A DNA stretch of 64,000 nucleotides, taken from Belliella pelovolcani (GTDB lineage: Bacteria; Bacteroidota; Bacteroidia; Cytophagales; Cyclobacteriaceae). Each line of letters opens with the position of its first letter. Positions within the stretch are counted from its first letter, which is position 1. Position numbers and translations under genes: made by a program. Location of the stretch: assembly GCF_900156785.1 (NCBI RefSeq), contig NZ_FTOP01000007.1, positions 62,001 through 126,000 on the forward strand, written 5' to 3'. Under the pieces are notes generated by a model. That model was not told the DNA's origin, made no database searches, and saw only the letters and a program-made list of their open reading frames with translations. Positions 1-64,000 of this stretch are shown here, in pieces.

Positions 1-110
1 TCTAAATCTTTGCTTACTCCTTGAAGCCTTTTTTGAACACCGCCAATTGCAGAATAAAAATTTTCAGCATTAGCACCAATTAGAACATTTAATTTACCTG
101 TTGTTGACAT
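1..110 (-). CDS. Phage tail tape measure protein, N-terminal fragment (cut by window edge)
   Basis: Reading left from an ATG at 110-108 gives an open frame to the edge that starts MSTTGKLNVLIGANAENFYS. A short beta-strand of the type KLNVLIGA followed by an amphipathic helix is typical of the start of siphovirus tape measure proteins. The position directly downstream of the two tail chaperone frames is also where the tape measure gene normally lies. The protein sets tail length and is a scaffold for tail tube assembly. Only about 36 residues are visible, so the call rests on position and this short N-terminus. Confidence 0.75.
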   Translation of the reverse strand, partial: MSTTGKLNVLIGANAENFYSAIGGVQKRLQGVSKDL

Positions 111-118
111 TAAAAAAA

Positions 119-490
119 TCAGTTAAAAAATTTAAATTTTTGAATCAAATCTTGAAATTCTTCATTACTTATCTTAGTAATTTTTCTTTCACTATTTTTT
201 TCAAATTCCCAATTAAGGGGTAATATTTGACTGATTGATTTTTTCCTTTCTTTTTTATCAAGATTAGGTGTAATTGCTACAACTGATTGAAAGCGTGCAA
301 CTTCATACATTTTTTTAATCCTGTTATCATAACCCTTTGCAAGTGACCTAAATTCTTTAGGGGTTAAATCATAATAATCTTTAATTGATAAACCGATTTC
401 AAAAGCGAATGCCAATTCATCAAAAAAAATATTATCTTCTTCTGTTGTTGTTGAGGATGATGAAGATTTTATGTCTTCATCACCCCCTGA
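119..490 (-). CDS. Tail assembly chaperone, frameshift extension (gpGT-like T part)
   Basis: This frame is open from the slippery T-run at 490-497 down to a stop at 119 and has no convincing start of its own. The nearest candidate is a TTG at 415 without a clear ribosome site. Entered by a -1 shift from the upstream 102-aa frame, it adds about 123 residues: a Ser/Thr/Asp/Glu-rich linker followed by a helical domain ending in FKFFN. The fusion would be about 219 residues. Siphoviruses make such G and GT proteins in a fixed ratio to load the tape measure before tail tube polymerisation. The layout seen here (short frame, T-run, overlapping -1 frame, tape measure next) matches that arrangement. 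Confidence 0.75.
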   Translation of the reverse strand, partial: SGGDEDIKSSSSSTTTEEDNIFFDELAFAFEIGLSIKDYYDLTPKEFRSLAKGYDNRIKKMYEVARFQSVVAITPNLDKKERKKSISQILPLNWEFEKNSERKITKISNEEFQDLIQKFKFFN

Positions 491-777
491 AAAAAAACTG
501 AAATAATTCTTGTTGATTCATCAATAAAAGTTGCAAGGTTAATATTATCATCAATATAATTTTCAAAATCTTCTTGATTAGTATATTCAGATTTTTCATT
601 TAAAAATCTAACAGCCTCTAAATGACCTAGAAAAACCATATCAGTTAATTGTTGAGTTGACATATCATTTAATGTTGAAAGTCCTTTCCCTGCTTTTTTT
701 TCTATAAGTGTTAATACCCTTCTATTTATTCTAACAGGTATACTTTTTTCTTCTGTTATTTTGAAATATTCGACCAT
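469..777 (-). CDS. Tail assembly chaperone (gpG-like), 102 aa
   Basis: This is a small protein located between the tail tube gene and the tape measure, the standard place of the tail assembly chaperone in long-tailed phages. It starts with MVEYFKITEEKSIPVRINRR, has a helical middle with repeated acidic residues, and ends SVFFQGVMKT. The VFF codons are GTT TTT TTT, giving eight T in a row just six codons before the stop, which is where a programmed -1 frameshift would occur. It follows the tail tube terminator at 821-850. No specific sequence motif was recognised; the call comes from synteny and the frameshift layout. Confidence 0.72.
   Translation of the reverse strand: MVEYFKITEEKSIPVRINRRVLTLIEKKAGKGLSTLNDMSTQQLTDMVFLGHLEAVRFLNEKSEYTNQEDFENYIDDNINLATFIDESTRIISVFFQGVMKT
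490..496 (-). promoter_or_regulatory. Slippery heptamer T TTT TTT for -1 ribosomal frameshift
   Basis: On the minus strand the upstream frame reads TCA GTT TTT TTT CAG. Re-pairing one base back on T TTT TTT leads into TCA GGG GGT GAT, which stays open to 119. Both codons can re-pair perfectly after slippage. A GC-richer stretch (CAGGGGGTGATG) follows immediately, but a clear downstream stem was not established. Confidence 0.65.
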
Positions 778-820
778 ATTTATTTATTGTTTATATATTC
801 ATAATTAAATATTTAACAAT

Positions 821-850
821 AAAAAACCCTGCCATTATAAATAGCAGGGT
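821..850 (-). terminator. Rho-independent terminator after tail tube gene
   Basis: On the minus strand a perfect 7-bp stem (ACCCTGC/GCAGGGT) closes an 11-nt loop and runs into six T, followed by ATTGTTAA. It lies just after the stop of the tail tube gene and before the chaperone gene, so it should cut most transcripts after this abundant protein. The sequence after the T-run matches that after the capsid terminator at 3418-3448. Confidence 0.85.
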
Positions 851-876
851 AAAAATAAATATGTTTTATTATTTAA

Positions 877-1311
877 TTATGATACTGTTCCAAATGATAA
901 ACCACCATCAACCTGAAGTGTAAATGATCCAGTAGTTGTTGAATCCATACCAAAATCAGAACTTGCAGAAGATAGAAAACCTTTACCACTTATCACTTTT
1001 GAACCTACTACACCTGTACCAATAGAGAATCTAACAAGTTTACCTTGATAAGCAAGTTCCATTACATCTTGCTGAGATAAACCACCTGTTGGATCATAAA
1101 GAGTTTCGATATTAATTGTTGCTGTTGATCTAGTTGGTAAATATCTCCTTACAGGTACACCATTATCTACAGTTGTCTTTGAAGTAAATTCAATCATTTC
1201 TTTCTCAATCTCTATTGATCCACCAGTTTGACCCGCTAAAACCGTTACAGTATTACCAGTAACTGCATCATCACTAAGGGATATCAATATCTTATTACCG
1301 TCAATATTCAT
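877..1311 (-). CDS. Major tail tube protein, 144 aa
   Basis: This protein resembles TP901-1-type major tail proteins, which polymerise as hexameric rings to form the tail tube. It begins MNIDGNKILISLSDDAVTGN and is rich in Thr, Ser and Gly. It contains IEFTSKTTVDNGVPVRRYLP and the ending GSFTLQVDGGLSFG, the usual pattern of a single beta-barrel tube subunit with a long loop. The length suits the family. It sits between the tail terminator/completion gene and the tail chaperones. It is preceded by a conserved leader (1312-1370) shared with the capsid gene and followed by a strong terminator, which fits very high late expression. Confidence 0.85.
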   Translation of the reverse strand: MNIDGNKILISLSDDAVTGNTVTVLAGQTGGSIEIEKEMIEFTSKTTVDNGVPVRRYLPTRSTATINIETLYDPTGGLSQQDVMELAYQGKLVRFSIGTGVVGSKVISGKGFLSSASSDFGMDSTTTGSFTLQVDGGLSFGTVS

Positions 1312-1370
1312 TTATATATATATTTAAAAAATTTCAATGTTATTATTATTATTAATTAAAAAAATATCAA
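1312..1370 (-). promoter_or_regulatory. Conserved leader of the tail tube gene (candidate late promoter/5' UTR)
   Basis: Reading on the minus strand, the 59 nt before the tail tube ATG start with TTGATA, then TTTTTTTAATTAATA, an A/T spacer, TTGAAATTTTTTAAA and TATATATATAAATG. The leader of the capsid gene (4704-4763) has the same blocks in the same order at the same distance from its ATG. It overlaps the stop of the preceding gene. The match is visible by eye; a promoter role is inferred. Confidence 0.55.
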
Positions 1371-1759
1371 TTTACTTTATGTATAGAAAAATCTATTGAC
1401 CTATTAAATAATTCGGGTTTTTCTTCGTATTCATCTGTATAACTAATAAACCTAATTAAATCAATAAGTATATTATTATCATCATCAACTAATTCTTTAT
1501 AATCCAATAATTCTTTAATAATATCAACTGCATCTATAACTTCTTTATAATCTTCTGAAAAAATATGTAATCGTAATGTATATATATCCATAATAGATTT
1601 TGAATTTTTTGAATGATTTACATCTGTTAAGAAGATAGTGTACATCAATGCAGGTAATTTTTGTTTCTTGCTTGTCAATGGATGTATATTATCCCCAAAT
1701 ATTGATTTTAAATCTTCTGATTCGCTCAATACATTATATATGATTTCTTCTATACTCAT
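1367..1759 (-). CDS. Tail terminator/completion protein, DUF3168-like, 130 aa
   Basis: The protein begins MSIEEIIYNVLSESEDLKSI and continues with a pattern of LPALMYTIFLTDV...YTLRLHIFSEDYKEVIDAVDIIKELLD. This short alpha/beta fold with a 'P-h-h-h-Y' strand is typical of DUF3168 / gpU-like tail completion proteins, which cap the tail tube and join it to the head. Its place after the HK97 gp10-like gene and before the tail tube gene is the standard one. Its ATG overlaps the previous stop by one base (TAATG), indicating translational coupling. Its TGA stop lies inside the tail tube leader. Confidence 0.72.
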   Translation of the reverse strand: MSIEEIIYNVLSESEDLKSIFGDNIHPLTSKKQKLPALMYTIFLTDVNHSKNSKSIMDIYTLRLHIFSEDYKEVIDAVDIIKELLDYKELVDDDNNILIDLIRFISYTDEYEEKPELFNRSIDFSIHKVN

Positions 1760-2214
1760 TATACTTTATTTAAAAAATTCTTAAGTTCATCTTGAAATGT
1801 TTTCATAACCTTAGATGATGTATTTTGATATGCTCTACCTAGGAAGGGATTGGCTTTTACACCTTTAACAGATTTAACATATATTATTTTTCCACCTGAA
1901 GATTCAAATTTTAATTTAGTTTTTTTGGTTGGTACTCTATCATTTGTACCAAGTTCAATAAGATGGTGTGCAGGTGATTTGACATTAACAATCATAATGA
2001 ATTGTCCAAGCCTTGAAGATTTTCTTGCATTCCTAACTGTAATAGATTTTTTCATATATCCAGTATCTCTAGGTGCTTCTTTTCTAGCTTCTTTCTTCAC
2101 TTCATTAGCTCCTTTTCTTACAGCTTTTTTGATTACCTTATTCTGTGTATCTTCAGGTAACTTTCTTAGTTTTTTTAATAACTTCTGTGCATCAAGATCA
2201 AATTTAAATTTCAT
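1759..2214 (-). CDS. HK97 gp10-family head-tail/tail completion protein, 151 aa
   Basis: This small basic protein contains the family hallmarks KKAVRKGANEVKKEARKEAPRDTGYMKKSI, followed by a strand and AHHLIELGT. It ends with ANPFLGRAYQNTSSKVMKTFQDEL. The 'AP-x-DTG-x-hxxSI' and 'E-x-GT' motifs are characteristic of HK97 gp10-like proteins that help complete the tail or the head-tail interface. The length agrees with the family. The start overlaps the preceding stop by one base, so the four connector genes from 3087 down to 1367 are translated as a coupled block. Confidence 0.85.
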   Translation of the reverse strand: MKFKFDLDAQKLLKKLRKLPEDTQNKVIKKAVRKGANEVKKEARKEAPRDTGYMKKSITVRNARKSSRLGQFIMIVNVKSPAHHLIELGTNDRVPTKKTKLKFESSGGKIIYVKSVKGVKANPFLGRAYQNTSSKVMKTFQDELKNFLNKV

Positions 2215-2537
2215 TATTTATTTGATTTATATTGTGCTGTAATTTCAAGACCTTCTTTATATCCTATCTCTTTTATACCTTTGATTCTGTAATTTTTATC
2301 TTCAAAATCAATTATATAATTTGTATTTATATTTTCATCAAAATAAATTTTAAAAATAACTATGTCTGAATCAATAAGCTGTTTACCCTCATATTGCTCC
2401 CTATTTTGCCATTGATACTTAGAAGCAAAAAAATCTGAATATTTAACAAAGGTTTCCTTTAATTGCCCTACACTATTTTTTTCTTCAATAGGTTGGTATA
2501 GAGTAATTAGATATCGTAAATCTTCCAAGTGAATCAT
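2214..2537 (-). CDS. Head-tail adaptor / head closure protein, 107 aa
   Basis: The N-terminus MIHLEDLRYLITLYQP is followed by a 'VGQLKETFVKYSDFFASKYQ' region and the end 'YRIKGIKEIGYKEGLEITAQ'. This matches the small beta-barrel phage head-tail joining proteins (SPP1 gp16 / HK97 gp7 type), where residues of the form 'D-G-x-x-x-x-W' are replaced by Q-W-Q-N-R. It closes the connector after DNA packaging. It lies between the gp6-like connector and the gp10-like protein, separated from the former by a single base. Confidence 0.75.
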   Translation of the reverse strand: MIHLEDLRYLITLYQPIEEKNSVGQLKETFVKYSDFFASKYQWQNREQYEGKQLIDSDIVIFKIYFDENINTNYIIDFEDKNYRIKGIKEIGYKEGLEITAQYKSNK

Positions 2538-2538
2538 A

Positions 2539-3087
2539 TCAAAAAAATCTAATCTGCTTATAAGGTTGCAATAGCCTTTGTAATGTTTTATCTAAACTAA
2601 CTATTGATTTACCTACAATTAATGAACCTCTGTATTGATATAAATCAGTTAGTAAAATTAATCCAGCTTGCTTAATTGTAGATGGTAAATCATTTGAAGA
2701 TTCAAATCCTTTTTTATATACAATTTGAATGCTTGTATATAATGAAGGTAGCAAAGTAAATTTTAAATACTCATCACTATTTATGTAATTATATTCTTGT
2801 GAATCAATAACATTATTACCATTGAAAAACTTAACATCAACAATACTATATATAGGTGAATTAGGGAAATAAATTTCTTCATTCTCTTTTATATTTTCAA
2901 AAATAGATAGTGTATATTCTGTATCTACTAAATCTTTATCTAATTCATTTTCAATAGTATCTGTTACTACTTGAAGTAAAGAATATATATAAATATCTTC
3001 GTGGTTATGTAATATCCTTAAATGCTGTTTAGCTTCTTCAAGTTGAATAAGTGTTTCATTACTTTTCTTTACTACCTTAGCAATCAT
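2539..3087 (-). CDS. Head-tail connector protein, HK97 gp6-like, 182 aa
   Basis: The pattern is ITLEEAK-like: 'TLIQLEEAKQHLRILHNHEDIYIYSLLQVVTDTIENEL', then a beta region and 'IKQAGLILLTDLYQYRGSLIVG'. Helical proteins with 'L-x-x-A-K-x-x-L-R-h-x-x-x-x-D/E-D' at the start and 'A-h-h-h-h-x-x-L-Y-x-x-R' at the end are gp6/gp15 connector proteins that attach to the portal ring. The ATG overlaps the stop of the small gene at 3087-3263 (TAATG). Confidence 0.8.
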   Translation of the reverse strand: MIAKVVKKSNETLIQLEEAKQHLRILHNHEDIYIYSLLQVVTDTIENELDKDLVDTEYTLSIFENIKENEEIYFPNSPIYSIVDVKFFNGNNVIDSQEYNYINSDEYLKFTLLPSLYTSIQIVYKKGFESSNDLPSTIKQAGLILLTDLYQYRGSLIVGKSIVSLDKTLQRLLQPYKQIRFF

Positions 3088-3263
3088 TATTTTTTACCTT
3101 TATTTTTTTTAGGTTTAATTTCTTCTTTTTCTTCATCTAAATAAATGAAATCATTATGAGGTTTTATATATTTTTCAATCTCTTCTTCAGTTAGTTCCAA
3201 TACCTGATTTTTGAAATGCCCACTAGTGAAATGAGGTTTAATTATTCTTATTATCTTTTTCAT
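3087..3263 (-). CDS. Small phage structural-region protein, 58 aa, unknown function
   Basis: This ORF starts at ATG 3263-3261 inside the end of the previous gene and ends TAA at 3089-3087, overlapping the start of the connector gene. It reads MKKIIRIIKPHFTSGHFKN, then an acidic helix with LELTEEEIEKYIKP, and ends in a lysine-rich tail (PKKNKGKK). Short proteins with a 'LTEEE...YI' segment often lie between capsid and connector genes in HK97-like phages. The function is not known. Tight overlap with both neighbours argues that it is real. Confidence 0.6.
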   Translation of the reverse strand: MKKIIRIIKPHFTSGHFKNQVLELTEEEIEKYIKPHNDFIYLDEEKEEIKPKKNKGKK

Positions 3264-3393
3264 CTTGTTCTTTATTTAATTCAGTACTAATTTTTTCAAT
3301 AACATCTTGAATAGTTTTAATTTCAAGTTGATTAAATACTTCGTGTTTAACTGCTTTTTCTAAAGCATAAATTAATAATTGTAGATTTTCCAT
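3238..3393 (-). CDS. Hypothetical phage protein, 51 aa
   Basis: The best start is ATG 3393-3391 (MENLQLLIYALEKAVKHEVF). The longer open frame upstream runs through the capsid terminator and is unlikely to be translated. The product is helical, with a charged C-terminal tail rich in Lys, Glu, Asp and Asn. It is the first gene after the capsid terminator and overlaps the next small gene by 26 bases. No family was recognised. Confidence 0.5.
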   Translation of the reverse strand: MENLQLLIYALEKAVKHEVFNQLEIKTIQDVIEKISTELNKEQDEKDNKNN

Positions 3394-3417
3394 ATTAATA
3401 AGTAAAAAATTAACAAT

Positions 3418-3448
3418 AAAAAAAGGTGGTATTATTAACACCACCTTT
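3418..3448 (-). terminator. Rho-independent terminator after major capsid gene
   Basis: On the minus strand the stem AAAGGTGGT / ACCACCTTT (9 bp, perfect, 9-nt loop) is followed by a run of seven T and ATTGTTAA. It lies about 20 bases after the capsid stop. The same TTTTTTATTGTTAA string follows the tail tube terminator at 821-850. Confidence 0.88.
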
Positions 3449-3470
3449 ATTATATATATTATAATATATA

Positions 3471-4703
3471 TTATGCATCAATATCTTTGGATACTGCTTT
3501 TGCTTCAGGTCTTAAATCTTTAAGATCCCAATACGATCCAACGTTCATCACAGTCTGACCAAATTGTGATCTAGTGTATGGATCAACAAGTATCTCAATA
3601 GCACCCCAACCAGCAACAATTGACTCTGACCAATCACCAAAAGCCATTGCAGAAAGTCCAGTTCCTGTACCTTTAGTTAGATTAGAAGGTACTCGGTTTG
3701 AAACTACAAAATCAAAACCATCAAGTTTACCATCCTGAAGAACAAATCTTCCAGATCCTGAATCCATTTTCAATGTTTTCAAGAATGAATGTAAATCATA
3801 GTTAATAAGGTATTTACCATTAGCAACATCCGCTTCTGCTTTACCTACTTTTTCCACAAATTCTTGGACTTTAGCATAATCAATTGCACCACCATTAACA
3901 CCCATCTCTACAGGTAATACATCTGCACCAAGAAGATATTCAATATATTTTTCGTCCAATGCTTTTTGAATTGATTTTTGAATTTCATTTCTCAAATATG
4001 CCTCAACATCTGCACTAGATTGAATTAACAACTGATTAGATACATTCATTCTAGTAGCTAATCTGTTTGGTCTTAATTCAATTTGTCCAACATTATGAGA
4101 TTGTGCACTTACTTCACCATTTTCTGTATACCAAGCTGAAGTAACTTTACCACCTTTAGGTAAATCAAGATTACCAGTCAATCCAAGGAATCTTGTTGCT
4201 CCCATCTTGTCTAATAAAGAACCCTCAAACAAAGATTCAATTATACCACCTTTAGCAGTTTCAACAAGATTACCACCCTTAGCACCATCATCACCAGTTA
4301 CCGTAAAGTTTCTAAAATTAGATGGTATATATACTGCATTAGCATTTACCGCTACACCTGCATTTCTTAATTCTTTTTCTCCTTCAGCTTGTGCTTCAGC
4401 ATATACACCATCAACTTTACCAGTTCTAACTGCATTGATATGCCCCATAATGGTATATGCTTCTTTAGACTTATCAGTCTTAATTGATGGTGCATTATTA
4501 GCCATTCTAGCCTCGAAAGCTTCTACATTTTCAGCATCAGTTATTTTAACCTTAAGATCTTCAATATCTTTATATTTGTCATTAAATTTGGTCTGCTCAT
4601 CAGCAGATAAATCTCTTTTTTCTGTTTTTGCAGTTTCAAGAATACCTTTCATTTCAGTTTCTAATTCTGCTAGTTTTTTTCTAAGTTCAACACTTTTTTT
4701 CAT
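3471..4703 (-). CDS. Major capsid protein, HK97 fold, 410 aa
   Basis: The protein is a typical HK97-family capsid precursor. Residues 1 to about 100 form a charged, coiled-coil 'delta' scaffold (MKKSVELRKKLAELETEM..., DLSADEQTKFNDKYKDIEDL), which the prohead protease should remove. The shell domain follows, including GGNLVETAKGGIIESLFEGSLL, RMNVSNQLLIQSSADVEAYL and the C-terminal AFGDWSESIVAGWGAIEILVDPYT. The gene follows the protease in the expected order, has its own conserved leader at 4704-4763 and ends before a strong terminator, both fitting high-level late expression. The length matches unprocessed HK97-type capsids. Confidence 0.93.
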   Translation of the reverse strand: MKKSVELRKKLAELETEMKGILETAKTEKRDLSADEQTKFNDKYKDIEDLKVKITDAENVEAFEARMANNAPSIKTDKSKEAYTIMGHINAVRTGKVDGVYAEAQAEGEKELRNAGVAVNANAVYIPSNFRNFTVTGDDGAKGGNLVETAKGGIIESLFEGSLLDKMGATRFLGLTGNLDLPKGGKVTSAWYTENGEVSAQSHNVGQIELRPNRLATRMNVSNQLLIQSSADVEAYLRNEIQKSIQKALDEKYIEYLLGADVLPVEMGVNGGAIDYAKVQEFVEKVGKAEADVANGKYLINYDLHSFLKTLKMDSGSGRFVLQDGKLDGFDFVVSNRVPSNLTKGTGTGLSAMAFGDWSESIVAGWGAIEILVDPYTRSQFGQTVMNVGSYWDLKDLRPEAKAVSKDIDA

Positions 4704-4763
4704 CTATATGTATATTTTAAAAAATTCAAATAATTTTATATATATTAATTAAAAAACTATCAA
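4704..4763 (-). promoter_or_regulatory. Conserved leader of the capsid gene (candidate late promoter/5' UTR)
   Basis: The 60 nt before the capsid ATG on the minus strand read TTGATAGTTTTTTAATTAAT, an A/T spacer, TTGAATTTTTTAAAATATA and CATATAGATG. They match the tail tube leader block for block. The leader begins just after the stop of the protease gene. Whether it is a promoter, a translation enhancer or an RNA-processing site cannot be told from sequence alone. Confidence 0.55.
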
Positions 4764-4766
4764 TAA

Positions 4767-5372
4767 TTATATTGATATAATCTTTAACTTATTCTCATAT
4801 TTATTATAATTTATTTCAACAGTTTCTTCAACCTTATCTAATTCATCTTTAATTGAATCAAAATTTCTTATTGAAGTATCTTCATAGGCTGGATTTGTCA
4901 CTACAGAAACATCATATATACCTTTGAAACTTGTGATAGTTCTGAAATATTTATTATCTCTTTTTTCCCACTTATCACCACCTTCTGATATGTTGAATGC
5001 AAAAGATGATTTATTTATATTACCCTTTTGAATATTTCTATATAAATCTTTTATATAACTTATTTCTTCATCAACTTCAAAAGAATAAAATAAACCAGTA
5101 TCATCAACCTTTATTTCAAGTGTATCAACTGAATCGTTTTTTCTAGCCAAAACATAATTTGCATTATGGTTGAATAATGCAACAACATCCGATAAATCGG
5201 TATCTTCATTAATTGCACTTCTATCAATTGTTTCAAAAAAACCGCCTAAATCTTTACTTAGTGTATTGAATTTCAATGCATATGCTCTTATATATTTTTT
5301 ACCATCTTCTTCAATGGCTCTATATTCTATATTATCTATATATCTTAATTCTTTATTCATCATCATCTTCAT
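4767..5372 (-). CDS. Prohead protease, HK97 family (U35), about 201 aa
   Basis: This serine protease cleaves the capsid scaffold domain during prohead maturation. Visible motifs are the early 'YIRAYALKFNTLSKDLGGFFETIDRSAI' block, the catalytic His in 'VVALFNHN' and the catalytic Ser in 'NKSSFAFNI', then 'GIYDVSVVTNPAYEDTSI' near the C-terminus. This is the classic HK97 protease order. The frame overlaps the portal gene's end by about 20 bases if the first ATG is used; downstream Met codons at 5366, 5363 and 5360 are alternatives. It lies between portal and capsid as expected. Confidence 0.9.
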   Translation of the reverse strand: MKMMMNKELRYIDNIEYRAIEEDGKKYIRAYALKFNTLSKDLGGFFETIDRSAINEDTDLSDVVALFNHNANYVLARKNDSVDTLEIKVDDTGLFYSFEVDEEISYIKDLYRNIQKGNINKSSFAFNISEGGDKWEKRDNKYFRTITSFKGIYDVSVVTNPAYEDTSIRNFDSIKDELDKVEETVEINYNKYENKLKIISI

Positions 5373-6579
5373 TTAATTCTGATTCATTTAATTCTGCTTT
5401 ACTATATTCATTTCTTGCTTTTGAATCCCAAAATCTATTTACAATACTCTTTGGTATTAGATTACCCATTATATAGGTATCACCCTTTATATCACTTGGT
5501 AAATCTTCCAATTCTCTTATCTCTTCTGGAGATATAGATCCAAGGTAGAATAATGATTTGTAAAATTCTCCCCTACTCTTTGAATCACCTCTAAGTATAG
5601 CATTGACCATTATCTTTACATATACATCATTTAATAATTCATCTTTAGTAAGTAGTTTACTATTTATTTCTTGTTCAATCTTGGTAATAAGAGGTAATAA
5701 AGAGGTTTGATAAAATCTAATATTGTCTGCTTCTACACCTGTAGATGTGTTCTTTTCTGCCATCAACATAAATGGTGGAAGGTTCAACATATTAGCAATT
5801 TCTTCAGTTTCAAATTTTCTACTTTCAAGAAATCTTGTTTGGCTTGGATCAAGATTTATATTATCCAACTTCATCCCATCTTCAAGAAAGATGATTCTTT
5901 TACCACCTTTACCAGAAAAATTATTTTGAAGTTCATCTCTAAGTCTATCCCTTTGTTCTTTTTTTAATGGCTTGTCATAAGTAATAGATCCCTTTATTGA
6001 ACTTGCTTCACCAGTATATACCTTATTGGTATAATCAATCGCATTTATATTTATATTTAAATTTCTTTTGAAATTATTAACTACATCTATACCAAGATAT
6101 CCAGTACCTATGTTTTTAAAATGTAATAAATCATCGTTTAATATTGGAGATTTATCATCAAACTTAAAATAAAGTTTATCATTATATAGGATTGCTTCAA
6201 CAGAAGTATATTCAATAATTGTTAATGATATTATATTACTTCTTTCATCTCTATTTATTTTTGCAAATGAATTACCTTTGATCAACATAATCATTACCAT
6301 TGTATTGATAAACTCATAAGCAGATTGGTAATTATTAGGTTTATTCTTCAACAAAAAATAAAGATCATTCTTAAGTGTTTCTTTTCCTTTATATAACTTA
6401 ATGGGTAAACTTGCAATTGTATTGCTTATTATGTTTACACCTCTGTAGAATGATGCAATAGATAAAGCAGATTGATGATTTATATTACTATTAATACCTA
6501 AATCATCAATACTTATAATATCAGGAAATTCAAGTTTTGAAAAACCAAATCCAAAAAATTTTGAAATATTCATATTCAA
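5353..6579 (-). CDS. Portal protein, HK97 family, about 408 aa
   Basis: The portal forms the dodecameric ring through which DNA is packaged. Recognisable segments are 'SALSIASFYRGVNIISNTIASLPIKLYKG' near the N-terminus, 'YQSAYEFINTMVMIMLIKGNSFAKI' and 'LLHFKNIGTGYLGIDVV'. The conserved 'EDGMKLDNINLDPSQTRFLESRKFETEEIANMLNLPPFML' block, typical of HK97 portals, follows. The C-terminus is acidic (ELNESELNEDDDE). A second Met two codons in could be the start. The gene is separated from the terminase by the lysis genes, which is unusual. Confidence 0.92.
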   Translation of the reverse strand: MNMNISKFFGFGFSKLEFPDIISIDDLGINSNINHQSALSIASFYRGVNIISNTIASLPIKLYKGKETLKNDLYFLLKNKPNNYQSAYEFINTMVMIMLIKGNSFAKINRDERSNIISLTIIEYTSVEAILYNDKLYFKFDDKSPILNDDLLHFKNIGTGYLGIDVVNNFKRNLNININAIDYTNKVYTGEASSIKGSITYDKPLKKEQRDRLRDELQNNFSGKGGKRIIFLEDGMKLDNINLDPSQTRFLESRKFETEEIANMLNLPPFMLMAEKNTSTGVEADNIRFYQTSLLPLITKIEQEINSKLLTKDELLNDVYVKIMVNAILRGDSKSRGEFYKSLFYLGSISPEEIRELEDLPSDIKGDTYIMGNLIPKSIVNRFWDSKARNEYSKAELNESELNEDDDE

Positions 6580-6610
6580 TAATTAAAAATTAATCAATTC
6601 TTTATTCTTA

Positions 6611-7060
6611 TTAATCAAGATTGAAATATAATTCAGCTTCTTCTTTTCTTCTATTTATTAAACCATTAAGTACTTTACCACCTGCTTTATTCCATCTTAA
6701 AAATTGATCTCTTATCAATGGATCATTTGGATTTTTATTTACCAATTTCAAAAGGGTTGATGATTTGAAATTTCCTAACCCTACATTATATGCGAAAGAA
6801 ACTAATGCGCTAAACTGATTATGATTTAAACCAACCTTAATAGATTTAATAACCCCTTCTTCAAAGTGTTTGATGATATTGTTAAAAAGATTTACCGCTC
6901 TTTCCTTGGTAATCTTATCACCTTGCTTTACAGGTGTACCATCTTCATATCTTGTGTTTCCATATCCGATTGTCCAAACCTTAGCAGGACATAAATAAGC
7001 CTCTAATTTCAGCCCCTCATATTTATGTAATAGATTAACACCTTTTTCATTAATTTTCAT
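6611..7060 (-). CDS. Phage endolysin, GH24 lysozyme, 149 aa
   Basis: This muramidase should cleave peptidoglycan at lysis. It has the T4-lysozyme-type active-site block 'LHKYEGLKLEAYLCPAKVWTIGYGNT', with the catalytic Glu at residue 15 and the conserved Thr of TIGYG. As in many lambdoid endolysins, a Cys takes the place of the T4 Asp. Further family segments are 'LNHNQFSALVSFAYNVGLGNFKSSTLL' and the C-terminal 'GLINRRKEEAELY'. There is no signal peptide, so export depends on a holin, and one is encoded just upstream. The ATG lies within the end of the 57-aa ORF at 7050-7223. Confidence 0.92.
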   Translation of the reverse strand: MKINEKGVNLLHKYEGLKLEAYLCPAKVWTIGYGNTRYEDGTPVKQGDKITKERAVNLFNNIIKHFEEGVIKSIKVGLNHNQFSALVSFAYNVGLGNFKSSTLLKLVNKNPNDPLIRDQFLRWNKAGGKVLNGLINRRKEEAELYFNLD

Positions 7061-7223
7061 TTAAAAAATTTTCTATTTTATTAATTTGATTATGAGTTAA
7101 AAAATTATATTGTTCATCTTTATATATAAGTGTTGAAATAATCTTTATTATTTGTTCATTAGAAAAATTATAAACATTATTATTCAAAAAATCTAAAACA
7201 ATATTATAATTTATATTATCCAT
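7050..7223 (-). CDS. Hypothetical 57-aa protein between holin and endolysin
   Basis: The frame starts at ATG 7223-7221 (MDNINYNIVLDFLNNNVYNF) and stops at 7052-7050, overlapping the lysozyme start by 11 bases. It is rich in Asn, Ile and Lys and predicted helical, and it shows no membrane segment. Its place inside the lysis cassette suggests a lysis accessory role, but no known antiholin or spanin motif is present. The coupling with the lysozyme start supports it being translated. Confidence 0.5.
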   Translation of the reverse strand: MDNINYNIVLDFLNNNVYNFSNEQIIKIISTLIYKDEQYNFLTHNQINKIENFLNEN

Positions 7224-7243
7224 TTAGTTAATGTAAAAAATAC

Positions 7244-7762
7244 TTACTCGTTAATAACATCTGTTATTTTCTTCTTCAACTTCTTATATAATGCTAATGG
7301 TACTAATTTCATATCGTAAAAATTTTCTATAATTGAAATTAGTTGTTGCCCTAAAAAAACAGAATAGAATATTGAAAATAAAGGATAGAATATAATTGAA
7401 AATTTACCCGCAAAATTTATTAATGATAATATAATTAATGCTGCTAATAATGTGAGTAAAAATCTAGGAAATTTTTTACTCACTAATTTTTTTAATTCAT
7501 ATTCTTTAGGCACTTCAAGATTAGCTTTTTTTAACTTAACTATTTGAATTGAAAAGTAAGTTGCTTTAATTATACCAGTTAAAAAATCAATAATATATAA
7601 TGAGATTAAAAACCATATTCCACCAACAGAAGCAAAGAAAAAATCAAAAGCAATATTAATAAGTAAAATAAATGGTATTATATATTTAATTATTATATCA
7701 CTTGTTACACCCTTAAATAATGAAGTTAAAAAATCTTCAAAATTATTATATCCAAATATCAT
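7244..7762 (-). CDS. Phage holin family protein, 172 aa, multi-pass membrane
   Basis: The protein has hydrophobic segments at roughly residues 25-42 (YIIPFILLINIAFDFFF), 45-65 (GGIWFLISLYIIDFLTGIIKA), 100-120 (FLLTLLAALIILSLINFAG) and 123-140 (SIIFYPLFSIFYSVFLG). The 'IDFLTGIIKA' segment after a TM strand and the later 'QQLISIIENFYDMKLVPLALYKKLKK' match the phage_holin_4 family, with its D-x-x-T-G signature and the 'SIIEN...G/M..hP..L...L' end. Holins form the membrane holes that release the endolysin. The lysozyme is two genes downstream. Confidence 0.78.
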   Translation of the reverse strand: MIFGYNNFEDFLTSLFKGVTSDIIIKYIIPFILLINIAFDFFFASVGGIWFLISLYIIDFLTGIIKATYFSIQIVKLKKANLEVPKEYELKKLVSKKFPRFLLTLLAALIILSLINFAGKFSIIFYPLFSIFYSVFLGQQLISIIENFYDMKLVPLALYKKLKKKITDVINE

Positions 7763-7804
7763 TAAACTAAAAAATTATATATATAATTATAAAAATAACA
7801 ATTG

Positions 7805-9427
7805 TTAAATAAAGAAAAATCCACCATCATTATAAGGTGATTTATTATTTTCTTCATCTATCATTTCACTAACTATATCTAATTGATATTGCCCAACTGC
7901 CATAACTAAAGCAACTGCACTATCTATTTTTTCTTTACTTCTTTCTTTTGACATCTTGACATTCCCCGCATCATCTTTTACAATTCTTACATTACTTATA
8001 CACCATTTAAGAATGGGATTATTGTTATGAAGTAATTTATTTTCAATTATTAATGATTCAGTTTTCTTAGTAGCTGGAGACATAGATTTGAATCCTTGAC
8101 CAAATGAAGATATTTTTAAACCTGCTGCTTCAAGCTTAGTAGTTATTTGGTCTGAAAACCATCTATCATATGCAATATTTACTATATTAAATTTACTTTT
8201 CAATTCGAATATTTTTTCAATAATAAAATCATCATCCCTACTTCTTGGTTCTGTTAAATAAAGTAAGTTGTTTTTATTATTTGCCCAACCAATAAAAGCC
8301 TTACCACTTGCTATATTATCTTTTCTTTTTGCAGATTCATATGGAATGAAAGTGTAATTAAGGGTTTTGATTTTCCCATTCGGTTGAGGGAATATTAATA
8401 CGAATGAATTTAAATCTCTATTATTAGCAAGATCTAAACCACCCCAACAAGTTTCACCTAATAAATCATCTTCATTATAATCAATATTATTATTCATCCA
8501 ATCTTGATTATTTATCCAAGATGATGAAGAATCAACAAATATATTCAAATGTAATTGTTTAAATGAATTAAGAAATGAAGGTATATTTCTTGCTTTATTA
8601 ATAAGCTCTATTATATAATCTTCTTTAATAGATTTACCATAAGATGGATTAGCTTTTTTTATATTTTCAATAGATAATACCTTATCAATATCATCACTAT
8701 CATCACCCTCAAATACAATTGGTAAAAAAGTTTCATCTTTAATTATACCATTTATTATTTTTTTTGAATAATCATAAAGATCAAATACAATATGATTTTT
8801 ATCTTGTCCTGCTGTGGTAATACTAATTAATAATGGTTGAGATCTTGCACCCATTGATGTTTTTACAACTTCATATAGTTCACCATCTTTATGAGCGTGA
8901 ATTTCATCCACCAAGGCAAAAGATAAATTACCACCGTGCAATGATCCAGCTTCAGAAGCAACTACCTTAAAAAATGAATTATCCTTTTCATATTCAATTG
9001 AGTTTCTAAATATTTTCAAGTGTTTAGATAATTCTTTGGAATTCCTAATCATTCCAGACATAATATCAAAACTAATTCTCCCTTGCTCCCTTGTAGAAGC
9101 TAAAAAATAACCTTCTCCACCTTTTTCACCATCTGCCAAAATCATATATAAAGAAATTGCAGAAGCTAAGGTTGTTTTACTGTTCTTTCTAGGTAAAAAA
9201 ATAAATACTTCTCTATATTTTCTTAAGCCTGTTTTTCTATGTTTCCATCCGAAAATATTTGAAACAATTTCTTTTTCCCAATCTTGAAGAATATATGGTT
9301 TACCTGCAAGATCCCCTTTTACGTGACTGCAAAATGTTTCAATAAATCTTACTGCTCTATCTGCTGTATATGTATCAAAGTAGTATTTTTTTGTATCAAT
9401 AATAGAAAAATTAGTTGTATAACTCAT
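7805..9427 (-). CDS. Terminase large subunit, 540 aa
   Basis: This is the ATPase/nuclease motor that packages DNA into the prohead. The ATPase half carries a Walker A-like 'FLPRKNSKTTLAS' at residues 77-89 and Walker B 'LSFALVDEIHAHKDG' with Asp174-Glu175. Motif III is 'LLISITTAG' around 199-207. The nuclease half begins at 'CWGGLDLANNRDLNSF' (Asp332) and continues with 'NIAYDRWFSDQITTKLEAAG' and a C-terminal Asp in 'KIDSAVALVMAV'. This layout fits phage terminase-like (TerL, P27/HK97-type) proteins. Start and small-subunit stop overlap by one base (TAATG). Confidence 0.94.
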   Translation of the reverse strand: MSYTTNFSIIDTKKYYFDTYTADRAVRFIETFCSHVKGDLAGKPYILQDWEKEIVSNIFGWKHRKTGLRKYREVFIFLPRKNSKTTLASAISLYMILADGEKGGEGYFLASTREQGRISFDIMSGMIRNSKELSKHLKIFRNSIEYEKDNSFFKVVASEAGSLHGGNLSFALVDEIHAHKDGELYEVVKTSMGARSQPLLISITTAGQDKNHIVFDLYDYSKKIINGIIKDETFLPIVFEGDDSDDIDKVLSIENIKKANPSYGKSIKEDYIIELINKARNIPSFLNSFKQLHLNIFVDSSSSWINNQDWMNNNIDYNEDDLLGETCWGGLDLANNRDLNSFVLIFPQPNGKIKTLNYTFIPYESAKRKDNIASGKAFIGWANNKNNLLYLTEPRSRDDDFIIEKIFELKSKFNIVNIAYDRWFSDQITTKLEAAGLKISSFGQGFKSMSPATKKTESLIIENKLLHNNNPILKWCISNVRIVKDDAGNVKMSKERSKEKIDSAVALVMAVGQYQLDIVSEMIDEENNKSPYNDGGFFFI

Positions 9428-9900
9428 TAAAAATTATCTAATGTTTTTTCATCTGTAATTTCTTCATTGTATTGAACAGTTAATTTTGACCTATCTGAAG
9501 GGGTTAATCCAAATTTACTTATAAGACTATTATAATTCTTGAATGCAGTTGAAGCAATATTAATATATGGTGATACCATCTCATATTGACTACCATTCTT
9601 ATTAGTGCCAATAGTTGTATATCCTTCTTTCTTTAACTTTAATTGAGCTTCAATATATTTACCGTATTCACTTGATAACAATCCTAATGATTCTAAATCA
9701 AAATTAGATAATACCCCTTTATTAATCATCAATTCAGAAAATTTTAAATAGAATTTTTTTCCATAAATATTTAAATATGATGGTACTTTTATTTCATCAA
9801 AAGTTATTTTTTCAACTATAGGTTGATTCTTTTTTATTCTGTTAGGTTTTAATGTTCCTTTTTTAGCCTTTATTTCATCAGGTATTGTAGGTCTGCCCAT
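9427..9900 (-). CDS. Terminase small subunit, P27 family, 157 aa
   Basis: The small subunit recognises phage DNA and regulates the large subunit. It begins MGRPTIPDEIKAKKGTLKPN, matching the 'GRP..P..lk...GT.r..R' N-terminus of P27-type small terminases. It continues with 'VPSYLNIYGKKFYLKFSELMINKGVLSNFDLESLGLL', the family's helical core. The end contains 'KFGLTPSDRSKL', a very typical P27 C-terminal motif. The length is normal. It is directly coupled to the large subunit. Upstream is a 335-base gap that may hold the packaging site. Confidence 0.92.
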   Translation of the reverse strand: MGRPTIPDEIKAKKGTLKPNRIKKNQPIVEKITFDEIKVPSYLNIYGKKFYLKFSELMINKGVLSNFDLESLGLLSSEYGKYIEAQLKLKKEGYTTIGTNKNGSQYEMVSPYINIASTAFKNYNSLISKFGLTPSDRSKLTVQYNEEITDEKTLDNF

Positions 9901-10235
9901 ATATTATTATGATTGTTTACTATTAAGTAAAACACCCTCAATACCCACCCTTAAGGAATTTTGGCTGTATACAAACTTTTCTCCCCTAAGATGGTTAATA
10001 GAAAAACAGAATAAAATTTTACTACCCCCCTACCCATAAAATTTTCTATTAAAAAATAATTTACGTTTTAAATAAATAATAAAAAATGCTACCATAATAG
10101 AATATAGTAGCATCATTAATTAAGTTCATCATATATTGCTGTGTGAAAGTACCCATCATAAAGACAGGTACTAACAAACAACAAAAGAAAAAATAAGTCA
10201 AAAAAATACAATCATTACATCTAAGTAAATTATTA
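9901..10235. other. Intergenic region upstream of the terminase genes; possible packaging site
   Basis: No ORF is supported in these 335 bases. The region holds a terminator-like hairpin for the minus strand (10080-10113). It also has an isolated C-rich tract, ACTACCCCCCTACCC at 10021-10035, which stands out in very AT-rich DNA. In HK97-like cos phages the cohesive-end site lies just upstream of the small terminase gene and its overhang is often GC-rich, so this tract is a candidate. That role is inference only. Confidence 0.35.
10080..10113 (-). terminator. Hairpin terminator downstream of the sigma-like gene
   Basis: On the minus strand the stem ATGCTAC/GTAGCAT (7 bp, 14-nt loop) runs into seven T. 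It lies about 120 bases past the stop of the sigma-like gene and would separate early/middle transcription from the terminase genes. Confidence 0.65.
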
Positions 10236-10739
10236 TCAATTAATGAATTTACTTTTTATCTCTGTGTTGCACTTATAATTGTATTCTATACAAGACTTAT
10301 AAGTTAGATTTAATCTATCACTTATATACCTATAATCATATCCCTTCAGTTTAAGATACCAACACTTCCATTTAATGATACTTTTATTCTTTTTATAATA
10401 ATTTTCAAAAATATATGTTCTTATGTTGTGTAATAATTTTTTATATTCTTCAGTTTCATCAATATAAAAAGGTTCTTCATTATTATTGGTATTATATATA
10501 TATTCATAATCATTAATACAATCAGTATATGTAGTATAATAATATCCTTGCTTATATATAGTTGTTGATATATTCCAGATAATTCCTTTTATATAATTCT
10601 TTAGTTTATCGTCACATTCTGTATTATATAAATTTTTTTGAATTAAAACTAATAATACAGATTGAACAACATCATCATAATCTTCTTTGTTCTTTATTTT
10701 TTCTGTTTGTTTGATCACATAATTGTGTACTTGATTCAT
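10236..10739 (-). CDS. Sigma-factor-like phage protein, 167 aa
   Basis: The N-terminal half 'KIKNKEDYDDVVQSVLLVLIQKN' followed by 'LKNYIKGIIWNISTTIYKQG' resembles sigma-70 region 2 of ECF-type factors (usual pattern D-A-E-D-h-V-Q-E-h-F-h, then h-h-x-I-A-x-N). The C-terminal 'WKCWYLKLKGYDYRYISDRLNLTYKSCIEYNYKCNTEIK' resembles region 4, with a helix-turn-helix 'GYDYRYISDRLNLTYKSC'. It would bind host RNA polymerase or DNA and may switch on late genes. It is transcribed upstream of the terminase and structural genes. Divergence from known sigma factors is high, so the identification is by pattern only. Confidence 0.55.
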   Translation of the reverse strand: MNQVHNYVIKQTEKIKNKEDYDDVVQSVLLVLIQKNLYNTECDDKLKNYIKGIIWNISTTIYKQGYYYTTYTDCINDYEYIYNTNNNEEPFYIDETEEYKKLLHNIRTYIFENYYKKNKSIIKWKCWYLKLKGYDYRYISDRLNLTYKSCIEYNYKCNTEIKSKFIN

Positions 10740-10765
10740 TATTACTTGATATTTACTTTTAATTG

Positions 10766-11056
10766 TTATTTATTATCACTAAATATATATTCTAACATCT
10801 CCAGTTTAATTCTAGCTATATTTAGATTAGAATAATATTCTATCCATTTATCATACTCATCTAACATTTCCCAAAATACAGGTATACTTATATTTTTTTC
10901 TTTCAAATCCATATATTGATAATAATGTTTTAAAAAATTCAATGGCATATCTTTTATATTATTACTCATTATATATAATACATAATATCTTATTGATTTT
11001 TCTTTAATGTTTTTATCAATGTATTCAACAGCTTCTTTATATGGTTTATATTTCAT
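10766..11056 (-). CDS. Hypothetical phage protein, 96 aa
   Basis: The product is MKYKPYKEAVEYIDKNIKEK..., largely helical and rich in Tyr, Lys, Glu and Asp, ending LEMLEYIFSDNK. No signal peptide, membrane segment or known motif is visible. It sits 26 bases upstream of the sigma-like gene on the same strand, so the two are probably co-transcribed from the divergent control region at 11057-11197. A regulatory role is possible but unsupported. Confidence 0.6.
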   Translation of the reverse strand: MKYKPYKEAVEYIDKNIKEKSIRYYVLYIMSNNIKDMPLNFLKHYYQYMDLKEKNISIPVFWEMLDEYDKWIEYYSNLNIARIKLEMLEYIFSDNK

Positions 11057-11197
11057 TGTACATATATTTATATATAAATACTTTATTTTTTGGAAAAATT
11101 CAGATATACAGAAAAAAAATTAAAATATTTTTTATCAATATATTGTATATATTTATACTATATAATATATTTACATAAGATATAAAAAAAAACATAT

Positions 11198-11365
11198 ATG
11201 AACACTACAATCATCATTAACCGACTATGTAAAACATCATTGATGTATGGTAAATATGTTTCAACATCAGAAGCAAAAAATGAAGCTTTTAGATTAATAA
11301 AAATTGGAAAAGCTGAAAAAATAATAGATACAGAAGAAACATTAATGTATAGAATAAGGGGTTAA
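11198..11365 (+). CDS. Hypothetical 55-aa phage protein
   Basis: This is an ATG-started frame reading MNTTIIINRLCKTSLMYGKY, then a 'VSTSEAKNEAFRLIKIGKAEKIIDTEETLMYRIRG' helical segment. It is transcribed divergently from the late genes. Its stop codon lies inside the palindromic terminator at 11356-11377. Function unknown; size and position would suit an excisionase, a small regulator or an accessory (moron) gene, but no specific motif supports any of these. Confidence 0.5.
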   Translation: MNTTIIINRLCKTSLMYGKYVSTSEAKNEAFRLIKIGKAEKIIDTEETLMYRIRG

Positions 11366-11377
11366 TCAACCCCTTTT
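11356..11377 (+). terminator. Palindromic terminator, copy 1
   Basis: AAGGGGTT-AATC-AACCCCTT is a perfect 8-bp stem with a 4-nt loop followed by TT and an A/T tract. It overlaps the stop codon of the 55-aa gene. The identical 22 bases recur at 11852-11873 over the integrase stop codon. Confidence 0.75.
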
Positions 11378-11396
11378 AAATTTAAAATAAATAACT

Positions 11397-11615
11397 ATGA
11401 AAAAATCAACTTATTTCTTGTTTGGAAAAGAAGCAACTACAATTTATTTAGAAGATGGTATTGAACCACTAATTGAAGCTATTAATGATGATAATATATC
11501 ATATGATGTTTTTGAATTTATTGAGGGTGAAACATCTCCAGTAAATTTACTAATGAAATATCAAGAATGGGGCGACTATTCAATAATATCAAAAGAAGAA
11601 TTTAATCAACTCTAA
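11397..11615 (+). CDS. Hypothetical acidic 72-aa phage protein
   Basis: The product begins MKKSTYFLFGKEATTIYLED and ends DYSIISKEEFNQL. It is clearly acidic (many Asp/Glu, few Lys) with alternating strand and helix segments. No family was recognised. It lies between the 55-aa and 42-aa frames on the same strand, 31 bases after the first and 10 bases before the second, suggesting one short operon. Small acidic phage proteins are often host-directed inhibitors or DNA mimics, but nothing here proves that. Confidence 0.6.
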   Translation: MKKSTYFLFGKEATTIYLEDGIEPLIEAINDDNISYDVFEFIEGETSPVNLLMKYQEWGDYSIISKEEFNQL

Positions 11616-11625
11616 ACAATAAACT

Positions 11626-11754
11626 ATGAAAATCACTAAATTAAATACCTTACAAGAAATAATAGAAGCAGTAGAAGCGGGAAAAAATGTAAATGCTAAT
11701 ACAGCATTATATAAGGTAATTAAGAATACAAAAAATGATTATTACTTTTTATAA
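11626..11754 (+). CDS. Hypothetical 42-aa phage protein
   Basis: The frame is ATG to TAA, reading MKITKLNTLQEIIEAVEAGK, then NVNANTALYKVIKNTKNDYYFL. It starts 10 bases after the stop of the 72-aa gene. Its last codons form the left arm of a perfect 15-bp inverted repeat at 11734-11767. The function is unknown. Confidence 0.45.
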   Translation: MKITKLNTLQEIIEAVEAGKNVNANTALYKVIKNTKNDYYFL

Positions 11755-11767
11755 AGTAATAATCATT
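11734..11767. terminator. Perfect 15-bp hairpin at the end of the accessory operon
   Basis: AATGATTATTACTTT and its exact reverse complement are separated by only four bases (TTAT). On the minus strand the stem is followed by TTTT, so it can act as a backup terminator for the integrase transcript. On the plus strand it overlaps the stop of the 42-aa gene and would fold at that mRNA's 3' end. Confidence 0.65.
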
Positions 11768-11851
11768 GTATAGGACTAATTGAAAATAAGGGTAATTTAA
11801 ATTCAAGCGATTTTTTTACTATATAAAGAACTTTATTCTAAGATATAAAAA

Positions 11852-11875
11852 AAGGGGTTAATCAACCCCTTTTTC
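11852..11875. terminator. Palindromic terminator, copy 2, at the integrase stop
   Basis: The stem AAGGGGTT/AACCCCTT with loop AATC overlaps the integrase TAA (11860-11858). On the plus strand it is followed by TTTTTC, and on the minus strand by TTTTTT, so it can work in both directions. It is identical to copy 1 at 11356-11377. Confidence 0.8.
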
Positions 11876-13459
11876 TTTTATTGTATAAATACCCCTTTGA
11901 AATGTTTTTATATATTTTTTATCGTTATATAGTTTAACATCAGAATTAAATATATAATTATATTTATCAAGATTAAAAATTGAACCTTCAAGATGATACT
12001 TATTATCTAATTTAAGATTTAATATCTGCTGTTTATTATCTTTATTAAAAGTATTATATATTCCAGATAAAGAAATACTAATATTACTATATATTAACTC
12101 AATATTTTTTAATTCATCTATATTATATATAGTAAATAGTTCATTACTATCTGTTTTATTTTCAATTTGATTAATTACTGATTCTCCACCTATTTTTAAA
12201 TCAACAACAGCATCAAAAAGATTATTGGTATTTACCCCTAGATATCTTACAGTGTCTTCAATTGAACTATGATGCAAGAATTTACTTGCAATATATATAT
12301 TACCAGTATGGTTGTAAATCATAGTTCCAAATGTTTTTCTTGCTGAATGTGATGATATTTTTTCTGATAGTTTGAAAACAGTTAATTCATTACTATCATA
12401 GTTATATTCAGTAATTTCCCTATCATTTATATATTTATTTATGAAGTATCTTATTACAGTAGATTCAAATGATGTTTTAATGGTTTTATCTTGCTTAGTT
12501 TTAAATTTTGGAAATTTATAATTAAGTTTTTTTGCAATGTTTTTTGCTTGAATAAATAAAGGTATTTCAATTTTCTTTTTAGTTTTTGAACTGTAAAAAA
12601 CAAGATTATCTGATTCAAAAGATTTACTATGTAAATTAGCCAATTCAGAAAACCTTAGACCCGTGAAACATCTTAATAAAAATTGACCTAAAGCATTTAG
12701 GTACGTTTCTTTTTCTTTATATTTATCATTGATATAGTAATTATAAAGAATATCTAATTCATTTATATCAAGATTAGATACTTCTCTATCATCTGCTTTA
12801 TTATCATTGTTGATATTTACTTTCAATCTATCTATATTCTTTTTATTTATTGAATTGTAATAATTGATAACTGCATTTATTTTTTCTAGTTTATTTACAA
12901 CTGTTCCTGCTCTATTTGCCTTTTTTACTTTCTTGTTAATGGTTATATCAGTTTTCAAAAAATCAACAAAATCATTTCTAAATTTATCATTATTATGTTC
13001 AATATAATCTAATGTAAGTTTATACTTATAATAAGCTTCATAATCTTCAACAGATTTACCAGTATATTGATAAGCTTCAAATGCAGATTCGCTATTAGTT
13101 TTTTCATCTCTATATTTATACAGCCAATAAAGTAAGGTATCATTTTCAATCTTTTTGTATTCAACGGCTTTACCAGCTTTAATTGATTTAATCATTATAC
13201 CAATATCTTCAGCAGTTGGTTCTGGATTGATTTTAAGAAGGTTATAATATTCTTGTTCAATCTTTTTTAACTTATCATTTAACCTTTGAGCTTCAGGATA
13301 TTTTTTTATTACTGTTTGAGATTCTTGATTAAAGAATTGCTCTTTAAGCTTCTCCCCTATTCTTTTTTTAATCAATTTACCATTTATATATGCCATAAAT
13401 GCCAATGGTCTTTCATCTTTATTATCTTTGTGCCCGTCAAAAAAGAAATGATTGTTCAT
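11858..13459 (-). CDS. Phage tyrosine recombinase/integrase, 533 aa, with long C-terminal extension
   Basis: This protein catalyses site-specific integration and excision. The catalytic residues are visible: Arg269 in 'RCFTGLRFSELANL', His371-x-x-Arg374 in 'SSHSARKTFGTMIYNHTG', His397 in 'KFLHHSSIEDTVRYLGV', and the nucleophile Tyr406. An N-terminal arm-binding part (about 1-100) and a SAM-like core-binding part (about 105-220) precede them. Unusually, about 127 residues follow the tyrosine, rich in Asn, Ile and Lys; normally only 20-30 do. The gene ends in a bidirectional terminator. Its ATG abuts the first of four short repeats likely to be arm-type sites. Confidence 0.93.
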   Translation of the reverse strand: MNNHFFFDGHKDNKDERPLAFMAYINGKLIKKRIGEKLKEQFFNQESQTVIKKYPEAQRLNDKLKKIEQEYYNLLKINPEPTAEDIGIMIKSIKAGKAVEYKKIENDTLLYWLYKYRDEKTNSESAFEAYQYTGKSVEDYEAYYKYKLTLDYIEHNNDKFRNDFVDFLKTDITINKKVKKANRAGTVVNKLEKINAVINYYNSINKKNIDRLKVNINNDNKADDREVSNLDINELDILYNYYINDKYKEKETYLNALGQFLLRCFTGLRFSELANLHSKSFESDNLVFYSSKTKKKIEIPLFIQAKNIAKKLNYKFPKFKTKQDKTIKTSFESTVIRYFINKYINDREITEYNYDSNELTVFKLSEKISSHSARKTFGTMIYNHTGNIYIASKFLHHSSIEDTVRYLGVNTNNLFDAVVDLKIGGESVINQIENKTDSNELFTIYNIDELKNIELIYSNISISLSGIYNTFNKDNKQQILNLKLDNKYHLEGSIFNLDKYNYIFNSDVKLYNDKKYIKTFQRGIYTIKEKGVD

Positions 13460-13551
13460 TTTATTACAGTTTAATTATGGATTTATTACAGTTTGAAGGT
13501 ACAACAATTTTCAACAAGTAAAAATAAAGTGTAATAAAAAAGTGTAATAAA
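13460..13551. repeat. Four 13-bp repeats, likely integrase arm-type sites at the prophage end
   Basis: TTTATTACAGTTT occurs at 13460-13472 and 13482-13494. AAAGTGTAATAAA occurs twice in exact tandem at 13526-13538 and 13539-13551. The second motif is the reverse complement of the first except for one base, so there are two copies in each orientation around a 31-base centre. Placement at the integrase start and prophage edge matches arm-type integrase sites. The first copy also overlaps the integrase upstream region and could mediate self-control. Confidence 0.7.
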
Positions 13552-13654
13552 TGATTGAAATCAGTTCAAAATTTAACGGGTTTCCAAATCAAAAACAGCA
13601 TTTAAACCAGTTTAAAAGCTTACTATGATTTGTATCCCATAGGAATCAAAATAA

Positions 13655-15295
<1,641 letters not shown>

Positions 15296-15301
15296 TACTT
15301 C

Positions 15302-15364
15302 TATATTTGCCACAAATTTGAACGGTAACACAAAGGAAGCTTCTCGTAAGCCTTTTGTGTTACC
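15302..15364 (+). promoter_or_regulatory. yidC leader with long inverted repeat
   Basis: A TATATTTG string at 15302-15309 fits the -7 box of Bacteroidota promoters, but no good -33 TTG is seen at the right distance. It is followed by an inverted repeat: GGTAACACAAAGG at 15324-15336 pairs with CCTTTTGTGTTACC at 15351-15364 with one bulged T. It may be the pyrG terminator or a folded yidC 5' UTR; the T-rich stretch after it is weak. Confidence 0.45.
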
Positions 15365-15397
15365 TTTGATTTTGAATAGACAGTTTAAAATAAAATT

Positions 15398-17197
15398 ATG
15401 GATAGAAATCAAGCGACAGGTTTGATCCTTTTCGCCGCAGTCATTCTGGTGTATTCGATTTTCTTCGCCAGTACCCCTGAGCCGCAAGTACAAGAACCTA
15501 CCGGCGAGGTAGTTTCTAATGTTCAAGAACCACAAAGCAGTGAAAGCTTAGACCTTGTATTGGAGGAACCTGATAGTCTTCAAGACATAAGAGCTCAGGT
15601 TCAATTTGGCGTTTTTGCTCCTTTGACAAGAGGGGAAGCTTCAGAAGTTACTTTGGAAAATGACAAGATGATTGTCACTTTCTCTACCAAAGGTGCTGAA
15701 ATCACTCAAGTAATCTTGAAAGAGTTTGATTCTTGGGACAGAACCCCATTGGTGCTTTTGGATGAAAATAGTTCAGACATTTCTTATGAAATCAATACCA
15801 CAAAAGGTCCATTGAGCTTGAATGAATTCTTTTTCAATGCCAATACAGGCACGAGAACATCTGAAGCTGGAGAGGTTTCATTTGTAGAATTTACCGCTCA
15901 GACTGGCTCAGCTACGATTAAGAGAACATATACTTTAGCGGCAGGAAGCTATTTGGTAGACAAGAACTTAGAGCTTTCTGGTTTTGGTAGCCAATTGGTA
16001 GATTCCAATGTGAATATCCTCTGGGATGATCGTCTCAAAAAGCATGAAGAAGACATCGAAGAGTCCAGAAGAAAAACCAATATCAACTTTTACAAATCTA
16101 CTGGAAAGCACGACTACCTCAGCTTGACCAAGGAAATGGCTAGTGAGCAAGTATCAGAGCCATTGAAGTGGATAGGTTTTAGCCAGCGATTTTTCACCTC
16201 AGGGATCATTGCTGCCAATCAATTCAATTCAGCCAACCTAGAGCAGGTCACTCCAAAAGACACACTTTCTGTCAAAAACTTAAAAGCAAGCATCTCCCTG
16301 CCATTGGAAAATGGCCAGGCAGGATTGAGTTACTACTTCGGACCCAACAACTTCAAAGTTCTCAAAAGCATCACGCCTGGATTTGAAGAAAATGTGGACA
16401 TGGGTTATGTCTTCGTAAGCTGGGTAAATAAGTATATCATTGTAAACCTATTCCAGTTCTTAGAAAAATACTTCAGCAACTATGGTATCATCATCATCTT
16501 GGTGGTGTTGATCATCAAAGGTTTCCTATTCCCGCTTACTTACAAATCCTATGTAGGCATGGCGAAAATGCGGGTGATCAAGCCGGAGATAGACGAGCTG
16601 AAGGAGAAATACAAAGACGATCCGACAAAGCAGCAGCAAGAGCAGATGAAGCTTTTTGGCCAATTAGGTGTCAGTCCGATATCTGGCTGTCTACCCATGT
16701 TGCTTCAAATGCCATTCTTATTTGCGATGTTCTTTTTCTTCCCGAATTCCATCGAGATGAGACAAGAATCCTTCTTGTGGGCGCATGATTTGTCTACTTA
16801 CGACGCATTCATCAAGCTACCATTTACGATACCTTTCTATGGGGCGCATATCTCTTTGTTCACACTCTTGATGACAGTATCGCAGATCGCTTATACACAT
16901 TTCAACAATCAACTGACTGCGGCTCAAGGTCCTATGAAAAACTTAGGATATATCATGCCAATTGGCTTTATGTTTATCCTCAACTCCTATCCTGCAGCAT
17001 TGAGTTTCTACTATTTTGTATCTAACATGGTGACATTTGGTCAGCAGGCCTTGATCAAGCTATTTGTAGACGACAAAAAAATCAGAGAAAAAATCGAAGC
17101 TAGCAAAATCAAGAATGCGAACAAGAAGAAATCTAAGTTCCAGCAGAAGCTTGAAGATGCAATGAAAGCGGCGGAAGCTAATAAGAAAAAGAAGTAA
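15398..17197 (+). CDS. yidC: Membrane protein insertase YidC, 599 aa
   Basis: This inner-membrane protein inserts and folds membrane proteins alone or with Sec. It has an N-terminal TM (about residues 6-26, TGLILFAAVILVYSIFFAS). A large periplasmic beta-sandwich domain follows to about residue 350, as in Gram-negative YidC. The conserved core comes next: 'YGIIIILVVLIIKGFLFPLTYKSYVGMAKM', a cytoplasmic helical hairpin 'PEIDELKEKYKDDPTKQQQEQMKLFG', then 'GVSPISGCLPMLLQMPFLFAMFFFF'. The tail is strongly basic (KNANKKKSKFQQKLED...NKKKK), as expected for ribosome contact. Confidence 0.97.
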   Translation: MDRNQATGLILFAAVILVYSIFFASTPEPQVQEPTGEVVSNVQEPQSSESLDLVLEEPDSLQDIRAQVQFGVFAPLTRGEASEVTLENDKMIVTFSTKGAEITQVILKEFDSWDRTPLVLLDENSSDISYEINTTKGPLSLNEFFFNANTGTRTSEAGEVSFVEFTAQTGSATIKRTYTLAAGSYLVDKNLELSGFGSQLVDSNVNILWDDRLKKHEEDIEESRRKTNINFYKSTGKHDYLSLTKEMASEQVSEPLKWIGFSQRFFTSGIIAANQFNSANLEQVTPKDTLSVKNLKASISLPLENGQAGLSYYFGPNNFKVLKSITPGFEENVDMGYVFVSWVNKYIIVNLFQFLEKYFSNYGIIIILVVLIIKGFLFPLTYKSYVGMAKMRVIKPEIDELKEKYKDDPTKQQQEQMKLFGQLGVSPISGCLPMLLQMPFLFAMFFFFPNSIEMRQESFLWAHDLSTYDAFIKLPFTIPFYGAHISLFTLLMTVSQIAYTHFNNQLTAAQGPMKNLGYIMPIGFMFILNSYPAALSFYYFVSNMVTFGQQALIKLFVDDKKIREKIEASKIKNANKKKSKFQQKLEDAMKAAEANKKKK

Positions 17198-17582
17198 TTA
17201 GACTTAAAATAGACCCATGTCATTTGATAGGAATGAAAATCGATTTAGAATACATGCTTTTGATAAATTTCGATATTGGTAGATTTTAGATACTAATTGA
17301 TTTTTTGCTTCAGCCAGATTTCACCTTGAGGCAAATGATACTAGTAAAAAACATAGGATAAAAAAAATTAAAAGGGAAGCTGTTTATCAGTTTCCCTTTT
17401 AATTTGTCTAAACTCGAATGCATGAGGGTTTCGAATTGAGACCAAAAAGACTTGTGCTTTTTATAGAGATTTCATTATCAAAACGTTAACGCTATCCACA
17501 ATTTGATGTGGAAAACAAAATATATAGCGTAAAAATATAAATGATATATTTGTAGGAAGCCGACAACACAAAAAGAAATCCG
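17198..17582. other. Gene-free region between yidC and the UPF0173 gene
   Basis: There is no supported ORF in these 385 bases. A strong terminator lies at 17368-17402. A CCACA-ATTTGA-TGTGG imperfect palindrome sits near 17496-17511, and a TATATTTG -7-like box at 17545-17552 lies 31 bases before the next ATG. No -33 element at the usual spacing was found for it. No parS-like palindrome was recognised. Confidence 0.5.
17368..17402. terminator. Terminator downstream of yidC
   Basis: TTAAAAGGGAAGCTG pairs with CAGTTTCCCTTTTAA through a 5-nt loop with one G-U pair. A-rich and T-rich flanks on either side let it work in both directions. Confidence 0.85.
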
Positions 17583-18266
17583 ATGATCGAAATTACATAC
17601 TTTGGACATTCGTCTTTTTTGGTGAAAATCAAAGATCAAAGCGTGCTATTTGATCCATTTATCAGCCCAAACCCAGAAGCTTCCTCCATTGATGTGGATG
17701 CATTGAGAGCTGATTATGTGCTTTTGAGTCATGGTCACGAAGATCATGTAGCCGATGCTGAAAAGATCACCAAAAACTCCAACGCCCTGTTGATTTCCAA
17801 CTTTGAAGTAGCAAGTTGGTTTGCCAACAAAGGGGTTGAAAAATATCACCCTATGAATCATGGTGGATCAAAGGCATTGGATTTTGGAAAAATCAAATAC
17901 GTCAACGCCGTCCATAGCAGTACTTTACCAGATGGAAGTGCCGGCGGACACCCAGGTGGGTTTGTGGTCAGCCATGAAGGAGGATGCTTTTATTATGCGG
18001 GAGACACGGCATTGACCTATGATATGAAATTGATCGGAGAGGAATTCAAGGTAGATTTTGCCTTTCTTCCTATTGGCGATAATTTCACCATGGGTATTGC
18101 TGATGCGATCAAAGCTGCAAATTTTGTGGGCACTGACAAAATCATCGGCATGCATTATGACACTTTTCCTTACATTCAGATAGATTTGGAAGCTACAAAA
18201 AAATCTGCTGCAGAAGCCGGAAAAGAGTTGATTTTGCTTAATATTGGAGAATCTATTACCCTTTGA
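17583..18266 (+). CDS. UPF0173 family metal-dependent hydrolase, 227 aa
   Basis: The protein has the metallo-beta-lactamase fold. It starts MIEITYFGHSSFLVKIKDQS and carries the metal-binding motif His50-x-His52-x-Asp54-His55 in 'LLSHGHEDHVAD'. Later metal ligands are likely in 'VHSSTLPDG', 'YYAGDTAL' and the final 'GMHYDTFP'. The length and order are those of UPF0173 (YtkL-like) hydrolases, whose substrate is not settled. It lies 9 bases upstream of parA, which suggests co-transcription, though a functional link to chromosome segregation is not established. Confidence 0.9.
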   Translation: MIEITYFGHSSFLVKIKDQSVLFDPFISPNPEASSIDVDALRADYVLLSHGHEDHVADAEKITKNSNALLISNFEVASWFANKGVEKYHPMNHGGSKALDFGKIKYVNAVHSSTLPDGSAGGHPGGFVVSHEGGCFYYAGDTALTYDMKLIGEEFKVDFAFLPIGDNFTMGIADAIKAANFVGTDKIIGMHYDTFPYIQIDLEATKKSAAEAGKELILLNIGESITL

Positions 18267-18275
18267 ACCTAAATA

Positions 18276-19055
18276 ATGGGAAAAGTAATTGCTATAGCAA
18301 ACCAAAAAGGCGGTGTAGGTAAGACTACAACAGCTATGAACCTAGCTGCAAGCTTGGCGGTTTTGGAATTTAAAACATTGGTGATTGATGCCGATCCACA
18401 GGCAAACACCACTTCAGGTTTGGGACACGATCCTAAGGCGATCGAAACAAGTATTTATGAATGTATGGTAGACGGGATTGAAATTGAATCCATCATTACC
18501 AAAACAGACCTCGAACACTTAGACTTGGTACCATCTCACATTGATCTAGTCGGTGCAGAAGTAGAGATGATCAATCTGGAGAATAGAGAAGAAAAAATGA
18601 AGTCTGTCATCGCTAAGGTGAAAGACCGTTATGATTTTATCATCATCGATTGCTCTCCTTCCTTAGGATTGATCACAATCAATGCACTCACTGCTGCCAA
18701 CTCTGTAATCATCCCCGTTCAATGTGAATATTTCGCCTTAGAAGGGCTTGGGAAATTATTGAACACCATCAAAATCATACAAACCAGACTCAATCCAGAT
18801 TTGGAAATAGAAGGGATCTTACTGACCATGTACGATGTCAGATTGAGACTTTCTAACCAAGTTGTAGATGAAGTTCGCATGCATTTCAAAGGCTTGGTAT
18901 TTGAAACCATCATTCCTAGAAATGTAAGGTTGAGCGAATCTCCAAGTTTTGGCTTGCCAGTGATTGCATTTGATGCAGAGGGCAAGGGAGCCATGGCTTA
19001 CCTTAACTTAGCCAGTGAGATTGCTGCGAAAAACGGAATGGAAAAAGTAAATTGA
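18276..19055 (+). CDS. parA: Chromosome partitioning ATPase ParA (Soj), 259 aa
   Basis: ParA is a DNA-binding ATPase that moves ParB-parS complexes. The deviant Walker A motif '[18 protein letters not shown]' lies at residues 10-27. Walker A' '[16 protein letters not shown]' and Walker B '[15 protein letters not shown]' follow, then the conserved '[16 protein letters not shown]'. It lacks the N-terminal HTH of plasmid ParA proteins, matching chromosomal Soj. It is followed 9 bases later by parB. The gene pair is the standard segregation module and not part of the prophage. Confidence 0.96.
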
Positions 19056-19064
19056 TGAAGCAAT

Positions 19065-19979
19065 ATGGCTGATAAAAAACCACAGAAGAAGAATGCATTG
19101 GGAAGAGGTTTGGGTGCTTTGTTGCAAGACTCGCCTCAGAAAAATCAAAAACAAGACTTAATTCCTGCTCAAAGTTCGGCTGGCATATACGAAATAGCCA
19201 TCTCTGAGATCCAAGTCAACCCCTATCAGCCTAGAACATACTTTGATAAAGATGCCCTTCAAGAGCTTTCTGAATCCATCAAAGTTCAAGGGATCATTCA
19301 ACCCATCACGGTAAGGAAACTCGCTGACAATGAATTTCAGTTGATTTCTGGTGAAAGGAGATTTCAAGCTTCCAAACTCGCTGGTTTAGAAAAAATACCT
19401 GCTTATGTGCGAACTGCCAATGACCAGCAAATGTTGGAAATGGCATTGATTGAGAATATTCAGAGAGAAAACCTCAATGCACTTGAAATCGCACATTCCT
19501 ATCAGCGCTTGTTGGCGGAGTGTGATTTAAAGCAAGAAGAGCTTGGAGATAGAGTGGGGAAAAATAGGACAACAGTCAATAATTACCTCAGGTTGCTTAA
19601 ACTGCCACCAGATATTCAAGCTGGCATCAGAGATCAAGTCATCAGTATGGGGCACGCTAGAGCACTGATCAACATTGAAGACATTGACAAGCAATTGGCT
19701 ATCTTCAAAAAGACTGTGGAAGAGGAGCTGAGCGTGAGAAAAGTAGAGGCTTTGGTCAAGGCACTCAACAATCAAGAAGATACTGCTGAATCTAAGAAAG
19801 AGCCTGCTTTGGATCCAGTGAGAAAATATGAAATTGGCAAAATCCAGCAAAGGTTAGCCAATCACTTTGGCTCAAAAGTCCAACTCAAAGCCAATGATAA
19901 AAACAAAGGTGAGATCAAAATCCCCTTCCAATCGGCTTCCGACCTCAACAGAATCCTAGAAATATTGGAGATTATCTAA
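19065..19979 (+). CDS. parB: Chromosome partitioning protein ParB (Spo0J), 304 aa
   Basis: ParB binds parS and spreads as a CTP-dependent clamp. The N-terminus has 'KKNALGRGLGALL', the usual ParA-contacting segment. The ParB/Srx domain shows 'ISEIQVNPYQPRTYFDKDALQELSESIKVQGIIQPITVRK', 'LISGERRFQASKLAGLEKIPAYV' and 'ALIENIQRENLNALEIAHSYQRLL', the CTP-binding motifs. The central HTH is 'KQEELGDRVGKNRTTVNNYLRLLKLP'. A C-terminal dimerisation domain ends the protein. It directly follows parA. Confidence 0.96.
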   Translation: MADKKPQKKNALGRGLGALLQDSPQKNQKQDLIPAQSSAGIYEIAISEIQVNPYQPRTYFDKDALQELSESIKVQGIIQPITVRKLADNEFQLISGERRFQASKLAGLEKIPAYVRTANDQQMLEMALIENIQRENLNALEIAHSYQRLLAECDLKQEELGDRVGKNRTTVNNYLRLLKLPPDIQAGIRDQVISMGHARALINIEDIDKQLAIFKKTVEEELSVRKVEALVKALNNQEDTAESKKEPALDPVRKYEIGKIQQRLANHFGSKVQLKANDKNKGEIKIPFQSASDLNRILEILEII

Positions 19980-19983
19980 TCAG

Positions 19984-20583
19984 GTGAAACCTATTCAATA
20001 TACCCCCAGGGAAAAGTCCAAAGGCTTGGCAATGGTGCTCTTGAGAACCATTGCTGTTTTTGTTTTATTGGCTTGTTCTAATCTTACTACTTTTGGTCAA
20101 TCTGAAAGGGATACGGTATCTATCGAACTCAATGAAAAACTCCCTAAAGATCCGAAATTAGCTACCATACTCTCTGCGGTACTTCCAGGAGCAGGGCAGG
20201 TTTACAATGAAAAAGTCTGGAAATTACCGATCATTTATGGCGGCTTTGTTACCAACTTATATTTCATTGAGTTCAACAACAGGAGGTATCAGCTTTTCAG
20301 AGAAGAACTCCGCTTTTTTGATCAGAATGGCCAAAGTGAAAGCTTCCCCAATCTCAATAGAGATGCATTGGTCAGAAATGTGGACTTTTGGAGAAGAAAT
20401 AGAGACCTGAACTTTATCGTATTTGCAGCCATCTATGTACTCAATATTGTAGATGCTCAGGTAGATGCACACTTATCAGGATTTGATATCAGCGATGATA
20501 TCAGTATGAAATTTGAACCTTCCTACCAGACCCTTTTTGCAGGGGGAAATGTCGTAGGATTATCTTTGAAGCTTAATTTCTAA
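19984..20583 (+). CDS. DUF5683-family secreted/membrane protein, 199 aa
   Basis: The product has an N-terminal hydrophobic signal (MVLLRTIAVFVLLACSNLTTFGQ) and the conserved 'PKDPKLATILSAVLPGAGQVYNEKVWKLPIIYGGF' segment. It continues with 'FRRNRDLNFIVFAAIYVLNIVDAQVDAHLSGFDIS', which marks the Bacteroidota DUF5683 family. The function is not known; the protein should sit in the envelope. The frame opens at GTG 19984, four bases after parB, but ATG 20032 right before the hydrophobic stretch is an equally good start. It is wedged between parB and dapB, with 3 bases to the latter, so it belongs to the same operon. Confidence 0.82.
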   Translation: MKPIQYTPREKSKGLAMVLLRTIAVFVLLACSNLTTFGQSERDTVSIELNEKLPKDPKLATILSAVLPGAGQVYNEKVWKLPIIYGGFVTNLYFIEFNNRRYQLFREELRFFDQNGQSESFPNLNRDALVRNVDFWRRNRDLNFIVFAAIYVLNIVDAQVDAHLSGFDISDDISMKFEPSYQTLFAGGNVVGLSLKLNF

Positions 20584-20586
20584 ATA

Positions 20587-21309
20587 ATGAATATACTAAT
20601 TCTTGGCTATGGCAAAATGGGCAAAATCATCAGCGAAATTGCTGAATCAAGAGGCCATTCCATAGCCGCAAAAATCAATATTGACAATCGCAACGAATTA
20701 GATCAATTAAATCCTGCTGAAATCGATGTGGCCATTGAGTTTTCTCAACCAGAAGCCGCTGTAGATAACATCAAATGGGCGATTAGCAAAGGCATTCCTA
20801 TCGTATCTGGCACCACAGGCTGGTTGGCACAGAAGCCTGAGTTAGACAAAATGACCCTAGCGCATGATGGTGCTTTTTTCTATGCTTCCAATTACTCTAT
20901 TGGGGTGAATATTTTCTTTAAAGTCAACCAATTTCTAGCCAAACTGATGGCAGAGCAAAATGACTATAAAGTCAGCATGGAAGAAGTACACCATACAGAG
21001 AAAAAAGATGCACCAAGTGGCACTGCCATAACCCTAGCAGAAGGAATATTGGAGCAAATCACACAATTAAAAACTTGGAAACTGTCCGAAGAAGTGAGCG
21101 CTAGTGAACAAGTGCTTCCTATCACAGCCAAACGAATTGATCCGGCTCCTGGTACACATATCATTCGCTATCAGTCTGCAATCGATGATATTGAGATCAG
21201 CCACACTGCCCATAGTCGTCAGGGCTTCGCACTTGGCGCGGTCTTGGTAGCTGAGTGGATAAAAGACAAAAAAGGCGTACTATCTATGGATGATTTCCTA
21301 TCTTTCTAA
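20587..21309 (+). CDS. dapB: 4-hydroxy-tetrahydrodipicolinate reductase, 240 aa
   Basis: The enzyme reduces the dipicolinate precursor with NAD(P)H in lysine and meso-DAP synthesis. The nucleotide-binding loop 'ILGYGKMGKIISEIAESRG' is at the start. 'IEFSQPEAA' and 'PIVSGTTGW' follow, then the substrate-binding signature 'EEVHHTEKKDAPSGTAITLAEGI' with the catalytic His and Lys. The C-terminal 'HTAHSRQGFALGAVLVAEWI' is typical. The length fits the shorter Bacteroidota forms. Confidence 0.95.
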   Translation: MNILILGYGKMGKIISEIAESRGHSIAAKINIDNRNELDQLNPAEIDVAIEFSQPEAAVDNIKWAISKGIPIVSGTTGWLAQKPELDKMTLAHDGAFFYASNYSIGVNIFFKVNQFLAKLMAEQNDYKVSMEEVHHTEKKDAPSGTAITLAEGILEQITQLKTWKLSEEVSASEQVLPITAKRIDPAPGTHIIRYQSAIDDIEISHTAHSRQGFALGAVLVAEWIKDKKGVLSMDDFLSF

Positions 21310-21323
21310 TATTTTTGAAACCT

Positions 21324-22400
21324 ATGACTAGAGAAAAAAAGAAAAAATCAGCAGCCCGGGAGTGGATTGATGCATTGGTATTTGCTGTCATCGCCGCGAG
21401 TTTGATCCGATGGTTGTTGCTTGAGCCGTTTACAATTCCTACAGGATCCATGGAAAAATCCCTCCTGATAGGTGACTTCCTTTTTGTAAGTAAAATGCAT
21501 TATGGAACGAGAATCCCCAAGACTCCGCTTCAAATGCCCCTTACCCACCAGAAAATCTGGGGGACAGAAATCAAATCCTACCTAGACTGGATAGAGCTTC
21601 CTTACTACCGACTTCCAGGTTTTACTTCTGTCAAAAGAAATGATGTGGTGGTGTTCAACTATCCTGCTGAATATGAATACCCTGTAGACCTCAAGACCAA
21701 TTACATCAAGAGAGCAGTAGCTGTGCCTGGTGATGTTTTGGAAATCAAAAGCGGTCAAATCTACATCAATGGTCAAGCGGAAGATAATCCTCCTAAGATG
21801 CAGTTTTCCTATGATGTCATGACGGATAGAAACCTTTCTCCTGATTTCTTTGAAGATTATGGTATCAGTAGGGATAGCTATATGCCTTTTTCAAACGGAG
21901 TCGGATATATGGTATGGGCTACAGAAGAAGATGCCAAGAAGCTTGAAAACTTCCCTGCTATCAGTTCTGTGAGCCCTAGATTCGAAAGGTCAGATATGGG
22001 TGAATCCAAGGTATTCCCTGATGGTGCATACTTCGGTTGGAACAGAGACCATTGGGGACCGCTAGAGATACCTGGTGAAGGGTTTACCATTTCTATGAAT
22101 GAAGAAAACATGGCTAAGTATGCTTTCACAATTGAAAAATATGAAGGTCATAAAAACCTAGAAATCAAAAACAACAAACTCTATATCGATGGTCAGGAAG
22201 TTACTGAATATACTTTCAAGCAGGATTATTACTTCATGATGGGTGACAATAGACACGATTCCCTGGACTCTAGGTATTGGGGTTTTGTACCTGAAGATCA
22301 TATAGTAGGAAAAGCATGGTTCCTATGGCTGTCACTCGACAAGCATAAGTCTATGTTCAGCAAAATCCGCTGGGAGCGATTCTTCAACGGTATCAAATAA
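21324..22400 (+). CDS. lepB: Signal peptidase I, 358 aa
   Basis: This membrane protease removes signal peptides from exported proteins, of which this genome region encodes many. The N-terminal TM is 'WIDALVFAVIAASLIRWLLL'. Box B holds the catalytic Ser42 in 'IPTGSMEKSLLIGDFLFVSK'. The catalytic Lys129 is in 'NYIKRAVAVPGDVLEI'. The final boxes are 'MGDNRHDSLDSRYWGFVPEDHIVGKAWFLWLS'. A long insertion of about 120 residues between boxes D and E is common in Bacteroidota. ATG 21324 is preferred to the TTG three codons earlier. A terminator follows at 22420-22459. Confidence 0.96.
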   Translation: MTREKKKKSAAREWIDALVFAVIAASLIRWLLLEPFTIPTGSMEKSLLIGDFLFVSKMHYGTRIPKTPLQMPLTHQKIWGTEIKSYLDWIELPYYRLPGFTSVKRNDVVVFNYPAEYEYPVDLKTNYIKRAVAVPGDVLEIKSGQIYINGQAEDNPPKMQFSYDVMTDRNLSPDFFEDYGISRDSYMPFSNGVGYMVWATEEDAKKLENFPAISSVSPRFERSDMGESKVFPDGAYFGWNRDHWGPLEIPGEGFTISMNEENMAKYAFTIEKYEGHKNLEIKNNKLYIDGQEVTEYTFKQDYYFMMGDNRHDSLDSRYWGFVPEDHIVGKAWFLWLSLDKHKSMFSKIRWERFFNGIK

Positions 22401-22419
22401 GTGAATAAATCATAAGTAT

Positions 22420-22459
22420 AAAGCCAGTCGGAAATTAATTTCGCCTGGCTTTATTTTTT
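22420..22459 (+). terminator. Terminator after lepB
   Basis: AAAGCCAG at 22420-22427 pairs with CTGGCTTT at 22445-22452, and ATTTTTT follows. It closes the parA-to-lepB run. Confidence 0.85.
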
Positions 22460-22528
22460 GGCTTACTCCTTGTGTTTTAATTTTAGTACTTTTATGTAAT
22501 AAATCTTCGCTTTCAAACATGTAACCTG

Positions 22529-23383
22529 ATGCCATTTCTAGCTATGCATAAGCTTTTGTTCTTCTTATTACTCTTTCCCAATTTGCTAATAGCCCAAACC
22601 GTATGCACGCTTGAAAGCAGGCAGAAACTAGATGGATATTTAGAAAAAGCCTCTCGGATAGAGAAAGGGAAATATAGTCCTAATGAACTAAACATCATCA
22701 TTGGTAGCTGGATGCTTGGTACACCTTATGTGGAAAAAACACTGGAAATACCTGGTGATGAAAAATTGGTGATTAACCTAGTTGGACTGGATTGTACTAC
22801 CTATTTGGAAACTGTGATTGGCCTTTCCAGAATTGTTCATAATGGTACTATAGACTTTGAGAGCTATGAAAGGGCATTAGAGAAAATTAGGTATAGGGAC
22901 GGTAAACTTGGAGCATACCCCGACAGGCTCCATTATTTTTCAGATTGGCTATATGAAAACGAACAAAAGGGAATCATCAAGGATATCACAGCTGAAATTG
23001 GGGGACAATTTTATACCAACCAACCTAGCTTCATGTCAGAAAACACACAATATTATCCACAGTTGAGCTCTCCCGCCTATATCAATGACATCAAAGCTAT
23101 AGAAGCGCTAATTGCCAAAAGAAGCTATCATTACATCCTTAAATCTGACATCAAGAAACATGAATCCAACATCAAATCTGGAGATCTGATAGCGATTACC
23201 TCCTCTCTAAACAATCTTGATATTGTCCATGTGGGATTTGCAATAGAAAAGGCAGGAAGAATCCACTTACTGCATGCCAGCACACGCAGCATGCAGGTAG
23301 AAATCACAGCTGTGCCACTCGCAGATTACATTCAAAACAACAAATCCCAGACTGGTATCATGGTGGCTAGGATGCTGGATTGA
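22529..23383 (+). CDS. DUF1460 family exported amidase-like protein, 284 aa
   Basis: The N-terminus 'MHKLLFFLLLFPNLLIAQT' is a signal peptide; ATG 22544 (residue 6) is an equally good start. The mature part carries the DUF1460 pattern: 'IIIGSWMLGTPYVEKTLE', 'LVGLDCTTYLETVIGLSRI' with the probable catalytic Cys, then 'DIVHVGFAI' and 'IHLLHAST' with candidate His residues. DUF1460 proteins are NlpC/P60-related peptidoglycan amidases, known as N-acetylmuramyl-L-alanine amidase-like proteins. Location should be periplasmic. It faces ung in a convergent arrangement only 5 bases apart. Confidence 0.85.
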   Translation: MPFLAMHKLLFFLLLFPNLLIAQTVCTLESRQKLDGYLEKASRIEKGKYSPNELNIIIGSWMLGTPYVEKTLEIPGDEKLVINLVGLDCTTYLETVIGLSRIVHNGTIDFESYERALEKIRYRDGKLGAYPDRLHYFSDWLYENEQKGIIKDITAEIGGQFYTNQPSFMSENTQYYPQLSSPAYINDIKAIEALIAKRSYHYILKSDIKKHESNIKSGDLIAITSSLNNLDIVHVGFAIEKAGRIHLLHASTRSMQVEITAVPLADYIQNNKSQTGIMVARMLD

Positions 23384-23388
23384 AAGCT

Positions 23389-24051
23389 TTACCATTTGAT
23401 CGTTGATAAACCATTTTCTTCCAAGTATGTATTTGCTTTGGAAAAGTGTCCGCAACCTAAAAACCCTCTATGCGCTGAAAGTGGACTTGGATGTGGTGCA
23501 TGGAGTTTGAGATGTCTATTTTCATCTATAAAAGCCGCTTTTTTTTGAGCATAAGCTCCCCAAAGCATAAATACCACATTTGATTTTTCTTCTGCCAACT
23601 TCCTAATTACAGCATCTGTGAAAGTTTCCCATCCTTGCTTCTGATGGGAACCCGCCTGATGAGCCCTAACTGTAAGTGTTGCATTCAGGAGCAAGACTCC
23701 TTGATCTGCCCAACGAGTCAAATCTCCATTGGATGGCATGGATTGGTCTAAGTCTTTGTTGATCTCTTTGAAAATATTCAGCAAACTTGGAGGAAATGGC
23801 ACCCCAGGTCTGACAGAAAAGGACAAACCATGCGCCTGACCAGGCCCATGATAGGGATCTTGCCCCAGTATCACTACCTTCACTTGGTCAAAAGGACAAT
23901 GATCAAATGCATTGAAAATCTCTTTTCCCTTTGGGAAAATTTGTTGAGAGGCATACTCAGATCTGACAAATTCTGAAAGTTTGATGAAATAAGGTTTGCC
24001 AAATTCTTCACTCAAAACTGATTTCCAACTTGCTTCAATTTTTACATCCAT
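23389..24051 (-). CDS. ung: Uracil-DNA glycosylase, family 1, 220 aa
   Basis: The enzyme removes uracil from DNA to start base excision repair. It has the water-activating motif '[22 protein letters not shown]' with catalytic Asp65. '[29 protein letters not shown]' follows, as does the DNA-intercalating/His motif '[21 protein letters not shown]'. The length and motif spacing are those of canonical Ung. It is divergent from apaG, with a 76-base gap that holds the apaG promoter. Confidence 0.97.
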
Positions 24052-24067
24052 TATGGTGATTTTTTCG

Positions 24068-24097
24068 TTGCGTTTTAATTAGAATACTATAGATTTG
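24068..24097 (+). promoter_or_regulatory. apaG promoter (TTG-N19-TAGATTTG)
   Basis: TTG at 24068-24070 and TAGATTTG at 24090-24097 match the Bacteroidota housekeeping promoter with 19 bases between. This places the transcript start near 24,104, which rules out the TTG at 24095 and supports ATG 24128 as the apaG start. Confidence 0.75.
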
Positions 24098-24127
24098 TTT
24101 TCCGTAGGTTATCAAACCAAATCAATT

Positions 24128-24514
24128 ATGGTCAGTGCCATCACAGAAGGAGTCAAAGTCACCGTAGAAGCTACCTATCAGCCAGAGTTCTCCAGTCCAC
24201 ATCAGCAACACTTCGTATTTACCTACAAGGTAAATATAGAAAACAACAGTGCCCATACCATACAATTGTTGAGAAGAAAGTGGGAAATTTTTGATGCTGG
24301 CGATGCGATCAAGATTGTAGAGGGCGATGGTGTAGTAGGTCAGCAACCTACATTAGAGCCAGGTCAATCTCACGAATACATTTCAGGCTGCAATTTAAAA
24401 TCAGGGCTTGGGAAAATGCGTGGAGCTTACATGATGGAAAAGATTTTAGATGGAAACCGATTTGAAGTGGTTATTCCGGAATTCCAATTGATCTCTCAAA
24501 TCTTCGATAATTGA
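24128..24514 (+). CDS. apaG: ApaG domain protein, 128 aa
   Basis: This is a small all-beta protein of the ApaG family, historically linked to Co/Mg handling, with its real role unclear. Visible motifs are 'SAITEGVKVTVEATYQPEFSSP', 'FTYKVNIENNSAHTIQLLRRKWEIFDAG' and 'VVGQQPTLEPGQSHEYISGCNLKSGLGKMRGAYMM'. The start at 24128 gives the normal family length. A longer frame from TTG 24095 would begin inside the promoter. The gene ends one base before the methyltransferase at 24516. Confidence 0.93.
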   Translation: MVSAITEGVKVTVEATYQPEFSSPHQQHFVFTYKVNIENNSAHTIQLLRRKWEIFDAGDAIKIVEGDGVVGQQPTLEPGQSHEYISGCNLKSGLGKMRGAYMMEKILDGNRFEVVIPEFQLISQIFDN

Positions 24515-24515
24515 T

Positions 24516-25295
24516 TTGAAGCAGCATATCTATCCTTTTTTTTCTTACATCAAATATTGGCTGTATCATGAGGATCAGTACTCCTTACAGTCTCCTGCTA
24601 TCTATAAAATCTACACTGAGCTGCTCTCTTTTATCAAGGAGCGCAAAGCTGTTGATTTAGATTTGGAAGAAATCAGAAAAACACTTCTCAAAGATCAGGA
24701 CATCTTATCCATTGCGGATTTTGGCGCTGGCTCCAAGAAGCTGAAATTAAATGAAAGGAAAACAGGAGAAGTCACCAAACATAGCACAAGTGGGAGAAAA
24801 TTCTCTCAGATTTATCAATATTTCATCAGATTGACTCCTGCTAATCAAGTCTTGGAACTAGGCACCTGTACAGGTATCAATGCGAGATATCTCAGTAGAG
24901 CTACTAAAGGAGATTTTCATACTTTCGAAGGGTCTGAAGCCTTATGGAGAAAAGCCCAAGAATTGCCCACGGATAGCAATAGCAATTACATCTTAGGTAA
25001 AATTGAGGAAACTTTGCCAGAAGTTTTGGATAAAATCAAATCAGTTGATTTTGCTTTGATAGACGCCACACATACATCCGCAGGCACTATGACTTATTTC
25101 AATTTGCTCCTTCCTTATCTTCACGAAAAAAGTATCCTTGCCATAGCTGATATACATTGGTCAAAAGGCATGTATCAAGCTTGGCAAGAAATCAGAAAAC
25201 ATCCAGCTGTAAGTATGGATTTAGATTTTTATGAAGCGGGTATTTTGTTCTTCGACAAAAAACTACCTAAAAGCAGTTACATTCTAAGGCTCTAA
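24516..25295 (+). CDS. Class I SAM-dependent methyltransferase, 259 aa
   Basis: The N-terminal 100 residues are helical. The Rossmann methyltransferase core begins with motif I 'NQVLELGTCTGINARYLSRA'. 'FHTFEGSEALWRKAQEL' (motif II) follows, then 'VDFALIDATHTSAGTMTYFNLLLPYL', 'SILAIADIHWSKGMYQAWQEI' and a final strand. This resembles O-methyltransferase/class I enzymes common in Bacteroidota; the substrate is unknown. The only in-frame start near the 5' end is TTG 24516, directly after apaG, so translational coupling with apaG is likely. The 3' end overlaps the convergent gene by 29 bases. Confidence 0.85.
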   Translation: MKQHIYPFFSYIKYWLYHEDQYSLQSPAIYKIYTELLSFIKERKAVDLDLEEIRKTLLKDQDILSIADFGAGSKKLKLNERKTGEVTKHSTSGRKFSQIYQYFIRLTPANQVLELGTCTGINARYLSRATKGDFHTFEGSEALWRKAQELPTDSNSNYILGKIEETLPEVLDKIKSVDFALIDATHTSAGTMTYFNLLLPYLHEKSILAIADIHWSKGMYQAWQEIRKHPAVSMDLDFYEAGILFFDKKLPKSSYILRL

Positions 25296-25884
25296 CCTTC
25301 TTTTTCCTTAGCCTAATAAATATCTCTGATCCTGCTCTTGGAGGAATAGAATTATGACAAGGAGTCATAGTCAGTATATCGAAATAATCTTCAAAATAAG
25401 ACTGATATTCATCCACAGTTCCTCCAAATGGAGGTCCACCATGTTCAAAAATCCTATTGAACATCACTCCTGCCAACAAGCCATCCTGCTTGAGCAGGCT
25501 GTGAATCTTTTTCGCATAGTCCTGACGCATACGTATAGGTAAAGCACAAAAGAAAGTCTGCTCCAATATTAAATCATATTGAAGTGCATGCTGAAAGAAA
25601 TCTTGATGATGAATTTGATCTTTTGGAAAATCAGGATATTGCTTTTGAAAGGTTTCGAGAGGAAAGTGAGAAAAATCCAAAACATGAATGTTTTCAAAAC
25701 CGTTTTCCCAAGCATAGGCTGCCTCGTGTGCATTACCCGCACCGGGAATCAGGATATGAATTGATTTATCTTCAACTTGGTCTAAAAATTGCTTGATCGG
25801 AGCAGTGGCCTGTCCCACATCCCAGCCTATTTGATTTTGCTCGTATCGAGCAGTCCAGTAGCTTTGATCCAGTGATAGATTCAT
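25267..25884 (-). CDS. TPMT-family SAM-dependent methyltransferase, 205 aa
   Basis: The protein starts 'MNLSLDQSYWTARYEQNQIGWDVGQATAPIKQFLDQ', the W-x-x-R-Y...G-W-D signature of thiopurine/thiol-type methyltransferases. SAM motif I is 'HILIPGAGNAHEAAYAWENGF'. 'VLDFSHFPLETFQKQYP' and 'DLILEQTFFCALPIRMRQDYAKKIHSLLKQDGLLAGVMF' follow, matching the TPMT superfamily. Members act on S, Se, Te or halide acceptors; which applies here is unknown. The start is well marked, and its 5' region faces the coiled-coil gene at 25925. Confidence 0.88.
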   Translation of the reverse strand: MNLSLDQSYWTARYEQNQIGWDVGQATAPIKQFLDQVEDKSIHILIPGAGNAHEAAYAWENGFENIHVLDFSHFPLETFQKQYPDFPKDQIHHQDFFQHALQYDLILEQTFFCALPIRMRQDYAKKIHSLLKQDGLLAGVMFNRIFEHGGPPFGGTVDEYQSYFEDYFDILTMTPCHNSIPPRAGSEIFIRLRKKKVRALECNCF

Positions 25885-25924
25885 GATAAATTATTAATTT
25901 GGCGAAAATACTACGATTTACACG

Positions 25925-26845
25925 ATGAATACCAATTTTGAAAAGGAAAACTCTAGAAAGTCTGATAACGGAAAAAACATCCTCATCATTGTATTGATTA
26001 TCCTGGTAATCATCAGTGGTATCAAGCTCTATTATGACGCTGTTGATCGGAATAAGAAAACCGAAGAAATCTTATTATTATCTGAGGATAACAACGAGAT
26101 CAATAAAAGGTTGGATTCTATTACCTATCAGCTCGATTTAAGAATTCAAGAAATCGAAAAACTAGGTGGAGATGTAGCTGCTTTGGAAGAAATCAGGGAA
26201 CAGCTGATTGCTGAAAGAAACTCTGACAAGAAACGATCGGCTCAAGAAATAGAAGCATTAAATAGGCAAATCAACAGCTACACGGCCGTTTTAAACGAGA
26301 AAGATCAGGAAATCATCAAGCTTAGAGAAGTCAATCAACAGCTGTTTGCCGAAAACCAAGACTTGAAAAGCAGTCAAGCTGAAATCGAAGAAAAAGTAGT
26401 TCAGCTCAACTTACAAAAGGAAGAACTTGAAGAAAAAGTAAGCATTGCTGCTAGACTTAAAGCGGAAAACATCGTCATTGCGGCTGTAAATTCAAGAGGA
26501 AGAGAACGTGAAGATGGCTTTAGGAATAGACAGATAGACCGCTTGAAAATCACTTTCAACCTAGCAGATAATAAAGTAGCTCAAAAGGGGCCAAGAGATA
26601 TCTATGTACAAATCATCGCTCCAAACAATCAACCAATATTTGACATTGCCCGAGGTTCGGGTACTTTCATGATTGACGGACGAGAGGAATTTTACACCAC
26701 ACATCAAGATATTCTCTTTGACAACAGCCGACAATCGCTAACTTATTTTTATGAAAAAGGAAGTAATTATACTTCAGGAAAGTATGAAGTGAGAATCTAT
26801 GCTGATAATTATCAGATTGGAACAGGGAGTTTTGAAGTCAAATAA
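25925..26845 (+). CDS. Single-pass membrane protein with long coiled coil, 306 aa
   Basis: A single TM lies at about residues 19-37 (NILIIVLIILVIISGIKLYY). It is followed by a coiled coil from about 45 to 185 with regular heptads (LRIQEIEKLGGDVAALEEI, LREVNQQLFAENQDL, LQKEELEEKVS). The remaining 120 residues look like a beta domain ('ITFNLADNKVAQKGPRDIYVQIIAPNNQPIF', 'SGKYEVRIYADNYQIGTGSFEV'). The orientation is probably periplasmic. No named family is certain; similar conserved proteins occur in Cytophagales. It sits just upstream of the rpsF promoter. Confidence 0.78.
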   Translation: MNTNFEKENSRKSDNGKNILIIVLIILVIISGIKLYYDAVDRNKKTEEILLLSEDNNEINKRLDSITYQLDLRIQEIEKLGGDVAALEEIREQLIAERNSDKKRSAQEIEALNRQINSYTAVLNEKDQEIIKLREVNQQLFAENQDLKSSQAEIEEKVVQLNLQKEELEEKVSIAARLKAENIVIAAVNSRGREREDGFRNRQIDRLKITFNLADNKVAQKGPRDIYVQIIAPNNQPIFDIARGSGTFMIDGREEFYTTHQDILFDNSRQSLTYFYEKGSNYTSGKYEVRIYADNYQIGTGSFEVK

Positions 26846-26846
26846 T

Positions 26847-26877
26847 TTGGATAAAAAGGATTAAAACTCTACTTTTG
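26847..26877 (+). promoter_or_regulatory. Promoter of the rpsF-rpsR-rplI operon
   Basis: TTG at 26847-26849 and TACTTTTG at 26870-26877 are separated by 20 bases, a full match to the Bacteroidota TTG/TAnnTTTG promoter. It lies 38 bases before the rpsF ATG. Confidence 0.85.
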
Positions 26878-26915
26878 CGGACTGTTTAAATAAACAATAA
26901 TTAAACAAATTAATC

Positions 26916-27284
26916 ATGTTCCAGAAAAATTATGAAACGGTATTCATTTTAACTCCCGTTTTGTCTGATGTTCAGATGAAGGATACCGTAGACAAGTTTG
27001 TAAACTTGTTAAAAGAAGAGGGGGCAGAAATCGTTAATGTGGAAAATTGGGGTCTAAAGAAAATGGCTTATCCAATTCAGAAAAAAAGCACCGGTTTCTA
27101 CGTTTTGATCGAATTCAAGTCAGAGCCAACTTTGATCAAGAAGTTTGAGCTTGAAATCAGAAGAGACGAGAAAGTAATGCGATTCTTGACGACAGTACTA
27201 GACAAGCACAGCTTGGCTTATGCTGAGAAGAGAAGAAAAGGTGAATTTAACAAAAAAGCTGAAGCTAAGGAGGAGCAAGCCTAA
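26916..27284 (+). CDS. rpsF: 30S ribosomal protein S6, 122 aa
   Basis: S6 binds 16S rRNA with S18 in the 30S platform. The sequence '[62 protein letters not shown]' is a clear S6 ferredoxin-like fold. The C-terminal tail is charged and extended ([19 protein letters not shown]). Its TAA stop overlaps the rpsR ATG (TAATG), giving the coupled translation expected for partners made in equal amounts. Confidence 0.98.
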
Positions 27285-27535
27285 TGACACTAAGAAACGA
27301 ACCAATCAACAGAGTAGAGAATAGAAAGAAATACTGCCGATTCAAAAAGAACGGTATCAAGTATATTGACTACAAAGATCCTAACTTCCTTTTGAAGTTT
27401 GTGAATGAGCAAGGTAAAATCCTTCCTAGAAGATTGACCGGTAACTCTGCGAAGTTTCAAAGAAAAGTGGCTAATGCTATTAAAAAAGCAAGACACTTGG
27501 CTTTATTGCCATTCGTAGCAGATGGATTGAAATAA
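27284..27535 (+). CDS. rpsR: 30S ribosomal protein S18, 83 aa
   Basis: The core '[64 protein letters not shown]' is diagnostic for S18, which binds next to S6. The gene overlaps rpsF by one base and is followed by rplI 45 bases later, the conserved S6-S18-L9 order. Confidence 0.98.
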
Positions 27536-27580
27536 TCCACCACTGATCGATTTATTACAAATTTTAAAAAAATTATCAAA

Positions 27581-28024
27581 ATGGAAGTTATTCTTAAAAC
27601 AGACATAAAAGGTTTAGGCTACAAGAATGACCTTGTAGACGTAAAGCCTGGATACGGTAGAAACTACCTGATTCCTCAAGGTTTCGCTGTTTTGGCTACT
27701 GGCTCAAACAAAAGGGTATTGGCTGAAAACATCAAACAAGCTGCTCACAAAGCTGAAAAAATCAAAACTGAAGCTGAAAACCTTGCCACCAAACTGGAAG
27801 GTATCACTTTGGAGATCAAAGCTAAAATCGGTGAATCTGGAAAGATTTTCGGTAAAGTAACTACACTTCAAATCTCTGATGCACTAGCTGCACAAGGTAT
27901 TGAGATTGATAGAAAAAAAATCTCTATCAATGTACCTGTTCAAGCTGCTGGAGAATTCGAAGCTGAGGTTGATCTTCACAGAGAAGTAAAAAGCAACGTG
28001 AAATTTGTAGTTGTAGGTGAATAA
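27581..28024 (+). CDS. rplI: 50S ribosomal protein L9, 147 aa
   Basis: The N-terminal domain 'MEVILKTDIKGLGYKNDLVDVKPGYGRNYLIPQGFAVLAT' carries the L9 signature. A long connecting helix and the C-terminal rRNA-binding domain ('GKIFGKVTTLQISDALAAQGIEIDRKKI') follow. The length is normal. The operon ends in a strong terminator at 28043-28077. Confidence 0.98.
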   Translation: MEVILKTDIKGLGYKNDLVDVKPGYGRNYLIPQGFAVLATGSNKRVLAENIKQAAHKAEKIKTEAENLATKLEGITLEIKAKIGESGKIFGKVTTLQISDALAAQGIEIDRKKISINVPVQAAGEFEAEVDLHREVKSNVKFVVVGE

Positions 28025-28042
28025 TTAGCCAACAATTATCAT

Positions 28043-28077
28043 AAAAAAGGCTTTCCCGAAAGAGAAAGCCTTTTTTT
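28043..28077. terminator. Bidirectional terminator after rplI
   Basis: AAAAAAGGCTTTC and GAAAGCCTTTTTT form a 13-bp stem around CCGAAAGA, with a T-run on either strand. It serves rplI from the left and the convergent small gene at 28083 from the right. Confidence 0.92.
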
Positions 28078-28082
28078 ATGCC

Positions 28083-28331
28083 TCAATTCAAGACAAGTTT
28101 TTCCAAGTCTTCGATAAGCTTCTTAGAAACAGCCCTGGCATTTTCTTCTCTCTTGGATTTGAGTAATTCCAACGCTTTGCTACTTTTCTCAATCACACCT
28201 ACAGGATTCTGATCATATTCATAGCTACCCAAACACCAACTTAGCTCCGCTTGAAGCTGTTCGTCTAGCTTTAGTTTTTCCAATTTTTCCAATGCGCTGA
28301 GCACTGTTTTTTCTAAATTCTTTACTGCCAT
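28083..28331 (-). CDS. Conserved hypothetical helical protein, 82 aa
   Basis: From ATG 28331 the product is MAVKNLEKTVLSALEKLEKL..., a small all-helical protein with the pattern 'LDEQLQAELSWCLGSYEYDQNPVGVIEKSSKALELLKSKR'. No known catalytic motif or membrane segment is present. It looks like a small conserved cytoplasmic protein of the Cytophagales; the function is unknown. A longer frame to 28370 adds 13 residues but lacks a better start. It is monocistronic and ends at the shared terminator. Confidence 0.72.
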   Translation of the reverse strand: MAVKNLEKTVLSALEKLEKLKLDEQLQAELSWCLGSYEYDQNPVGVIEKSSKALELLKSKREENARAVSKKLIEDLEKLVLN

Positions 28332-28499
28332 GTTTTTAAAATTTATAGGGTTAAGAGATATTATTTGCATTAAAACTGCATAAATATTTTTATTTTATCA
28401 AAATTTCTAATAAAATTTAATGAAAATACAATTTTCAAACGATTTCGTAATTGACATCAACTGAAAATTCCATTGATTATCTTTACCAAAAACATTCGC

Positions 28500-29138
28500 A
28501 TGACAAGAAAGCAAACCTTACAGGAAGAATTTGCCAATAGTATCACACATGGCATAGGTGTACTATTCAGTGTGGTAGCCATTTCCTTATTGATCACTTT
28601 CTCTGTAATAGAAGGAACAGCCATTCATATTGTAAGCTGTAGCTTGTTTGGAGGTTCCATATTGCTACTTTATACTTTTTCTACCTTATACCATGCAATA
28701 CAAGAAGAAAGGGTCAAGGCTTGGCTAAGATCCCTAGACCACATTGGGATATACTTCCTTATAGCAGGCACATATACTCCTTTTCTATTATTGACAGTTG
28801 GTGGTACTTTAGGCTGGGTATTTTTTGGGATAATTTGGGGGCTGACTGCCTTTGGAATTATATTCAAGGTCTACTTTACACATAGATTCAAAAAAGCTTC
28901 TCTGATCCTCTATTTAGGTATGGGATGGATGGCTATATTTTTAATCAACCCTCTTTTAAAAAACCTCAGCACAGTAATACTTTCATTGATTGCTGCTGGC
29001 GGTTTAAGCTATACTTTGGGGACCATTTTCTACACGAGACCACAGATGCCTTTTGCCCATACCATATGGCATTTATTCGTACTGGCGGGAACAATTCTAC
29101 ATTTCATAGCCATTATGTTCTTGATTCAAGGAGCTTAA
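28500..29138 (+). CDS. Hemolysin III / TrhA (PAQR) family membrane protein, 212 aa
   Basis: Seven hydrophobic segments are visible. The PAQR signatures are 'EEFANSITHGIGVLFSVVAISLLI' near the N-terminus, 'TLYHAIQEERVKAWLRSLDHIGIYFLIAGTYTPFLLL' in the middle, and 'FAHTIWHLFVLAGTILHFIAIMFLI' at the end. The conserved His, Asp and Ser/Thr residues form the family's metal site. Members affect membrane lipid homeostasis; the 'hemolysin' name is historical. The ATG at 28500 is preferred to a TTG nine codons earlier because it directly precedes the conserved start. Confidence 0.92.
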   Translation: MTRKQTLQEEFANSITHGIGVLFSVVAISLLITFSVIEGTAIHIVSCSLFGGSILLLYTFSTLYHAIQEERVKAWLRSLDHIGIYFLIAGTYTPFLLLTVGGTLGWVFFGIIWGLTAFGIIFKVYFTHRFKKASLILYLGMGWMAIFLINPLLKNLSTVILSLIAAGGLSYTLGTIFYTRPQMPFAHTIWHLFVLAGTILHFIAIMFLIQGA

Positions 29139-29211
29139 GAATTTCACTTTAATTTTTCTTTCTGAAATCTAGGGAATTAAGAAAAACAGGCAAAAAACTT
29201 TGTATTGGTAC

Positions 29212-29242
29212 TTGCATAAAAAAGAAAGTCACCCTACATTTG
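29212..29242 (+). promoter_or_regulatory. Promoter of tRNA-Gln
   Basis: TTG at 29212-29214 and TACATTTG at 29235-29242 are 20 bases apart and lie about 40 bases before the tRNA. This is a full match to the Bacteroidota promoter pattern. Confidence 0.85.
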
Positions 29243-29281
29243 TGACACCTTAAGGAAGAGCAACCACCGAAAAGGTAAAAT

Positions 29282-29354
29282 TGACCGATGGTGTAACTGG
29301 CAACACGTCTGATTTTGGTTCAGAAGAGTCTAGGTTCGAGCCCTAGTCGGTCAA
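29282..29354 (+). tRNA. tRNA-Gln (anticodon TTG)
   Basis: The acceptor arms TGACCGA and TCGGTCA pair, with A as discriminator. The anticodon stem is TCTGA/TCAGA around the loop TTTTGGT, giving anticodon TTG, which reads CAA/CAG. The T-arm is CTAGG-TTCGAGC-CCTAG. CCA is not encoded. It has its own promoter upstream and a terminator right after. The prophage is not integrated here. Confidence 0.95.
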
Positions 29355-29357
29355 CTT

Positions 29358-29392
29358 AATCCGAAGCAAAGCTGCTTCGGATTTTTGTTTTT
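29358..29392 (+). terminator. Terminator after tRNA-Gln
   Basis: AATCCGAAGCA and TGCTTCGGATT form an 11-bp stem with a 4-nt loop, followed by TTTGTTTTT. Confidence 0.93.
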
Positions 29393-29554
29393 AGTCACTT
29401 TTTTAAATAGATACTTTAGGGATCAGTCTTAAAATCTGGGGAGGTTCATAATTTAGCCATAGATATTAGCTAATCTAAAAAATAATAAATCAATATTTGA
29501 AACACCTATATACTGATTCAATCATTGGTAAATGAGCATCTGAAAAAAACCTAA

Positions 29555-29589
29555 CAAAAAAAACCTCTCTAGCTATACTAAAGAGGTTT
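29555..29589 (-). terminator. Terminator of the uxuA-xylA operon
   Basis: On the minus strand AAACCTCT (read as its complement) and AGAGGTTT form an 8-bp stem with a 13-nt loop that runs into seven T. It lies about 24 bases past the xylA stop. Confidence 0.85.
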
Positions 29590-29612
29590 ATACACATTAG
29601 ACCTAAATCAAA

Positions 29613-30926
29613 TTAGATAAATTGATTGAGAATATTTTCATAAAGTTCCTGCTTTCCACTGGTCTGCTTAGGCTCCCCTACTGCTAGTGCATGGCTCCTA
29701 AGGTCTTCTAAGCTCAACTTACCCGCTTCAAAATCCTTTCCTTTGCCGGCATCAAAAGAAGCATATCGATCCTTTCTCAGAGACTTATATTTAGATTTCT
29801 GTAGGATTTGGTCTGCAATTAGTAAAGACCTTGCAAATGCATCCATACTACCAATATGTGCATGAAATAAGTCATCCATATCAGTAGAGTTTCTTCTGAT
29901 CTTAGCATCAAAATTGACACCACCGCCATCGATACCACCACCTTCTAGGATCACCAATTGACATTCAGTGAGTTCCTGTAGGTTGATTGCAAACTGATCT
30001 GTATCCCAACCATTTTGATAATCTCCTCTGTTGGCATCAATACTACCAAGCATACCAGCATCTACAGCTACTTGTAGCTCATGTTGGAAGGTATGTCCTG
30101 CTAGTGTAGCATGATTTACTTCTAAGTTCAATTTGAAATCCTTGTCCAAGCCATGATGTCTCAAGAAACCTACAACTGTAGCAGCATCATAATCATACTG
30201 ATGCTTAGTAGGCTCCATAGGCTTAGGCTCAATCAAGAAATTACCTTTGAACCCCTTGGATCTAGCATAATCTCTTGCCATAGTGAGAAACTGAGCTAGG
30301 TGAGCTGTTTCTCTTTTCATGTCCGTATTGAGTAAAGACATGTAACCTTCTCTACCACCCCAGAACACATAGTTTTCTCCTCCTAATTTGATCGTGGCAT
30401 CGATGGAGTTTTTTACTTGTGTCCCAGCCCAGGCCACTACATCAAAATCAGGATTGGTAGAAGCACCGTTCATGTATCTTGGATTAGAAAACACATTGGC
30501 AGTACCCCAAAGCAATTTGACTCCTGTTTCATTTTGCTTTTGAAGCGCATAGTCGGTAATGATACGCATCCTTTCCTCGTATTCTTCAATCGTAGCTCCT
30601 TCATCGATCAAATCAATATCATGGAAACAATAATAAGGTGCCCCAATCTTAACAAAAAACTCAAAGGCAGCATCCATTTTATCTTTTGCACGCTGAACAG
30701 CATCCTCTTTTTGATCCCAAGGATGGGTAATCGTACCCGGGCCAAATGGATCTGAACCAGTGGCACAGAAAGAATGCCAGTAGGCAATAGCGAATTTAAA
30801 GTGCTCCTTCATGGTCTTGCCCGCGACTACTCTGTTTTCATCATAAAACTTGAAGGCAAAAGGGTTCTGTGACTCTCTACCCTCAAACTTGATCTTGTCA
30901 ATATTAGGAAAATAGGTTTGTGACAT
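29613..30926 (-). CDS. xylA: Xylose isomerase, 437 aa
   Basis: The enzyme converts D-xylose to D-xylulose in the cytoplasm using two divalent metals. It matches class II xylose isomerases in length. The sequence includes '[21 protein letters not shown]', '[15 protein letters not shown]' with the catalytic His/Asp, '[22 protein letters not shown]' and '[20 protein letters not shown]' with the metal-binding Glu. '[19 protein letters not shown]' and 'GSIDANRGD' follow. It is the last gene of the minus operon, 34 bases after xylB, and is followed by a terminator. Confidence 0.98.
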
Positions 30927-30960
30927 GTTATTCGTATTTAATTAATTGTTTGATTACTTT

Positions 30961-32451
30961 TTATTTTACTTTTTCTAATGCAGTTAGCCAGGTAGCGTAT
31001 ACTCCTTGATATGCTTCAGTTAGTGATTGATCCGGTTCTAGTGAGGTAATTTTTTCCAAGCCTACAAAAGCATCTGCCTGACTTCCATAATATCCCAAAC
31101 CAATTCCAGCGCCTCTTGCTGCTCCTTGGGAACCATCGGTATCATACAATTCCAGCGCAACTTGATTCATATTGACAAAGGCTTCTCTGAAAAGTGGGCT
31201 CAGGAACATATTTGCATGTCCTGCTTTGACCGTATTCAAATTAAGGCCCATGTCCTTCATGATGTCAAATCCATATGTTAATGCTGCCACGATACCTTCC
31301 TGAGTGGCACGTAGGATATGCTTATGGTCATGCTTAAGGAGGTTGAGATTTTGTAGGCTTGCTCCCACAGGTTTATTCTCCATGATGCGCTCTACCCCAT
31401 TCCCAAAAGGAATAAAAGCAAGCCCATCAGCACCTATGCCTACTTCTGAGGCCAATTGATTCATCTTAGGGTAGGTCAACTGCTCTGACCCTAAGATCCT
31501 CCTCACCCAAGAATTCAATATCCCTGTACCATTGACACAAAGTAACACACCATAACTCGGGTTGGATTGCTGATGATTCACATGGATGAAAGTATTCACC
31601 CTCGACTTGGGATCATAGATGGGCTTCTTGCTCACACCATACACAGTGCCAGAAGTACCTGCAGTAGTTGCCAATTCTCCTTCTTGGAGAACATTCAAAG
31701 ACAAAGCATTATTGGGTTGATCACCTGCTCTATAACAGATTGGAACTCCCGCATTAATACCTAACAAACTTGCTACTTCAGGAGAAACCTTAGACTGCAC
31801 AGAAAAAGATGCTACTGTGTTAGGAATCAATGCAGTATCAATATCATAAGCTTCCAAAAGCTCTTTGCTAATTGCACTTCTCTTATAATCCCAGAAGATC
31901 CCCTCAGAAAGTCCCGTCTCTGAGGTAAGAATCTCTCCACTAAGTCGCATGGCGATGTAATCTCCTGGTAGCATGAACTTGTGAATCTTTTCATAGATCT
32001 GTGGTTCATTTTCTTTGACCCATCGCAATTTGGAAGCTGTGAAATTCCCAGGAGAATTCAATAAATGAGGTAAGCAATAAGATGCTCCAAGTTTCTCAAA
32101 GGCTTGATTACCGATACCCACAGCCCTACTATCACACCAGATAATGGCAGGCCTGAGTACTTGCTGTTCCTTATCTACCAATACCAAACCATGCATTTGA
32201 TAAGATATACCGATAGCTTTAAGTTCGCCCGATTTTAAATCAGCCTTGGATACAATAGCTTTGGTACATGCTACAATATATTCCCACCACATTTCAGGGT
32301 CTTGCTCCGCCCAGTCCTTTTGAGGTGCATTAATAGGCATCTCTACTTTAGGCAATCCCTCTGCTGCTACCACTTTTCCAGTGTCTGCATCAAGAATGGT
32401 AGCCTTTACCGATGAGCTCCCTATATCATACCCTAATAATAAATTTCTCAT
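30961..32451 (-). CDS. xylB: Xylulokinase, FGGY family, 496 aa
   Basis: The kinase phosphorylates D-xylulose for entry into the pentose phosphate pathway. FGGY features are 'LLGYDIGSSSVKATILDADTGKVV' (phosphate 1 loop), 'DWAEQDPEMWWEYI', 'AIGISYQMHGLVLVDKEQQVLRPAIIWCDSRA' and 'AGDQPNNALSLNVLQEGELATTAGTSGTVYGV'. The end has 'KAGHANMFLSPLFREAFVNMNQVALELYDTDGSQGAARGAGIGLG'. The MHG and WCD motifs fit xylulokinases. It lies between the symporter gene (10-base gap) and xylA. Confidence 0.96.
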   Translation of the reverse strand: MRNLLLGYDIGSSSVKATILDADTGKVVAAEGLPKVEMPINAPQKDWAEQDPEMWWEYIVACTKAIVSKADLKSGELKAIGISYQMHGLVLVDKEQQVLRPAIIWCDSRAVGIGNQAFEKLGASYCLPHLLNSPGNFTASKLRWVKENEPQIYEKIHKFMLPGDYIAMRLSGEILTSETGLSEGIFWDYKRSAISKELLEAYDIDTALIPNTVASFSVQSKVSPEVASLLGINAGVPICYRAGDQPNNALSLNVLQEGELATTAGTSGTVYGVSKKPIYDPKSRVNTFIHVNHQQSNPSYGVLLCVNGTGILNSWVRRILGSEQLTYPKMNQLASEVGIGADGLAFIPFGNGVERIMENKPVGASLQNLNLLKHDHKHILRATQEGIVAALTYGFDIMKDMGLNLNTVKAGHANMFLSPLFREAFVNMNQVALELYDTDGSQGAARGAGIGLGYYGSQADAFVGLEKITSLEPDQSLTEAYQGVYATWLTALEKVK

Positions 32452-32461
32452 ATTCTACGCT

Positions 32462-34105
32462 TTACCAAAACACAATATAAAGTGCTGTTGTGATCAATAT
32501 GATAAACATCGCTCCAATCTTAAACCCAGCACTTGATTGAAATAAATCCTTACTGATTTCAATTCCTTTTAGATGATCCTTACCCTTACCTTCGATCAAA
32601 CTAATCGTGACCATTAAGACAAGTAAGGTCAAAAACACCACTCCCATCCTATCTAAAAATGGTAAATCAGTCCACATCAATTTGAGCACTACAGAAAGTG
32701 GAATACTCAATGCAGCACCAACTAAAGCAGCATTGGAAGTAGTCTTCTTCCAAAATACACCTAAAAGGAAAATGGCAAACACACCTGGACTAATGAATCC
32801 TGTGTACTCTTGAATAAACTGAAAAGCTTGATCCAACTGACCCAGTGCAGGCGCCACAATAGCAGCTACAATAAATGCAATAGCAGCAGTCAATCGACCT
32901 ACCAAAACCTGCTTACTCTCTGATGGATTCTTTTCTATATACTTATTGTAAATATCCATCGTGAAGATGGTAGAAGTGCTATTAGCCATGGAAGCCAATG
33001 AAGATACTATGGCCGCTGTCAATGCTGCAAAAGCAAGACCTTTGAGGCCGACGGGGAGCAATTGAAGTAAAGTTGGGTAAGCCCTATCAGATTTGATGAT
33101 CCCTGTGACAGGATCTTTCATAGACTCTACAAATCCTACATCTAAACCATTATTAACAATCACCAGTGCTGCTATCCCTGGAATCACCACGATCAAAGGC
33201 ATCAATAACTTTAAGAATCCTGCAAAAACCATCCCTTTTTGTGCTTCATCCAAGCTTTTGGCAGCCAATGCTCTTTGGGTGATGTACTGGTTGAATCCCC
33301 AATAATTAAGATTTACGATCCACATCCCTCCTACCAAAACACTTATTCCAGGTAGATCTAGATAGGCATCTTTGATGCCTCCTTTCCCATCAGGAATCAT
33401 CATTTCACCTTTAGAAAGAATCATTGAAAAATGACCTGGCACTTCTCTTCTTAGCATTCCTAATCCTTCCCAAGCACTACCATCGCCTACCATCGTCAAT
33501 GCGATGTAGGTAGTAGCTAGCCCACCAGCTGCTAAGAAAAAAACCTGAACAACATCTGTCCAAGCCACTGCCTTGAGGCCTCCATAAATGGAGTAAATCA
33601 TTGCAAATAGTGCCAGCCCAATGATTCCATAAGTCATCGGCACATCCATAATCGTATTCAAACTCAATGCACCCAAGTACAATACAGATGTCAAATTGAC
33701 AAATACATACAATGCTAGCCAGAAAATAGCCATCGTAGTCCTCACTCGCGTATCGTACCTATCCAATAGGAATCCAGGCATGGTGTAAATTCCCTTCTTG
33801 ATATACACTGGCAGGAAGAATATCGCTACTACTAATAGCGTAATCGCAGCCATCCATTCATAAGTAGAGATCGCCAATCCTAGCGCAAAGCCTGAACCTG
33901 ACATCCCTATAAACTGCTCAGCAGAAATATTCGATGCAATCAAGGATGCCCCTACAGCCCACCAAGGCAGTGCTTTGGAAGCAAGGAAATAATCCTTGGA
34001 ATTTTTGACGTGACCTTTCTTTTCACGTGATACAAAAAGCCCCATACCTACGATAAGGCAACAGTAGCCTATGAATACGATGAGGTCTAATGGTTCTAAT
34101 AGCAT
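32462..34105 (-). CDS. Sodium/solute symporter (SSS family), probable xylose transporter, 547 aa
   Basis: This inner-membrane protein has about 14 hydrophobic segments. The family pattern is clear: 'DYFLASKALPWWAVGASLIASNISAEQFIGMSGSGFALGLAISTYEWMAA', 'IYSIYGGLKAVAWTDVVQVFFLAAGG', 'NYWGFNQYITQRALAAKSLDEAQKG' and 'ALTAAIVSSLASMANSTSTIFTMDIY'. These are SGLT-type Na+/sugar symporter signatures. The substrate is not given by sequence. Being first after uxuA and just before xylB-xylA makes D-xylose or a xylan breakdown product the best guess, with a hexuronate as the alternative. Confidence 0.93.
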   Translation of the reverse strand: MLLEPLDLIVFIGYCCLIVGMGLFVSREKKGHVKNSKDYFLASKALPWWAVGASLIASNISAEQFIGMSGSGFALGLAISTYEWMAAITLLVVAIFFLPVYIKKGIYTMPGFLLDRYDTRVRTTMAIFWLALYVFVNLTSVLYLGALSLNTIMDVPMTYGIIGLALFAMIYSIYGGLKAVAWTDVVQVFFLAAGGLATTYIALTMVGDGSAWEGLGMLRREVPGHFSMILSKGEMMIPDGKGGIKDAYLDLPGISVLVGGMWIVNLNYWGFNQYITQRALAAKSLDEAQKGMVFAGFLKLLMPLIVVIPGIAALVIVNNGLDVGFVESMKDPVTGIIKSDRAYPTLLQLLPVGLKGLAFAALTAAIVSSLASMANSTSTIFTMDIYNKYIEKNPSESKQVLVGRLTAAIAFIVAAIVAPALGQLDQAFQFIQEYTGFISPGVFAIFLLGVFWKKTTSNAALVGAALSIPLSVVLKLMWTDLPFLDRMGVVFLTLLVLMVTISLIEGKGKDHLKGIEISKDLFQSSAGFKIGAMFIILITTALYIVFW

Positions 34106-34166
34106 AAATTACTTGTTTAAATAGGTTAGTCCTGGGGAAGTAGTAGATTTTTGATCTTAGTTGAAA

Positions 34167-35360
34167 TTAGCGATGACTTGTGGATAAGGCGAGTGTTTCC
34201 ATTCTAAGAATCCCCATTTCTAATCCTCTCAGCTCTGCGAGACCTTTTAACCTTCCAATAGCCGAATACCCTGGATTGGTCGTCTTGTAAAGATCATCAA
34301 GGATCTGATGACCATGATCAGGCCTGAATGGAATTGGTTTAGTCCTTTCTTGATTCATTGAGACCAATTCTTTCATCACTTCAAACATATCTACATCTCC
34401 ATCCAAGTGATCTGATTCATAAAAATTACCAAATTGATCTCTCTTTACATTTCTGAGATGAACAAAATGAATTCTATCACCAAACGCTCTAGCAATTGCA
34501 GGCAGATCATTGAAAGAGCCCGCACCTAGTGAGCCAGTACAGAGACAAAGCCCATTGAATGGCTTATCAACGGCTGAAAATATCCATTCTAAATCTTCCT
34601 TATTTGAAGCGATACGAGGTAAACCTAGTATTGCAAATGGTGGATCGTCTGGATGGATTGTCATTTGAATACCATATTGTTCACAGGTTTCAGAAATGGC
34701 ATCTAAAAATGAGACCAGATTTTTCCTCAAACCATCCTTTCCAATACATTCATAGACTTCCAACCCTTGTCGCAATGATGGAATTGTCACCATCTCCTCT
34801 GTAGGTACACCTAAGCATATTATTGACTCGAGCTGTTTTTTCTTCTCTTCAGTGTAGGATAGAAATCTATTCTCTAAAATTTTCAACACTTGAGGGCTAT
34901 AGTCTTTTTCAGCACCATAGCGCTTTAGCATATAGATATCAAAATATGCTAAATCTGCCCAATCCAAATACAAAGCCTTGGCACCATTTGGTAGTGTAAA
35001 AGCTATTTCAGTTCTAGTCCAGTCTAATACCGGCATGAAATTATAGCATATTGTAGTCAACCCAGCTTTTGCAAGGTTTTTTAAACTTGTCTTATAATTT
35101 TCTAGGTAGTGAGGAGCATTTTCCCTGTTTGTTTTGATAGATTCATGGACAGGTAGAGATTCTACTACCACCCATTTCAAACCTGCGGATTCTATTTCAG
35201 ATTTTCGTTTTGAAATCTCTTCAAAAGTCCAAATCTCTCCATGTGGAATATGGTGAAGGGCAGATACAATTCCAGTGGCTCCCGACTGCTTGATATCACT
35301 TAATGAAACTGGATCATTTGGACCATACCATCTCCAAGACTGTAATAGGTTATTCTTCAT
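34167..35360 (-). CDS. uxuA: Mannonate dehydratase, 397 aa
   Basis: UxuA dehydrates D-mannonate to 2-keto-3-deoxygluconate in glucuronate breakdown. Its sequence has 'WRWYGPNDPVSLSDIKQSGATGIVSALHHIPHGEIW', 'SIKTNRENAPHYLENYKTSLKNLAKAGLTTICYNFMPVLDWTRT' and 'GIQMTIHPDDPPFAILGLPRIASNKEDLEWIFSAVDKPFNGLCLCTGSLG'. 'HFVHLRNVKRD' and 'RPDHGHQILDD' contain the metal-binding Cys and His residues. The TIM-barrel length is normal. It is the first gene of the minus operon, divergent from lacI, with two LacI-type operators in the gap. It handles the acid released by the GH67 enzyme encoded at 37464. Confidence 0.97.
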   Translation of the reverse strand: MKNNLLQSWRWYGPNDPVSLSDIKQSGATGIVSALHHIPHGEIWTFEEISKRKSEIESAGLKWVVVESLPVHESIKTNRENAPHYLENYKTSLKNLAKAGLTTICYNFMPVLDWTRTEIAFTLPNGAKALYLDWADLAYFDIYMLKRYGAEKDYSPQVLKILENRFLSYTEEKKKQLESIICLGVPTEEMVTIPSLRQGLEVYECIGKDGLRKNLVSFLDAISETCEQYGIQMTIHPDDPPFAILGLPRIASNKEDLEWIFSAVDKPFNGLCLCTGSLGAGSFNDLPAIARAFGDRIHFVHLRNVKRDQFGNFYESDHLDGDVDMFEVMKELVSMNQERTKPIPFRPDHGHQILDDLYKTTNPGYSAIGRLKGLAELRGLEMGILRMETLALSTSHR

Positions 35361-35594
35361 TAAAACTACAATGGGTTTATGTTAAAATGAGCTTATTAAA
35401 AGAAACCGGAAGTCCCCAGAAGGAACTCCGGTATTGAATAATAAACCCTAATTTATGCTTACTTATATTTTTGCAATTGCAAGGAAATCTAAACTATTTG
35501 TTATGTAATAAACACTTTCAGATGATCATCAGTAACCTTCCATCTTTGATTAACTTGTAATTGCGACCTAAACTTGGAGATTTTTTTATAAAAA

Positions 35595-35608
35595 TGCAAC
35601 CGATTTCA
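35595..35608. promoter_or_regulatory. LacI-type operator 1 (uxuA side)
   Basis: TGCAACCGATTTCA fits the palindrome TGnAAyCGrTTnCA with the central CG step typical of LacI-family operators. The same 14 bases occur exactly at 37270-37283. Confidence 0.8.
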
Positions 35609-35746
35609 TTTTATTTAAAATTATTCAAAACATTTTACGTGATTACTATGCACATAACTATATCAAAGAGATATTAAATTCATAAATAATAGTCTCAAAT
35701 CTTGATTTAGCTACTATTTCGACATACACATTGGACAACAAAATAC

Positions 35747-35760
35747 ACCAACCGATTTCA
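35747..35760. promoter_or_regulatory. LacI-type operator 2 (lacI side)
   Basis: ACCAACCGATTTCA shares the core CAACCGATTTCA with operators 1 and 3. It ends 11 bases before the -33 TTG of the regulator's own promoter, suggesting self-control. Confidence 0.75.
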
Positions 35761-35771
35761 TTAATTTTAAA

Positions 35772-35802
35772 TTGCATACCAATAAAAAAAAGAATACTTT
35801 TG
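35772..35802 (+). promoter_or_regulatory. Promoter of the LacI regulator gene
   Basis: TTG at 35772-35774 and TACTTTTG at 35795-35802 are 20 bases apart, a full match to the Bacteroidota promoter, located about 80 bases before the ATG. Confidence 0.82.
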
Positions 35803-35883
35803 AAAAGGTCTTAAAGCTATTTTAAAAGGCTACCTGAGTAAAAAAACGCCAATATTTATCTAGAATAGGATTATCTGCAGGAA

Positions 35884-36915
35884 ATGAATAAGGAAATAAC
35901 AATATATGATATTGCGAAAGGTATTGGAGTCTCTCCCACAACTGTGAGTAGAGCTTTGAATAACCATCCAGCAGTAAAAGAGAAGACCAAAAAGAAAATT
36001 TTTCAAGCTGCGTCTGAAATGGGCTACCAGTCCAATGTGTTTGCGGCCAATCTTCGGAGTAAAAAAACAAACAATATTGGTGTGATAGTACCCAGCCTCA
36101 ATAGTAGTTTTCAAGCTTCAGTATTAGCTGGCATGGAAAAAATAGCAAGTGAAGCAGGTTACAATTTAGTCATTACACAATCTCTTGAATCTAGCGAAAA
36201 GGAAATAGCCAACACTCTCTCTATGTTTAAAAGTAGAGTAGATGGATTGATTGTGTCACTTGCTAGCGAGGCTGAGAAACTCGAACATTTCGAACCATTT
36301 CACAAAAAAGGAATTCCAGTACTCTTTTACGATAGAGTTGCTAATAGCAGAGACAGTGTAGGCGTAACCATAGACAATATCCATGCGGCGCAAATAGCAA
36401 CCAATCACCTCATTGAACAAGGTTGCAAAAACATTGTACACGTATTAGGAAGCACTAAGATTAGTGTATATGCTGAAAGATTGAAGGGCTTTAAATATGC
36501 ATTGATAGACAATGGGATGATATTCAAAGAAGATCAAGTAATTGTTTTAGACAAGATTGATGAAAATGGTGCAGAATACGTTGTTGACAAAATCTTAAAC
36601 TTGAATCCTTTACCAGATGGATTATTTGTCTCCAATGACGCATGCGCTGCCAGCTGCATGAATCAATTGATCCAAAAAGGTATCAAAATACCAGAAGACA
36701 TTGCCTTGGTTGGTTTCAATAATGAAGTAATCTCAAGACTTGTTCATCCAAAAATTACCACCATCAATTATCCCGGAGTAGAAATGGGCGAAGTGGTCAT
36801 GAGAAACCTCATCAATCACCTAGATGAACCAGAAACAATGCTGCTTCAAAACACCAATAAAATCACCCTAAGGTCTGATTTGATCATCAGGGATTCTTCA
36901 CTGAAAAAGAAGTGA
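35884..36915 (+). CDS. LacI-family transcriptional regulator, 343 aa
   Basis: The N-terminal HTH and hinge helix are canonical: 'ITIYDIAKGIGVSPTTVSRALNNHPAVKEKTKKKIFQAASEMGYQSNVFAANLRSKKTNNIGVIVP'. The periplasmic-binding-protein-like effector domain follows ('RVDGLIVSLASEAE', 'IPVLFYDRV', 'DGLFVSNDACAASCMNQLIQKGIKIPEDIALVGFNNE'). It sits between the uxuA-xylA operon and the GH67-SDR-GH10 operon, and matching operators lie in both control regions. It most likely represses xylose/glucuronate/xylan genes until a sugar ligand appears; the ligand is unknown. A strong terminator follows at 36956-36997. Confidence 0.95.
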   Translation: MNKEITIYDIAKGIGVSPTTVSRALNNHPAVKEKTKKKIFQAASEMGYQSNVFAANLRSKKTNNIGVIVPSLNSSFQASVLAGMEKIASEAGYNLVITQSLESSEKEIANTLSMFKSRVDGLIVSLASEAEKLEHFEPFHKKGIPVLFYDRVANSRDSVGVTIDNIHAAQIATNHLIEQGCKNIVHVLGSTKISVYAERLKGFKYALIDNGMIFKEDQVIVLDKIDENGAEYVVDKILNLNPLPDGLFVSNDACAASCMNQLIQKGIKIPEDIALVGFNNEVISRLVHPKITTINYPGVEMGEVVMRNLINHLDEPETMLLQNTNKITLRSDLIIRDSSLKKK

Positions 36916-36955
36916 TTTCTATAAAGCCCCTGCGACAAAAATTTTTAGTGGAGAT

Positions 36956-36997
36956 AAAATCTCGATATTTCAAACTTTTGAAACATCGAGATTTTTC
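36956..36997 (+). terminator. Terminator after the LacI gene
   Basis: AAATCTCGATATTTCAAA pairs with TTTGAAACATCGAGATTT with a single mismatch and a 2-nt loop, followed by TT. It is a 17-pair stem. Confidence 0.88.
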
Positions 36998-37269
36998 ATT
37001 TTAATCCTACATATCAATCAGCTTAATAAAAGCTTGAATACAACTCATTTCCTTAAGTAATTGGTAGATCAGATCTAGAAATCTTACTTTTTCTCTATGT
37101 AGAGACTTTACTGATAGCAAATTGTAGGCTAATTAATTTAATAAGGTTAAATGGGTTGTTTTTCGTTTTCATACAGCTTAGAAATCATATCAGCAGAATT
37201 TAAAATATCTGTCTTTTGGTTTGTTCAAAATATTTCGAATACTTAAAACTCACAGTTTTTATTATTTTA

Positions 37270-37283
37270 TGCAACCGATTTCA
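37270..37283. promoter_or_regulatory. LacI-type operator 3 (upstream of alpha-glucuronidase)
   Basis: TGCAACCGATTTCA is identical to operator 1 at 35595-35608. Confidence 0.8.
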
Positions 37284-37399
37284 TATTTATTTTATACTTT
37301 CGGAAATCGAATAAAATTATTGCATGAATTTTAACGATTTAATAACCTTTAATTGATCAATAAGAGTTATTAAAGCTATATTTAAATTCCGCATGGAAT

Positions 37400-37433
37400 T
37401 TGGAATCGATTTCATTTGTAAAATTTATCTTTA
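37400..37433 (+). promoter_or_regulatory. Candidate aguA promoter overlapped by LacI-type operator 4
   Basis: TTG at 37400-37402 and TATCTTTA at 37426-37433 (one base off TAnnTTTG) are 23 bases apart. Operator 4, TGGAATCGATTTCA at 37401-37414, starts inside the TTG and runs into the spacer. A repressor bound there would block RNA polymerase. Confidence 0.55.
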
Positions 37434-37463
37434 AGATCACAAAAACATAAAACCCAAAACTAA

Positions 37464-39584
37464 ATGAAATTCATTTATTCTCTTTTTTTGGTCATTTTGG
37501 TAAACCTTCAAGTCGTCGCTAATGATGGTTACAAATTATGGCTTCAATATTACCCCATTGAGCAAGCAGCTTCTTGGCAAGTATCAGCTCTTACAGATCA
37601 GAAAATCTTAGGCAACTCTCCTACCATTGATCTAATCAAAAAGGAGCTTGAGAATGCTAAGGCAATGCTTGAGCCGAATAAAAAAAAGCATCAAAAAGGT
37701 AATAACTTACTCATAGGTAAAGTTGGTGATCTCAACTTGAATCATATTCCTACTAGTCAGATTGAGCAGTTGACTGACGAAGGCTATGCCATATTCAATC
37801 ATATTGGGAGTCGTCAGCTGATCGTTACCTCCAAGACAGATTTGGGATTATTGTATGGTACTTTCAAAGTTTTGCAACTAATCCAAACAGGAAATAGCGT
37901 TTCAAACGAAGGCTTATTTGAATCTCCAAAAGTCAAACACAGGGTATTGAATCATTGGGATAATCTAGATAGAACAGTGGAGAGAGGGTATTCAGGTTTC
38001 AGTATATGGAATTGGCACAGGCTTCCTCGTCATATCGATCAGCAGTACCATGACTATGCAAGGGCTAATGCCTCTATAGGAATCAACGGAACGGTACTTA
38101 CTAATGTGAATGCCAATGCTCTTGTCCTTACACCTGAGTACTTAGAAAAAGTAAAGGCTCTTGCAGATGTTTTTAGACCCTACGGCATCAAAGTGTACTT
38201 GACAGCTAGATTTTCTTCCCCTATCGAAATCGGCAAACTACCTACTGCTGATCCTTTAGACTCAGAGGTACAATCTTGGTGGAATGAAAAAGCGAACGAG
38301 ATCTACCAATACATTCCAGATTTTGGCGGCTTTGTAGTCAAAGCAGATTCTGAAGGTCAACCTGGCCCACACAATTACAAAAGAACGCAAGCGGACGGTG
38401 CAAATATGTTAGCAGACGCTGTCAAACCACACGGTGGCATAGTCATGTGGCGTGCCTTTGTTTACAACGAGCATACGCCAGATGACAGACACAAGCAAGC
38501 TTACAACGAATTCAAACCCTTGGACGGGAAGTTTAAAGAGAATGTCATCGTGCAGGTAAAGAATGGTGCCATAGATTTCCAGCCAAGAGAGCCTTTCCAT
38601 CCTTTATTTGGTGCAATGCCTCAGACTCCTTTGATGATGGAATTTCAGATCACACAGGAGTATTTGGGTCACGACACCCATTTGGCATTTTTAGCACCAC
38701 TGTTTGAAGAAGTACTGAAAGCAGACACCTACACGCAAGGCAATGGAAGTGAAGTAGCTAAAGTGATAGACGGAAGCCTTCATGGTCATGACTTTACTGC
38801 CATGGCAGGCGTAGCTAACATTGGAACCGACAGAAACTGGACAGGCCATCATTTTCATCAAGCCAATTGGTTTGCTTATGGCAGACTGGCATGGAATCCA
38901 TATAGCTCTTCGGAAGAAATCGCAGAAGAATGGTTAAAATTGACTTTCACTTCAAATTCTGACTTTGTAAACCCTATCAAAAAAATGATGCTGAATTCTA
39001 GGGAAATGGTAGTAAACTACATGACTCCGCTAGGATTGCATCATATCATGGCGGAGAGCCACCACTACGGGCCAGGACCTTGGGTCACGGGAGGTAGAAG
39101 AGCGGACTGGACAGCCACCTATTATCACCAAGCATCAGAAGATGGGGTTGGATTTGACAGGACGAAAACAGGATCTAATGCGCTAGAACAATATGCCACA
39201 CCATTGCAAGAGGCCTGGGAAAGCCTTGAAACAGTTCCAGAAGAATACTTACTATGGTTTCATCATGTATCTTGGTCAGCGCCTTTGAAAAATGGCAAAA
39301 GCTTGTGGGATAATTTGGCACTTCATTACCAAAAAGGCGTAGACGAAAGCCGCGAAAACATTGCTATTTGGAAAAGTATGGAAAGGAAAATTGATCATGA
39401 AAGGTACACCCACGTACTATCATTCCTTCAAATACAAAATCAAGAAGCAATTTGGTGGAAAGACGCTTGTTTGACCTACTTCGGGCAGTTCTCTCAAATG
39501 CCTATTCCAGAAGAAGTGGAGAAACCGCTTCATGACTTGGAATACTACCAGCGCATCAAACCCAAAAATGTACCCGGAATCTAA
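37464..39584 (+). CDS. aguA: Alpha-glucuronidase, GH67, 706 aa
   Basis: The enzyme removes (4-O-methyl-)glucuronic acid from the non-reducing end of xylo-oligosaccharides. A signal peptide (MKFIYSLFLVILVNLQVVA) suggests export to the periplasm. The catalytic domain has 'FGGFVVKADSEGQPGPHNYKRTQADGANMLADAV' with the likely acid Glu and 'IVMWRAFVYN'. 'VKNGAIDFQPREPFHPLF' and 'MEFQITQEYLG' follow, with an Asp and Glu 28 residues apart, as for the two bases of characterised GH67 enzymes. The C-terminal helical domain includes 'YMTPLGLHHIMAESHHYGPGPW'. The length is right. It heads an operon with an SDR and a GH10. Confidence 0.96.
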   Translation: MKFIYSLFLVILVNLQVVANDGYKLWLQYYPIEQAASWQVSALTDQKILGNSPTIDLIKKELENAKAMLEPNKKKHQKGNNLLIGKVGDLNLNHIPTSQIEQLTDEGYAIFNHIGSRQLIVTSKTDLGLLYGTFKVLQLIQTGNSVSNEGLFESPKVKHRVLNHWDNLDRTVERGYSGFSIWNWHRLPRHIDQQYHDYARANASIGINGTVLTNVNANALVLTPEYLEKVKALADVFRPYGIKVYLTARFSSPIEIGKLPTADPLDSEVQSWWNEKANEIYQYIPDFGGFVVKADSEGQPGPHNYKRTQADGANMLADAVKPHGGIVMWRAFVYNEHTPDDRHKQAYNEFKPLDGKFKENVIVQVKNGAIDFQPREPFHPLFGAMPQTPLMMEFQITQEYLGHDTHLAFLAPLFEEVLKADTYTQGNGSEVAKVIDGSLHGHDFTAMAGVANIGTDRNWTGHHFHQANWFAYGRLAWNPYSSSEEIAEEWLKLTFTSNSDFVNPIKKMMLNSREMVVNYMTPLGLHHIMAESHHYGPGPWVTGGRRADWTATYYHQASEDGVGFDRTKTGSNALEQYATPLQEAWESLETVPEEYLLWFHHVSWSAPLKNGKSLWDNLALHYQKGVDESRENIAIWKSMERKIDHERYTHVLSFLQIQNQEAIWWKDACLTYFGQFSQMPIPEEVEKPLHDLEYYQRIKPKNVPGI

Positions 39585-39670
39585 TTTCAAATGCAATTCA
39601 ATCATAAAAGCTGAAAGCTTTGCACCCATTTGGAATTTAAGCAAAAGAAACCGCTTCAGACAATATTAAA

Positions 39671-40420
39671 ATGAGTCAAAATATACAAAAAGTAGCAATA
39701 GTCACTGGAGGAGGCTCAGGATTGGGGCTGGCTACTTCTGAGAAATTCGTCAAAGAGGGAATCAAAACCATCATCATAGGAAGAGATCCGCAAAAGCTAG
39801 CAGATGCTAAAGCAGCATTAGGAGAACTCATTCATCCAATAGTATATGATCTGAGCATTTTAAATGGCATCCCTGACCTCGTCACTTCCATTCAGCAAAA
39901 ATTTGGTCGCATAGACATTCTTGTAAATAATGCAGGAATCAATATGAAAAAGGAATTGATAGATGTGAGCGATGAAGACTTTCTCCAAGTCATCAATACC
40001 AATGTCTTGGCTGTATTTGCCATCAGTAGAGAAGTGAGTAAGGTCATGATCACCCAGCAATCAGGCGCTATAGTCATGATATCATCGATGGCTGCCAAAT
40101 ACGGCATCCCTAAAGTCATCGCATACACAGCTGCCAAATCTGCCATAGAAGGTATGACCAAAGCAATGGCCGTAGAACTCTCCCCTCAAGGTATCCGGGT
40201 TAATTGTGTAGCGCCTGGATTCATTGTGACAGAAATGTCATCAAAAGCACTTAATAATGACCCGGAAAGGAAAAACAAAGTCCTAGGACGTACGCCCATG
40301 GGATTTCTTGGAGAGACTATGGATGTCGCTGAGGCTGCCTATTATTTCGCAAGTGACGCTTCTAAGTATGTCACTGGTGCATCATTAGCAGTAGATGGAG
40401 GAAATTCCATCGGATTCTAA
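39671..40420 (+). CDS. SDR-family dehydrogenase, probable D-mannonate oxidoreductase, 249 aa
   Basis: This classical short-chain dehydrogenase has the cofactor motif 'AIVTGGGSGLGLATSEKF' at residues 9-26, 'DILVNNAGIN' and Ser in 'GAIVMISSMAAKYG'. The catalytic 'Y-T-A-A-K' and 'NCVAPGFIVTEM' follow. It lies between GH67 and GH10 in a LacI-controlled operon whose divergent partner encodes UxuA. No UxuB homologue is seen in the window. Reduction of fructuronate to mannonate is therefore the most sensible role, but this is context-based; substrate specificity cannot be read from the sequence. Confidence 0.85.
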   Translation: MSQNIQKVAIVTGGGSGLGLATSEKFVKEGIKTIIIGRDPQKLADAKAALGELIHPIVYDLSILNGIPDLVTSIQQKFGRIDILVNNAGINMKKELIDVSDEDFLQVINTNVLAVFAISREVSKVMITQQSGAIVMISSMAAKYGIPKVIAYTAAKSAIEGMTKAMAVELSPQGIRVNCVAPGFIVTEMSSKALNNDPERKNKVLGRTPMGFLGETMDVAEAAYYFASDASKYVTGASLAVDGGNSIGF

Positions 40421-40449
40421 ACACTACCCAGAAACAAACCTATAAACCT

Positions 40450-41568
40450 ATGAAAAACCTAAAATTAAGCAGTTTAATAATCCTCCTAACTTTGTTCTCT
40501 TATGGTGTCAAAGCCCAAGGACTAAAAAATAGCTATGAAGGAATCTTTGATATTGGAGCTGCCATAGATCAACGTCAAGTCAACGGTAATGGCAAAGACC
40601 AAATTGCTCACTCCATTTTGGCAAAACATTTCAATAGCATCACTCCAGAAAACTTGATGAAATGGGGATCCATTCACCCTAGACCCAATACTTACAACTT
40701 TGAACCAATGGATAAATTGGTAGATTTGGCTGAATCCATAGGAGCGAGAGTCGTTGGTCATACACTGGTATGGCATAATCAAACACCAAACTGGGTATAT
40801 GAAAATGAGCAAGGAGAGCGATTAGATGGTCCAGCACTAATCCAAAGAATGGAAGATCACATCACAGCAATCATGTCAAGGTATAAAGGGCGCGTTTTTG
40901 CTTATGACGTAGTCAACGAGGCTATTTTTGACAATGGTGAATACAGAACCTCAAAATGGTATGAAGCTACAGGAACAGAGTTTATAAAAAGAGCATTTGC
41001 CAAAGCGGAAGAAATTGATCCAGATGCAGAACTATACTACAATGATTACAACATGTGGAAACCTGCAAAAAGAGAAACAGCTATCGCACTTGCCAAGGAA
41101 ATCCGAGAAGCAGGCATTCGCATAGACGGAATTGGTTTGCAGGGACATTATGGACTTGAATCTCCTTCTTTAGAAGAGATTGAAGCTTCGATCTTAAGGA
41201 TCGCAGAAGAAGGTTTCAAAGTAATGTTCACTGAAGTAGATATTGACGTTCTTCCTAATCCCGTCAATAGACATGGTGCAGACATCGATGCTACCTTTGA
41301 ATTTGAAGAGCAATATAATCTCTACACAGATGGACTTCCTGCAGAAATCCAAGAAAAGCTCGTCAAGAGATATGCTGAACTATTCGAATTATTCAAAAAA
41401 CATGAAGACAAAATTACCAGGATAACCTACTGGGGGATCCATGATGGAGGCAGCTGGCTCAACAATTGGCCAATGAGAGGACGAACTGCTTATCCTCTGA
41501 TTTTTGATAGAAATTATCAGGAAAAACAAGATATCATCCAAGTCCTTCACGAAATTGCAGCCAAATAA
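40450..41568 (+). CDS. Endo-1,4-beta-xylanase, GH10, 372 aa
   Basis: A signal peptide (MKNLKLSSLIILLTLFSYGVKAQ) is followed by a single GH10 TIM barrel. The acid/base Glu157 is in 'AYDVVNEAIFD' and the nucleophile Glu262 in 'MFTEVDIDVLP'. Other family blocks are 'NSITPENLMKWGSIHP', 'GHTLVWHNQTPNW', 'YYNDYN', 'GIGLQGHY' and 'ITYWGIHDGGSWL'. It cuts the xylan backbone or xylo-oligosaccharides. No carbohydrate-binding module is attached, and it lacks a lipobox, so it may work in the periplasm next to the GH67 enzyme of its operon. Confidence 0.96.
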   Translation: MKNLKLSSLIILLTLFSYGVKAQGLKNSYEGIFDIGAAIDQRQVNGNGKDQIAHSILAKHFNSITPENLMKWGSIHPRPNTYNFEPMDKLVDLAESIGARVVGHTLVWHNQTPNWVYENEQGERLDGPALIQRMEDHITAIMSRYKGRVFAYDVVNEAIFDNGEYRTSKWYEATGTEFIKRAFAKAEEIDPDAELYYNDYNMWKPAKRETAIALAKEIREAGIRIDGIGLQGHYGLESPSLEEIEASILRIAEEGFKVMFTEVDIDVLPNPVNRHGADIDATFEFEEQYNLYTDGLPAEIQEKLVKRYAELFELFKKHEDKITRITYWGIHDGGSWLNNWPMRGRTAYPLIFDRNYQEKQDIIQVLHEIAAK

Positions 41569-41665
41569 ACCAATGTATCAAATTTGATCTGAAGAAAAAT
41601 AAATGTAAACTGTGCAAATTGAGAGTTCAGTTGGCATTTTAAAATATTAAATCAATATCACCAAA

Positions 41666-43570
41666 GTGCGACGTTTCATCTTTATATTCTACTTTGTCTT
41701 TGCATCGAGTTTGTATATACAAACACTTGCAAATGAACTATCTGACACTAGAACCAAAATAGTGATCAAAGATGGCGTATCCCATGTCAAAATAAGCCAA
41801 ATGCTGGACTTTTACCTTGACACTGCTTCACAATTCCCAATCAATACAATCGCTTCTGAATCATTCCAAATTAATTTCAAACCAGTTACAGATGCTCATA
41901 TTCTATATGATTATCTTGATTCTGATATATGGGTTAGAATGACTGTGACCAACGAGCATCAATCTGAGGGTCATTCATTATACTTTGAATCCTGGGGATT
42001 TGATATCAAGAAAATCTCCTTCTACTATCCAAATCCTGATGGCTCCTATTCAGAAAACGAATCAGGTTTTTCACTGCCATTCTACAAAAGAAAACTTAAG
42101 CACAAGAACTTCAACTATTTCTTGGATCTCAGACCTGGGGAGACTAAAACATATTACCTGAAAATAAATAGAAGCTATAATCAAGAATTTAGCTTTCATA
42201 TCAGAACAAATGAAAAATTCTTAGCACATTCATGGAATGAATACTTCATGCTTGGGATTTATTATGGCGTATTGGTTTTGATATTTATATTCAATTTATA
42301 CCTCTTTATCAAACTAAGAGATTCTCTTTACCTGTATTTTATTGGATTGATTTTCGCGTGTATTCTGTTTTCACTAGGAAGAGATGGAATAGGTTTTCAA
42401 TACTTGTGGCCCAATGCTCCTTGGGTCAATCGCTTCAACAACGCGAATGTGATAGAGCTTCTAATCATCGTGGCAACACTCTTATTTTCAAATAGGTATA
42501 TTCAAAAATACACTAAAAGTGATCGAGTTTTTAAAATGACATTTTGGGCAGTATTAGTCAAGCTTCTACTTTTTGCAAGCCAAATCTACATCTACGAATT
42601 GTATTATATTACATATCTCGTCTTTACAATTTTGATATTGCTAATCCCATTTTCAATGGGCTTATATATGCTTATCAAGTCAAAGATTTACTCTTGGTCT
42701 TATGTATTTGCTTATGCTTGTCTGTTCTTAGTGATCGTTTATTCCTATTCGAAGAGCATCAATCTTTTCAACAATTCAGTTCTCAATTGGTATTTTGTGT
42801 ACTTCATCATCTTCTTAGAAATGATTCTTTTTTCATTCTCAATATTTAATCAATTTAAATTTTTGCAAGATGACTTTATCAAAGCTAATCGTGAAAAGAC
42901 TTTGGTTTTAGAAAAGAACAACCAACTAACACAGGAACTCAATAGCAAGCTGAAGAAAAAAGTCAAAGCAAGGACAGAGAAAATAGAAAAAATGGCAGCT
43001 GATCTTGCCCAGAAAAATGTGGAACTCCAGACTACCAACCTCAAGCTTCAGGAGCTAAATGCTCAGGTCACTCAGATGAATAAGTTACTAGAGGAAAACA
43101 ACAAAGAGCTCAGAATGAGTGTGGAAGTGACCACGAAAGACCTTGCCTTGATGAAAGGGCTAGATTTTGAAAACTTCAAAAAGGTATTCCCAGATAAAGA
43201 GACTTGCTATCAGTTCCTTTCGGAATTGAAATGGAAAGATAATTACCATTGCAAAAAATGTGGCTATAACAAATACAGTGAAGGCCCTGTCTTTAGCAGA
43301 AGGTGTAGAAATTGCAATTATTTGGAATCACCTACGGTGGACACTTTATTTCACAAACTCAAATTCCCAATTGAAAAAGCATTTTATATTCTCTACTTAT
43401 CAAATCGAAAAGATGTAGACTTAACGCTGAGCGAACTTTCAGAAATCTTGGAACTCCGAAGAGAAACCTGCTGGGCTTTCAAAAATAAAATAGCTCAAGC
43501 CATGGAAAAAGTGGATCACAACAAGGACCTGAATGGTTGGGAGTCATTGGCCTTGGTGCATTTGGAGTAA
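41666..43570 (+). CDS. 7TM-DISM sensor fused to coiled coil and IS1595-type transposase zinc ribbon, 634 aa
   Basis: Order of parts: signal peptide (about 1-22); extracytoplasmic 7TMR-DISMED2-like beta domain (about 30-175; 'DSDIWVRMTVTNEHQSEGHSLYFESWGFDIKKISFYYP'); seven TM helices (about 185-400); a long coiled coil (about 405-495; 'TEKIEKMAADLAQKNVELQTTN'). A C-terminal domain starts near 498 with 'DFENFKKVFPDKETCYQFL' and contains the zinc ribbon Cys529-x2-Cys532...Cys547-x2-Cys550. It ends with a helical, HTH-like 'LTLSELSEILELRRETCWAFKNKI'. That domain resembles the N-terminus of IS1595 transposases, but no DDE nuclease follows. The start is GTG 41666. It should sense something outside and act on DNA or a partner at the membrane. 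Its place between two xylan clusters suggests a sugar-related signal. Confidence 0.88.
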   Translation: MRRFIFIFYFVFASSLYIQTLANELSDTRTKIVIKDGVSHVKISQMLDFYLDTASQFPINTIASESFQINFKPVTDAHILYDYLDSDIWVRMTVTNEHQSEGHSLYFESWGFDIKKISFYYPNPDGSYSENESGFSLPFYKRKLKHKNFNYFLDLRPGETKTYYLKINRSYNQEFSFHIRTNEKFLAHSWNEYFMLGIYYGVLVLIFIFNLYLFIKLRDSLYLYFIGLIFACILFSLGRDGIGFQYLWPNAPWVNRFNNANVIELLIIVATLLFSNRYIQKYTKSDRVFKMTFWAVLVKLLLFASQIYIYELYYITYLVFTILILLIPFSMGLYMLIKSKIYSWSYVFAYACLFLVIVYSYSKSINLFNNSVLNWYFVYFIIFLEMILFSFSIFNQFKFLQDDFIKANREKTLVLEKNNQLTQELNSKLKKKVKARTEKIEKMAADLAQKNVELQTTNLKLQELNAQVTQMNKLLEENNKELRMSVEVTTKDLALMKGLDFENFKKVFPDKETCYQFLSELKWKDNYHCKKCGYNKYSEGPVFSRRCRNCNYLESPTVDTLFHKLKFPIEKAFYILYLSNRKDVDLTLSELSEILELRRETCWAFKNKIAQAMEKVDHNKDLNGWESLALVHLE

Positions 43571-43575
43571 TTTTA

Positions 43576-43603
43576 GATTTTAGCCCCGAGGGATCGGAGA
43601 GAT
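43576..43603. repeat. 28-bp direct repeat, copy A
   Basis: GATTTTAGCCCCGAGGGATC followed by GGAGAGAT recurs at 44742-44769 with two base differences in the same orientation. The two copies flank the Uma2 fragment and the CE1 esterase gene. Confidence 0.7.
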
Positions 43604-43613
43604 CATAGATTTT

Positions 43614-43820
43614 TTAATCCAGATCTTTGAAGACCCATTCTAAATCTAATTCGAATCCTTTGATAACGCTAGAAGGAACTATATGCCCCATAGTGTAAAG
43701 CTTTGACGGGACGTAGTTTCCCTCGGACAATGTATAGATAAAAAGGGTTTTTTCTGATGGATGGATTATCCAATATTCTTGAACACCAGCTTCAAGATAA
43801 ACCTCGTATTTGTGGATCAA
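43614..43820 (-). pseudogene. C-terminal fragment of a Uma2/DUF820-family nuclease
   Basis: The 68-residue frame reads 'KYEVYLEAGVQEYWIIHPSEKTLFIYTLSEGNYVPSKLY', then 'SSVIKGFELDLEWVFKDLD'. This is the C-terminal third of Uma2 proteins, with the usual 'Y..AGV.EYWIV.P....v.vy' block. The normal N-terminal two thirds, about 120 residues with the Asp/Glu catalytic residues, are missing. The frame only starts at a TTG next to the esterase stop. It is most likely a decayed remnant cut off by rearrangement. Confidence 0.75.
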
Positions 43821-44660
43821 TTACTTAAACACTAATTGTGCAAAGAAATACAGCTCATTTTTCCAATACTTAAAGTCATGGTAGTGATTGGGAAGGATTC
43901 GGTAGGAATGGGGAATACCTTTTTCTGTTAAGAACTCATGCGCCCCTGTGGTCACATTTATTAAATTATCCTTATCTCCACAACTCAAAAACAATAACTT
44001 CAAATTAGACTTAGTCACGTCAGGCTTAGAGAGTAAAGCATCTCCCTTCTTGGTATTCGGAGCTGGAGAAAAAGCACCGATCCATGCAAAATGCTCTGGA
44101 TTGCCTAATCCAAAATTCATGGATTGTCCACCGCCCATCGAAAGACCAGCAACAGCTCTATTTTCCACCCCAGGCTTCACTTTATAGTTCTTTTCAATAA
44201 AAGGAATCAAGTCCTTCAACAAATCATCTTCAAAAGTAGTGAATGCTTTTACCGGTTCAGCTCCGAAAATATCACCTTCTGCACGATCATTTTTCATAGC
44301 ACGACCATTCGGCAACACAATAATCATAGGCTTAGCTTTATTGGAAGCATAGAGATTATCCATAATGACATGTGGAGTGCCTTGATCTAGCCACTCACGC
44401 TCGTCTCCACCTATGCCATGCAGCAAATAAAGCACAGGATACGCTTGATTTGGATTATAATTCGGCGGCAGGTAAATATTCGCTTTTCTATCGACTCCGA
44501 CTGTTTGGGAGGGATACATAAACTCTTTGACTTCGCCTTGTGGATTGCCAGATACAGGCCTATCAAAGCCCTCTGGTGCAATCAAGTGATCTGATTGCCC
44601 ACTTGGCAAATTTGAAATCGCCAAGCTGAGCAATATAGCCGTAATTTTAAGTGCTTTCAT
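43821..44660 (-). CDS. Esterase, CE1/esterase D family (feruloyl or acetylxylan esterase), 279 aa
   Basis: A signal peptide (MKALKITAILLSLAISNLPSG) precedes an alpha/beta hydrolase. 'ANIYLPPNYNPNQAYPVLYLLHGIGGDEREWLDQG' carries the oxyanion region, and the nucleophile Ser174 is in 'AVAGLSMGGGQSM'. The likely Asp is in 'LFLSCGDKDNLI' and the His in 'LPNHYHDFKYWKNELYFFAQ'. This pattern is typical of Bacteroidota CE1 enzymes in xylan loci that remove ferulate or acetyl esters. It lies between two 28-bp direct repeats and next to a Uma2 remnant, so it may have been inserted or moved as a unit. Confidence 0.88.
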   Translation of the reverse strand: MKALKITAILLSLAISNLPSGQSDHLIAPEGFDRPVSGNPQGEVKEFMYPSQTVGVDRKANIYLPPNYNPNQAYPVLYLLHGIGGDEREWLDQGTPHVIMDNLYASNKAKPMIIVLPNGRAMKNDRAEGDIFGAEPVKAFTTFEDDLLKDLIPFIEKNYKVKPGVENRAVAGLSMGGGQSMNFGLGNPEHFAWIGAFSPAPNTKKGDALLSKPDVTKSNLKLLFLSCGDKDNLINVTTGAHEFLTEKGIPHSYRILPNHYHDFKYWKNELYFFAQLVFK

Positions 44661-44741
44661 GGGTTGTTTGGATTTATTTATTGTTGATTGTATTAGTTTT
44701 TTGCCACTAAGTCACGAAGACACAAAGGGAGGCTTATTTTT

Positions 44742-44769
44742 GATTTTAGCCCCAAGGGATCGGGGAGAT
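44742..44769. repeat. 28-bp direct repeat, copy B
   Basis: GATTTTAGCCCCAAGGGATC followed by GGGGAGAT matches copy A at 43576-43603 at 26 of 28 positions. Just before it (44703-44729) is the string GCCACTAAGTCACGAAGACA, a type of non-coding debris often seen near decayed genes in this phylum. Confidence 0.65.
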
Positions 44770-44820
44770 TTTAGATTTATGGCTATCGATTCGAGCATCT
44801 TGGTTTTTATCACTATACGT

Positions 44821-44853
44821 AAACCTTCGAGGTTTTTGAAACCTCAAAGGTTT
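44821..44853. repeat. 33-bp palindromic element
   Basis: AAACCTTCGAGGTTT-TTG-AAACCTCAAAGGTTT is a 15-bp inverted repeat with one mismatch. It lies in the non-coding stretch after the Gfo/Idh gene (stop 44865) and could terminate that transcript, or it may be a copy of a dispersed palindromic repeat. Confidence 0.6.
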
Positions 44854-44864
44854 GTCTCTATCTA

Positions 44865-46349
44865 TCACAATTTATAATATTCTTCCCAACCTTTTCTTGG
44901 AGGGGTTCCGTTGAGTAGTTCGTTAGCTACTTTATTATTTGTGATTACTTTTTTCTTTCTGTCAAATTTGAGGTTTGTATTCATCTGTTGCGCAAGCACG
45001 CCCAAAGAGAACACCTGACTCAGTGGTCCAGTCACCTCAAATGGTGATCTTGTCTCTTCTTCTCCTTTTACCGCTAGCAAGAAATTGGCGAAATGATTGG
45101 AAGAACTTTTGGGCACCTCTGGAAGACTGCTTTTCATGTCATTGGCTGCTTCTTCTGGAATGATAGAAAGCGTACTACCGTGAGACCCTCCTTTGAACGT
45201 AAGTTCTTTGCTGTAAATGATTTTTCCAGGATTCAAGGTTCGCTGCTCAATCTGACCAGTCCCAGCCGCAGGTATATCAGCACTCAATTCAGAAACTCCG
45301 TATCCTTCGGGTAAAGTTGGTAAATTCTCCAAACCATCATACCAAGTCACAGTAACTGCTGGCATTTCATTTCTTTTGGGGAATTTAAAATCTAGTGTAG
45401 TTGCCTGTGGGAAAAATAAGGGGTTATGACCGTCTAGTTTAACTGCATTGATTTCCTCAGGAAGACCCAAATCCAGATATCTATGAAAACTATCCATGAT
45501 ATGCGCGCCCCAGTCTCCCAAAGCACCCATCCCAAATTCATACCAACACCTCCACTGACCATTGGCAAAATCCTTATTGAAATCATGATGCTCAGCTGTC
45601 GTGAGCCATAAGTCCCAATCCAATGTTTCAGGAATTGGCTCAGCTTGAGGATAAGTACTCATGCTAGTATCCCATCCGTGCCACCTTCTCCTGCTGTTCA
45701 TATGGCAGGCAATGGAGGTTACATCCTTTATAATACCCGCGTCCTTCCATGCTTTAAATTGGAAGGAATTGGCTTCTGAATGCCCTTGATTTCCCATTTG
45801 TGTAACCACTCCATATTTCTGAGCTGCTTGCATCAATAATTCATTTTCCTGAAATGTCCTCGCAAGAGGCTTTTCTACATAGACTGGCTTTCCGGATTTC
45901 AAAGCATGCATGGTAATCGGGAAATGCGAAAAATCAGGTGTACAAATGACCGCTGCATCAAACTGAACTTCGTTTTGATCAAAAAGCGCTCTGAAATCCT
46001 TGAATCTTTTAGCATTTGCGTGCTTTTCCATGATTCTAGTCGTATGCGGAGCACCCATATCTACATCACAAAGTGCGACTACATTGGATAATCCTGTTTT
46101 ATCAAAATCATTGATCACTTGCTCTCCCCTATTTCCTATACCAATACAGGCAAGATTTACTCTATCACTTGGAACCTTGGATGCCATTTGAACAATTTCG
46201 CCAGCTTTGTTTCTGATTTCTGGTTTGGAAAAAAGTACATGACTAGGAATGATGTGTATCGCTCCTAAAGCCAGGGCTCCTTTTTTCAAAAACCCTCGCC
46301 TTGAAGGCTCTTGAAATGACTGTTCTTTATTCAATTCTTCATTTTTCAT
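44865..46349 (-). CDS. Tat-exported Gfo/Idh/MocA family oxidoreductase, 494 aa
   Basis: Starting at ATG 46349, the N-terminus has a twin-arginine signal, 'SRRGFLKKGALALGAIHI'. The Rossmann domain follows: 'VNLACIGIGNRGEQVINDF', 'VVALCDVDMGAP', 'DAAVICTPDFSHFPITMHALKSGKPVYVEKPLARTFQEN' with the EKP motif, and 'VTQMGNQGHSEANSF'. The C-terminal part is the family's beta-sheet substrate domain. Tat-exported members of this kind are common in Bacteroidota sugar loci and probably carry bound NAD(P). The substrate is unknown; an oxidised or modified sugar from the xylan decoration is plausible. Confidence 0.9.
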   Translation of the reverse strand: MKNEELNKEQSFQEPSRRGFLKKGALALGAIHIIPSHVLFSKPEIRNKAGEIVQMASKVPSDRVNLACIGIGNRGEQVINDFDKTGLSNVVALCDVDMGAPHTTRIMEKHANAKRFKDFRALFDQNEVQFDAAVICTPDFSHFPITMHALKSGKPVYVEKPLARTFQENELLMQAAQKYGVVTQMGNQGHSEANSFQFKAWKDAGIIKDVTSIACHMNSRRRWHGWDTSMSTYPQAEPIPETLDWDLWLTTAEHHDFNKDFANGQWRCWYEFGMGALGDWGAHIMDSFHRYLDLGLPEEINAVKLDGHNPLFFPQATTLDFKFPKRNEMPAVTVTWYDGLENLPTLPEGYGVSELSADIPAAGTGQIEQRTLNPGKIIYSKELTFKGGSHGSTLSIIPEEAANDMKSSLPEVPKSSSNHFANFLLAVKGEEETRSPFEVTGPLSQVFSLGVLAQQMNTNLKFDRKKKVITNNKVANELLNGTPPRKGWEEYYKL

Positions 46350-46422
46350 CTTAGTTGTTATTCGGTTGATACCTAAAAAAACAAAAACATGCAATTTGAA
46401 AATACACTATACCATATCAATG

Positions 46423-47532
46423 CTACCTTCTAATCAATTTCTGAACTTCCAAGTATGCAGGTTTTGGCTTCAGCTGTTCGTCCAACAAAAACGGAAAATG
46501 CCTTCTTCCAGGTCTATCCAACCAAGTGACATCATCTCCAATACCCCAAAAGGTTACCCCAGTGATGATATCACTGTAATCTAGGAGTATTTTCATGATC
46601 ATAGGGTAGGCGATTTTTTGCCTTAAATTGAAGGCGTCTGTATAAACTTCAGATCCTGGTTCATCACTAGATAAATACACCGACAAATCCAACTCTGTGA
46701 TTTGAATTTCTACTCCCAAGTCTCTAAACAAATCTAAAGTTGTACGAATATCTTGCTCTGAAACACCCACATTCCAATGACCCTGTAGCCCTACCCCATC
46801 GATTGGGATATTATTATCTTTTAACCTCTTGACTAGATCATAAATCTTATTTCGCTTCCAACTGAAAATGGAGTTGTAATCATTATAAAACAACTTCGCA
46901 TCTGGATCGGCTCTTCTCGCATAGACAAATGCTGAATCTATGTAAGCGGGTCCCATGATCTTATACCAGGGAGAATCTTCCCTGTAGATGATCTGACCAT
47001 TTGGATCCCAATCAAACATGGCCTCATTCACCACATCCCAAGCATACACATCCCCTTTGTAACGAGACACCACAGTAGTAATATGCTCTTCCAATTGCTT
47101 CATGGCAACCTCAGGCGTATGTAGGTCTCCATTTTCATCGTAAAAAAACCAATCAGGTGTCTGAGAATGCCAAGTCAAGGTATGACCTCTTACCTTCATA
47201 TCATTCTCCTTTGCAAACTGGACAATTCTATCTGCATTGGTCCAAGTATAGGTTCCTTTGACACGCTGCAAAGCGTCAGGCTTCATTACGTTTTCGGCAA
47301 CCAAACTATTGAAATGCTCGATCAAAGTTCGCCCATGCGGCGTGCGTGAATCCATATGGTTGGGTGTAACTGCTGCTCCAATCGGGAAATGATCTTTAAA
47401 TAACTCTTTCAAAGGTATATATTCCCTATCATCATTGACTGGATCTGGAGTAATATCTTCAGGCGAAGAACAACTAATGATCAGCAGCATAATAGCCACC
47501 AACATTGAAAAGTGACACGTGTAATTTTTCAT
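46423..47532 (-). CDS. Endo-1,4-beta-xylanase, GH10 lipoprotein, 369 aa
   Basis: The N-terminus 'MKNYTCHFSMLVAIMLLIISCSS' has a lipobox with Cys21, so the enzyme should be lipid-anchored, perhaps on the cell surface. The GH10 barrel has acid/base Glu170 in 'AWDVVNEAMFD' and nucleophile Glu280 in 'EIQITELDLSV', along with 'GHTLTWHSQTPDW', 'FYNDYN', 'GVGLQGHW' and 'GVTFWGIGDDVTWL'. It is distinct from the non-lipoprotein GH10 at 40450 and the partial one at 63559, so this region has three GH10 genes for different places or substrates. Confidence 0.95.
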   Translation of the reverse strand: MKNYTCHFSMLVAIMLLIISCSSPEDITPDPVNDDREYIPLKELFKDHFPIGAAVTPNHMDSRTPHGRTLIEHFNSLVAENVMKPDALQRVKGTYTWTNADRIVQFAKENDMKVRGHTLTWHSQTPDWFFYDENGDLHTPEVAMKQLEEHITTVVSRYKGDVYAWDVVNEAMFDWDPNGQIIYREDSPWYKIMGPAYIDSAFVYARRADPDAKLFYNDYNSIFSWKRNKIYDLVKRLKDNNIPIDGVGLQGHWNVGVSEQDIRTTLDLFRDLGVEIQITELDLSVYLSSDEPGSEVYTDAFNLRQKIAYPMIMKILLDYSDIITGVTFWGIGDDVTWLDRPGRRHFPFLLDEQLKPKPAYLEVQKLIRR

Positions 47533-47609
47533 TTGTGGTCAAAGTTTAATGGTACTCTTTTTAATTTTTTACTCTTTTGAGATTTAGCAGCTTAGACAAC
47601 TTCTATCTT

Positions 47610-48980
47610 TTATTTTGTAAATCTCCAATAATCGAAATACAGGATATTACTTGATGCTTTGCCTTTGAATACAAAATACAGATCATGTACTCCGCTAACA
47701 TTTGCAACATCCCCACTCACGACCGCCCATCGATCGTCCCCTCCGGTCAACGGAACAGAAACCTCCGTCAACAATTGACCCTCTTTGCTTCCTACTCTAA
47801 CTTCCATACTGACACCACCATTATGTGTCGTCCCTACCCTAGCGTAGAACTTGCTAGGCCCTTGATCACGAAAATCAACACCTACTACTTTGATATAAGA
47901 TTCGTTTGTAGTTGCTGTCACAAAATTCCCAACCACAGCATTACTTTTTGCTTTGACACCTTCGGACCAAGCAATCGTTTCTGCTTCATTTTTCACATAA
48001 GGATTGATTGAGCCCAGACTTTTAGTAATGCCTGCTGTCATTTTCATGGGCTTAATCGTCCCATCCGGATTAAATTCCACTTCCTCCACTGCCACGGACC
48101 GAGTAAATCCACTACCGCCGGGAAGTGCTCCATTATGGTAAAACAGAAAAGTCTTCCCTTTGAAATCTATAATCCCAGGATGATTGGTAAAGCTTCTGCC
48201 TTCAGCAGGCATCAATACACCTTGATATGTCCAAGGACCTAGAGGACTTGGACCGGTTGAATAGCCGATGTGCTCAGGTAGTTCTCCTCCCGCAAACAGC
48301 AGGTAATACAAATCATTACGTTTATACATCCAAGGACCTTCTTCATAGGTAGTTGGTCTTCTAGGATCCTCTGCTTTTCTTTTTCCGAAAGATTCCACCG
48401 TATTGGGGAATTGCCCGATTTCACCATCAATAGAGATCATATCCTCATTGAGCTTGACATAGTAGCAGACCGGATTACCCCAATAAATGAATGCCTGCCC
48501 GTCATCATCAATAAAAACAGCAGGATCAATATCTGCACTGCTATTACTGATCAATGGCTTACCTAGTGGATCAATAAAGGGCCCATAAGGACTATCCGAT
48601 ACCGCTACACCAATCCCGTTCCTATTATTCAAATCAGTGACGGGTACATACAGAAAAAACTTACCATTTCGCTCTATGGCGTGTGGAGCCCAAGCATTGA
48701 TTTTCCCCCATTGGAAGTCCTTGTAAGAAAGTACCGATCCATGGTCTGTCCAGTTGACCATATCTTCCGTAGTATATAGTCTCCAATCATTCATCGTAAA
48801 CCAGGTAGACTCTGGCTCATCATGGGAGGTGTATAGATATACCTTATCATTGTACACTAAAGGAGCAGGATCTGCAGTGTATGACGCTTGGATAATCGGA
48901 TTTTGTGCCCAAACACTAGTACCCAGCAAAAAGCTGTAAATCAAAGCCGTGATATATTTTCTAACCATTATCATTTTCAT
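47610..48980 (-). CDS. GH43 glycosidase with C-terminal CBM6, 456 aa
   Basis: A signal peptide (to about residue 25, ...GTSVWAQ) is followed by a five-bladed propeller. Catalytic acids are the base Asp in '[12 protein letters not shown]', the pKa-modulating Asp in '[19 protein letters not shown]' and the acid Glu in '[22 protein letters not shown]'. The last ~130 residues ('[20 protein letters not shown]' to '[22 protein letters not shown]') form a CBM6 beta-sandwich, which binds xylan chains. Likely arabinofuranosidase or xylosidase. Met codons at 48974 and 48968 are alternative starts. It ends 77 bases before the GH10 gene at 47532. Confidence 0.93.
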
Positions 48981-48987
48981 TCACTTA

Positions 48988-50994
48988 TCATTCATGATTA
49001 GTCAAAACAAAGCCTCCATTCGATTGAATAGTGACTGTAAACTCTCCATTTTTCCCAACCTCCACTGTTTGCAAGGTTGGCTGCTTGGCTTTATCATCGT
49101 TGTAAAGCAAAACCTTTTTCCCTTGAAACATCGGCAGCTGTAACTTCACTGTTTGCGGCGTTTTCTCAGCGTTGACACCAGCAATGTACCAATGCTCTCC
49201 CAATCGTCTGCCTATTACACTGTACTTACCTGGATATCCTGCGATATAGCGGGTTTCATCCCATGTAGTCGGTAACTTTTTCAAAAAATCCAAGACAAAT
49301 GGCTCAACTTCTTCCAAATTGTTTGGAGTCAATCCAAACATTTGTACCGGGTTTTGAAAGAGCACTCCTGTCGCTAACTGGAATACATCAGTGGTTAAGC
49401 GCTCTTGTCCTTGACGATTGCCTTTGTTAAGAAACTTGTTGAGCAACACTCCCCCATACTCCATGCTTGCGACGGAATTTCGAATAAATGGATGAAGCGT
49501 GGCATAAAAGGCCTCTTTTTCCCGAGTATCCTGAACAAAAATCAACATTTCGGAAGCTATGACTGCTTCGCTCCCAACAAAGTTAGGGTACATACGCTCC
49601 CAACCTCTCGGCAAGGTTGCGCCATGGAATATGATCATCAATTCATGCTCATTCGCTTCTACGAGTATGTCTTCATACAAGCGCATGGTTTCTTGCTTAT
49701 CCCCACCAAAAAAGTCTACTTTTAATCCTTTAACACCCGCTGCTTTTAGCCACTTCATTTCCTTTTTTCTAGCGAATGAAGTATTCATTTTATGCAAAGG
49801 GGTTTGAAAAGCATCGTTTACCGTACCATTAGAATTGTACCAAAGAAACACATCTACGTCTTTACTATTTGCATAGCGAATCAACTCCTCCATTCGATCA
49901 TATCCGATTCTTTCATCCCACCATGCATCGATCAAAATGTATTCAAAACCCATGGCAGCGGCCAGATCAATGTAGGCTACCTGATCTTCGTAATTCATAC
50001 TATTGTCCTGCCACACAATCCAACTCCAAGTACCTTTTCCAAACTTATAGTTAGTAGATGGCTTATACAAAGGATCTACTACATCATAAGGAATGGTAGT
50101 TTCAACAATTGGCTTCAGAGAATTCCCTAAAGTAATTGTTCTCCAAGGTGTATAGCTTGGAAGCCCCAATTGCGCTCCCGAACTACCAAAACCATTGTTT
50201 TGCGCTGCTTGAGGATAAGCCACTGTATAAACTCCTTCCTGAATAGCACTCAAATGTGAAGCTGTATAATTGCTGCCCACCCCTGTCTCAGACAAAAGAA
50301 CCCAGCCATCATTCCCGATTTTGAACAAGCTGGGAAAAACATACCCCAAAGGGGCATTGGTGTTTGCTATGGGTTCATCAGCTACATATCCACTTTCATA
50401 GCTTGGAGCAGTTCGTGCAAACCCTGTCATTGGGCGCATCATGTTGGACAAAAATGCTGTGGAAGCTGATGGAAACTTATAGCCAGTAAGTTCTCTTTCC
50501 ACCACTATCCCCTTGGTTTCTCCCCACATGGGCAGCTCATATCGAAAGGCTATATCATTGTCACTAACTTGAAAATGAACCGAAATCTCTTGATCTGCAC
50601 TGTTTTTTACAGTGTATGTTAGGGTATTTGCGTGGTACTGAATAAAGGATTGCTTGATTCTGTCTTGGGTATAAGATTTCTTTTCCTCTCCTGTATTGGA
50701 TTTAACAAATGATAATTCTTGAGTAAACGACCCTGCATTCGTTACCAATCCCAAAGGAGATTTTTCCAACATAGATTTCTGCTCAAAGGTTACCGAATAG
50801 AATATTTTACCCTCCTCCAGAAATACCAGGACACTAACTTGACCATTAGGGCTATCTACCTTGGCTTTTTCTTGAGCATAGGCAAGGGATGGTCCAAGGA
50901 GACACAGAAGTACTAGAAAAGCTCCAAGTTGCCTATTGATCCCAAGTGGAATTTTCCTAAAGAATCTATTTACAAAAAGACTATCGAACTGCAT
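48988..50994 (-). CDS. GH97 alpha-glucosidase/alpha-galactosidase, about 668 aa
   Basis: The GH97 plan is visible: an N-terminal beta-sandwich ('AKVDSPNGQVSVLVFLEEGKIFYSVTF'), a TIM barrel ('YILIDAWWDERIGYDRMEELIRYANSKDVDVFLWYNSNG', 'GLKVDFFGGDKQETMRLYEDILVEANEHELMIIFHGATLPRGWERMYPNF') and a C-terminal sheet. The Asp of 'KVDF' fits retaining GH97 galactosidases better than the inverting SusB glucosidases, but this is tentative. ATG 50994 is preferred: it overlaps the upstream GH43 by 14 bases and precedes a signal peptide (LGAFLVLLCLLGPSLAYAQ). A longer frame to 51105 would overlap by 125 bases. It could remove alpha-galactose from complex xylan. Confidence 0.88.
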   Translation of the reverse strand: MQFDSLFVNRFFRKIPLGINRQLGAFLVLLCLLGPSLAYAQEKAKVDSPNGQVSVLVFLEEGKIFYSVTFEQKSMLEKSPLGLVTNAGSFTQELSFVKSNTGEEKKSYTQDRIKQSFIQYHANTLTYTVKNSADQEISVHFQVSDNDIAFRYELPMWGETKGIVVERELTGYKFPSASTAFLSNMMRPMTGFARTAPSYESGYVADEPIANTNAPLGYVFPSLFKIGNDGWVLLSETGVGSNYTASHLSAIQEGVYTVAYPQAAQNNGFGSSGAQLGLPSYTPWRTITLGNSLKPIVETTIPYDVVDPLYKPSTNYKFGKGTWSWIVWQDNSMNYEDQVAYIDLAAAMGFEYILIDAWWDERIGYDRMEELIRYANSKDVDVFLWYNSNGTVNDAFQTPLHKMNTSFARKKEMKWLKAAGVKGLKVDFFGGDKQETMRLYEDILVEANEHELMIIFHGATLPRGWERMYPNFVGSEAVIASEMLIFVQDTREKEAFYATLHPFIRNSVASMEYGGVLLNKFLNKGNRQGQERLTTDVFQLATGVLFQNPVQMFGLTPNNLEEVEPFVLDFLKKLPTTWDETRYIAGYPGKYSVIGRRLGEHWYIAGVNAEKTPQTVKLQLPMFQGKKVLLYNDDKAKQPTLQTVEVGKNGEFTVTIQSNGGFVLTNHE

Positions 50995-51943
50995 GGACTC
51001 CCTCCTTTGTTTGAATGACTTTTTGAATCGTTCCATCCTCATTATAGTACATGTAGTCAATACAAATTGACCTCCTATAGCTTCCTCCAGTCGGTAATGC
51101 ACCATTATGGTAGAAGAAATAATCCTTACCCTTGTAGGAAATCACCCCAGGATGAACAGTGAAACTATTAGGCACACTTTCCATGATCGTTCCTTTATGT
51201 TCCCAAGGCCCTTCCGGACTTGAAGAAATCGCATAATCTATTTGTTCCGCTTTTTCTCCTTTGCTGGCATACAATAAGTAATACAAATCATTGCGCTTAT
51301 ATACCCAAGGACCTTCTATAAAATTTTCAGGATTCAAATAATTGATTGGCCCATCCATTTCTATCATGTTATCTTTCAGCTTTGCCCATTTAAGACTTCC
51401 ATTACCCCAATAGATATAAGCTTGACCATCATCATCGATAAATACAGCTGGGTCAATATCATCCCATCCATGTTCATTATCCTTGGTCATTTCATTGACC
51501 ACCAATGCTTTTCCAATTGCATCTACAAATGGCCCTGTTGGACTATCAGCTACGGCCACACCAATTGCTGCCCCTCCTTGACTATTTTCATCTTGTTTGT
51601 GAAATGTGGAGACGTAAAAGTAAAATTTACCATCTCGCTCTGTGCAGTGGGCGGCATAAGCATCTCCTGTAGCCCAAGAAAAGGTTTTGGGTGACACAGG
51701 AGCTCCTCTATATTCCCACTTGACCATATCTGTGGATGAAAAGACCAACCAGTCCTTCATTTCATAATTGGTCGAGGTGACAGAGGCTGTATCATGGCTA
51801 GTGTACAGATACACGGTATCCTTGTACACAATCGGCGCTGGATCAGCTGTAAAAAAGTCATGGATAATAGGGTTCTGCGAAAAGCCTGTATGAAAATAAA
51901 GACTGAACGCTATTGTTAACATAAATTTGAAGACTATTTTCAT
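50981..51943 (-). CDS. GH43 glycosidase without CBM, 320 aa
   Basis: A signal peptide (MKIVFKFMLTIAFSLYFHTGFSQ) precedes a single five-bladed propeller. Catalytic residues are in '[22 protein letters not shown]' (Asp base), '[21 protein letters not shown]' (Asp) and '[23 protein letters not shown]' (Glu). It is closely similar to the catalytic domain of the GH43-CBM6 protein at 47610 but ends right after the propeller. It is upstream of GH97 with a 14-base overlap. Probable arabinofuranosidase or xylosidase. Confidence 0.93.
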   Translation of the reverse strand: MKIVFKFMLTIAFSLYFHTGFSQNPIIHDFFTADPAPIVYKDTVYLYTSHDTASVTSTNYEMKDWLVFSSTDMVKWEYRGAPVSPKTFSWATGDAYAAHCTERDGKFYFYVSTFHKQDENSQGGAAIGVAVADSPTGPFVDAIGKALVVNEMTKDNEHGWDDIDPAVFIDDDGQAYIYWGNGSLKWAKLKDNMIEMDGPINYLNPENFIEGPWVYKRNDLYYLLYASKGEKAEQIDYAISSSPEGPWEHKGTIMESVPNSFTVHPGVISYKGKDYFFYHNGALPTGGSYRRSICIDYMYYNEDGTIQKVIQTKEGVHAVR

Positions 51944-51968
51944 GTGGTTTAGGTTTGAGAGTTGGAAG

Positions 51969-52044
51969 AAACTTTCCCAGAGTTTTAAACTTTGGGAAAG
52001 TTTGAGTTTAGTTAATCTTTCATCTTTTAGGCTGAAAGATTAAC
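51969..52044. other. Two tandem perfect hairpins between GH43 genes
   Basis: AAACTTTCCCA/TGGGAAAGTTT (51969-51979 with 51993-52003, 11 bp) and GTTAATCTTTCA/TGAAAGATTAAC (52011-52022 with 52033-52044, 12 bp) lie between the stop at 52056 and the start at 51943. Neither is followed by a long T-run on the minus strand. They may stabilise or separate parts of the long mRNA rather than end it. Confidence 0.65.
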
Positions 52045-52055
52045 CATTTAGAAAC

Positions 52056-54155
52056 TTAGTTGAATTTCACTTGATACCTTTTGATTACCCCCCGATAATC
52101 ACAAGAAACTATTGCTACCCCATCCTTATCTTTGGCTTGCTCAATCGAAATTTTCACACCAGGATGATCTGATTTCGCTGTTACTTTTGGACTTGTTGCA
52201 ACTTCTTTAAGACTAGCTTTTACTTCGTAAAGGTCATAGCCAACAATACCATTTTCATTCGTAGATCTTACAGGAGTAGTTGGGACTTCCACCGCTTGTC
52301 CATTGACCGCAATGCTAATCTGAGGAGAAACAGGTCTATTCAGTTTTTTACCTTTCGCACTAAAACCCAATCCAAGTAATTCGAATAATCCTTCATCAGA
52401 ATCTGCCTCAGCAACTAAAAAAATAGCATGTTTTCTATCCAATTGATCCACATATTGCGCCACATCGATAGTAAATTGAGTGGGTTCCTGCTTGGCCTTG
52501 GCAGGGATCTCGATTACACCAATTTTAGTTCCTTTCCACGTATCATTTGCATAAGGACCATCTAGCCACACATTGACTTTGAAGGCTTTATCTGTCTTAG
52601 GAGTGAGGAATAAGTTGAAAGCTGTTTGATTTCCCTCTTTGGTACCTTCGAATGCTTTCAAGCCCCATTTATCTTCTGCCAAACCACCAAAACCAAAGTA
52701 TTTGTAGCCGACGATGTGCCCGTTTTTCACTGGAGCTATGGACATGTGGTTATCCCAGATATCCCATGAATCTTGTTGAATGCTGATATCTGACAAGTAA
52801 GCTGCATAGCCTGCGGAATAATAACGATAAGGATCTAAGCCGAAGACATGAAATCCTTCTGAGGTCACTTCAGCTCCTGTGTATTCTCTACCTTCACTAT
52901 CTTTGGCTGTCCACTGTTGATTTGGCGCATACGGGTCAAAGGCACGGATTCTAGCACCACCACCTTCTGCTACAGGTGTTTCATCCACTTCAATTGTGAT
53001 CGGAGCCACTACAGGCTGACGAGCAAACCCAAAGCCTCTTGGTGGCTTATGATAAAACACATACCATTGGCCGTTGATCTCTTCTATACTTCCATGGGTA
53101 TTGTGCCCTCCATTGGTCAGAATAATTGCAGATCCATCTCCATTTAAAACAGGACCTCTCGAATCGACCAAAACCCCTCCACTTTTCCATGGTCCCAGAG
53201 GGGAGTCTCCTACGGCATACCTCAACGTTGAGTTGGTGCTGCTTACTCCATATTCAGGACCAGAGTAGCCACTAAATACAGTGATGTATTTGTTCCCTAC
53301 TTTTCTGATAGAAGAAGCTTCAAAGAAATTAAAAGCACCCAAATCTTCCCCTTCGTAAATAGCTGGGTAAGTTGTCCCAGCAGGATCTCTCAATGCTCCA
53401 TATCGACTACTTGCTGGTAAAAAGTAAGGGATTACTTCGGTGCCAGGTCTCAGAGAATACATTGTATTTTGATCCAGCTCTGCTGCTAAAGACCTCTGAA
53501 AGCCCCAAAATCCGTAGGCCCTGAATCCAATTTCGTAATCAGGATCATTTGGATCCGTGATATAATCGATGTAAACCGCTGGGTCAAATCCTAAAATACT
53601 TCCAGGAACAGTTCTGCGGCCATCTTCAGTCATATTGATCGGCGTGAAAGGTCCATCAGGCCTAGATCCTTTGGCAACCATTGCCTCTCTGCCTGGGCCT
53701 CTACTGTGTGGGTACAAATAGTATTCTTTAGTACCATCCTTGCGTTTGACTTCGACCAAATCTGGGGCATACATCACATCCCATTGGCCATCTATCTCAT
53801 AAGTAAAAATAGCCCCCTCATCTCTCCACTGAGTCAAATCTTCTACGGGTGCTGACCACATTCGAATATCCGGGCCACAATAACTATCAAACCTCACATC
53901 ATGTGAACCAATGATATAAGCACGGTATTTACCAGGGTTATCTGGGTCTTCAAAAACCCGTGGTTCTCCATCGGGCACATGTTCCCAAAGAGGTAAATAC
54001 GGGTTACCTGGTATTGTATGGACATATTTTCCATCTTGGATAAGACTAGATTGGGTTTCCTCTTGGGCACAGGATATAGATGCAGATATGATGACCAATC
54101 CAAACGCTAATTTCATTAAGCTTTTCCCAACAGAGAAACGTGATAACTTTTTCAT
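52056..54155 (-). CDS. GH43-like five-bladed propeller lipoprotein, 699 aa
   Basis: The N-terminus contains 'LMKLAFGLVIISASISCAQ' with a lipobox Cys, so it should be lipid-anchored. Residues from about 60 to 400 resemble a GH43/GH-F propeller: 'PGNPYLPLWEHVPDGEPRVFEDPDNPGKYRAYIIGSHD', 'YCGPDIRMWSAPVEDLTQWRDEG', 'GFDPAVYIDYI', 'NFFEASSIRKVGNKYITVFSGY' and 'NTHGSIEEINGQWYVFYHKPP'. The Asp in GFDPAVYID and the Glu in FFEASSIRK are candidates for catalysis. About 280 further residues form extra domains with no clear match. It resembles less-studied GH43-type proteins; the activity is not known. Confidence 0.75.
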   Translation of the reverse strand: MKKLSRFSVGKSLMKLAFGLVIISASISCAQEETQSSLIQDGKYVHTIPGNPYLPLWEHVPDGEPRVFEDPDNPGKYRAYIIGSHDVRFDSYCGPDIRMWSAPVEDLTQWRDEGAIFTYEIDGQWDVMYAPDLVEVKRKDGTKEYYLYPHSRGPGREAMVAKGSRPDGPFTPINMTEDGRRTVPGSILGFDPAVYIDYITDPNDPDYEIGFRAYGFWGFQRSLAAELDQNTMYSLRPGTEVIPYFLPASSRYGALRDPAGTTYPAIYEGEDLGAFNFFEASSIRKVGNKYITVFSGYSGPEYGVSSTNSTLRYAVGDSPLGPWKSGGVLVDSRGPVLNGDGSAIILTNGGHNTHGSIEEINGQWYVFYHKPPRGFGFARQPVVAPITIEVDETPVAEGGGARIRAFDPYAPNQQWTAKDSEGREYTGAEVTSEGFHVFGLDPYRYYSAGYAAYLSDISIQQDSWDIWDNHMSIAPVKNGHIVGYKYFGFGGLAEDKWGLKAFEGTKEGNQTAFNLFLTPKTDKAFKVNVWLDGPYANDTWKGTKIGVIEIPAKAKQEPTQFTIDVAQYVDQLDRKHAIFLVAEADSDEGLFELLGLGFSAKGKKLNRPVSPQISIAVNGQAVEVPTTPVRSTNENGIVGYDLYEVKASLKEVATSPKVTAKSDHPGVKISIEQAKDKDGVAIVSCDYRGVIKRYQVKFN

Positions 54156-54220
54156 AGAATAGGTTTATTCGTGATATTTTTATTTCTATTGCTAGACTTT
54201 TGACAAATCTTTGAAGCTCA

Positions 54221-55153
54221 TCATATAGAAGACTTATCTAAAAGAAAACGATTGACATCAAGCCAATGCATAAAAGCCTCAAACCAGCGATTACTCGTTC
54301 TGTTGGGGTTTCCTAACCCAAACCCATGACCGCCGTTTTGATAGAGATGAAATTCAACTGGAACACCTGCTTTATACCATGAATCGATGATCCCAAATTG
54401 ACCACGGAAAAGAAAATCATCAGTAGCAATTACATTGAACATTGGAGGCGCATTTTCTGGCACCTCGACAGGTCCCATGCCTCCGTAAATTGGGCCTATA
54501 AAGGCCAATTTCATAGTTTGAGAATTTAGCGTGCAGTGCATGGTCAGGCCAGCTCCAGCAGAGAAGCCAATCATCCCAATTCTGTCTGTATCCACACCCC
54601 ACTCTTCAGCTCTATCCACGATCATCGCGTAGGCAGCCTCAGCATCTTCTAGTTGGTCTGAAAGATCCCGTTGCACAGGACGAGGCCTTGGCTCTTCGTT
54701 GGAAGCTTCATCAAAGGTCCTATTCATAGAATCTCTAAATCCGTCCAAAGACTCTGGCGTTGGATGAAGTCTATACTTGAGTACAAAAGCGGTGATTCCC
54801 TGATCTGCCAAGGCTTTTGCTACTTTCCAGCCTTCATTATCCATAGAAAGCCATCGAAATCCTCCTCCAGGAGCCACAATCACGGCCGTCCCATTGGCTT
54901 TTCCAGGCGCTGGAAAGAAAGGGGTAAGTGTTGCCGCTGTGATATTACGTGCCATTGGGTCACCCCATTGACGAAACCAAGTCTCCGAAGCGGGTTGATC
55001 TTTTACACCACCCGTATTAAGGGGGATGGCATTGGGTTCTTCAGGGGTTTCAAGTGGGTAAATGGTCCCATCCTGAGCTTTAGTAGCCAATGCACAGAAA
55101 AGTAAGCACACTACTAGGGAAGACTTAGCTAAATTCTTAATTGTAATCAACAT
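54221..55153 (-). CDS. Exported alpha/beta hydrolase, XynB-like esterase, 310 aa
   Basis: A signal peptide (about 1-27, ...FCALATKAQD) precedes an alpha/beta hydrolase. It has the 'TAVIVAPGGGFRWLSMDNEGWKVAKALADQGITAFVLKYRL' oxyanion block and nucleophile Ser198 in 'RIGMIGFSAGAGLTM'. The C-terminal His is in 'YQNGGHGFGLG'. These proteins are often labelled endo-xylanase B or acetylxylan esterase and are carbohydrate esterases rather than glycosidases. Its place between GH43 genes supports removal of acetyl groups from xylo-oligosaccharides. Confidence 0.85.
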   Translation of the reverse strand: MLITIKNLAKSSLVVCLLFCALATKAQDGTIYPLETPEEPNAIPLNTGGVKDQPASETWFRQWGDPMARNITAATLTPFFPAPGKANGTAVIVAPGGGFRWLSMDNEGWKVAKALADQGITAFVLKYRLHPTPESLDGFRDSMNRTFDEASNEEPRPRPVQRDLSDQLEDAEAAYAMIVDRAEEWGVDTDRIGMIGFSAGAGLTMHCTLNSQTMKLAFIGPIYGGMGPVEVPENAPPMFNVIATDDFLFRGQFGIIDSWYKAGVPVEFHLYQNGGHGFGLGNPNRTSNRWFEAFMHWLDVNRFLLDKSSI

Positions 55154-55204
55154 AACAAGATCATTTTACTGGGTTCAACATGTGCATTAAATCAAATCTT
55201 CGTG

Positions 55205-56944
55205 CTATTTCACACTAATATCATTGGCGGAGGTTGCATATAAGCCAATCATATTTCCGGTAAATCCTCCTGCTACATTGGTAGATAAAATATCTCCTGA
55301 TACGACACCACCTAGTGTAGAGAAGTCTGAGCCATTCAAAGAATATGCGAATTCAAAATCATCTCCGGTTGCTTTCACTTGCAGGAAAATCGGTTTGGAT
55401 AAGTCTACTTTAACACTTGCCAAGACTTGGGACTTCACGCTTCTACTTCTCCCTCTGCCCTCTGCCTCTGTACGCTCTAACAGCAACACGTGATCATTAC
55501 CAACTTTTGTCACCCCAAATACATAGTGAAAAGACTCACTTTGTACGCAGGCGATACCCGCTAAATCTTTTTCTGAATTTGGCTTATAATCCAGCTCCGT
55601 TGTAAATGAGAAATTCTTGTGTTGCTGTCTGTAAAAAAGTGTTGACGTAGGCTTCATTTCTTTCATATTGACTGCAAAAGGTGTGATTTCAGCCCCATTT
55701 TTAGTCATCTTCAAGAAGTCCTCTCTAGGTCCACGCAATCCAATCCAGCGAAAATCCAACTTGTCTCCATCAAATCTCTCCGTGTAGGTGAAATTTCCGT
55801 TGGGGAAGAAGCCGTCTTGACCTGTTTTATTTTCAGAAACTCCTCCCGGCATTTTTAACTTTGGTTGGATCGGTACAAGTCCGTTTTCAAATACCGGCCA
55901 TTCTCCTGACCAATCTACTGGTAGGATAAAGGTCTCTCTTCCCGTATTGACTCTGTTTTTTTCATTTGGTCTAATTCCCAAAAAGACACCATAATACTTA
56001 TCATCTGGACCAAGTACTAAGTCTGCATGCCCTGCCCAATCCACACGATTGCTTCGATTACCAAAATATCGCTGTGTCAAAATAGGATTAGAAGGCGCAG
56101 GAATATATGGCCCCATCGGATGATCACTTTTGAATATCACCTCGCTGTGATTGCCTCCTGTGCCACCTTCTGCACACATCAAATAATAGGCATCATTCTT
56201 TTTGTAAATATGTGGTGCTTCAATCCAAATAGGGTTCTTAGAAGGATCTACTCCTCCATCTACGATAATTTTATCGGTTCCTGCGACTACTTGGTCATTT
56301 TCCAAGTCATATTCCCAGATTTTAATTACCCGATGTCCATCATACCGCTCTTTTCCGGGGTCTGGTGCATCATTATGAACTACATAGGCTTTTCCATTAT
56401 CATCAAAAAACATCCCTGGGTCGATTCCATCAAATTTTAATTTAATAGGATCACTCCAACCCTGAAACGGATCTTTGGTTTTGACCACGATGTTTCCAAA
56501 ATCCCCTGCAAACTGCGTGGTAATCATGTAAAACGTATCATTGTAAGGATTATACTTAATGTCTGGAGCAAAAATCCCCAAAGCGATAGGTGTGTCAGCA
56601 ACTTTCAGTTGGGATTTCCTATCCAATACATGGCCAATCTGAGTCCAATTGACCAAATCTTTGGAATGGAAAATCGGAACGCCTGGAAACATTACAAACG
56701 ATGATACGACCATAAAATAATCATCTCCTTTGCGGGTGATAGCAGGATCGGGATAACAACCTTGAAGAATTGGGTTGTAGAACTCATCTGGTCCAAGTGG
56801 GTTATCAATGTACACTTGATCTTTGCCTTCGTAAGTCACATACCCAAATACTGGAGCATTATTTTTCTTTTTTTGAGCGTAGGACTGTCCTATGTTAATC
56901 ACACATAGCATTAAGGATATTACAATAGCTAGGTTTTTTTTCAT
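55205..56944 (-). CDS. GH43 beta-xylosidase/arabinofuranosidase with C-terminal beta-sandwich, 579 aa
   Basis: A signal peptide (about 1-23) precedes a GH43 propeller beginning 'FYNPILQGCYPDPAITRKGDDYFMVVSSFVMFPGVPIFHSKDLVNW', with the Asp base in CYPDP. It continues with 'GIDPGMFFDDNGKAYVVHN' (Asp) and 'IWIEAPHIYKKNDAYYLMCAEGGT' (Glu acid). The last ~190 residues ('FTYTERFDGDKLDFRWIGLRGPREDFLKM' onward) form the concanavalin-like domain found in XynB-type GH43 enzymes. It likely trims arabinose or xylose from oligosaccharides. Confidence 0.94.
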   Translation of the reverse strand: MKKNLAIVISLMLCVINIGQSYAQKKKNNAPVFGYVTYEGKDQVYIDNPLGPDEFYNPILQGCYPDPAITRKGDDYFMVVSSFVMFPGVPIFHSKDLVNWTQIGHVLDRKSQLKVADTPIALGIFAPDIKYNPYNDTFYMITTQFAGDFGNIVVKTKDPFQGWSDPIKLKFDGIDPGMFFDDNGKAYVVHNDAPDPGKERYDGHRVIKIWEYDLENDQVVAGTDKIIVDGGVDPSKNPIWIEAPHIYKKNDAYYLMCAEGGTGGNHSEVIFKSDHPMGPYIPAPSNPILTQRYFGNRSNRVDWAGHADLVLGPDDKYYGVFLGIRPNEKNRVNTGRETFILPVDWSGEWPVFENGLVPIQPKLKMPGGVSENKTGQDGFFPNGNFTYTERFDGDKLDFRWIGLRGPREDFLKMTKNGAEITPFAVNMKEMKPTSTLFYRQQHKNFSFTTELDYKPNSEKDLAGIACVQSESFHYVFGVTKVGNDHVLLLERTEAEGRGRSRSVKSQVLASVKVDLSKPIFLQVKATGDDFEFAYSLNGSDFSTLGGVVSGDILSTNVAGGFTGNMIGLYATSANDISVK

Positions 56945-57031
56945 TTCTAATTAATTATCTGAAATTTCAATTCTTGATTCTAAATTGCTCTTTTTAACTT
57001 GTTCTTTATATTTAACTTACCCTTCTATACA

Positions 57032-57907
57032 TTAATCTTTATTTAAAATTTCCAGCATCTTGATCCCATAGCGTCTTCCAAGTTCCCTGTAGCCTGCTGC
57101 TGAGAAATGCAATCCATCATCTACTGCCTCACAGTCCTCTGATGATATTACATGAGCTGTCGGTAATACTTCAGGCAAGGTTTTGATGATGTCATTCATG
57201 CTGGCACATTTACCACCCTGAGCTTCACTGACCATTTCGCCTGCCAGAAGCGGCAGGGAATTTGGGTTCAAGCCTAAATCTGAAAGCATGGTATCATAGA
57301 CGCCCTTTACTTTGGTTGGCCAAGTTTGATCTCCTGTATTAGACTCTCCTTGATGCAATAGAATGCCTTTGATGACTCCATGTTGTTGAGCTAGTTTTGC
57401 CATCTCTATCAATCGACCATAAGGGTCTCCATCATACTCCTCGACCATATTTTGTAACCATCCTGGTGCAGTAGCCACATAAGACTGGTAATTATCTTTT
57501 TGAAAAAGCTCAATCTTGGTACCACCGACTGATACATTGATCACACCTACCTTAATATGCTCAGGTAAGTTGTCTAAAAGTGTCCTACCAAAATAATCTG
57601 ATGGACCTAGACCAGTATAGCATCTAGTCAATGGTGCCGCAGCAGGATACCAATTACCTTTAACTCTATCCAAATTTTCACAATCGACAGTCTGTAACAC
57701 TTGAAACCTATCATCCACCACAGTATCTATCTCTTCAAACTTGGCATGGCCTTCCATATTGGATTGACCAAAACTTAAGAAAATGTAAAAATTCTCATCC
57801 TGAGCCTGTAATTTCCCGATGGTAAAACTTATTAAGACAAAGCCCATGATGAAGCTCTTAATCTTAACTAAAGGTGCCACTCTATAAATGATTTGTTTGC
57901 TTTTCAT
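57032..57907 (-). CDS. SGNH/CE6-type acetylxylan esterase (sialate O-acetylesterase domain), 291 aa
   Basis: A hydrophobic N-terminal signal (IMGFVLISFTIGKLQAQ) is followed by the SGNH block I 'FLSFGQSNMEGHAKF' with nucleophile Ser49. 'KVGVINVSVGGTKIELF' (block II-like Gly) and 'GILLHQGESNTGDQTWPTKV' (block III) follow. The catalytic Asp/His pair is in 'DDGLHFSAAGYRELGRRYG'. This is the arrangement of CE6 enzymes that deacetylate xylan. It lies 12 bases downstream of GH95 and is probably co-translated with it. Confidence 0.92.
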   Translation of the reverse strand: MKSKQIIYRVAPLVKIKSFIMGFVLISFTIGKLQAQDENFYIFLSFGQSNMEGHAKFEEIDTVVDDRFQVLQTVDCENLDRVKGNWYPAAAPLTRCYTGLGPSDYFGRTLLDNLPEHIKVGVINVSVGGTKIELFQKDNYQSYVATAPGWLQNMVEEYDGDPYGRLIEMAKLAQQHGVIKGILLHQGESNTGDQTWPTKVKGVYDTMLSDLGLNPNSLPLLAGEMVSEAQGGKCASMNDIIKTLPEVLPTAHVISSEDCEAVDDGLHFSAAGYRELGRRYGIKMLEILNKD

Positions 57908-57919
57908 AATAGGTTGGAA

Positions 57920-60436
57920 TTAATAGGTTGTGCTAGCTTTCAATTGAATCGTATAGGTATGTCCTTTTTCAGTAGGTAAGTCATACTCGTATATTTCTTT
58001 GGGAGCAATTTTATTCAATTCCCCAGCATAGTGTATTATTGGTTCTTTGACAGTAGGCACTTCGAAGAATTGACTTGGAGACTCTGAACTTGAGATGAGT
58101 CCCTTACCTTCCAATGGGAAATAAGACCTTATCTTGCATACGCCACCGAGATGCGAATGAATCTTGATCACTTGAGGTACTAGCTCAGACCAAGCCAAAT
58201 CGACTTCAAAACCTCCCCTAGCTCGTAAACCTTCAAAAGAACCTTCAGCCCATACATCTGGAAGTGCTGGAAGGATATGGATTGCTCCATCATGACTCTG
58301 GAGTAGCATCTCAGCAATACCCGCAGCACATCCAAAATTACCGTCAATTTGAAATGGTGGATGTGAATCAAACAAATTGGGGTAACTCCCTCCTCGCTGC
58401 TTTCCATCTGGAAGAATGGCAGGGCTCAATTGGTCTTGAATCAATTTGTATGCTCGATTACCATCATGAAATCTGGCCCAAAGATTCACTTTCCATCCCA
58501 TGGACCAGCCTGTAGATTCATCACCACGAGCTACCAAGGATTCATTAGCAGCTGCAAATAATTCTGGGGTACGATAAGGAGAAATCTGATTGGATGGATA
58601 AACTCCATACAAATGTGACACATGTCGATGATCATCTCTTCGGTTGTCCCAGTCCTCTTGCCACTCTTGAAGTTGCCCCCAATTGCCAATCTGCATCGGA
58701 GGTAGTCTGTCAATCATGGCTTCGATCTCCCTGATGAGCTCAGGATCTCTATCTAATAACTTAGCAGCCTTTGCTGATTTTCTGAATAGATCAAATAGCA
58801 ATTGATTATCCATAGTAGTACCAGAAGCTACTGCCGCATTGTGATGCCTATAAGGGATATTCTCTGGTGATACTGATGGAGATACGACCATATATCCTGT
58901 ATGAGGGTCCTTCACTAAGAAGTCCAAAAAAAACTGAGTAGCTCCCATATAGATCGGATAGGTATCTGCTAGAAATGCTACATCGCCAGTAAAATCATAT
59001 TTGTCAAATATGTGCTGACACAACCATGCTCCACCAAGCGGCCACATGCCTGCTGCCGCAAAATCAACAGGCCCAGTGACTCTCCAAAGATCCGTGTTGT
59101 GGTGCAATACCCATCCTCTGGCGCCATACATATCTTTGGCTGTCTGCTGCCCACTTACTGATAGCTCCCGAGCCATTTGTATAAATGGTTCATGTAGCTC
59201 ACTTAAGTTGGTCAACTCCGCTGGCCAATAGTTCATCTCAGCATTGATATTTACCGTGTATTTACTATCCCAAGCTGGGTAGAGCTGGTGGTTCCAAATC
59301 CCCTGGAGATTCGCTGGCTGTCCTCCTGGTCTGGATGCAGCAATAAGCAAATACCTCCCATATTGAAAATACAAAGCCGCTAATTGAGGATCATTTCCAG
59401 TTGCAAACTGCTCTATTCTTTTGTTTGTAGGTAATTCGACAGATTCATTTTCACCCAAATCAAGCTTGACACGCCCAAAAAACCTTCTATAATCTTCAAC
59501 ATGATCAGTGTAAATTTTATCAAAATCCTTTTTCGTGGCTTCATTGAGATAAGCTTCAGCCTTGCTGTCTGGATCACCACTGATATCTTGATAATCGATA
59601 AAGTTGGTCGCTATCGAGATATAAATGATTACTTCTGAAGCTTCTGATACCTGAATACTCGTACCCTCAGATTGAATTTGACCACCCTTGACATCAAACT
59701 TCACCTTGGCCACTGCTTTTACTCCCCCATTGACACCTTCGTGATCACTTGAGCGCGTGCTAAATTCAAACTGATTTCTCTTATTAGCTACCAATTCAAA
59801 ATTACCAGGTCTATCCATGGTAGTAGAAAAGTTCAAGGCATTAGCTTGATCTGCACTTAACCTAAGGATTATGATTTGGTCGGGAAAAGACGCGATAGTT
59901 TCTGTCTTGTAAGTCACTCCTGACCTTTTGAATGTTGAAGTAACAGTAGCTGTTTCCAAATTCAACTCCCTATAGTAGCCTTCAACTTCTCCATCATCAT
60001 GAAATTTGATTTTCAAATTTCCGATCGTTTGATACGGCATGCCATGAGGCCCCTTGAAAAAATATTTATCCACTTCTTCCTGAGCGGCAACATATTTACC
60101 ATCAAATATCAACTTTCTTACTTGATCTAGAGCATTAAGCGCAGCTGGGCTATCATTTCGATGTGGCTGTCCTGCATAGAATGTATTTTCATTCAGCTGA
60201 ATGATTTCTTCATCTACCTTACCAAATACCATCGCACCAAGTCTTCCATTCCCTACTGGCAAGGCCTCCACCCATTGATTTGCAGGTTGATCATACCATA
60301 ACTTCATGTGAGGATTAAAGGATTCCTCTTTTGCTTGGCAGGATGATAGACTAGCAAAAACTATCCAAAGACTGAAGTAGCCTACTGATAGGTTACTATT
60401 TATTGATTTGGCTTTATTTAGGAAGTTGAGTCTCAT
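57920..60436 (-). CDS. GH95 alpha-L-fucosidase/alpha-L-galactosidase lipoprotein, 838 aa
   Basis: The N-terminus has '[13 protein letters not shown]' with a lipobox Cys. The GH95 N-terminal domain is plain: '[56 protein letters not shown]'. The (alpha/alpha)6 barrel holds '[42 protein letters not shown]', with the Asn/Asp machinery of the family, and '[19 protein letters not shown]'. '[20 protein letters not shown]' follows. GH95 enzymes remove alpha-L-fucose or the chemically similar alpha-L-galactose. In a xylan locus, alpha-L-galactose from glucuronoarabinoxylan side chains is the more logical target, but the sequence does not decide. Confidence 0.95.
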
Positions 60437-60457
60437 GATTCGTTGACTTAAGTTTTT

Positions 60458-61855
60458 TTAATTAAAAGAGACCCAATCCACTTCCAATACTCCATCACCT
60501 TTGAATACCAAAAACAAATCATGACAACCTGATACCTGACTATTCAAGTCAGTCAATTTTTCAATCCAATCTTCCGAATCAGCTAGTGTCAATACACTCA
60601 GTAATTGACCATTCAAATCTCCAATTCTAAGCTCTAAAACACCGCTAATATCCTTAGCCTTCATTTTGATCATGGCCTTGTTTAGTTCTCCGTGTTCGAA
60701 GTCTACTTGATTGTATCGCACCCATGCCTCAGGCTGACTAAGCACAGACTTCCAGCCGAGGAATGGATTAGATTTATCCAAAAACTCAATTTGAAAACCT
60801 TCTTCGCTGGTATCACTATATCTATCCAATTGAACCTGTGCATGAGCTTTGGTTAGACCTATCCCTCTCAATGTTGGTATTACTTTCTGTATCTTGCCAT
60901 CAGCGTCAAAAAACAAACTGTCTGCTCTTATTGACCTATTTTTGTCAAATTCAGGGGAATAATCATTGTGATGATAAAACAAGAACCATTGGCCTTCATA
61001 TTGGACTATGGACTGATGATTGGTCCAGCAGCCTACGGGTGATTCATCCATGATCACTCCTTGAAACTCAAAGGGACCTAGAGGATTATCTGCCGTAGCA
61101 TATTCTATTCTCTCTGTTTTATTGGCTACATGGGGATAGGTCATGTAGTAGATCCCATTTCGCTCAAATACGAATGGCCCTTCCTTCAATCCTTCATCTG
61201 GGAAATCTTTCAAAGTAATCACCTCTGAATCAAGCTCAAGCATATTAGAGTTGAGCTTAGCACCAAAAAAATGATGTTGAGACCAATACAAATAGGCTTG
61301 ACCATCATGGTCAATAAATACATTTGGGTCGATTCCGTGAACATGATCAATAGGGTTTGACTCTGGGCGATAAGGGCCTTCTGGAGTATCGGCTACAGCT
61401 ACTCCAATTCTAAAGCTAGAACCATTTACATTGGGATCTGCTGTACTATCATCTCTACTTTTCGCCTTACTTGGAAAATAGAAATAAAACTTACCATCTC
61501 TTTCAATACCATCAGGTGCCCACATGCTAAATGACTCTTGATCAGCCCAAGGAACTTGATATTGACTCAAAATCATCCCATGGTCCTCCCAATCGGTCAT
61601 ATTGGAAGAAGAAAAAACATGGTAGTCTTCCATACAAAACCAATCTGGTCTGCCTTGTGTGGTTTCACATCTTATATCATGTGATGGAAATACATATATT
61701 TTCCCATTGATGACTCTTGCAGTAGGGTCTGCTGTGAATTGATCTCTAATCAATGGATTCTGCGCAATAGCAAACTCAACAATCAAACATGATATAATTA
61801 ATAAGAGAAAGCTCTTTTTGGAATGGATATCTGAAAGTATCTTGAAAGATCTCAT
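60458..61855 (-). CDS. GH43 glycosidase with C-terminal CBM6-like domain, 465 aa
   Basis: The signal peptide is 'KKSFLLLIISCLIVEFAIAQ'. The propeller has 'DQFTADPTARVINGKIYVFPSHD' (Asp base), 'HGIDPNVFIDHDGQAYLYWSQHHF' (Asp) and 'GLKEGPFVFERNGIYYMTYPHV' (Glu acid). The C-terminal ~130 residues ('VRYNQVDFEHGELNKAMIKMKAKDISGVLELRIG' to 'DLFLVFKGDGVLEVDWVSF') form a CBM6-like sandwich. It is a paralogue of the GH43 proteins at 47610 and 50981. ATG 61855 is preferred to GTG 61861; either way the gene directly abuts the preceding GH43 stop at 61862. Confidence 0.92.
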   Translation of the reverse strand: MRSFKILSDIHSKKSFLLLIISCLIVEFAIAQNPLIRDQFTADPTARVINGKIYVFPSHDIRCETTQGRPDWFCMEDYHVFSSSNMTDWEDHGMILSQYQVPWADQESFSMWAPDGIERDGKFYFYFPSKAKSRDDSTADPNVNGSSFRIGVAVADTPEGPYRPESNPIDHVHGIDPNVFIDHDGQAYLYWSQHHFFGAKLNSNMLELDSEVITLKDFPDEGLKEGPFVFERNGIYYMTYPHVANKTERIEYATADNPLGPFEFQGVIMDESPVGCWTNHQSIVQYEGQWFLFYHHNDYSPEFDKNRSIRADSLFFDADGKIQKVIPTLRGIGLTKAHAQVQLDRYSDTSEEGFQIEFLDKSNPFLGWKSVLSQPEAWVRYNQVDFEHGELNKAMIKMKAKDISGVLELRIGDLNGQLLSVLTLADSEDWIEKLTDLNSQVSGCHDLFLVFKGDGVLEVDWVSFN

Positions 61856-61861
61856 ATACAC

Positions 61862-63430
61862 TTATAATTTAACCTGATCGGTAATTTGGAAATAATCAAA
61901 GTCTACCTGTCCACCAGGCTGTGAAGTGGCGTAGTAAAAAAGTCCAAACCTATACCCCATAAAATGGGGAAGGGTATATTTCATTTTCAAAGTATCTCCT
62001 AATTGCTTCCAGCTTTTACCATTATCTATGCTATAAAAAAATATAGCTTCATCTTTTCTTTCACTGAAATCACAAACAGCTCTCAGCAAAACTGACTCCC
62101 CAGTAAAAGGAAGACTTTCTACATCTATTTCATGGCTATCCTCAGACCTTTGCATTATAAGCTGTTTCTGCCCCTTGATTTGTCTGACTCCAATCAACCC
62201 ATAATCCTTCTGAAGCAATGTAAGTCCTGCCCAATCCCCATCCTTCATTTTGGACACATCAATTTTAATGGTCCCCATGCTTTCAGGTCCAATGGTCCTT
62301 TGGGTAAGTGTATTTCTAGCTGTAAGTATAGATTGATCTACCCTATCAGTCTTTAAGGTAAGTTTTCCCTTTTTGCCATTGATTGCCCACAATTTATCTA
62401 CTGGATTATGATTCCACTGCCAAACTAATGGGAGATCTGCCTCGCCTTTCTTTCTTTTGAAATCATCTGAGGCGACGATATTTGGGATCAAGCTTTTATT
62501 GGCAGGCAAATCCAACTGCATAGGTACTTTGCCGTCTACGCCTAATACAGGCCAATCATTTTCCCAACTTACGGGAACCAAATATGGTATTCTTCCTACT
62601 GCACCATTGTCTCTGAATAAATAGGCAAACCAATCCCCTCCAGGTGTATCGATAAGTCCACCTTGTGCTACACCTAAATCTTGTAGGGCTACCCTTCCTT
62701 CATAAGGACCAAACAGATTGTCAGCTTTGTGGACGATGACGGTACGCATACCACCACGAGGCCAAGCAATATTGAATAGGTAGTATTTGCCATTTACTTT
62801 GAAAATCTGCGACCCCTCTGCAGGTAGCATGATGTCACCTTCTATAGGTTCGTGCGCATTCTTGATCAATACGCGTTCTGTATTAGGCTTAATACCTGAG
62901 AGATCACTTTCAAGCTCTATTATTTTGATTTCACCACCACCCCAAATCATATAAACCTTTCCATCATCAAAAAGCAAGGTATGGTCGTGCAAAGATGGCC
63001 TAAAAGACTGTTGCTTCCACGGCCCATTCTCTATATCCTCTGTAGAAAAAATATACGTCCTACCTGTATTTCCAGAAAACGTACTTACATAGTATTTCCC
63101 CTCATGATACCTCAAGCTACTCGCCCAAGAGCCTTTACCATACATGTTTTTGTCATGCTCTAATCTCAAATCGTCAGATTCTCCTAATGTCTCATATGCG
63201 TAACTAACCAATTCCCAATTCACTAGGTCTTTTGATTTCATGATGGGTACGCCAGGGTTGACGTGCATGGTCGTACTACTCATGTAATAGGTATCTCCTA
63301 CCCTTATCATAGATGCATCAGGTACATCAGCATGAATGATCGGATTGATAGCTTGCTGAGCTGTGGATTTTGAAAGGTTCCAGGCTAAGCATATAAGAAA
63401 TAGGAAGACTATTTTATACGATTGATGCAT
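61862..63430 (-). CDS. GH43 beta-xylosidase/arabinofuranosidase with C-terminal beta-sandwich, 522 aa
   Basis: The signal peptide (about 1-25, ...LSKSTAQ) is followed by 'NPIIHADVPDASMIRVGDTYYMSSTTMHVNPGVPIMKSKDLVNW', with the catalytic base Asp. 'SLHDHTLLFDDGKVYMIWGGG' (Asp) and 'MLPAEGSQIFKVNGKYYLFNIAWP' (Glu acid) follow. A concanavalin-like domain runs from about 320 to the end ('LPLVWQWNHNPVDKLWAINGKKGKLTLKT'). This is the GH43 type often annotated as subfamily 12 arabinofuranosidases; subfamily placement is tentative. It abuts the next GH43 gene with no gap. Confidence 0.93.
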   Translation of the reverse strand: MHQSYKIVFLFLICLAWNLSKSTAQQAINPIIHADVPDASMIRVGDTYYMSSTTMHVNPGVPIMKSKDLVNWELVSYAYETLGESDDLRLEHDKNMYGKGSWASSLRYHEGKYYVSTFSGNTGRTYIFSTEDIENGPWKQQSFRPSLHDHTLLFDDGKVYMIWGGGEIKIIELESDLSGIKPNTERVLIKNAHEPIEGDIMLPAEGSQIFKVNGKYYLFNIAWPRGGMRTVIVHKADNLFGPYEGRVALQDLGVAQGGLIDTPGGDWFAYLFRDNGAVGRIPYLVPVSWENDWPVLGVDGKVPMQLDLPANKSLIPNIVASDDFKRKKGEADLPLVWQWNHNPVDKLWAINGKKGKLTLKTDRVDQSILTARNTLTQRTIGPESMGTIKIDVSKMKDGDWAGLTLLQKDYGLIGVRQIKGQKQLIMQRSEDSHEIDVESLPFTGESVLLRAVCDFSERKDEAIFFYSIDNGKSWKQLGDTLKMKYTLPHFMGYRFGLFYYATSQPGGQVDFDYFQITDQVKL

Positions 63431-63452
63431 TTTGATCTTAAGGCTATAGACG

Positions 63453-63480
63453 GCAGCATCAATTTGAAATGATGCTGCCA
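63453..63480. other. Intercistronic hairpin between GH10 and GH43
   Basis: GGCAGCATCA and TGATGCTGCC form a perfect 10-bp stem around an 8-nt loop, between the GH10 stop (63559) and the GH43 start (63430). No T-run follows on the minus strand, so it may be an mRNA-stabilising or attenuating structure. Confidence 0.6.
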
Positions 63481-63558
63481 GTTTTGTGGGTTTTACAGGT
63501 TTGGGCTATTAGGCTTTGTTGTTTATGCTCAAAGAACTTAGCTTTGAGCTCATCAGTC

Positions 63559-64000
63559 TTAATATTGAGCTGCAAGTTGGATGATTTCATTCACCACAGA
63601 TTTTGCTGTATTATCTCTGTTGAATAACAAAGGATAATCAGTTCTACCTTTGACTGGCCAGCCATTTTTCCATGAATCTCCATCATTGATTCCCCACAGT
63701 GTAACCCTAGAAATCTTATCATGATGCTTGAGGAACAACTTAAAAAAGTCTAAATATCTTTCATCAAATTTTTGCTGAACATCATCTGGAAGTCCCTCAG
63801 TATATGGATTCAAACGTTGCTGATATTCCACATTGGTAGCAATGTCAGCCCCCATATCTCTACGAGGAGATGGCAATACAGATAAGTCTAGCTCTGTCAC
63901 CATTACTGTCACTCCTAAGCTAGAAAAAGCAAGAATACTTTTCTCAAATTCTTCAATAGTAGGATATTCTAAGCCAATATGGCCTTGCATCCCTATTCCA
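63559..64000 (-). CDS. GH10 endo-xylanase, C-terminal part (cut by window edge)
   Basis: The visible 147 residues begin 'GIGMQGHIGLEYPTIEEFEKSILAFSSLGVTVMVTELDLSVLP', with the nucleophile Glu in VTELDLSV. They continue with 'RYLDFFKLFLKHHDKISRVTLWGINDGDSWKNGWPVKGRTDYPLLF', the typical GH10 C-terminal half. The acid/base half and N-terminus lie beyond position 64,000. It is most similar to the periplasmic-type GH10 at 40450 (both have NPY/NLYTEGLP-like and WP-x-x-GRT-x-YPL segments) rather than to the lipoprotein GH10 at 46423. Confidence 0.95.
   Translation of the reverse strand, partial: GIGMQGHIGLEYPTIEEFEKSILAFSSLGVTVMVTELDLSVLPSPRRDMGADIATNVEYQQRLNPYTEGLPDDVQQKFDERYLDFFKLFLKHHDKISRVTLWGINDGDSWKNGWPVKGRTDYPLLFNRDNTAKSVVNEIIQLAAQY

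Follow-up and report, generated by a model that had tools for sequence, protein, structure and literature searches.

A gene of Belliella pelovolcani codes for a membrane sensor of 634 aa fused to an IS1595-type zinc ribbon and HTH-like segment (hereafter the reader), and the product is probably a membrane-held one-component regulator of a xylan utilization locus, with its reader on paired DNA sites and most likely activating. The gene lies at positions 41666 to 43570 of the window, the whole analysed stretch of 64,000 nucleotides from contig NZ_FTOP01000007.1. The fusions as a class look like a widespread family of PUL regulators that share a transposase-derived reader and whose operator can be predicted.

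The fusion protein, its locus and its relatives

The domain plan proposed in the first-pass annotation, namely a signal peptide, a DISMED2-like domain, seven membrane helices, a coil and a zinc ribbon with HTH, was recovered by Pfam, NCBIfam and AlphaFold. The proposed loss of the transposase nuclease was likewise borne out, as the Pfam scan gave no match to the DDE_Tnp_IS1595 domain in the window protein. The features are:

41666..43570 (+): whole gene, membrane sensor fused to IS1595-type reader, 634 aa, GTG start (ORF with Pfam and NCBIfam)
41666..41743 (+): signal/anchor helix at the N-terminus, residues 1-26 (AlphaFold helix 2-26)
41798..42202 (+): 7TMR-DISMED2 outer domain, residues 45-179 (PF07696, E 6.5e-25)
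42239..42844 (+): membrane domain of seven helices, residues 192-393 (PF07695, E 1.9e-28; helices in the AlphaFold model)
42845..43093 (+): coiled-coil stalk, residues ~394-476 (AlphaFold single helix 371-476; coil judged from sequence)
43193..43321 (+): zinc ribbon with Cys529/532/547/550, residues 510-552 (PF12760, 18.9 bits; Cys conservation)
43361..43537 (+): HTH-like segment, residues 566-624 (NF033547, 25.2 bits; AlphaFold helices 569-579, 588-595 and 599-615)
37464..41568 (+): genes immediately before the regulator, for GH67, a short-chain dehydrogenase-like protein and GH10 (Pfam for the two GH families; dehydrogenase named from sequence)
43821..63430 (-): portion of the convergent xylan locus that falls inside the window, with GH10, GH97, GH43, GH95 and others (profiles)

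The matches to PF07695 (100.2 bits) and PF07696 (88.1 bits) both exceeded the curated Pfam cut-offs. The receptor half of the profile searches was thus confirmed, whereas the IS1595 half fell short in the window protein. Zn_ribbon_IS1595 matched residues 510-552 with an E value of 0.0015 and 18.9 bits, short of the curated cut-off (25.4), and NCBIfam transpos_IS1595 matched residues 566-624 with 25.2 bits, below its cut-off of 75. From the window protein alone the transposase assignment is sub-threshold. No histidine kinase, receiver or AraC domain was detected in it by Pfam at E values up to 1, and an NCBIfam histidine-kinase match over the coil was weak (14 bits against a cut-off of 342). 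The AlphaFold model of the full-length protein (mean pLDDT 85.8, residues 468-497 below 50) consists of a signal helix, a beta outer domain, membrane helices, one helix spanning residues 371-476 and a ribbon/HTH module. The reader modelled alone reached a mean pLDDT of 87.5; with this model Foldseek returned no solved PDB structure at E <= 0.001, and the best profile matches of the reader to the PDB were weak, with partial HTH and ribbon matches only.

The assignment becomes firm on account of the relatives, as two other fusions pass the Pfam ribbon cut-off (L112 with 25.5 bits and L218 with 32.1 bits) and complete transposases reach ~50% identity to the domain in the window protein across ~115 aa. 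The latter, L062 and L064, carry both the ribbon and the DDE domain above the cut-offs; the DDE_Tnp_IS1595 domain was also found in L067, L068 and L075. Similarity between reader and transposases stops just ahead of the first Asp of the DDE part, which we take to be the catalytic residue. Cys529, 532, 547 and 550 were invariant in all 52 aligned readers, six of them from transposases, and in all 49 full-length fusions, and the ribbon Cys, KW, T and HTH positions were invariant or nearly so across the readers of fusions and transposases. By sequence, the window reader is clearly homologous to full IS1595 transposases. The first-pass annotation had held that unconserved cysteines or a lack of any transposase profile match would speak against such descent; the cysteines turned out to be invariant and some relatives pass the profile.

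The expectation that similar fusions exist in related genomes was also correct, with 83 available for a comparison of surroundings and 84 in a reader tree. Searching with the last 136 residues gave matches in 71 of 146 related genomes, those listed being mainly membrane proteins of ~600-730 aa or proteins of ~300 aa; the corresponding figure for the whole protein, 115 of 146, takes in receptors without the reader. The long frame G103:C6 and fragments such as G135:C55, C74 and C208 were left out of the reader set. A relative from Echinicola pacifica (Cyclobacteriaceae, Cytophagales) showed 62% identity in the best segment. Among the matches listed were orthologues with 71-75% identity from six of the seven other members of the genus that were searched, and orthologues with 60-71% identity from additional genera. 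More distant fusions (~30% identity) occurred throughout the family and order; again among the matches listed, L264-L270 extend them to three families that belong to other orders of the class.

The order of the GH67, dehydrogenase-like and GH10 genes beside the regulator is conserved within the genus, and xylan genes (GH67, GH10, GH43, GH115) lie beside the regulators of the window clade. The convergent xylan locus runs past the window to two susC/susD pairs, ~26-36 kb from the regulator. Its first genes form a susC-susD-susC-susD run that is followed on the same strand by GH10, GH43 and others down to position 43821, where the locus meets the regulator end to end. Two further arrangements were observed. 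In the window (34167-36915), a LacI-family gene (35884-36915, +) is divergent from a UxuA-like mannonate dehydratase gene that is followed by transporter and sugar kinase genes, likely an intracellular uronate branch of the xylan locus. In five genus members (L082, L083, L084, L085 and L087) a pair of genes for proteins of 101 and ~412 aa, the larger HipA-like, lies just downstream of the regulator, a place where the pair is not found in the window.

Association with susC and a paired motif

The first-pass annotation had considered a polysaccharide-related signal possible, and this link was borne out by susC genes near the fusions, by the xylan genes beside the window clade and by a paired DNA element. 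The neighbourhood survey that it called for compared 83 fusions with 20 7TM-DISM proteins that lack the reader; one of these controls lies beside a fusion. A susC-like gene was found within 3.1 kb of 44 of the 83 fusions, compared to none in the stretches around the 20 controls, most of which belong to other families, some of these poor in SusD genes. In 31 of the 83 the gene followed on the same strand at a distance of 213-588 bp, and in seven it was divergent within 900 bp; 39 had no susC within 3.1 kb, and 16 of the 83 had less than 3 kb of flank on one side. The genomic background of SusD is a fairer yardstick than the 20 controls. At least 485 SusD matches were counted in 29 genomes, with 15-48 per genome in six of the eight genus genomes with most. 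This corresponds to approximately one SusD per 290 kb of summed genome size, such that a SusC within 3 kb would be expected at ~4% of random places and at about twice that share in the genus. Because the profile for SusC was made from proteins of this analysis, it may miss distant SusC.

SusC and SusD of representative loci were confirmed by profiles. Among the fusions profiled that have no near susC, L116 lies by GH81, L135 by GH64/GH5 and L124 by a sugar kinase, and no susC was present in the stretches examined around three fusions of genome G237 that carry Reg_prop sensors. Two of the seven fusions of other orders directly adjoin susC.

Expectation-maximisation on 31 regulator-susC intervals gave a common motif, ATTGTTATTAAAGCGTAATA (17.7 bits), at a log-likelihood of 190.9, compared to 58.4-69.2 in six Markov-shuffled sets. 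Taking the second-best site anywhere in the interval, two direct copies in the same orientation were found 64-66 bp apart in 21 of the 25 intervals whose best site reached 13 bits, the six of 31 below this value having been left out of the spacing count. The pair was not imposed, because the search modelled one site per interval, although second copies may have weighed slightly in the motif matrix. In two-fold cross-validation, whose halves hold related genomes and are for this reason not fully independent, significance at 0.05 was reached by 22 of the 31 held-out intervals and missed by nine, and in 14 a second site lay 63-67 bp away. Exact copies of the core 13-mer TGTTWTTWAAGCG numbered 26 in 19 genomes that had been picked for carrying such intervals. 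Nine of these occurrences fell within regulator-susC intervals and the other 17 equalled the 17 of a reversed control pattern, meaning that an excess over control existed only at intervals beside fusion genes.

Pairs were also seen in other orders, at 76 bp ahead of susC in L270 and at 77 bp in L266, which is not next to susC. L265 had one site, L267 (next to susC) a weak pair at 91 bp and L268 a weak pair at 90 bp, and no motif site was found near L264 or L269. In the window's own family L272 had a weak pair ahead of susC, spaced by 65 bp, and no site was found at L271, which is next to susC, or at L273.

A TAnnTTTG box at fixed distance from the motif was considered and rejected, as the box was present in five of the 31 intervals and its distance was not fixed. 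Separately, palindromes of the form AAWCGWTT, which have the look of LacI operators, were observed in 16 of the 31 intervals (for example L103, L108, L109 and L113), compared to a mean of 2.06 and a maximum of 8 in 300 shuffles. The susC promoters with this palindrome may have a second, LacI-type control.

Predicted operator and proposed mode of action

No site between genes was returned when the window was scanned with the main-clade matrix. Among members of the window clade, sites with the core TTTAAGCGCAAT or TTAAGCGAAAT were found in divergent intervals between the regulator and GH10 or susC (an unassigned frame in L099). There were seven such contexts, and their scores are no test of the clade matrix because it was built from their sites. 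A related site precedes the xylan susC in all seven genus genomes examined. The clade matrix, built without the xylan susC promoters, picked one block upstream of the xylan susC as best in six of the seven, at 12.8-14.0 bits; the value for the seventh, G001, was 10.8 bits. Aligned across the seven genomes the block reads approximately GAAAATCAAnnnGTTnAnnTAAGCGAAAT, with TAAGCGAAAT unchanged. In four genus members a second copy follows 89 bp on and then the -7-like element TATATTTG, which we take to be the promoter box. This footprint within the genus is weaker evidence than the distant intervals, since orthologous promoters share sequence anyway.

For the genome of the window itself, ~91 kb were scanned with a matrix that combined the sites of the other six genus genomes with the clade matrix. 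The site of the xylan susC ranked first at 17.7 bits, ahead of a site of 16.4 bits inside an open frame, and its partner copy at 89 bp was weak. The candidate is:

80006-80025 in window coordinates, outside the window (-): predicted operator of the xylan susC run, candidate (matrix scan; 563 bp before the first susC)

A mode of action can be proposed from these elements. The outer DISMED2/7TM part would sense a signal, most likely a xylan-derived oligosaccharide, which the membrane helices and the coiled-coil stalk would relay, probably within a dimer. The two reader modules of such a coil-joined dimer would hold both direct-repeat sites upstream of the susC promoter, and binding of the ligand to the outer domain would alter the hold of the reader on these sites, most likely activating the promoter. 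The observed spacings, 64-66 and 76-77 bp, correspond to roughly six and seven turns of DNA.

Three other accounts were weighed against this one. Conceivably the fusion binds the sites but represses, or just tethers the locus to the membrane and releases it with ligand; the sign of regulation is unreadable from sequence, and transposase readers bind without activating anything. We nevertheless regard this as unlikely, because the genus sites lie upstream of TATATTTG, which is where an activator would be placed. SusR, moreover, which is described with a similar spacing in the accessible text of PMC3878776, activates.

It is quite improbable that the paired motif is bound by another protein, such as a LacI-type regulator or a sigma factor, while the fusion acts elsewhere or by contact. 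A LacI-family gene is present in the window locus, and the enrichment of AAWCGWTT in the susC intervals (16 of 31, shuffled mean 2.06) suggests that more than one regulator operates there. That palindrome, however, differs in sequence from the paired motif, the core 13-mer exceeded its control only beside fusion genes in the 19 genomes, and related sites recur near fusions of other orders (L266 and L270).

A reader that has lost DNA binding, remaining as a relic or as a protein- or RNA-contact module, would fit the lack of a solved structure at E <= 0.001 in Foldseek and the weak PDB profile matches. This is very hard to reconcile with the ribbon Cys, KW, T and HTH positions that are kept in fusions and transposases alike, or with a dedicated motif next door to the fusion genes. 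Regulation of the xylan locus by a membrane-held activator on paired sites stands as the preferred reading.

Origin of the reader and comparison with known systems

A tree of 140 readers was calculated from 154 columns by a quick method; it is unrooted and has several long branches. A single branch with an SH-aLRT support of 99 has 84 fusions and L080 on one side and 47 IS1595-type transposases and eight short frames on the other. As one branch parts fusions from transposases, a single domestication of a transposase front end is the simplest account. Together with the invariant cysteines and the homology to full IS1595 transposases, this tree bears out the transposase-derived reading of the first-pass annotation. 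The reverse, in which IS1595-type transposases of the phylum took their reader from membrane regulators, is formally compatible with an unrooted tree in which each group holds one side of the branch but is highly improbable, since IS1595 is known well beyond the phylum and transposases with the reader occur in two families where no fusion was seen (matches in 14 of 56 genomes at E 0.01 and in 55 of 123 at E 1, those with E < 1e-10 being frames of at most 352 and 421 aa). No fusion of ~600 aa was present among the matches with E < 1e-10 in these two families searched with the reader.

The reader also occurs under other sensors. In genome G237, three proteins of ~1000 aa each (L218 4403-7396, L219 7826-10873 and L220 3874-6909) have Reg_prop and Y_Y_Y sensors joined to the same coil and reader, and lack a kinase, receiver or AraC domain. 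Of the three, just L218 has a ribbon that exceeds the Pfam cut-off; the ribbon of L219 scores lower than this and that of L220 is unlisted, the reader of L220 having been found by a profile built in this analysis. L080 (1107-1817), of ~236-238 aa, has a likely single membrane helix at its N-terminus together with a coil and the reader, and is located ~33 kb away from a 7TM fusion of that genome. These cases indicate that the reader has been moved between sensors. As a separate observation, genome G575 (L254-L262) holds, among the matches listed, nine divergent IS1595-type transposase matches whose readers score approximately as high as those of the fusions.

The ends of the transposons were compared with the predicted operators. 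The nearest IS1595 elements end in repeats resembling TTGAATWAGGCRYTTRT (L062, L064 and L193) or GCTTTAGGCGYAAA (L254, L255 and L260), and a single base separates the end core TWAGGC from that of the operators, TWAAGC; in the best pair noticed, L255 against L098, 11 of 12 positions agree. Arms were picked by their left/right match alone and their core score was then compared to column-permuted matrices. For eight near elements the resulting fractions were 0.011 with the window-clade matrix and 0.116 with the main-clade matrix, and for four far elements they were 0.143 and 0.60. Since two matrices and two groups were tried, the kinship is suggestive only. Scanning of the transposon flanks gave p <= 0.05 at the end repeats in few cases (the left end of L254 and both ends of L255, window-clade matrix). 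We consider kinship of operators and transposon ends a possible lead rather than a result. A broader scenario is put forward as tentative, and on balance we doubt it: the regulators of the Cytophagales and some other lineages of Bacteroidota would form a class of one origin, their operators would copy or descend from element ends, such that reader and binding site alike would have been domesticated, and the reader would later have come under other sensors. SusR, with its long-spaced repeats, may belong to the same line.

Compared to known systems, the fusion would share with HTCS the control of polysaccharide loci. HTCS carry Reg_prop and Y_Y_Y sensors, as do the three G237 relatives, but unlike HTCS the window fusion has no kinase, receiver or AraC domain match. 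With IS1595 transposases it shares a homologous ribbon and HTH-like segment, ~50% identical to the nearest, and it differs from them by lacking the DDE domain, by the membrane receptor in front and by falling into a separate clade. With 7TMR-DISM receptors it has the DISMED2 and 7TM domains in common, its output being an IS1595-type reader. The general design of a receptor joined to a DNA-binding domain is known, as 7TMR-DISM proteins with a ChiS-family DNA-binding domain are described in the accessible text of PMC8092284; what sets the fusion apart is a module of transposase origin. A search of the literature, most subscription journals excepted, returned no description of a 7TMR-DISM protein joined to a zinc-ribbon transposase reader, nor any paper that links 7TMR-DISM to the use of polysaccharides. 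If the proposed function is true, the fusions would constitute a common and apparently undescribed class of polysaccharide-utilization regulators in the Cytophagales with a likely operator at hand, and their targets and substrates would be predictable from the pairing of gene and site. They would also provide a clear bacterial case in which the DNA reader of a transposase has become what a membrane receptor acts through.

The SusR-like proteins (BT3705 and paralogues) resemble the fusion in being membrane proteins with an outer sensor and an inner DNA-binding part, a predicted one in the fusion, at susC/susD loci, and the inner part of SusR activates the starch genes (PMC3878776, as far as its accessible text goes). 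According to the same text, the domain by which SusR binds DNA showed no resemblance to any other known factor. The predicted sites of SusR are direct repeats 67 or 77 bp apart, read there as dimers on one face of the DNA (PMC3878776, accessible text); compared by description, those of the fusions are spaced by 64-66 and 76-77 bp and those of four genus members by 89 bp. If the proposed function is true, the long-spaced direct repeats of the fusions would parallel those predicted for SusR and would make this odd arrangement testable in a second system.
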